21,555 nucleotides of DNA from an uncultured Collinsella sp. (GTDB taxonomy: Bacteria; Actinomycetota; Coriobacteriia; Coriobacteriales; Coriobacteriaceae), in contig CABQMC010000007.1 of the NCBI GenBank assembly GCA_902465115.1, forward strand, positions 1 to 21,555, read 5' to 3'. Under the pieces are notes generated by a model. The model saw only the letters and a list, made by a program, of their open reading frames with translations, was not told where the DNA came from and searched no databases. The position numbers and the translations under genes are program-made. This document shows positions 1 through 21,555 of this stretch, piece after piece (within the stretch, counting starts at the first letter, position 1; every line of letters begins with the position of its first letter).

Positions 1-321
1 CGTGCGGCTACGATAGCCGTACATATCGTAATAGGTGACGCGCACCAGGTCGCCGCGTTTGAGGCCCTCGAGCTTTTTCGAAAGCTCGAGGGCTTTTTCT
101 TCCGTGAGTTCGCATTTGGGCTCAACAGTGATCTCTTGTTTGCGCACGAGCTCGTAGTATCCCGTGAGGGCGGCAAAGGGCATAAACTGCGCGGCACGGC
201 CGGCGCGGACGGCGCCGTTGGCGGTGAGCTTGGGGTCGGCGGATCGACGTCTTCCCTCGGGGTCCGCTAGACGTTCAAAAGGCGTCGGTGGCCGCATCGG
301 CTGTTGTTGGGACTTAGGCAC
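1..321 (-). CDS. YolD-like protein, partial (runs off left edge)
   Basis: The reading frame stays open from a GTG at 321 to the window edge (107 codons), so the C-terminus lies outside. The GTG follows an AGGAGG site at 5 nt spacing, and an in-frame TAG just upstream rules out a longer form. The protein has a short Arg/Pro-rich start, then an AAQFMPFAAL-TGYYELV segment and a helical EKALELSKKLEGL stretch leading to a GDLVRVTYYD strand. This pattern fits the YolD-like family, small proteins encoded beside UvrX/UmuC-type Y-family polymerases in Gram-positive bacteria and thought to act as UmuD-like accessory factors. It overlaps the polymerase stop codon by 8 bp, so the two are translationally coupled and should share SOS control. 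The family call rests on motif and neighbour; biochemical function is inferred. Confidence 0.72.
   Translation of the reverse strand, partial: MPKSQQQPMRPPTPFERLADPEGRRRSADPKLTANGAVRAGRAAQFMPFAALTGYYELVRKQEITVEPKCELTEEKALELSKKLEGLKRGDLVRVTYYDMYGYRSRT
64..98 (+). terminator. Terminator-like hairpin antisense inside yolD-like gene
   Basis: A perfect 13-bp stem (64-76 with 81-93) closes on a TTCG tetraloop and is followed on the plus strand by five T (94-98). This is the textbook shape of an intrinsic terminator, but it lies inside the minus-strand coding region. It would act on plus-strand transcripts entering from the left. It may be chance, because the stem encodes the helical LELSKKLEGL part of the protein. 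Confidence 0.35.
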
Positions 322-1819
322 GATGTCCTCCTACCTGATCGTTGCGTTCGCGTGCGGTGGCGCCGGCGGTGAAGCTTAATCCCTTGACGAGCGCGTTCTT
401 GCCGTACTTGCCCTTCACGGCCAGGACGGCGCGCGCCAGGTCGCGCTCGCGCTCATCGGCCTTAACATCGCTGAACAGGTCGATAGTGGTAAATTCCTCG
501 GGCATGAGGTTGCCAAATCCCAGGTTGATGCGCTTGACTGGTCGTTTGGGATCGACAGTCTGCGCCCAGAGCTCATCGAAATAGCCCATGATCTTCTTAA
601 ACGAATTGGTGCGCTCGGGTAGCTTTCGCGAAGCGTTGGAGTGCGCGAAGAGCGCGGCATAGCCACCGCGCGGTTTGCCGCCATACTCTCCCACAAAGAT
701 GCCATCGATTGCCTGCGCCTCGCGCACCAGGCGGTGTCGCTCGTCATCGCGCTGGACGGGCTTGGGCGCACGGGGTGCGAGCTCGGGGCCGGCGGTTGCG
801 GGGGGCTCGATGCTCGACGTGCTCGAGCGCAGGTGCCCGCATCCGTCCACATACTGCGCTGTGCCGCTGGCGTCGAGCCGGCGTATGTCGGCGCGCTCGC
901 TCGCGTAGCCTACAAAGAGCGAGATGCTGTCGCACACCACGTGCTTATCGACTAAGTCCAACACGGCGTTGTCGACCATCTCGCGCAAGACAGTGTAGGC
1001 CTGCTCGTAGGCATAGCCTTTCGATAACACTTGCCCTGTGGTTGTTGAGGTTGCCTGCGGGCGATAGGCTTGGATATCGGCGATGGTTGTCGGCTCGCGC
1101 CCGAAGGCGTGGTCGATGAGATATTCGGCATTGACGCCGAGCTCGTCGTAGAGCAGGTTTTCGTCGAGCGCCGCGACGCCCATCAGATCGTAGACGCCGT
1201 ATTTTTCGAGTCGTGCTGCCACGCCGGGTCCAATGCCCCAGATGTCGGTGATGGGACGGTGGGGCCAGATCTCCTTGCGAAAGGTCTCGTCGTCGAGCAT
1301 GCCAATGCGGCTGGGTACGTGCTTGGCGGTAATGTCGAGCGCTACCTTGGCCTGGAATAGGTTGGGGCCGATGCCGACCGTCGCCGTGATGCCGGTGCGC
1401 CCCAGGACCTCGTCACGCAGCATACAGGCGAAGCCTTCAGCGTCGGTATGGTAGAGGTCCAGATAGGGTGTCACGTCGATAAAGCATTCGTCGATTGAAT
1501 AGACGTGAATGTCTTGCGGGCTCACGTATTCCAGATAGATACCGTAGATTTGCGCCGACACCTCCATGTAGTGCTGCATGCGCGGTACGGCCTTGATGTA
1601 GTCGATGCCGTCGGGAATCTCGAACAGGCGGCAGCGGTTGTGTATCCCGAGGTCCTTCATGGCCTGCGTGATGGCGAGGCAGATGGTCGTGCGCCCGCGC
1701 GATTCGTCGGCAACGACCAGGTTGGTGGTGAGCGGGTTGAGCCCGCGGTCGACGCACTCGACGCTAGCGTAAAACGTCTTAAGGTCGATGCAGATATAGG
1801 TGTGACGCTCGTGCCCCAC
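314..1819 (-). CDS. Y-family DNA polymerase (UmuC/UvrX-like, error-prone)
   Basis: Translesion DNA polymerase of 501 aa. The palm carries the metal-binding residues D12 (ICIDLKTFYASVE) and D110-E111 (VYSIDECFID), followed by the helix-hairpin-helix DIWGIGPGVAARL and a little-finger domain. Near the C-terminus a TTIDLF segment resembles a beta-clamp binding pentapeptide. A poorly conserved Pro/Arg-rich stretch around residues 340-375 separates the halves of the C-terminal region. The open frame extends to a TTG at 1891, but that stretch contains the promoter and a LexA-like box. The GTG at 1819 has a GGGAGG site 4 nt upstream and starts right before the family's conserved first strand, so I chose it. 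The yolD-like gene overlaps the 3' end, a pairing typical of Gram-positive SOS mutagenesis operons. This is not a dinB-type Pol IV by length or context. Confidence 0.9.
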   Translation of the reverse strand: MGHERHTYICIDLKTFYASVECVDRGLNPLTTNLVVADESRGRTTICLAITQAMKDLGIHNRCRLFEIPDGIDYIKAVPRMQHYMEVSAQIYGIYLEYVSPQDIHVYSIDECFIDVTPYLDLYHTDAEGFACMLRDEVLGRTGITATVGIGPNLFQAKVALDITAKHVPSRIGMLDDETFRKEIWPHRPITDIWGIGPGVAARLEKYGVYDLMGVAALDENLLYDELGVNAEYLIDHAFGREPTTIADIQAYRPQATSTTTGQVLSKGYAYEQAYTVLREMVDNAVLDLVDKHVVCDSISLFVGYASERADIRRLDASGTAQYVDGCGHLRSSTSSIEPPATAGPELAPRAPKPVQRDDERHRLVREAQAIDGIFVGEYGGKPRGGYAALFAHSNASRKLPERTNSFKKIMGYFDELWAQTVDPKRPVKRINLGFGNLMPEEFTTIDLFSDVKADERERDLARAVLAVKGKYGKNALVKGLSFTAGATARERNDQVGGHRA

Positions 1820-1848
1820 GCGTCCTCCCATCAAACACATGTTCTTAT

Positions 1849-1862
1849 CGAATACTTGTTCG
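1849..1862 (-). promoter_or_regulatory. LexA (SOS) box candidate
   Basis: On the minus strand this reads CGAACAAGTATTCG, one mismatch from the Gram-positive LexA consensus CGAAC-N4-GTTCG. It directly abuts the -10 element and should cover the transcription start of the polymerase gene. The SOS role fits the downstream polymerase/YolD pair. LexA binding is inferred, not shown. Confidence 0.65.
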
Positions 1863-1891
1863 ATAATAGCCGCTCGTCCGGACATCGTCAA
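1863..1891 (-). promoter_or_regulatory. Sigma70-type promoter of the SOS polymerase operon
   Basis: On the minus strand, TTGACG (1891-1886) and TATTAT (1868-1863) are separated by exactly 17 bp. The predicted start falls near 1856, inside the LexA-like box, giving a 5' leader of about 37 nt to the GTG at 1819. The same bases were open in frame with the polymerase, which is why a longer start would be a misannotation. Confidence 0.65.
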
Positions 1892-1892
1892 A

Positions 1893-1926
1893 ACCTGCCA
1901 AAAAGGACTGGTTTGTTTTGGTAGGT
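1893..1926 (+). repeat. Inverted-repeat element, copy A
   Basis: Two 11-bp arms (1893-1903 and 1916-1926, one mismatch) flank a 12-nt loop. The reverse complement matches 2626-2660 over about 34 bases with about six differences, including one indel, so this is one dispersed element in opposite orientation. It sits just upstream of the SOS promoter and before the 2004 gene. It looks like a REP- or MITE-like intergenic element. No terminal duplication was recognised. Confidence 0.6.
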
Positions 1927-2003
1927 ATGGTCGTGCGGTTGCATCGGGGTTTTAACGCAGCTCTAAAGAGTGCGAAACAGCTCGGAAAACCTCGCTTCGT
2001 AGC

Positions 2004-2579
2004 ATGGGTCTAACGATTGATACCGCCTATACGCACGGAAGGGCTGTGGGAAAGATGGTCAATTATGGGTTTGGTATGCCGACGCGCCTTGTTGCGGATG
2101 GAGACGTGGCTCGCTGGTGCGGACGATTGGTAGCTCACTACGGTGGCACCAAGGCGCTGGTCGTGCTGGGCGGTGAAAAGCATACGCGCGATGAGCTTGT
2201 CTCGGCGGCACTCGGCTCGCTTGATCGAGCTCTGCTCGAGCGCGTGCTTTTCCGCTGCGGCTCGGTTGAGGGCGACGGGGGAGACGAGCTGATTGACGAA
2301 GCCGTGGCCCTGGCGACCGACGAAGGCGTGGACTTTGTCTTGGCGATTGGCGATGCCGATACTGCCGGCTTTGCACGCGAACTCGCCCGTCGCATGGCGG
2401 CGCTCGATGCCGGCGAAGACGGCTTTGTGCCTTATGGATGCATTGTCTCGGAGGGCAAGGTGCCTGCTGTCGTGGGCGCCGGCGAGGTTCCCGTTTTTGC
2501 CATTATCGCACCCGAGCTGTTGGAGGGCATCGGGTCTCCTCTGCGTGAGTTGCTCGGTAGCGTCTGCGCCGCGGCCTAA
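2004..2579 (+). CDS. Lone N-terminal domain of iron-type alcohol dehydrogenase
   Basis: This 191-aa protein resembles only the N-terminal nucleotide-binding half of group III (iron-containing) alcohol dehydrogenases. Residues 19-33 (NYGFGMPTRLVADGD) match the family's opening strand. KALVVLGGEKHTRDELV matches the second strand and turn, and DEAVALATDEGVDFVLAIGDADT matches the region where active enzymes carry GGGS and the NAD site. Here GGGS is replaced by GDADT. The whole helical C-terminal domain with the Asp/His metal ligands is absent and the frame ends in a normal TAA. Enzymatic activity is therefore unlikely. No good ribosome site precedes 2004; an ATG at 2055 behind GGAAGGG and GGGAAAG is an alternative start that keeps the entire domain. 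It could be a decayed gene or a small domain protein kept for another role. Confidence 0.6.
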   Translation: MGLTIDTAYTHGRAVGKMVNYGFGMPTRLVADGDVARWCGRLVAHYGGTKALVVLGGEKHTRDELVSAALGSLDRALLERVLFRCGSVEGDGGDELIDEAVALATDEGVDFVLAIGDADTAGFARELARRMAALDAGEDGFVPYGCIVSEGKVPAVVGAGEVPVFAIIAPELLEGIGSPLRELLGSVCAAA

Positions 2580-2589
2580 TATTTTGCAT

Positions 2590-2660
2590 AAAGGGATGGG
2601 TTATTTTTGGTTGGTAAAGCGTTTGACCTGCCAAAATAAACCTGTCCCTTTTTGGTCGGT
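2590..2660 (+). repeat. Inverted-repeat element, copy B (large hairpin)
   Basis: Arms 2590-2615 and 2626-2651 are imperfect reverse complements around a 10-nt loop (2616-2625). The right half (2626-2660) is the same sequence as copy A at 1893-1926 in the other orientation. It lies 10 bp past the stop of the 2004 gene and ends in a T-rich run, so it may also terminate that transcript. The two copies bracket the degenerate dehydrogenase gene. Confidence 0.6.
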
Positions 2661-2778
2661 TGCCGTTTGGGGGCCGATTGGTAACGCTCGCTGATTATAG
2701 TCTTGACCTGCGCTAGAATAGTGACATCTGAATGTCCGGGCGCATGGAGGCGTGCGCCCGTATGCTGAGGAGGACTCT

Positions 2779-4473
2779 ATGGCAACTGTTGCCGCACCTA
2801 TCGATGCTACGTCGACCGCCGCTTGGAAGGCACTCGAGGCCCATCAGGAGAAGCTCGAGGCCGAAGGTATCGACCTCAAGGCCTGGTTCGCCGCCGATGC
2901 CGAGCGTGTGAACAAGCTGAGCTTTGACGCCGGTGACCTGCACTTCGACCTGTCCAAGAACCTGGTGACCGATGAGACCGTCAAGCTGCTGTGCGATCTT
3001 GCCCGCGAGGTGAGGCTCGAGGAGCGCCGCGACGCCATGTTCTCCGGCGAGCACATCAACACCACCGAGGACCGTGCCGTCCTGCACACCGCGCTGCGCC
3101 GTCCGGCAAGCGATAAGGGCCAGCTCATTGTCGACGGCCAGGATGTCGTCGCCGACGTGCACGAGGTCCTCGATCGCATGTATGCCTTCGCCGAGCGCGT
3201 GCGCTCCGGTGAGTGGAAGGGCGTTACCGGCAAGAAGATCGAGCACCTGGTGTCTATCGGCATCGGCGGCTCCGATTTGGGCCCGGTCATGGCTTACGAG
3301 GCCCTGCATCCCTATGCCGACGCCGGTATCGACTGCCGCTATATCTCCAACATCGACCCCAACGACCAGGCCGAGAAGCTCAAGGGTTTGGATCCCGAGA
3401 CCACGCTCGTGATCATCGTCTCCAAGACCTTCACCACGCTCGAGACCCTCACCAACGCCCGCGAGGTCAAGACCTGGATGCTCGAGCAGCTCAAGGCTCA
3501 GGGTGCCATCGACGGTTCCGATGAGCAGAACGCCGAGGCCGTGGCAAAGCACTTTGTCGCCGTCTCCACCGCACTCGAGAAGGTTGAGGCCTTCGGTATC
3601 GACCCCGCCAACGCCTTCGGTTTCTGGAACTGGGTTGGCGGCCGCTATTCCGTCGACTCCGCCGTGGGCCTGTCGCTGATCGTCGTGCTCGGCCCCGAGC
3701 GCTTCCAGCAGTTCCTTGAGGGCTTCCACGCCATCGACGAGTATTTCTGCAACACGCCGCTCGAGAACAATGCCGTCGCGCTGATGGGCCTGCTCAACGT
3801 CTGGTACGTCAACTTCTTCGGTTCCAAGAGCCACGCCGTGCTGCCGTACTGCCAGTACCTGCATCGTTTCCCGGCCTACCTGCAGCAGCTGACCATGGAG
3901 TCCAACGGCAAGCATGTCCGTTGGGACGGCAGCGCCGTGACCTCCGACACCGGCGAGATTTTCTGGGGCGAGCCCGGCACCAACGGTCAGCATGCCTTCT
4001 ACCAGCTGCTGCACCAGGGCACCGTGGTGGTTCCGGCCGATTTCATCGCCTTCGCCAATACCGCCAACCCCGCGACCGATAGCGGTCAGGACGTGCACGA
4101 GCTGTTCCTGGGCAACTTCCTGGCCCAGACCAAGGCGCTTGCCTTTGGTAAGACGGCCGACGAGGTTCGTGCCGAGGGCACGCCCGAGCAGATCGTCCCG
4201 GCTCGTTGCTTTGAGGGCAACCGCCCGACGACTTCGATCTTCGGCGATACGCTGACCCCGTTCGCACTCGGCGAGCTCATCGCCCTGTACGAGCACATCA
4301 CGTTTGTCGAGGGCACGGTCTGGGGCATCGACTCCTACGACCAGTGGGGCGTTGAGCTGGGCAAGCAGCTTGCCAAGCAGATCACCCCGGCCTTCCACGA
4401 CGACGCCGCCAAGGCCGAGCAGGACGCTTCGACCCAGGCGCTCATCGAGTTCTACCGCGCTCACCGCAAGTAG
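2779..4473 (+). CDS. pgi: Glucose-6-phosphate isomerase
   Basis: Interconverts glucose 6-phosphate and fructose 6-phosphate in the cytoplasm; the 564-aa length is typical of the family. Diagnostic segments are [11 protein letters not shown] (residues 159-169, phosphate/sugar binding), NWVGGRYSV (about 284-292) and [15 protein letters not shown] (about 400-414), which holds the conserved His. The chosen ATG follows AGGAGG at 5-6 nt. The frame is open back to 2752, but that extension has no ribosome site. Codon use is strongly biased toward C-ending codons compared with neighbours, suggesting high expression. It is a single-gene unit closed by a strong terminator at 4507. A TAGAAT at 2714-2719 may be the -10, but no convincing -35 is seen. 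Confidence 0.97.
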
Positions 4474-4506
4474 TCGCTGCTGTTAACGCATCGCGCCTTA
4501 TAGTCA

Positions 4507-4539
4507 GGGGCCCGTATCCTATCGGATGCGGGCCCCTTT
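4507..4539 (+). terminator. Intrinsic terminator of pgi
   Basis: A 13-bp stem (4507-4519 with 4524-4536, one G-T wobble) on a TATC loop is followed by TTT. It separates pgi from the convergent ATPase gene. The minus-strand side has no T run, so it appears to work mainly for pgi. Confidence 0.85.
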
Positions 4540-4614
4540 GCTTTGCCGTGGTCCCGGGGCGCACGGCCTTTGTGGAACATCGCCGGGGCGTCGCGCGCTG
4601 CGAGAACCCTGCGC

Positions 4615-5919
4615 CTAGATCTCGGCCTCCGCATGGCCTCGCTGCGCCTCGGGCAGCTCCCCGTAGAGCGGATGGTCTTCGAGCCTAAAGCGCTCGACCT
4701 GTTCGGGAGTGCGACCGCGTACAAAGAGCCACGAGCGATCAATCGGCGTCGCCATGAGCGTGCTGGGCAGCGCGTCGGCGCGGTCGGAAAACACCCGGGC
4801 ACTCTCGGGATCCTGGAACGCCAGCACCAGATGCGTGTCGCAGTTGCCCATGATGGAGCGTGCGCGTGCCTCGCCATAGAGCGCATCGAGCTGGTTGGTC
4901 GACTGCAGCAGCAGCGTTGCCCAGATGTTGCGGCTTCGGATAATCGAGAGCACGTTGTCGATCTGGGGGATCTGCAGATTTGCGAAGTCATCGAGCATAA
5001 AGCGCACGGGCACGGGCAGGCTGCCGTCGGGCTGCCTATCGGCCTCACGAATGAGGCCCATAAACGCCTGCGAAATAAAGAGGCCGGTCAGCGGATCGAG
5101 ATTGCGGTCAATATCGCTCACGGTTACAAACAGGGCGCAGGGGGTGTGTCCCATGGAAGCGAAGTCCACCTGATGGCACTCACGATAGAGCTGTGCCGCA
5201 CCGTCGAATCCCAGACACATGACCTTTTCGGCAAGGATGCCGACGATGCTCGCGTGCATGCGCTCGGCATTTTGCGTAATGGCGTAGCGCCGCCATAGCG
5301 AGAGGGCATAGCTTTGGGGGTCGGTCGTGATCAGGTCGTCAAACAATCGGGCCGTGGCACCGTCCTGCAGGTGCTCGATCAGCTTGATGACCGAGCTGAT
5401 CGTCTGCTCGTCGGCGGGTAGCTGTTCGGTGACGTAGGCGATAAGACACGACAACAGGTTTGCCGCCGCATGATCCCAAAAAGGCTGGTTGTTGTCCTCG
5501 ATGGGGCAGATGGCCTTTGCCACCGAGAGGATGTCCTGCTGGTTGGGCCTGCCGTCCGCCTTGCGGCGAATGTGCCTCAGGGGGTTGTAGCCGCAGCGCT
5601 CGATGCCGGGCGCAAGGGCCGGGACGGTGTTGAGGTCGGCGAAGTTGAGACATTGCACGCGGTAACCATGGGCTGCCAGCACGGGTCCCACTTCGCGGCA
5701 GAGCGTGCCTTTGGTGTCGAGCACGATGTAGCTTGCGTTCATTTGCAGCAGGTTGGGCTTGAGGACGTTTCGGGTCTTGCCGGCTCCCGAGGGGCCGATC
5801 ACAAGTGCGTTGTTGTTGAGTCCCGTTTGGCGGGTGTCGCAGGAGAGCGTTCGATCCTTGGCGAGGATGGTGGACGATGCGGACTCAGATGCGGCGAGGC
5901 GGCTGGCGAGGTTAGATAT
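4615..5919 (-). CDS. VirD4/TraG-like ATPase without membrane segments
   Basis: P-loop ATPase of the VirD4/TraG coupling-protein family. Counting from the ATA at 5919 it is 434 aa. It has the TGLNNNALVIGPSGAGKT Walker A region (GPSGAGKT 42-49), the strand SYIVLDTKG, YNPL at about 111, Walker B FMLDDFANL (307-315), the QSTNQL motif (339-344) and GNCDTHLVLAFQD. Walker B has Asp where relatives usually have the catalytic Glu (LLDEF). The N-terminal transmembrane helices of conjugative coupling proteins are missing. No relaxase or other secretion gene is nearby, and the upstream partner is ClpP-like. The start is unclear: AAGGAGG lies 6 nt before an in-frame ATA, and no ATG or GTG lies in frame between there and the Walker A region. 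A TTG at 5958 is the nearest conventional option. The family call is firm; the role and start are not. Confidence 0.8.
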   Translation of the reverse strand: MSNLASRLAASESASSTILAKDRTLSCDTRQTGLNNNALVIGPSGAGKTRNVLKPNLLQMNASYIVLDTKGTLCREVGPVLAAHGYRVQCLNFADLNTVPALAPGIERCGYNPLRHIRRKADGRPNQQDILSVAKAICPIEDNNQPFWDHAAANLLSCLIAYVTEQLPADEQTISSVIKLIEHLQDGATARLFDDLITTDPQSYALSLWRRYAITQNAERMHASIVGILAEKVMCLGFDGAAQLYRECHQVDFASMGHTPCALFVTVSDIDRNLDPLTGLFISQAFMGLIREADRQPDGSLPVPVRFMLDDFANLQIPQIDNVLSIIRSRNIWATLLLQSTNQLDALYGEARARSIMGNCDTHLVLAFQDPESARVFSDRADALPSTLMATPIDRSWLFVRGRTPEQVERFRLEDHPLYGELPEAQRGHAEAEI

Positions 5920-6529
5920 GGGCGACCTCCTTGGTGGTCGAGAGAATTTCGTGGGCAAAGCCGAGCTCGACGGCGCGCTCGGCCGAAAGGTAGGTGTCTT
6001 TTGCAGTGAGGGACTGGATGCGCTTGGGCGTGAGGCCGCTGCGGCCCGAGAGGATTTGCGTGAGGGTCTTGCGGGTCTGCATGAGACGCCGGCTGGTTTC
6101 CTGCAACGCAAGTGCCGAGCCGCCTGCCCCCTGGGGGATCAGCGGGTCATGAATCATGAGCTCTGCATGGGGCGCCATACGGCGATCGTCGCCGCCCATA
6201 AAGATCACGGCGCCCATGGACGCGGCGAATTCCAGGCAGACGGTGCGGATGGGGCACGATGCGAGGCGCATAGCGTCATAGATCGCAAGACCCGATCGCA
6301 CGCTTCCGCCGGCGCTGGCGACAAATATGGTGATGGGGCGGCTGGGGTCGGTGGCATCGAGCAGACGAATCTGCTGGCATAGGTCGTGGGCCATCGGGGT
6401 TTCGATGTTTCCCATGACGGAGAGCTCGCGACGGGCGAGCATCTCATCGTAAATGCTGGTGAGCGTGATACCTCGGGCGGATTCACGCATGGTGAGGGGG
6501 CTGATGATGGGGGAATGATTGGTGTCCAT
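5912..6529 (-). CDS. ClpP-like serine protease subunit
   Basis: A 205-aa member of the ClpP peptidase family, near normal ClpP length. The catalytic Ser104 sits in FAASMGA, His127 in MIHDPL, and Asp178 in AKDTYLS, aligned with the ERD-xx-LS Asp of ClpP. The oxyanion-loop AGGSV is at 73-77. The triad is thus complete, although the sequence is clearly divergent from housekeeping ClpP (for example GGDDRRMAPHAELMIHD). ATG 6529 follows AAAGGAG at a suitable distance. It lies between an unrecognised gene and the VirD4-like ATPase and overlaps the latter by 8 bp if the ATA start is right. This suggests a protease-ATPase pair rather than service to ClpX or ClpC. ClpP-like proteins also occur as phage and mobile-element prohead-type proteases, so origin by transfer is possible. 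Confidence 0.88.
   Translation of the reverse strand: MDTNHSPIISPLTMRESARGITLTSIYDEMLARRELSVMGNIETPMAHDLCQQIRLLDATDPSRPITIFVASAGGSVRSGLAIYDAMRLASCPIRTVCLEFAASMGAVIFMGGDDRRMAPHAELMIHDPLIPQGAGGSALALQETSRRLMQTRKTLTQILSGRSGLTPKRIQSLTAKDTYLSAERAVELGFAHEILSTTKEVAHI
5926..5932 (-). promoter_or_regulatory. Shine-Dalgarno site before the VirD4-like gene
   Basis: AAGGAGG on the minus strand, inside the last codons of the clpP-like gene. It is 6 nt upstream of an in-frame ATA (5919-5917) and 11 nt before the clpP stop (5914-5912). It is a perfect ribosome site with no ATG, GTG or TTG at the right distance, which makes the start codon of the ATPase an open question. Confidence 0.6.
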
Positions 6530-6592
6530 GAGGACTCCTTTCTGTTGGTTGTGTTGTGGAATAGGATTGTTGCCCGCGGAGGGGCTGGCGGG

Positions 6593-7483
6593 CTACAGGG
6601 TTCGCCCGAGCCTGAGATCGAGCTCGGTTGTGGGGCAGGCTGCCTGTTCGTGCGGCTCGCAAACGCCAAGGGCTCCAAAGCGATGGAGCGTTGCGGTGGG
6701 CGTGGTGTAGGCGAGCCGCAGCTGATGCTCGACAGGGGCACATCCGTCATTTTTGTAATGAGCCGCGTAGTACTGCGCGATGCTGGCGTTCATCTCGCTG
6801 CCATTGCGATGGCGCTCAAACTGGCGTCTGCAGGTCTCGATGATCTTTGCTACCGACTTGGGTGCCGTCGCGGGAACAAGGGCGAGATAGCCCTCAAATA
6901 GCTCGTTGATGCTCAGGAGGCACAGCAGGTCGATCAGCGTCCTTATGGCTGCTCCCTCGGCGGAAAAGTGCGCGGTCATGCGGTTATATCGGTTGCGGTC
7001 GACGATGGCCGCATGGGGTCTTGGAGTTTTCTGCCCCGTGGTCCCGGGCTTTTGCCGCGCCTGTGTATTGAGCTCGACGTTGCAGCGCTTGAGGCCGTCC
7101 AACGGAAGGAACAGTGCGGTGCGCAGGGTGTTCCGCTTGCTTTCGAGTTCATGACGCTCGTCGGGTTCCCATTCGAGCTTGAGTTTCGTGTCGAGCGCCG
7201 TAAGCATATGGGCTAGGCAGCCTACGGTAAGAACGTACGAATCGTTGTCGCGTTTTGGGGCATAGGGGTCTGTCAGCTTGCGAATGTCGGGGTCGCCCAT
7301 GATCTTTGTGCAGCGCTTCAGCAGTTGAGGGTGGTCGGCCAAGATCGTCGCGAGCGGTAGCGACGCGTAGTTCTTGATGGTCGCGGCGGCAAAGGCGGCG
7401 TCATATTCGTTTGCATATGCTCGCTCAATGCGGGCATCCAGAATGCTTTTCTTATCGCCGTCTTCAGCGTGGTGGTTTGTCAT
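6593..7483 (-). CDS. Unrecognised 296-aa protein of the ClpP/VirD4-like cassette
   Basis: I do not recognise this protein. ATG 7483 is preceded by TTGGAGAAGCT, a good ribosome site. The frame is open back to 7639, but that stretch is a His/Gln-rich repeat translation without a ribosome site. The product is soluble and mostly helical, with no signal peptide or clear membrane helix. A hydrophobic patch lies at 176-204 (around LIDLLCLLSINELFEGYLAL). The middle (about 140-170) is Pro/Lys/Thr-rich and probably a linker. Four Cys and many His are scattered without a zinc-finger spacing. It is the first gene of the three-gene minus-strand unit, 63 bp ahead of clpP, so it may be a substrate, adaptor or regulator of that pair. 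Confidence 0.6.
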   Translation of the reverse strand: MTNHHAEDGDKKSILDARIERAYANEYDAAFAAATIKNYASLPLATILADHPQLLKRCTKIMGDPDIRKLTDPYAPKRDNDSYVLTVGCLAHMLTALDTKLKLEWEPDERHELESKRNTLRTALFLPLDGLKRCNVELNTQARQKPGTTGQKTPRPHAAIVDRNRYNRMTAHFSAEGAAIRTLIDLLCLLSINELFEGYLALVPATAPKSVAKIIETCRRQFERHRNGSEMNASIAQYYAAHYKNDGCAPVEHQLRLAYTTPTATLHRFGALGVCEPHEQAACPTTELDLRLGRTL

Positions 7484-7534
7484 AGCTTCTCCAATCGGTT
7501 GATGTTCGTGCTGTTTGTTGATGTGTTGGTTGTC

Positions 7535-7570
7535 GTGAGTGATGTGCTTGCCGTGGGTGATGTGCTGACG
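7535..7570 (+). repeat. 18-bp direct repeat, two copies
   Basis: Units 7535-7552 and 7553-7570 share GTG(A/G)GTGATGTGCT and differ mainly at their ends. Looser variants of the GATGTG motif continue to the left (from about 7501). The repeat lies in the 5' leader of the minus-strand cassette, 50-90 bp upstream of its first ATG. Confidence 0.4.
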
Positions 7571-7800
7571 TTGGGGTGCTATGCGGTTTTCAATGAGCCC
7601 GTGAGGCAGTTGCTGCAGGGGCGGGATGGAACGGCCCATGCAAGGCGGAAGGCATCGTGCTCAAAATCGAGACAGCAATGTCCTGGGTGCCTCACATGTG
7701 GCAGTTACCTCATTAAGTTGTCATTGCGTTTGGGGTTGTACTTTGCCGATCTTCCTTCTCTTACACGCTAAAACTCAAACTTCATATGCTCGATCTACTT

Positions 7801-7822
7801 AAAACCGCAACGGCGGTCTTTT
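7801..7822. terminator. Bidirectional terminator-like hairpin
   Basis: A 5-bp GC stem (ACCGC 7804-7808 with GCGGT 7813-7817) on an AACG loop has AAAA before it and TCTTTT after it, so both strands give a T run. No annotated gene feeds into it directly. It may insulate the divergent units or end a small transcript. Confidence 0.45.
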
Positions 7823-7972
7823 ATCAACTTATATGTCGGAACGCGTCTTTGCAAGTACTTTTTTGCCTTTGTTTCAAATGGGGTGGTTTTGCAACCGTCA
7901 TACGCGCGCTGTGCGAACGTGCCCCGGCTCGGATAAGATAGTGCGCGATAAAAACTATGCAAGGAGGCACAT

Positions 7973-8815
7973 ATGGCAATCAAAGCCATCGCAATGGATA
8001 TCGACGGCACGCTCACCAACGACCAAAAGGTCATCAGCCCGCGTACGCGCGAGAAGCTGCTCGCGGCGGAGGAGTCGGGCATTAAGCTCATCTTGGCTTC
8101 GGGCCGTCCCGCATGGGGGCTACATGCTCTGGCGCAGGAGCTCGACCTTCAAAACCATGACGGTCTGCTAGTCGCCTTTAATGGCGCGCATGTGGTCGAC
8201 GCTCAGACCGATGAGGTCCTTTTTGACCAGGCCATGCCGGCTGACGAGCTGCATCGCCTGATTGATCACCTGCGTAATTTTGACGTGATCCCTATGATTT
8301 CGCTCGGTCGCGATTTGCACGTCGAGGACTCGTACCATTGCATGATTACGCTGCCGGATGGCTCGCAGAAAAACATCGTCAAGTATGAGCGCGACGCGTG
8401 CGATCTTAAGATTCGCGAGGTGGAGAGTCTGCATGAGGTCGCTGATGCTTATCCCGTGGACAAGCTGCTGACGGCGGGCGACCCGGCCTATCTGCAAGCG
8501 CATCACGAGGAGATGTACGCGCCCTTTACCCAGACGCTTTCGGGCATGTTTACGGCCGACTGGTACTTTGAGTACACGGCGCCCGGTATTGACAAGGCCC
8601 GCGCGCTCGAGGGTGCCCTGCCCAAGCTCGGCATCGATGCCAGCGAGGTCGTCTCGTTTGGCGACGGCCAGAATGACAAGTCTATGATTGAGTGGGCCGG
8701 CACCGGTGTTGCCATGGGCAACGCCGTCGATGAGGTTAAGGCGGTAGCCCAGATGGTGACCGCCAATAATAACGAAGACGGCATTGCGGTGGCGCTGGAT
8801 AAGCTGCTGGGTTAG
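7973..8815 (+). CDS. Cof-type HAD-superfamily phosphatase
   Basis: Haloacid-dehalogenase-fold hydrolase of the Cof/YidA subfamily (class IIB cap), 280 aa. Motif I is DIDGT (D9 nucleophile, D11 acid/base), motif II is ASGRP (42-46), motif III is K208 (GIDKARAL) and motif IV is GDGQND (230-235). The central 80-195 region is the alpha/beta cap that sets substrate choice. Such enzymes dephosphorylate small sugar phosphates, flavin or cofactor phosphates; the substrate here cannot be read from sequence. ATG 7973 follows AAGGAGG. It is closed by a terminator at 8838, so it is probably a single-gene unit. Confidence 0.9.
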   Translation: MAIKAIAMDIDGTLTNDQKVISPRTREKLLAAEESGIKLILASGRPAWGLHALAQELDLQNHDGLLVAFNGAHVVDAQTDEVLFDQAMPADELHRLIDHLRNFDVIPMISLGRDLHVEDSYHCMITLPDGSQKNIVKYERDACDLKIREVESLHEVADAYPVDKLLTAGDPAYLQAHHEEMYAPFTQTLSGMFTADWYFEYTAPGIDKARALEGALPKLGIDASEVVSFGDGQNDKSMIEWAGTGVAMGNAVDEVKAVAQMVTANNNEDGIAVALDKLLG

Positions 8816-8837
8816 AATCGCCGATAGTGCATGGCTC

Positions 8838-8863
8838 GGGCGTCCGCTTGCGGGCGCCCTTTT
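8838..8863 (+). terminator. Intrinsic terminator after Cof-type phosphatase
   Basis: A 9-bp GC stem (8838-8846 with 8851-8859, one T-G wobble) on a CTTG loop, followed by TTTT. It sits 22 bp after the stop codon and 15 bp before the GTG of the next gene. Confidence 0.8.
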
Positions 8864-8878
8864 GTTAGGGAGGGTGCC

Positions 8879-9538
8879 GTGTCCGCATTTCCGTTCGACG
8901 CCGTTATCTTTGACATGGACGGCGTCATTGTCGATACCGAGTATTACTACCTGGGCGAGACTGCCGCGTTTGCCAAGGAGCTTGGGCTTAACCTGACTCA
9001 AGAGGAGTTGAACGGGCAGGTTGGTACCTCGCATCAGTTCTTCCTGCGTATGCTGGTCGATTGGTTTGAGCGCGCCGGGAAGGGGCATTTAACTGGCGAG
9101 GAAGCGTTGATCCGTTGGGACGAGTGGGCGCATAAGCGTCCGCGCGACTATCAGGCTTTGATTAACCCAGGCGCCGTGGATACGATTCGAGAGCTGCCGC
9201 GCCGTGGCGTTCGCGTGGCGCTTGCCAGCTCGTCTCCCATGGATAGCATCGAGGAAGTGCTCAATGCGTGCGGGCTGTCGGATGCCTTTGAGTATGTGGT
9301 GAGCGGCGAGCAGTTTAAGGAGAGCAAGCCCGAGCCCGACATCTACCTGCATGCGCTGGACCTGCTGGGGCTGCCCGCGAATCGCTGCTGCTGCGTTGAG
9401 GATTCGGTGCCTGGCATCACTGCCGGCAAGCGAGCCGGCCTGACAGTTATTGCCAAGCGCGAGGAGCGCTTTGGCTTTAGCCAGGATGCCGCGGACAAGA
9501 TTATCGACCAGCTGCCGGAGCTGCTCACGCTTTCTTAG
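8879..9538 (+). CDS. HAD phosphatase, beta-phosphoglucomutase/YqaB-like
   Basis: HAD-fold enzyme with a small helical cap (subclass IA), 219 aa from GTG 8879. Motif I FDMDGVIVDTE gives D12 and D14, motif II is SSS (117-119), motif III is K150 (SKPEPDIY) and motif IV is VEDSVPGI (E174, D175). The DGV(I/V)DT signature places it with the beta-phosphoglucomutase/2-deoxyglucose-6-phosphatase group; phosphatase and mutase forms cannot be told apart here. The frame is open back to an ATG at 8831, but that would put the start in front of the upstream terminator. GTG 8879 has an AGGGAGGG site. It directly follows the other HAD gene, an arrangement that may reflect duplication of function rather than of sequence. 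Confidence 0.88.
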   Translation: MSAFPFDAVIFDMDGVIVDTEYYYLGETAAFAKELGLNLTQEELNGQVGTSHQFFLRMLVDWFERAGKGHLTGEEALIRWDEWAHKRPRDYQALINPGAVDTIRELPRRGVRVALASSSPMDSIEEVLNACGLSDAFEYVVSGEQFKESKPEPDIYLHALDLLGLPANRCCCVEDSVPGITAGKRAGLTVIAKREERFGFSQDAADKIIDQLPELLTLS

Positions 9539-9589
9539 GAGCGCGGTAGTTGCGCGTTTTTCGGGTCAGATGAGTAAATACCCGACATT

Positions 9590-9618
9590 TTGGTGCGGCA
9601 GCAAGCATACTTTATGCT
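9590..9618 (+). promoter_or_regulatory. Possible promoter of the GntR gene with overlapping palindrome
   Basis: TTGGTG (9590-9595) and TATGCT (9613-9618) are 17 bp apart. The -10 is one arm of the palindrome AGCATA-CTT-TATGCT (9604-9618), a possible autoregulatory operator. The predicted start would lie at the foot of the hairpin 9622-9658. The -35 is weak, so this is tentative. Confidence 0.35.
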
Positions 9619-9621
9619 AAT

Positions 9622-9662
9622 GCGGGCTTAAGGGCTTGTTGAATGCCCTTAAGCCCGCTTTT
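9622..9662 (+). terminator. Strong intrinsic terminator upstream of GntR gene
   Basis: A perfect 14-bp stem (9622-9635 with 9645-9658) on a 9-nt loop, followed by TTTT. It ends 26 bp before the GntR start. It most simply ends the HAD transcript; if the promoter at 9590 is real, it would instead form the first bases of the gntR leader. Confidence 0.8.
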
Positions 9663-9688
9663 GACTTAATTGGGCTGGGAGAGGGTAT

Positions 9689-10432
9689 ATGCCACCGACT
9701 GAAGGACTAACTGACGGTAAAGCAGCGATACCGCTGTACCAACAGGTTATCGATATCATTAAAAACGAAATCAATTCCGGTGCCTACAAGGCGGGCGCGC
9801 GGATACCCAACGAATTCGAATTGGCTGAGAACTATAAAGTTGGCCGCGTTACCGTGCGACGCGCTATTGAGGAGCTCGTCCAGCAGGGCTATCTAACGAA
9901 GCGGCAGGGGAAAGGCACGTTTGTCAATGCCCCCAAGCTTAAGCGCAAGATTCGCCAGAAGGATGACGTCCAGAGTTTTTCGGACGCATGCCGCGTTAAC
10001 GGAATGGAGCCGGGGGCGTGCGTCATTTCGAGAAAGATACTGCCGGCAGATTCTACCGAAGCGCAGTTCTTTGGTGTTCCCGTTGGAACTGATTTGATTT
10101 GCGTTGAGCGTGTACGTACTGCCGATGGAGTCCCCGTCATGCTCGAGAACAACATATACGTTTACGAGGACAACGCCTATCTATCAACGGCACCTCTATC
10201 TAACCAATCCATTTTTGAGTTCGTGCGCAACCGAACGGGCCGCACGCCCGCGTTTACCGACCCGTGCACGCTCGAGATCGCGTGCGCGTCGCCCGAGGTC
10301 GCTCGGCTGTTGGCAGTTCCCGTTGGCGAACCCTTGTTTTATATGGAAGCCTTCTTTTTCGATGAGCAGCGGCGGCCGTTTATCATCGGTCGTCAGCGGA
10401 TCGTTGGGTCTCGCTACGTTTTTGACATCTAG
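9689..10432 (+). CDS. GntR-family regulator, HutC/UTRA type (probable operon regulator)
   Basis: Transcription regulator of 247 aa. The N-terminal winged helix (about 14-80) starts with the family hallmark PLYQQVIDIIKNEI and includes the recognition segment GRVTVRRAIEELVQQGYL and the wing KRQGKGTFV. Residues about 100-245 form a UTRA ligand domain (YLSTAPLSNQSIFEFVRNR-TGR, GEPLFYMEAFFFDEQRRP). UTRA regulators sense sugar phosphates or amino-acid derivatives; FrlR and FraR of known Amadori operons belong to this group. It lies directly before the ten-gene operon in the same orientation, with a hairpin between. Ligand and sites are inferred. The start ATG 9689 follows a GGGAGAGGG ribosome site. 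Confidence 0.9.
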   Translation: MPPTEGLTDGKAAIPLYQQVIDIIKNEINSGAYKAGARIPNEFELAENYKVGRVTVRRAIEELVQQGYLTKRQGKGTFVNAPKLKRKIRQKDDVQSFSDACRVNGMEPGACVISRKILPADSTEAQFFGVPVGTDLICVERVRTADGVPVMLENNIYVYEDNAYLSTAPLSNQSIFEFVRNRTGRTPAFTDPCTLEIACASPEVARLLAVPVGEPLFYMEAFFFDEQRRPFIIGRQRIVGSRYVFDI

Positions 10433-10443
10433 GACATTGCGAA

Positions 10444-10481
10444 TGGAAACGCCCGGTGGATCATCTCACCGGGCGTTTCCA
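10444..10481. terminator. 15-bp perfect inverted repeat after GntR gene
   Basis: Arms 10444-10458 and 10467-10481 pair perfectly around an 8-nt loop. The AAAC/GTTT ends of the stem supply a short T stretch on either strand, but no free T run follows. It most likely ends the gntR transcript, so the operon downstream needs its own promoter. Confidence 0.65.
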
Positions 10482-10542
10482 TACCGTTCACGGCGCGAAC
10501 ACAACCGTTCAACCGCGTTGCGGCAACCAGTTTGAAATTATC

Positions 10543-10571
10543 TTGATGAAGGAAAAAGCTGCTGGTAATCT
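10543..10571 (+). promoter_or_regulatory. Promoter of the Amadori-type operon
   Basis: TTGATG (10543-10548) and TAATCT (10566-10571) with exactly 17 bp between them, placed 80 bp before the carrier gene and after the gntR hairpin. The predicted start is near 10578. Confidence 0.55.
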
Positions 10572-10608
10572 ATGGGACGTCATAGAACGTTTGCCTTATG
10601 CAAACGTT
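10569..10608 (+). promoter_or_regulatory. Operator candidates: two inverted repeats over and after the start site
   Basis: The first is TCTATG (10569-10574) with CATAGA (10581-10586), overlapping the -10. The second has perfect 9-bp arms AACGTTTGC (10586-10594) and GCAAACGTT (10600-10608) on a 5-bp spacer. Positions over the -10 and just downstream of the predicted start suit repressor binding, probably by the adjacent GntR protein. TTATGCAAA in the second site resembles TTATGCTAA at 9612-9620, in front of gntR. Confidence 0.45.
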
Positions 10609-10650
10609 GAAGCGAGATGCGATGCAGTCTCGAGTTCTTTGGAGGTATCT

Positions 10651-12114
10651 ATGTCAGATACGAAGGCGAAGAAGACAAACAGACGTTTTAAGTTCAAATT
10701 ACCGCATGTCTATACGATCATGTTCTTGCTGATCGTTGTCTTTGCGGTCCTGACTTGGATCGTTCCCTCTGGTCAGTATCAGCGCAAGACGATTTCAACA
10801 GCGGCGGGCGAGCGTGAAGTCGCCGTTGCTGGAACCTATGAACAGGTCGATAAGAACTACACCGATTCCGAGACCGGCGAGACCATCAATCTGGGCCAGG
10901 ATATCTTCGCGGTTCTGCAAGCGCCCACCAAGGGTATCCAAGAGGCTGCCGACGTCGTTGCGTTCGTCTTATTGATTGGCGGATCGTTCGCGATCATCAC
11001 CAAGACCAACGCTTTGAATGCCGGCATGAGCCGTGTGATTAAAAAGCTCAAGAACAAGGACATCCTCATCATTCCCATCACGATGACATTGCTGTCCATT
11101 TGCGGCACTACGTTTGGCATGTCTGAGGAAGCCCTGCCGTTCTATGCCATCTTCATTCCCATCATGATGGGTATCGGTTATGACTCGATGACGGCATTCA
11201 TCATCTGCTTCCTTGGTCCTAACCTGGGATATTGTGCTTCGACCATCGACCCGTTTAATGTTTTGATCGCCCAAGGCATCATTGGCATCGAGGGCAATCC
11301 GCAACTGTGGCTGCGCGCCGTTTCTTGGGTCATCTTCACTGCCGTCGGTATCGCATGGGCCATGCGCTACGCCATGCGCGTCAAGAAAAACCCCGAGTCG
11401 TCCATTGTGTACGAGGACGATAAGCTCAAGCGTATTGAGTTTTCCGTGACCGATGCCTCCATCGAGGAAGAGTTCACTATCCGTCAGAAGCTCGTGCTTA
11501 TCGATTTTGCTTGCGGTATGGGCATTATCGTCTGGGGTCTTGTTACCCAGGGCTGGTACATGAATGAGATTTCCGCCGTGTTCCTTGGCATGGGCTTGCT
11601 TGCCGGTATCCTGGGCGGCCTTGACCAGCAGACGATCGCAGAGGAGTTCGTTAAGGGTCTCGCCGACTTTGCGTACGCTGCCATCGTTATCGGTATCGCT
11701 CGCGGTATTCTGGTCATCGCCGAGGGCGGCATGATCATCGACACCATCCTCCAGGCGCTCGCTACCGCGCTTGCCGGTGCACCCGCCGCCGTCTACACCA
11801 CGTTTATGTATATCGTCCTTGGCCTGCTCTCTTTGCTGGTTCCCTCGAGTTCTGGCCTGGCGGCGCTCACCATGCCCGTTATGGGCCCCCTGACCGAGCT
11901 CATGGGCCTCAATCCCGAGGCGGCCGTCACCGCGCTCCAGTTTGCCAACCAGACCATCAACACCATCAGCCCCGTGGCGGGCATGACGGTCGCCGGTCTT
12001 GCCGTGGCTAGGATTTCGTTTGGCCAATGGTGGAAGACCATTTGGAAGTTCTTCATTTTCATGGTCGTCTTTGGCGTGATTGTAACGGCAATCTCTGGCA
12101 TGCTTCCGGTGTAG
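10651..12114 (+). CDS. YfcC/DcuC-family membrane carrier
   Basis: Integral membrane transporter of 487 aa with about 11-12 hydrophobic helices, in the family of DcuC/YfcC anaerobic carriers. The first helix is at about 20-40 (VYTIMFLLIVVFAVLTWIVP), and residues 45-85 form the polar loop typical of YfcC proteins. Conserved segments include CGTTFGMSEEALPFYAIFIP, GPNLGYCASTIDPFNV and VPSSSGLAALTMPVMGPL. ATG 10651 follows GGAGG; an open frame back to 10456 covers promoter DNA and is not coding. As first gene of the operon it is the likely importer of the Amadori compound. Known precedent: the Salmonella fructose-asparagine (fra) locus uses a Dcu-type carrier, whereas frl of E. coli uses an amino-acid permease. 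Substrate is inferred only. Confidence 0.85.
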   Translation: MSDTKAKKTNRRFKFKLPHVYTIMFLLIVVFAVLTWIVPSGQYQRKTISTAAGEREVAVAGTYEQVDKNYTDSETGETINLGQDIFAVLQAPTKGIQEAADVVAFVLLIGGSFAIITKTNALNAGMSRVIKKLKNKDILIIPITMTLLSICGTTFGMSEEALPFYAIFIPIMMGIGYDSMTAFIICFLGPNLGYCASTIDPFNVLIAQGIIGIEGNPQLWLRAVSWVIFTAVGIAWAMRYAMRVKKNPESSIVYEDDKLKRIEFSVTDASIEEEFTIRQKLVLIDFACGMGIIVWGLVTQGWYMNEISAVFLGMGLLAGILGGLDQQTIAEEFVKGLADFAYAAIVIGIARGILVIAEGGMIIDTILQALATALAGAPAAVYTTFMYIVLGLLSLLVPSSSGLAALTMPVMGPLTELMGLNPEAAVTALQFANQTINTISPVAGMTVAGLAVARISFGQWWKTIWKFFIFMVVFGVIVTAISGMLPV

Positions 12115-12123
12115 GTGGTTGTG

Positions 12124-13707
12124 ATGTCTGATCGTTTGACGGTCCTGACGTCTAAGAGCGTCTTTACCGGTACGGGGGACCTGCCGTTTGAAGGTTTCGT
12201 AGCGGTCCGTGGCAATCGAATTGAGGCTGTTGGCACCAAGTGTGAGGTAGCTTCGTATTTGACCCAGGCGGACGAGGTAGTTGACCTGGGCGACCGCACT
12301 GTCATGCCTGGCCTGATCGATGTGCATACCTTCTATACAGGTTGGGCGCTGCGGACGTTGGGTTCTGATCTGTCCGGCATCGCTGATGCCAAAGAGGCTG
12401 TGTCGCTCTTGCGTGCGTGGAAAGAAGATCATCCGGATTGCGCGGCGGTTTTTGGCCACAACCTACCCGAAACGTTGGCATCGGATGCCGAGAACGCAAA
12501 TACGGCAGCTGTGTTTGACGATTGTTTTGGCGATATCCCCGTCGTCTGCTTTACATCGGGTGCGGAGACCTGCGTTCTCAATGCTGCCGCCAGTGCGCGA
12601 TACGGCTTTACACCCCAGGCGTGCTATGCCGAGAAGATCTGGCGCATGATGAGCGATTTCCTCGCGCTGCCCGAGGTGCGTGCCGGGTATTCGGACTACA
12701 TGAGCATGCTTAACGAGCGTGGCGTTACCGCCATCAAGGAAATGGCGTTTGATGACTACTACGGCTTTGCCGACGAAATGGCTCGCCGTGAGGAATCTGG
12801 TGAGCTGACGGTTCGCGTCTCTATGATGTCGCAGCCGGTGGGCGCCGGTGCAAATCTGGCATATGCCCGCGAGGCGCGAGAGCGCTTCCGGGGACCGTTC
12901 GTTCGTTTTTCTGGCTTCAACCGTATGACCGATCGCGGCGTATGGGCGGGGCTTGCCGAGATGATAGACCCCTATGAGGACTCGGCCGATGCGGGCGCTG
13001 CCGGCAAGACGGTCGTCGAGGAGCCAGAGTGGGATCTGATTGAGAACGAGCTGCGTGCAATTGATGCTGACGGCTTCCGATATTCCTTGCATTGCCAGGG
13101 CGATGGCGCCGTTCGTCGCACCGTGGCGCTCTATGCCTCGCTTCCTCGAGACGAGCATGGACGGATGCTTCGCCGCCATGCGATTACCGATCTCGAGAAC
13201 TCTGACCCGACCGACCTTGTCGAGTTTGGCAAGTTAGGTGGAATTTGCGAGGTCTATCCGCAGATTCTGACGCTGGACCGGCGCGAGGATTGCCTGTCGA
13301 TGATGCGTCGACAAATTGGCGAGACGCGACTTTTGCACAGCTGGAATCGCCGCGGCATGGAAGATTCCGGATGCACAGTGTGCTGCGGCACGGATTTGCC
13401 GCTGCTGATTCCGAGCCTGGGCGAGTCAATCTACAGCGCGTGCGGCGGATTCTTCGCCGACGGACTGCCCGTGAATGAGGTCAACACGCTGACGCTTGTC
13501 GAGCTCTTGCGCGCTTGGACTGCCGGGGGCGCGTACGATCTGATGCGCGAGGACGAGCTGGGTACGCTTGAGGTTGGCAAGCTTGCCGATATCTGCGTGC
13601 TCGATCGGGATGTGTTCGACCTCGATTATCGCGACGCACGCGATCTTGCGGTTGATATGACGATGTCGGACGGACAAATCGTGTTCGATCGAAATAAGGA
13701 GGCATAA
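12124..13707 (+). CDS. YtcJ-like amidohydrolase (amidohydrolase 3) with altered HxH
   Basis: A 527-aa member of the amidohydrolase-superfamily YtcJ branch. The N-terminal beta-sandwich part carries FVAVRGNRIEAVG and VVDLGDRTVMPGLIDVH. Further family segments are HCQGDGAVRRTV (H323), RHAITDLENSDPTDLVEFGKLGG (H352), GTDLPLLIPSLGESIY (D424) and GTLEVGKLADICVLDRD at the end. The metal-binding HxH is here H68-T69-F70, so one ligand is missing; whether it still binds metal is unclear. It starts 9 bp after the carrier gene (AGGTGG site overlapping the carrier stop, ATG 12124), implying coupled expression. Relatives hydrolyse amide bonds or N-formyl groups of diverse small molecules. A role on an N-substituted Amadori compound or its peptide form is only a guess. 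Confidence 0.8.
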   Translation: MSDRLTVLTSKSVFTGTGDLPFEGFVAVRGNRIEAVGTKCEVASYLTQADEVVDLGDRTVMPGLIDVHTFYTGWALRTLGSDLSGIADAKEAVSLLRAWKEDHPDCAAVFGHNLPETLASDAENANTAAVFDDCFGDIPVVCFTSGAETCVLNAAASARYGFTPQACYAEKIWRMMSDFLALPEVRAGYSDYMSMLNERGVTAIKEMAFDDYYGFADEMARREESGELTVRVSMMSQPVGAGANLAYAREARERFRGPFVRFSGFNRMTDRGVWAGLAEMIDPYEDSADAGAAGKTVVEEPEWDLIENELRAIDADGFRYSLHCQGDGAVRRTVALYASLPRDEHGRMLRRHAITDLENSDPTDLVEFGKLGGICEVYPQILTLDRREDCLSMMRRQIGETRLLHSWNRRGMEDSGCTVCCGTDLPLLIPSLGESIYSACGGFFADGLPVNEVNTLTLVELLRAWTAGGAYDLMREDELGTLEVGKLADICVLDRDVFDLDYRDARDLAVDMTMSDGQIVFDRNKEA

Positions 13708-13708
13708 G

Positions 13709-14560
13709 ATGTCTGAATCCAAACCGACGCTGCGCCGCGAGCAGATTGCGGGCATGAATATCCACTACATCATGTGGTCGCTCGATTACTTCCTTGATGT
13801 GCAGCAGCGTTTGGGCTTTGAGTCCATTGAGCTGTGGTGTGCAGAGCCGCATGTGACGCTCGACCACACGGGCTACTTTGAGGCTGAGGTCCTGGCGAAA
13901 AAGGCTGCAGACCGTGGGCTTAGGTATCGTACTCTGTGCCCCGAGAACGTTGTCTATCCTTGGCAGTACTGCGCACGCAAACCGCTGCATGAACAGCGCA
14001 GCCTGGCGTACTTTAAGCACGGCATTGAGCTTGCCGAGGTACTTGGGTGCGACCGTATGTCCGTCAACTCGGGCTGGGGCGACTGGGACGAGGACCGCGA
14101 GGAAGCCTGGAAGCGCAGCCGCGAGCACTTGTCCATTCTGGCGGAGTATGCCGGCGAGCACGGTCTGGTGCTTACGATGGAAAGTCTGCGTCCCGAGGAG
14201 AGCAACCTTGTGACGACGGTTTCCGATGCGAAGCGCATGATTGACGAGGTCGCGAGCCCGTACTTACAGCCCATGGTTGATACAACCGCGATGGGCGTTG
14301 CAGGCGAGACGCTCGAGGACTGGTTTGCCGCCTTTGGTGATGGGGCAATTCACGAGATGCACTTTATCGACGGTGACCCGTATGGCCATCTGGTGTGGGG
14401 CGATGGCAAGCACGATATGGACGCCTTCGTCGCCACGCTCAACGCCCATGGTTTCGACGGCATGCTGGGCCAGGAAATCACGGACGGTCGTTACTACGAT
14501 GATCCGGCGGCGGCAGATGCCAAGAACATGGCCGCATTCGAGAAATATCTGATTGACTAA
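13709..14560 (+). CDS. frlC: FrlC-like sugar-phosphate isomerase/epimerase
   Basis: TIM-barrel protein of the xylose isomerase-like/AP-endonuclease-2 family, 283 aa. Four metal ligands fit the family: E158 (LTMESLRPEESN), D191 (PMVDTT), H218 (EMHFIDGDP) and E256 (LGQEITDG). The segments LRPEESNLV and HFIDGDPYGHLVWGDGKHDM parallel E. coli FrlC, which interconverts psicoselysine and fructoselysine by 3-epimerisation. Here it probably brings the 3-epimer of the Amadori compound into the pathway. AAGGAGG precedes ATG 13709 by 6 nt, and the gene follows the previous stop by 1 bp. The exact substrate is inferred from the adjacent frlB and frlD. Confidence 0.78.
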   Translation: MSESKPTLRREQIAGMNIHYIMWSLDYFLDVQQRLGFESIELWCAEPHVTLDHTGYFEAEVLAKKAADRGLRYRTLCPENVVYPWQYCARKPLHEQRSLAYFKHGIELAEVLGCDRMSVNSGWGDWDEDREEAWKRSREHLSILAEYAGEHGLVLTMESLRPEESNLVTTVSDAKRMIDEVASPYLQPMVDTTAMGVAGETLEDWFAAFGDGAIHEMHFIDGDPYGHLVWGDGKHDMDAFVATLNAHGFDGMLGQEITDGRYYDDPAAADAKNMAAFEKYLID

Positions 14561-14621
14561 AACAACTATCGGCCACGCAGCCAACGTCATTGATTGCGGC
14601 CAAACAAGAAAGGAACTGGAT

Positions 14622-15590
14622 ATGAACGCACACGATCTGATCAAAGAGGCAATTGCCGAGAAGGGCAAGTTCGACAGCGTCTACTGGATTGCTTGCGGTG
14701 GCTCCATGATCGATTTGATCCCGGCCCATGAGCTTCTGCAGCGCGAGGCAACCACCTTTACTTCGTATATCTATACGGCTCGCGAGTTCGATATCATGCG
14801 TCCGCGTCGTCTGGGCGAGAAGTCCCTGGTCATCGCTTGTAGCCACAGTGGCAACACCCCTGAGGTCGTCGAGGGCTGCGAGATTGCCCTTGCTGCCGGC
14901 GCTACGGTGATCGCCCAGACCGACAACGCTGGATCTAAGATCGACACCGGTAAATGGACCACGTGGGTCTACCCGTGGGGCGAGGGCGTGCCGCAGGCCG
15001 AGGTCCCCGCTGGCATTTCGCTGTCGCTTGCGGCAGAGCTGCTCGATCAGCAGGAGGGTTACGCCGATCTTGCCGATATGTATGCCGGTATCGCCGAGAT
15101 GGATAAGATTCTTCCCCCGGCACGCGAGAAGGTAAATGCCGAGCTGGGCGATCGCTTTGCCAAGCTTTGCCAGGAGCACGAGTTCTTCTATATTCTGGGC
15201 AGCGGTCCCAACTTTAGCCAGACCTACGGTTTCGCTATCTGCTCTCTTATGGAGATGCAGTGGCAGCACTGCAGCTACATCCACTCTGCCGAGTACTTCC
15301 ATGGCCCCTTCGAGGCTACTCAGGATGGCGTATTTTACTTCCTGCAGATGGGCTCCAGCGAGTGCCGTGCTATGGACGAGCGCGCCCTGGCGTTCCTTAA
15401 GACGCATACCGATACGCTGATGGTGCTCGATGCCAAGGAGTACGGTATGGAAGCCGTGCCGGCGAGCGTCCGTGCCTATCTGGACCCGGTGCTGTTCTAC
15501 GCCATGAACTGCGAGCTGCGTGCCGCACGCGGCAAGGTGTTTGATCACGATCCCGATTTCCGTCGCTATATGGGTGTTGTCGAGTACTAG
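14622..15590 (+). CDS. frlB: FrlB-like SIS-domain deglycase (fructosamine-6-phosphate)
   Basis: Cytoplasmic SIS-domain enzyme of 322 aa, expected to split a 6-phosphorylated Amadori compound into glucose 6-phosphate and the free amine or amino acid. The first SIS domain has YWIACGGS (22-28) and SHSGNTPEVVEG (74-85). The second has ILGSGPN (191-197) and SAEYFHGPFE (222-231), matching SGEFRHGPLE in E. coli FrlB. The C-terminus FDHDPDFRRYMGVVEY closely follows the FrlB ending DHNPDERRYYGGLVEY. This end separates it from glucosamine-6-phosphate synthase and AgaS-type SIS proteins. ATG 14622 follows AGAAAGGA; an upstream TTG at 14553 overlapping frlC is less likely. Whether the substrate is fructoselysine, fructose-asparagine or another conjugate cannot be decided. 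Confidence 0.85.
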   Translation: MNAHDLIKEAIAEKGKFDSVYWIACGGSMIDLIPAHELLQREATTFTSYIYTAREFDIMRPRRLGEKSLVIACSHSGNTPEVVEGCEIALAAGATVIAQTDNAGSKIDTGKWTTWVYPWGEGVPQAEVPAGISLSLAAELLDQQEGYADLADMYAGIAEMDKILPPAREKVNAELGDRFAKLCQEHEFFYILGSGPNFSQTYGFAICSLMEMQWQHCSYIHSAEYFHGPFEATQDGVFYFLQMGSSECRAMDERALAFLKTHTDTLMVLDAKEYGMEAVPASVRAYLDPVLFYAMNCELRAARGKVFDHDPDFRRYMGVVEY

Positions 15591-15604
15591 AAGGAGCAAA
15601 GGCC

Positions 15605-16468
15605 ATGGCATTTAACGTTAACGCGCTCGGATTTGGCGACAACGTCGTCGATCGCTACGAGCATATCCACACCATGTATCCCGGCGGCAATGCGGTGAAC
15701 TTCGCCGTTTATGCCAAGAAATGCGGTGCCGCACGCTCCGCATACATGGGCATTTTTGGCAATGATGCCGCTGCCGAGCATGTCATTGCAAGCCTCGAGG
15801 ATGAGGGTATCGAGCTTGACAAGTGCGAGCAGATGATTGGCGAGAACGGAGCGGCTCGCGTGACCGTCGTTGACGGTGACCGTGTCTTCCTCGGCTCCAA
15901 CGAGGGCGGTATCCGTGGCGATGCGCGCTATGTCCTCGATCGCTTTGACCTTTCGTACATGAAGCAGTTCGATGTGGTTCATTCGGGCAACTATTGCTTT
16001 ACCGAGCGCGAGCTGCCCAAGCTGAAGGCTGCGGGCGTCACGGTCTCTTTTGACTTTTCGGACGACTCCACCGACGAGTACTACGAGCAGATTGCGCCCT
16101 ACGTCGATTTCGCTTTCTTTAGTGCGGCGGATGCCGCGAGTGAGGACGAGATTCGCGAACGTCTGGCATGGGTGAAGGGCCTGGGTCCGCGTTTTGTGTC
16201 GGCTACGGCGGGCGCCGAGGGCTGCATTGCTTACGACGGCGAGCGCTATTACCGCCAGCTGGCTAAACCGGTAACGGACATGAAGGACACCATGGGGGCG
16301 GGCGACTCGTTCCTCACCTCGTTTTTGATGTGCTATCTCGATTCCGCCAAGCGTGGTGAGGATGGCGCCGAGGCCATCGAGCGCGCGCTCGACTTTGCTG
16401 CCGGGTTTGCCTCGACCGTGTGCGGTATGGAAGGTTCTTGGGGCCACGGAGCGCCAATCGTCGAATAG
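15605..16468 (+). CDS. frlD: FrlD-like PfkB-family kinase (fructosamine 6-kinase)
   Basis: Ribokinase/PfkB kinase of 287 aa that should phosphorylate the Amadori compound on O6, the step before FrlB. It opens with GFGDNVVDRYEH, then PGGNAVNFAVYAKK (26-39; FrlD of E. coli has SGGNAVNVAVY), VSFDFSDD (147-154) and the PfkB signature DTMGAGDSF (228-236) with catalytic base D234. These FrlD-specific segments make it a better FrlD candidate than the second kinase downstream. AAGGAG lies 8 nt ahead of ATG 15605, 14 bp after frlB. A terminator-like hairpin follows it at 16539. Confidence 0.85.
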   Translation: MAFNVNALGFGDNVVDRYEHIHTMYPGGNAVNFAVYAKKCGAARSAYMGIFGNDAAAEHVIASLEDEGIELDKCEQMIGENGAARVTVVDGDRVFLGSNEGGIRGDARYVLDRFDLSYMKQFDVVHSGNYCFTERELPKLKAAGVTVSFDFSDDSTDEYYEQIAPYVDFAFFSAADAASEDEIRERLAWVKGLGPRFVSATAGAEGCIAYDGERYYRQLAKPVTDMKDTMGAGDSFLTSFLMCYLDSAKRGEDGAEAIERALDFAAGFASTVCGMEGSWGHGAPIVE

Positions 16469-16538
16469 CTTAAGAAAGCGTACGGCGGTCTGGCTATGAG
16501 GCCTTGGACAGCCGATGCAAAACAATAAGCAAAATGCG

Positions 16539-16573
16539 AAAAGGGGGCTCGCCATGTGGTGGGTCCCCTTTTG
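16539..16573 (+). terminator. Terminator-like hairpin inside the operon
   Basis: AAAAGGGG (16539-16546) pairs with CCCCTTTT (16565-16572), with further pairing inside the loop region (16548-16553 with 16558-16563, two wobbles). The stem carries its own T run. It lies between frlD and the second kinase, 17 bp before the latter's ATG. If it works, it would reduce expression of the five distal genes relative to frlBCD. Confidence 0.6.
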
Positions 16574-16589
16574 AACATTGGAGAAGACC

Positions 16590-17390
16590 ATGGGTATTAA
16601 AGCGTGCGCGGCTGGTTTTTGCTGCGCGGACGTCTATCAGAACATCGGCGTGTTCTATCCGACTGGTAACGGCATTGACTGGGGTATCCATCTTGCACGA
16701 ATGGGCGTTTCGGTATCCGCCGTGTCGGTTGTCGGCAAGGACGAGTACGGAGACAAGATGAGAGAGGCGCTGGCCGCTGAGGGGTTCGATATCTCACATC
16801 TGCGGGTGGAGGATGGCGACACCTCGGTGATGCTCATGGCATTGAAAGACGGCGTCGATCGCGTGCATCTCGAGGCAATCGATGGCGTAATGGAGACATA
16901 TCGTCCGAATGAAGATGACCGGGCGTTTATCCTAGAGCATGACATCATTCATACCGACCTGTTTGGCAATTGTTTGGACCTCCTGCCCGAATGGCATGAT
17001 GCGGGCAAGACGGTGGTAATGGACTTCTCGGTGTTCAGCCAGGATCCCGAATATGCCTGTGAGACTCATTTTCCTTACGTAGACTACGCGTTCATGTCGT
17101 TTGAAGAGGACACTCCGGAGCTACGAGACTGGGTGCGCCACGTGCAGGAATTGGGACCGCGCGTTGCGGTCGCCACGCTTGGCGAGAAGGGAAGCATTGC
17201 CTATGACGGTGAGCGCTTCTATGAGTGCGGGATCGTACCGGCGGAGAAGGTCGTTAACACCGTGGGTGCCGGCGACTCGTATATTGCCGGGTTTACCAAG
17301 GGCGTGATCGATGGCCTTGATATTCCGGCGTGTATGAAAGCGGGCGCTGAGCTGTCGTCCCGAGTGATTGGTTCGTTTGAGCCGTACTAG
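16590..17390 (+). CDS. Second PfkB-family kinase (FrlD paralogue)
   Basis: PfkB/ribokinase-family kinase of 266 aa, related to the preceding frlD. Both carry the LGPR-x-(x)n-GEKGSIAYDGERFY type segment, and the signature here is NTVGAGDSY (223-231) with catalytic D229. The N-terminal substrate region differs: YPTGNGIDWGIHLA replaces PGGNAVNFAVYA, losing the first Gly of the GGN motif and the AVN core. A different sugar substrate, or a substrate with a different head group, is therefore likely. ATG 16590 follows GGAGAAG; a TTG at 16578 is the longest open start but is less likely. It begins the distal five-gene block, after the internal hairpin. Confidence 0.8.
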   Translation: MGIKACAAGFCCADVYQNIGVFYPTGNGIDWGIHLARMGVSVSAVSVVGKDEYGDKMREALAAEGFDISHLRVEDGDTSVMLMALKDGVDRVHLEAIDGVMETYRPNEDDRAFILEHDIIHTDLFGNCLDLLPEWHDAGKTVVMDFSVFSQDPEYACETHFPYVDYAFMSFEEDTPELRDWVRHVQELGPRVAVATLGEKGSIAYDGERFYECGIVPAEKVVNTVGAGDSYIAGFTKGVIDGLDIPACMKAGAELSSRVIGSFEPY

Positions 17391-17417
17391 GGTCAAATGC
17401 CTGGAAAGGAGTGCGAA

Positions 17418-18278
17418 ATGGTTATCGACATGTTGGTCCATCCTATGCTCTACGGCGAGATCTGTAAGCCGGGTGATGATCCTGATGGATTCGGCTTTTG
17501 GTCACGAGAATTTGGTATGGGGCATATGGGCCCCATGGATTGGGATGAGCTTCAAGTCGAGATGGACGTCTGCGATGTGCGGAAGAGCGTGCTCATGCCG
17601 CTCGATGTAACCACGGCATGCGGAGGGCACTTTGGCACCAATGACCAGATTGCCATGCTGGTTGCCGCGCATCCCGATCGTCTGTGGGGATTTGCGAGCG
17701 TAGACCCGCAGGTGAGCGGTGCCGCAGACGAATTGGAGCGCGCCTTTACCGAGTTGGGGGCAAAGGGGCTTTGCCTGCATCCTGCAAAGCAGGGTTTTGT
17801 CCCCGATGATGCTGTGGCCGAGCCGCTTTACGAGCTGTGCGAGCGCTATAACAAGCCGGTGGTTTTCCATGCCGGTATGTCTTGGGAACCTGGCGCAGAG
17901 CTCTCGCGCAGTAACCCGCTTGCATTTGAGCACACAATCGCAACGCATCCAAATGTGCGCTTTAGTTTGACCCACTTTGGCTGGCCCTGGGTGCGCGAGA
18001 CCGTGGCGATGCTGCTCAAGTATCCCAACTGCTACACGGACACCTCTATCACTTACATCGATTCGCCCGAGGAGATGATGCAGCGTCTTTTCACGGTCGA
18101 TATGGGGCCGCTGTGGTATGAGCGCGCGCTATCGCACCAAGTGATGTTCGCCAGCAATACGCCGCGCTTCCGTGCATTCAAACTCAAGCGGGCGCTCGAT
18201 ACCGTGCCCATGCGCGATGATGCGCGAGAAAGGCTCTACTGGGGTAATGCCCTGCGTTTTCTTGAAGGGGATGAGTAA
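17418..18278 (+). CDS. Amidohydrolase-2 family protein with altered metal site
   Basis: TIM-barrel amidohydrolase-related protein of 286 aa, of the type containing ACMSD and 2-pyrone-4,6-dicarboxylate lactonase. Recognisable parts are the first strand MVIDMLVHP, LWGFASVDPQ (89-98), KGLCLHP (116-122), VVFHAGMSW (H151), LTHFGWPW (H186) and the last-strand FASNTPRF. The usual DxHxHP is DMLVHP (first His replaced by Leu6, His8 kept), and the catalytic Asp of the GSD motif is Asn247. A canonical binuclear site is thus unlikely; a single-metal or metal-independent lactonase or decarboxylase is possible. ATG 17418 follows AAAGGAG, 27 bp after the second kinase. The substrate is unknown; context suggests a product of the same carbohydrate route. 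Confidence 0.75.
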   Translation: MVIDMLVHPMLYGEICKPGDDPDGFGFWSREFGMGHMGPMDWDELQVEMDVCDVRKSVLMPLDVTTACGGHFGTNDQIAMLVAAHPDRLWGFASVDPQVSGAADELERAFTELGAKGLCLHPAKQGFVPDDAVAEPLYELCERYNKPVVFHAGMSWEPGAELSRSNPLAFEHTIATHPNVRFSLTHFGWPWVRETVAMLLKYPNCYTDTSITYIDSPEEMMQRLFTVDMGPLWYERALSHQVMFASNTPRFRAFKLKRALDTVPMRDDARERLYWGNALRFLEGDE

Positions 18279-18280
18279 AC

Positions 18281-18709
18281 ATGGTGACGCTCGAGACATT
18301 GAGCTATCTATCGACTGCTCCGGACCAGTTCATCGATATTACCGAGGACGTGCACGCTGCTATCGAACGCAGCTCGGTGACCAATGGCTTGGCAGCGATT
18401 ATTTTGTCGCATACGACCTGTGGAATCGTGGTAAACGAGGGGCTGCCCTGCGTGGAGACGGATCTTATGGAGACGCTTGATCGCATCGCCCCACTCGATG
18501 CCCCCTATGCGCATGCACACTTCCTGCCGAGCTATGGAGCTACCGGCAACAACTCCTGTGGGCATATCAAGAGCATGATTTGTGGAAACAGTTGCTTCTT
18601 TCCCGTCCAAGATGGCCACATCGTGTGCGGAGGCGCCCAGAACATCTATCTTGCGGAGTTTGACGGTCCGCAGAAGCGAAAAGTGTACGTGGAGGTGCTG
18701 GGGGAGTAA
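18281..18709 (+). CDS. YjbQ-family protein (UPF0047)
   Basis: Small protein of 142 aa in the YjbQ/UPF0047 family. Signature parts are LSHTTCGIVVNE (42-53), AHAHFLPSYG, NNSCGHIKSMICGNSCFFPVQDG (91-112) and AEFDGPQKRKVYVEV at the end. The conserved His residues (H44, H80, H95) likely form the metal site. The usual GTWQ is GGAQ here. E. coli YjbQ shows weak thiamine-phosphate synthase activity, but the physiological role of the family is not settled. It starts 2 bp after the preceding stop with GAAGGGGA ahead, so it is firmly part of the operon. No thiamine gene is nearby, so a thiamine role is doubtful. Confidence 0.82.
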   Translation: MVTLETLSYLSTAPDQFIDITEDVHAAIERSSVTNGLAAIILSHTTCGIVVNEGLPCVETDLMETLDRIAPLDAPYAHAHFLPSYGATGNNSCGHIKSMICGNSCFFPVQDGHIVCGGAQNIYLAEFDGPQKRKVYVEVLGE

Positions 18710-18742
18710 CGTCCCTGCAATAACCCTACGAAGGAGCACGTT

Positions 18743-19552
18743 ATGTCGTTTTTAACCTCGATGTTCAAGACCGAAAAGCCGGTTATCGGAATGCTGCACC
18801 TGCGTCCTCTGCCGGGCGATCCACTGTATTACCCGGGCGGAAGCGTGTCGCAGGTCGTGGAAGCCGCCAAGCGCGATCTCGAGGCGTTGCAGCAGGGCGG
18901 TGTCGATGGCATTTTGATTACCAATGAGCTCTCGATGCCCTATGAGCAGCACGTTTCTCCCTCAACCCTTGCATCGATGGGCTATGTAATCGGGGCTCTA
19001 TCCCATGATCTGTCGACCCCTTGGGGAGCTGAGGCTATTTACGATGGTGATGCCACAATCGAGCTGTGCGCTGCCGTCGACGCGCAGTTCACGCGCTGCA
19101 ATTTTTGCGGTGCCTGGGCCGGTGATCTTGGGCTGATTAATCGAGATTTCGCTCACACCATGCGTCGCAAGGCGGCGCTGCGCTTGGACGACCTCAAGCT
19201 TTTTCACTTCATCACGAGCGAGGGGGAGGTGTATCTTAACGGCCGCGCGACTGCGGACATTGCCGATTCACTTCTCTTTAATTGCCTACCGGATGCGATG
19301 GTCATCGGCGGTTCGGCTGCCGGTCGTGGCGCTTCGGGCGAGCTTGCCGATGAGGTCCGCGAGCGTGTTGGAGAAGTACCCGTGGTATGTGGCACCGGTT
19401 GTCGCGAAAATACCGTGGCTGACGTATTTGCTCACTACGATGGCGCGTTTGTCGGCACCTGCTTAAAGCGCGACGGAAAGCTGGATGCCCCGGTTGATGT
19501 TGAGCGGGTAGCTCGTTTTATGGCTGCCGCTCGTACGGCGCGAGGGGAGTAG
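18743..19552 (+). CDS. BtpA/SgcQ-family TIM-barrel protein
   Basis: A 269-aa protein of the BtpA family. The opening KPVIGMLHLRPLPGDPLY (12-29), the QGGVDGILITNE segment (51-62), VIGGSAAGRGASGE (187-200) and CGTGCRENTVADVFAHYDGAFVGTCLKRDGK (216-246) are family hallmarks and read as a phosphate-binding TIM barrel. BtpA is known for a photosystem I stability effect in cyanobacteria, and SgcQ sits in an uncharacterised sugar PTS cluster of E. coli. The presence beside sugar kinases here supports an enzymatic role on a phosphorylated sugar, but no reaction is established. AAGGAG precedes ATG 18743 at 7 nt spacing. Confidence 0.82.
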   Translation: MSFLTSMFKTEKPVIGMLHLRPLPGDPLYYPGGSVSQVVEAAKRDLEALQQGGVDGILITNELSMPYEQHVSPSTLASMGYVIGALSHDLSTPWGAEAIYDGDATIELCAAVDAQFTRCNFCGAWAGDLGLINRDFAHTMRRKAALRLDDLKLFHFITSEGEVYLNGRATADIADSLLFNCLPDAMVIGGSAAGRGASGELADEVRERVGEVPVVCGTGCRENTVADVFAHYDGAFVGTCLKRDGKLDAPVDVERVARFMAAARTARGE

Positions 19553-19558
19553 GCACCT

Positions 19559-21076
19559 ATGGCGCTCTATCTGGGTATTGATATTGGGACAAGCGCCTCT
19601 AAAGGCGTATTAATCGATGATCGATGCAACATCGTTTGCCAAGCCTCTTGTGGACATGAGACGGACAACCCGTGTGATGGATGGTACCAGCATGATGCGG
19701 AGGCAGTTTGGTGGGGCGATTTTTGCCGCTTGTCGCGCGAGCTGGTGGCGCGATCGGGGGTTAACGCGGCACAGATCGGATGCGTGGGCCTTTCCGCATT
19801 GGGTTGCGACTGTGTGCCGGTCGATACCGAGTGCAACGCGCTGGCGCCCGCGATTTTGTATGGAGTCGATGCACGTTCGAAGCCGCAGATTGACGAGCTT
19901 CTTTCCGAATATGGGTCAGATTGCGCACGCGAGCTTTTCGGGCACGATCCCTGTTCGTCAGATATTGCTCCCAAGATCTTGTGGTTTAAGGAGAATATGC
20001 CCGAGGTGCACGAACGTGCCGCGAAGTTCCTGACGGCGTCATCGTTTCTATGCGCAAAGTTGACGGGGCGTTTTACGGTGGACCGTTATTTGGCGGAGGA
20101 TTTTCTTCCCCTATACGACCGCTACACCTGGAAGGTTGATGCTCGGGAATGTGCTCGTTTCTGCCGGCCTGACCAGATGGCGGAGGTGATGTCGGCTACC
20201 GATATTGCCGGGGTGATTACGCAGCGTGCGGCTGAGGCGACGGGGCTCGCGGCAGGGACACCTGTCTTAGTGGGAACGGGCGACTCTGGTGCCGAGGCCA
20301 TTTCGACGGGTGTATTCCGTCCCGGCGATATGATGGTTCAGTTGGGGAGTACGGCGTATTTCATCTACCTAGCTGATCATATGATCGATGATGCCCGCCT
20401 GTGGCCAGGGACGTTTATCATTCCCGGAACTTATGGGATCTGCGCGGGGACCAATACGGCGGGTGCGCTCACATCGTGGCTGCGCCAAGAGCTGTATCGC
20501 GATGCCGTGGAGGCCGAGGACCACGGTGGCCCCGATGCATATTCGGTTATGGCGCATGATGCCGCCGACGTGGCGCCGGGTGCCGATGGGCTCCTGTGTC
20601 TGCCGTACTTTGCGGGGGAGCGTACTCCGCTCAACGATCCCGAGGCGCGTGGCGTCTTCTTTGGCCTGACCGGAAGGCATACGCGAGCCCATATGGTTCG
20701 CGCCGCCTTGGAAGGCGTCGCGTATACCGTTGCATCCCATGTCGACATTATCGAGCGAGAGCATGGACTGCCAATTGGGCGCATTATGCTTGTCGGAGGT
20801 GGAACCAAGAATCCAGTTTGGATGCAGGCTATCGCCGACGTATGTGGGCGCGAGGTCTCGGTTGCCAAGGTTACGGTGGGCGCATGCTTCGGTGATGCCA
20901 TCATGGCAGCTCTCGCAGGTGGCGCCTATGCATCATGGGATGAGCTCGCCCAAGTCCTTGGCGTTGCGCAAACAATCGTGCCCGATATGGCTGCCCACGA
21001 GTTATATGCGTCACGTCGTCATATCTTCGACGAATTGTATGCACGCAACCGTGATCTCATGCACGAATTGGTGTAA
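19559..21076 (+). CDS. FGGY-family carbohydrate kinase (xylulokinase-like)
   Basis: Sugar kinase of 505 aa, full length for the FGGY family. It has the ATP-site start YLGIDIGTSASKG (4-16), GWYQHDAEAVW (41-51), GTGDSGAEAIS (239-249) with the catalytic Asp242, PYFAGERTPLNDPEARGVFFGL (349-370) and VGGGTKNPVWMQAIADV (412-428). These place it near xylulokinase and YoaC/YgcE-type kinases rather than glycerol kinase. The sugar cannot be named. It starts 6 bp after the previous stop, is last in the operon, and is followed by a hairpin at 21104. With two PfkB kinases already present, it implies a third phosphorylation step or a separate substrate. Confidence 0.88.
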   Translation: MALYLGIDIGTSASKGVLIDDRCNIVCQASCGHETDNPCDGWYQHDAEAVWWGDFCRLSRELVARSGVNAAQIGCVGLSALGCDCVPVDTECNALAPAILYGVDARSKPQIDELLSEYGSDCARELFGHDPCSSDIAPKILWFKENMPEVHERAAKFLTASSFLCAKLTGRFTVDRYLAEDFLPLYDRYTWKVDARECARFCRPDQMAEVMSATDIAGVITQRAAEATGLAAGTPVLVGTGDSGAEAISTGVFRPGDMMVQLGSTAYFIYLADHMIDDARLWPGTFIIPGTYGICAGTNTAGALTSWLRQELYRDAVEAEDHGGPDAYSVMAHDAADVAPGADGLLCLPYFAGERTPLNDPEARGVFFGLTGRHTRAHMVRAALEGVAYTVASHVDIIEREHGLPIGRIMLVGGGTKNPVWMQAIADVCGREVSVAKVTVGACFGDAIMAALAGGAYASWDELAQVLGVAQTIVPDMAAHELYASRRHIFDELYARNRDLMHELV

Positions 21077-21103
21077 TGCTGCCGAATTGTACTGCCTTCC
21101 AAT

Positions 21104-21146
21104 AGGGGCTGCGTTGTGCGATTCGCATGCCCCTTGGCATTTTTGC
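21104..21146 (+). terminator. Probable terminator at the end of the operon
   Basis: AGGGGC-TGCG (21104-21113) pairs with CGCA-TGCCCCT (21124-21134) with one bulged T, followed by TTGGCATTTTTG. It lies 27 bp after the FGGY kinase and before the convergent TatD gene. The T run is offset from the stem, so strength is uncertain. Confidence 0.5.
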
Positions 21147-21155
21147 CCACAGGGG

Positions 21156-21555
21156 TTAGCGAAGGTCAAAAACAGAGCGCGCATTTGCTAAAACTGCCGA
21201 CTCAATGTGCTGTACATCGCAGTTTTTGAGCGTGGCGATGCGTTCTAAGGTCCTTGTGAGCAATCTGATGAGCGACTGCGCGCTTGTTTCTGTGTTTGAC
21301 TCGGCCGGCGCATCGGTCTCGAGCAGTAGACGGTCGAGTGAAATCTGTCGGGCATATTCGCGTCCACGTTTTGACGTAAGCATGCGTTCGTTGACGGAAA
21401 AATAACAGCCTGCATTACGCACACGGGCGAGTTCGTCCGAGGTGCCGCTAAACCAGTGGAAGATGATAGCGGGGGAGTCGGAGTTTGGGGTGAGTAGCCC
21501 ATGCGATTCGAGGACGTCCAGTACGGCTCCTGCCGAACGAACGGCGTGAATTGAT
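21156..21555 (-). CDS. TatD-family metal-dependent nuclease, partial (start beyond right edge)
   Basis: The minus-strand frame is open from the window edge to a TAA at 21158-21156, giving 132 C-terminal residues. Visible TatD features are an SIHAVRSAGAVLDVLESHG segment (metal His strand), IIFHWFSGTSDEL (second His, with Trp), GCYFSVNERMLTSKRG and LDRLLLETDAP with the conserved Asp. HWFSG and YFSVN differ from housekeeping TatD (HCFTG/HCFSG and YIxxxG) and resemble the TatD nucleases found in the Qat anti-phage system and related stand-alone forms. A GTG at 21422 would make a truncated protein and is not the real start. The gene is convergent with the operon. Confidence 0.8.
   Translation of the reverse strand, partial: SIHAVRSAGAVLDVLESHGLLTPNSDSPAIIFHWFSGTSDELARVRNAGCYFSVNERMLTSKRGREYARQISLDRLLLETDAPAESNTETSAQSLIRLLTRTLERIATLKNCDVQHIESAVLANARSVFDLR

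What the first reader, a model, noticed from the sequence alone, without database searches (positions are those of the whole stretch)
9689..21076. Extended Amadori-compound operon with a Dcu-type carrier and five extra genes
Seen: GntR/UTRA gene, then ten tightly spaced genes whose core is FrlC-, FrlB- and FrlD-like (DHDPDFRRYMGVVEY end of FrlB; GGNAVN and DTMGAGDSF of FrlD). Known: FrlD and FrlB convert fructoselysine to lysine plus glucose 6-phosphate, FrlC epimerises psicoselysine, and fra of Salmonella uses a Dcu-type carrier for fructose-asparagine. As I recall, Collinsella intestinalis has been reported to consume fructoselysine. Inference: this operon takes up a glycated amino acid or peptide, with two amidohydrolases, YjbQ, BtpA-like, a second PfkB and an FGGY kinase adding steps that neither frl nor fra has.
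Basis: partly seen in the sequence, partly recalled or inferred. Interest (0 to 1): 0.8.

Follow-up and report, generated by a model that had tools for sequence, protein, structure and literature searches.

The report
Two-part Amadori-sugar operon in Collinsella
A gut bacterium carries one gene cluster that looks built to eat browned-food compounds (sugar stuck to amino acids); one half is a known kind of pathway, and the other half is a strain-variable set of five genes, several of unclear function, that may extend it.

Summary
The genes are there as described: a GntR/UTRA regulator plus ten co-directional genes in a Collinsella genome. The operon has two modules. Core: YfcC-type carrier, Amidohydro_3 protein, FrlC-like epimerase, SIS deglycase, kinase PfkA; the carrier, amidohydrolase, SIS, kinase and regulator families recur together in Klebsiella and Enterococcus. 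Accessory: PfkB, Amidohydro_2, YjbQ, BtpA, FGGY; present in 5 and absent as a block in 6 of 11 sampled relatives with a near-identical core. An Amadori pathway is well supported by homology; the substrate is unknown. Corrections: PfkB, not PfkA, passes the FrlD cut-off; PfkA groups with FraD; the SIS is nearer FraB than FrlB by identity, though trees leave this open; the carrier is unrelated to FraA; Amidohydro_3 belongs to the core and lacks two histidines kept by outside relatives; Amidohydro_2 has an ACMSD/LigJ-like fold with altered metal ligands. A PfkB-type kinase, Amidohydro_2 and YjbQ recur together in another family of the order and in Niallia, and Amidohydro_2-YjbQ lie near frlD and SIS in Enterococcus faecium, which ties poorly understood families to glycation-product catabolism. 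New variant of a known kind.

The parts
9689..10432 (+). GntR/UTRA transcriptional regulator
   Evidence: Pfam UTRA 81 bits, GntR 72 bits
10443..10482 (+). terminator-like hairpin after the regulator (17-pair stem, -31.4 kcal/mol)
10543..10571 (+). possible operon promoter, TTGATG-17-TAATCT with TG-n before the second hexamer
   Evidence: read by eye from the letters; a similar layout in L037, L038, L041; not called by the generic promoter scan
10571..10594 (+). operator-like element TATGGGACGTCATAGAACGTTTGC
   Evidence: similar elements picked by eye at the same place in L037, L038, L039, L041, L064; best site in window (31.1 against 10.5 for the next), but it was one of the seven sites that made the matrix
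10651..12114 (+). carrier, PF03606 DcuC/YfcC-type (core)
   Evidence: Pfam 370 bits; NCBIfam YfcC 329, cut-off 500 not met; 46-50% to Klebsiella/Enterococcus YfcC
12115..13707 (+). Amidohydro_3 protein (core), HxF instead of HxH
13709..14560 (+). FrlC-like sugar epimerase (core)
   Evidence: AP_endonuc_2; NCBIfam FrlC 95 bits, cut-off 305 not met; E, D, H, E columns shared with E. coli FrlC (that these bind the metal is recalled)
14622..15590 (+). FraB-like SIS deglycase (core); E234 and H250 of the 345-aa ORF match FraB E214 and H230
15605..16468 (+). PfkA, FraD-clade kinase (core), partner of the SIS gene
16539..16572 (+). hairpin (15-pair stem, -24.9 kcal/mol) between the kinases, at the module border
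16578..17390 (+). PfkB, FrlD-equivalog kinase (accessory module)
   Evidence: 266.5 bits, cut-off 247; clade with kinases of other Amidohydro_2-YjbQ loci
17397..18278 (+). Amidohydro_2 protein, ACMSD/LigJ-like fold, first metal-site His replaced by Leu (accessory)
18281..18709 (+). YjbQ/UPF0047 protein (accessory)
   Evidence: TIGR00149 103.8 bits, cut-off 67.75
18743..19552 (+). BtpA/SgcQ protein, TIM barrel (accessory)
   Evidence: TIGR00259 187 bits, cut-off 153.4; model pLDDT 91.0; fold matches
19559..21076 (+). FGGY sugar kinase, xylulokinase-like (accessory)
   Evidence: Pfam FGGY_N and FGGY_C; XylB 276 bits, cut-off 380 not met
16470..21133 (+). extent of the accessory module: absent as a block from six related genomes
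   Evidence: (first part)

Best explanation
One operon behind a GntR/UTRA gene, made of two Amadori-type modules. Core: the YfcC-type carrier imports a glycated amino acid; PfkA phosphorylates the fructosamine (at C6, by analogy with FraD and FrlD); the SIS enzyme splits the 6-phosphate into the free amino acid and glucose 6-phosphate; the FrlC-like enzyme feeds in the C3 epimer; the Amidohydro_3 protein acts on the amino-acid side, in the slot that asparaginase FraE fills in fra, but with altered metal chemistry. Accessory module: a FrlD-type kinase with Amidohydro_2 and YjbQ takes a further class of glycation product (epsilon-linked, epimeric or already modified), and the FGGY kinase plus the BtpA barrel phosphorylate and then isomerise or split a ketose released from it. 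Shown by computation: gene content, synteny, homology, catalytic positions of the SIS, kinase clades, presence/absence of the module, recurrent linkage of accessory genes. Inferred: control by the GntR protein, every substrate, the phosphorylation positions, and the roles of both amidohydrolase-fold proteins, YjbQ, BtpA and FGGY.
For: SIS keeps both FraB catalytic positions; by identity it is nearest Klebsiella (43%), E. raffinosus (38%), FraB (36%), then FrlB (29%). PfkA is in a 100/100 clade of 17 rows with FraD and, inside it, in a 94/93 group of 14 with FraD and the Klebsiella/Enterococcus kinases. The five families GntR, YfcC, amidohydrolase, SIS, kinase recur together in Klebsiella and Enterococcus and in family f2 of the same order (L044-L046). 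PfkB passes the FrlD cut-off and sits in a 100/99 clade of 8 rows whose other members lie within one gene of Amidohydro_2 or YjbQ. In f2 the kinase of that clade in L059 scores 404 (FrlD cut-off 247) and the epimerase between kinase and Amidohydro_2 in L063 scores 452 (FrlC cut-off 305). Niallia has SIS-AH2-YjbQ-kinase in a row and a PfkA-like kinase 3.5 kb on. E. faecium DO has AH2-YjbQ-permease-GntR-frlD-GntR-SIS. Equal contig lengths above 2 kb link AH2-YjbQ (17 of 104, jittered null mean 0.27), AH2-BtpA (11 of 104, null 0.54) and BtpA-YjbQ (9 of 98, null 0.26).
Against: No enzyme or growth data. SIS scores 109 against a FrlB cut-off of 430. Trees leave the order of the SIS subgroups open, and E. 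coli FrlB is on a branch of 3.86. In f2 loci L059, L061 and L062 the SIS gene is roughly 10 kb from the module kinase, and the one put in the tree (L061) is of another SIS clade; in L063 none is in the stretch read. L062 shows no FGGY or BtpA. BtpA-FGGY occurs away from Amadori genes in Thermus and Rhizobium. The E. faecium DO match to Amidohydro_2 covers residues 91-291 only, so that copy may be incomplete, and its frlD falls outside the PfkB clade. The Leclercia SIS-kinase pair sits with an ABC binding protein, not YfcC. Amidohydro_2 of this lineage may be impaired. The contig link uses equal length as a proxy, on lists cut at 120.
Confidence: 0.5

Rival explanations
1. Two unrelated pathways share a transcript: the core handles an Amadori compound, while PfkB-AH2-YjbQ-BtpA-FGGY degrades a different rare sugar or sugar acid (pentulose-like) and was simply placed behind it.
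For: BtpA-FGGY pairs lie with SDR, ABC and epimerase genes in Thermus and with ABC and other genes in Rhizobium; FGGY is xylulokinase-like; BtpA has an aldolase/epimerase-type barrel; L063 has the module with RPE-like and second FGGY genes and no SIS in the stretch read; a hairpin separates the modules.
Against: PfkB passes the FrlD cut-off; AH2 and YjbQ recur with SIS and FrlD-type genes in E. faecium DO and Niallia; FrlC- and FrlD-equivalog proteins sit beside them in family f2.
Confidence: 0.28
2. A glycated-peptide system: the two amidohydrolases are peptidases or amidases that trim glycated di- or oligopeptides before the kinase and deglycase act.
For: Amidohydro_3 sits in the core, in a locus type where fra has asparaginase FraE; a dipeptidase model is among its weak NCBIfam matches (39.6 bits, cut-off 500).
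Against: Amidohydro_3 has HxF in 17 of 17 cluster members (five of them near-identical orthologues) against HxH in 4 of 4 outside relatives, and D instead of H at a second position in 8 of 8 against 4 of 4; Amidohydro_2 folds like decarboxylases and LigJ hydratase; the carrier is not of a peptide-transporter family.
Confidence: 0.1
3. The accessory module is a decaying remnant with little function, and only the core matters.
For: Absent from 6 of 11 close relatives; only parts remain in G043 and G022; Amidohydro_2 lost the HxH motif in this lineage.
Against: All five reading frames are open and 96-100% identical in the four copies read in one piece (L033, L050, L072, L073); gene order is kept in G172 at 67-74% identity. 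Selection on the codons was not measured.
Confidence: 0.12

Closest known systems
fra locus of Salmonella (fraR-fraBDAE, fructose-asparagine)
   Same: GntR regulator, SIS deglycase with the same E/H pair (36% to FraB), kinase of the same clade (40% to FraD), a secondary carrier
   Different: unrelated carrier, no asparaginase, extra Amidohydro_3 and epimerase, plus the five-gene module
Klebsiella/Enterococcus SIS-PfkB-amidohydrolase-YfcC-GntR set (no published function seen in our searches)
   Same: all five families; SIS 38-43%, PfkA 44-47%, YfcC 46-50%, amidohydrolase 23-32% with the same HxF
   Different: no epimerase annotated in those loci, different gene order, no accessory module; the amidohydrolase gene of L079 ends early beside IS16
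frl operon of E. coli (frlABCD-frlR)
   Same: SIS, epimerase and kinase roles; the accessory PfkB passes the FrlD cut-off
   Different: FrlB and FrlC cut-offs not met, no FrlA-type permease
E. faecium DO plasmid 2 and Niallia pMEGANia loci
   Same: Amidohydro_2-YjbQ with a FrlD-type kinase and a SIS gene; a second kinase in Niallia, an Amidohydro_3 gene in E. faecium DO
   Different: SIS of another clade (nearest solved relatives of its L061 member are 8glr and 2a3n), other transporters, no BtpA or FGGY seen in the stretches read, Amidohydro_2 of E. faecium DO perhaps incomplete
sgc region of E. coli (SgcQ)
   Same: BtpA/SgcQ protein
   Different: PTS genes and a ribulose-phosphate-epimerase-like gene, no SIS or FrlD in the stretch read

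Membership tests
fra (fructose-asparagine) system | FraB-type SIS deglycase with catalytic Glu and His | tested here: met
   E234/H250 align with FraB E214/H230; which residues are catalytic is partly recalled; [quoted passage not shown]
fra (fructose-asparagine) system | SIS closer to FraB than to FrlB in a tree | tested here: inconclusive
   support 53/66 with FrlB included; inner order open without it
fra (fructose-asparagine) system | FraD-clade kinase | tested here: met
   PfkA in a 100/100 clade with FraD; FraD itself is on a long branch
fra (fructose-asparagine) system | FraA (Dcu) carrier | tested here: not met
   27% over 37 aa, E 0.06
fra (fructose-asparagine) system | FraE asparaginase | tested here: not met
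   no asparaginase family among the 11 genes
fra (fructose-asparagine) system | cleavage of 6-phosphofructose-aspartate | not testable with these tools
   needs an enzyme assay
frl (fructoselysine) system | FrlB equivalog (NF008481, cut-off 430) | tested here: not met
   109.1 bits
frl (fructoselysine) system | FrlD equivalog (NF007321, cut-off 247) | tested here: met
   PfkB 266.5; PfkA 185.2 does not reach it
frl (fructoselysine) system | FrlC equivalog (NF007360, cut-off 305) | tested here: not met
   95.3 bits
frl (fructoselysine) system | FrlA amino-acid permease or Frl ABC importer | tested here: not met
   the only carrier among the 11 genes is PF03606
gfr (glucoselysine/fructoselysine PTS) system | PTS enzyme II genes in the operon | tested here: not met
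   none of the 11 genes is a PTS component; gfr layout read in PMC12675984 (passages)
Amidohydrolase superfamily, canonical metal site | HxH and the second H of RHxxxH in Amidohydro_3 | tested here: not met
   HxF in 17 of 17 cluster rows and D at the second place in 8 of 8; H at both in 4 of 4 controls; that these bind metal is recalled
Amidohydrolase superfamily, canonical metal site | HxH and beta-8 Asp in Amidohydro_2 | tested here: not met
   window has LxH; HxH in 26 of 31 aligned rows; Asn at the last position in 31 of 31, Asp in the three f2 rows; ligand positions recalled from ACMSD
xylulokinase | XylB equivalog TIGR01312, cut-off 380 | tested here: not met
   276 bits

The most novel reading that the evidence does not exclude
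FrlD-type kinase, Amidohydro_2 and YjbQ, often with BtpA and FGGY, form an unrecognised branch of glycation-product catabolism spread over Actinomycetota and Bacillota. In it YjbQ (annotated as a 'secondary thiamine-phosphate synthase') and the ACMSD-fold protein carry out a carbon-carbon or carbon-nitrogen bond step on a phosphorylated Amadori or Heyns derivative that SIS deglycases cannot process, and BtpA handles the ketose phosphate that results. That would give both families a catabolic role.
Probability: 0.27. Interest if true: 0.75.

Novelty: new variant of a known kind. Interest (0 to 1): 0.5.

Why it matters
Amadori compounds are prominent products of cooking and of infant-formula processing, and which gut species consume them is an open nutritional question. 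A strain-variable five-gene block in a human gut genus offers a natural with/without comparison. It also adds a recurrent genomic context for YjbQ and BtpA proteins, whose catabolic roles are unsettled, and warns that two 'amidohydrolases' in such loci should not be annotated as amide hydrolases without a test.

Tried and rejected
Rejected: 'Dcu carrier as in fra' (no detectable similarity to FraA); 'first kinase is FrlD'; 'all extras form one set'; 'module imported recently, odd composition' (GC of core and module genes overlaps, GC3 of the module is only slightly lower, and core and module genes are about equally far from G172).

Led nowhere: scan of viral contigs with the Amidohydro_2 alignment found no relative; Rfam found nothing at gathering scores; the generic promoter scan gave 4 hits against 7.0 expected and missed the promoter proposed here; BtpA has no PDB relative by sequence at E 0.001 and its model matches many barrels at close Z (19.0 for KDPGal aldolase, about 17 for dozens of others), so no specific activity is claimed; Clostridial loci could not be opened, so linkage there rests on equal contig lengths. 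The second half compared sequences with themselves through a script fault and is not used. One search was repeated more fully. In the first SIS tree E. coli FrlB sat on a very long branch; a rebuild without it still left the order of the FraB, Klebsiella, Enterococcus and Collinsella subgroups open.
Full report
WHAT IS THERE. The window is Collinsella DNA (98% and 97% protein matches in a C. aerofaciens strain and an uncultured Collinsella; own assembly not held, nearest genome G001). A codon-based gene caller trained on this window put the carrier start at 10651 and the SIS start at 14622. Gaps among the ten structural genes are 0, 1, 61, 14, 109, 6, 2, 33 and 6 bp. The 218-bp space after the regulator holds a strong hairpin (10443-10482), a possible promoter (10543) and an operator-like element (10571-10594); similar elements were picked by eye at the same place in L037, L038, L039, L041 and L064. 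The matrix for that element includes the window site itself; no second site of similar score exists in the window, so the module has no visible operator of this type. A 15-pair hairpin (16539-16572) sits between the kinases.

THE OPERON IS MODULAR. In the 197-genome sample of the class, 11 genomes carry the SIS gene at 98-99% identity. Five of these 11 have PfkB-AH2-YjbQ-BtpA-FGGY behind the core (G001, G109, G167, G168 in one piece, G149 split over two contigs) and six lack it (G077, G101, G107, G133, G141, G178), with core proteins 96-100% identical to the window. In the six, window bases 16470-21133 are replaced by roughly 100-260 bp (first part). Genome searches found no AH2 orthologue and no BtpA in these six (five are listed without a match, G178 is absent from the match lists). 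In the genus, PfkB at 98-99% is in 6 of 43 genomes, plus one at 65%. L041 from G172 has all eleven genes in order at 48-80% protein identity, which suggests that the full set is old and the module was lost more than once; insertion is not excluded. G022 keeps PfkB-AH2-YjbQ without BtpA-FGGY, and G043 keeps BtpA and an FGGY piece only, so the module itself has two parts.

THE CORE. PfkA, not PfkB, follows the SIS gene in each core locus that has a kinase there. SIS identity is 43% to Klebsiella, 38% to Enterococcus raffinosus, 36% to FraB and 29% to FrlB; PfkA is 47%, 44%, 40% and 36% to the corresponding kinases. PfkA is in a 100/100 clade of 17 rows with FraD. For the SIS the tree separates a clade of five (Niallia, E. 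faecium DO, L061, two L036 copies) from the rest; without E. coli FrlB the remaining 22 rows, with FraB, the Klebsiella/Enterococcus SIS and the window, form one group at 100/100, but their inner order is open, and with FrlB included these 22 stand apart from it at only 53/66. The FraB catalytic pair (positions 214 and 230 as counted here; residue roles partly recalled) is present as E234 and H250, and PDB entry 9otu carries alanine at the Glu position. The Klebsiella locus (SIS, kinase, amidohydrolase, YfcC, GntR) and Enterococcus loci contain the same five families, so the core is an already widespread arrangement; a Leclercia plasmid has the SIS-kinase pair with an ABC binding protein instead. 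NCBI's YfcC model, named 'putative basic amino acid antiporter', is the best match but below its cut-off (329 of 500); a basic amino-acid moiety is a hint, no more.

THE ACCESSORY MODULE. PfkB passes the FrlD equivalog cut-off (266.5 of 247) and PfkA does not (185.2). PfkB falls in a 100/99 clade of 8 rows with kinases that lie within one gene of AH2 or YjbQ in Niallia, G172, G022 and four genomes of family f2 of the same order (f2 is unnamed, Atopobiaceae by my guess). In f2 the kinase of L059 scores 404 (FrlD cut-off 247) and the epimerase next to AH2 in L063 scores 452.5 (FrlC cut-off 305); there is an amino-acid permease in L059, and SIS genes roughly 10 kb from the kinase in L059, L061 and L062, the L061 one being of another SIS clade; L063 has no SIS in the stretch read, and L062 no FGGY or BtpA. 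Niallia pMEGANia has SIS-AH2-YjbQ-kinase, then an ABC-type set (my reading of unannotated ORFs) and a PfkA-like kinase. E. faecium DO plasmid 2 has an Amidohydro_3 gene, AH2, YjbQ, amino-acid permease, GntR, frlD, GntR and SIS; its AH2 match covers query residues 91-291 only, and its frlD passes the cut-off (296) but lies outside the PfkB clade. In the protein collection AH2, YjbQ and BtpA relatives share contigs of identical length far above a jittered null (17 of 104, 11 of 104 and 9 of 98 against 0.27, 0.54 and 0.26; six lengths shared by all three; lists of the best 120 each); Ruminiclostridium sufflavum LY28_03077 and LY28_03068 are a named example. Against this, BtpA-FGGY pairs also occur without Amadori genes, so that part may serve a released ketose or another sugar.

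AMIDOHYDROLASE-FOLD PROTEINS. Amidohydro_3 of these loci has HxF where four outside relatives have HxH (17 of 17, five of them near-identical orthologues, against 4 of 4) and D where the outside relatives have the second H of RHxxxH (8 of 8 against 4 of 4). Amidohydro_2 has Leu for the first His in the window and its closest relatives, HxH in 26 of 31 aligned rows, and Asn near the C-terminal metal position in 31 of 31; the three f2 sequences keep Asp. Its model (pLDDT 90.8) matches BB4693, LigJ hydratase, carboxyvanillate decarboxylase and ACMSD. Hydrolysis of amides or peptides is therefore not a safe reading for either. The metal-ligand positions are recalled from ACMSD and typical amidohydrolases.

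LITERATURE. Searches of the held open-access library showed, in the titles and abstract starts listed (18 of 18, 2 of 2, 25 of 30, 30 of 107, 13 of 13, 15 of 15, 15 of 34 and 12 of 23 papers), none on this combination of genes or on YjbQ or BtpA in Amadori catabolism. Passages only were read of PMC9749803, PMC9609667, PMC4072780, PMC4941530, PMC12051030, PMC12675984, PMC12476023, PMC4697335 and PMC5270733. Subscription journals are mostly not held, so absence is not proof.

VERDICT. Observation confirmed, interpretation partly supported. A FraB/FraD-like Amadori core of a widespread kind carries a strain-variable FrlD-type module with several poorly understood enzymes. New variant of a known kind.

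Noticed in passing
G109, G143, G178 and other Collinsella genomes: Collinsella genomes hold many SIS-family matches (10 in G109, G143 and G178, where only 10 candidates were scored), including 82-84% and 72-76% paralogues of the window SIS; G109 has the 99%, 82% and 74% copies together. The lineage seems to have expanded such deglycases.
   Followed up: partly
L036 6077-7138 and 11226-12287 (G001:C1 about 1506000 and 1511000): Two SIS proteins with identical aligned sequence a few kb apart, around a FrlC-like gene and other genes.
   Followed up: no
L064, L065, L067, L068, L069 just after PfkA; shorter form in L066: Inverted-repeat, MITE-like element with TGCCAAATATGAGTACT ends where the module is missing; 6, 8 and 4 copies of the end (up to 1 mismatch) in G001, G141, G168, none in G022 and G172, reversed control none. 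The window keeps a GGCATTTTTGCCCAC piece after FGGY that resembles its outer end.
   Followed up: partly
window 4615-7639, - strand: Type IV coupling-protein-like ORF (T4SS-DNA_transf) plus ORFs of 205 and 348 aa between the phosphoglucose isomerase gene and the HAD genes; ORFs of the same two lengths lie near the HAD genes in L064, L066-L069 and L070. A mobile-element remnant perhaps.
   Followed up: no
window 2004-2579, + strand: Short iron-alcohol-dehydrogenase match (191 aa), perhaps a truncated gene.
   Followed up: no
L079 10585-13071 (E. faecium plasmid): The amidohydrolase gene of the core set is shorter than its relatives and ends next to an annotated IS16 copy; described only.
   Followed up: no
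G133:C77:19503 and G077:C33:88629: The roughly 75% SIS paralogue shows one TAA inside the aligned stretch in these two genomes, so it may be decaying there.
   Followed up: no
L034 13238-17088 (G001): The roughly 75% SIS paralogue has a GntR gene (60-61% to the window regulator) in front of it, behind a RecQ-type helicase, and no ORF in the stretch read resembles either window kinase.
   Followed up: no
L075 18751-20763 (E. faecium DO): A beta-galactosidase gene follows the SIS gene of the AH2-YjbQ-frlD locus, which would fit lactulosyl-lysine from milk as a source of fructoselysine.
   Followed up: no
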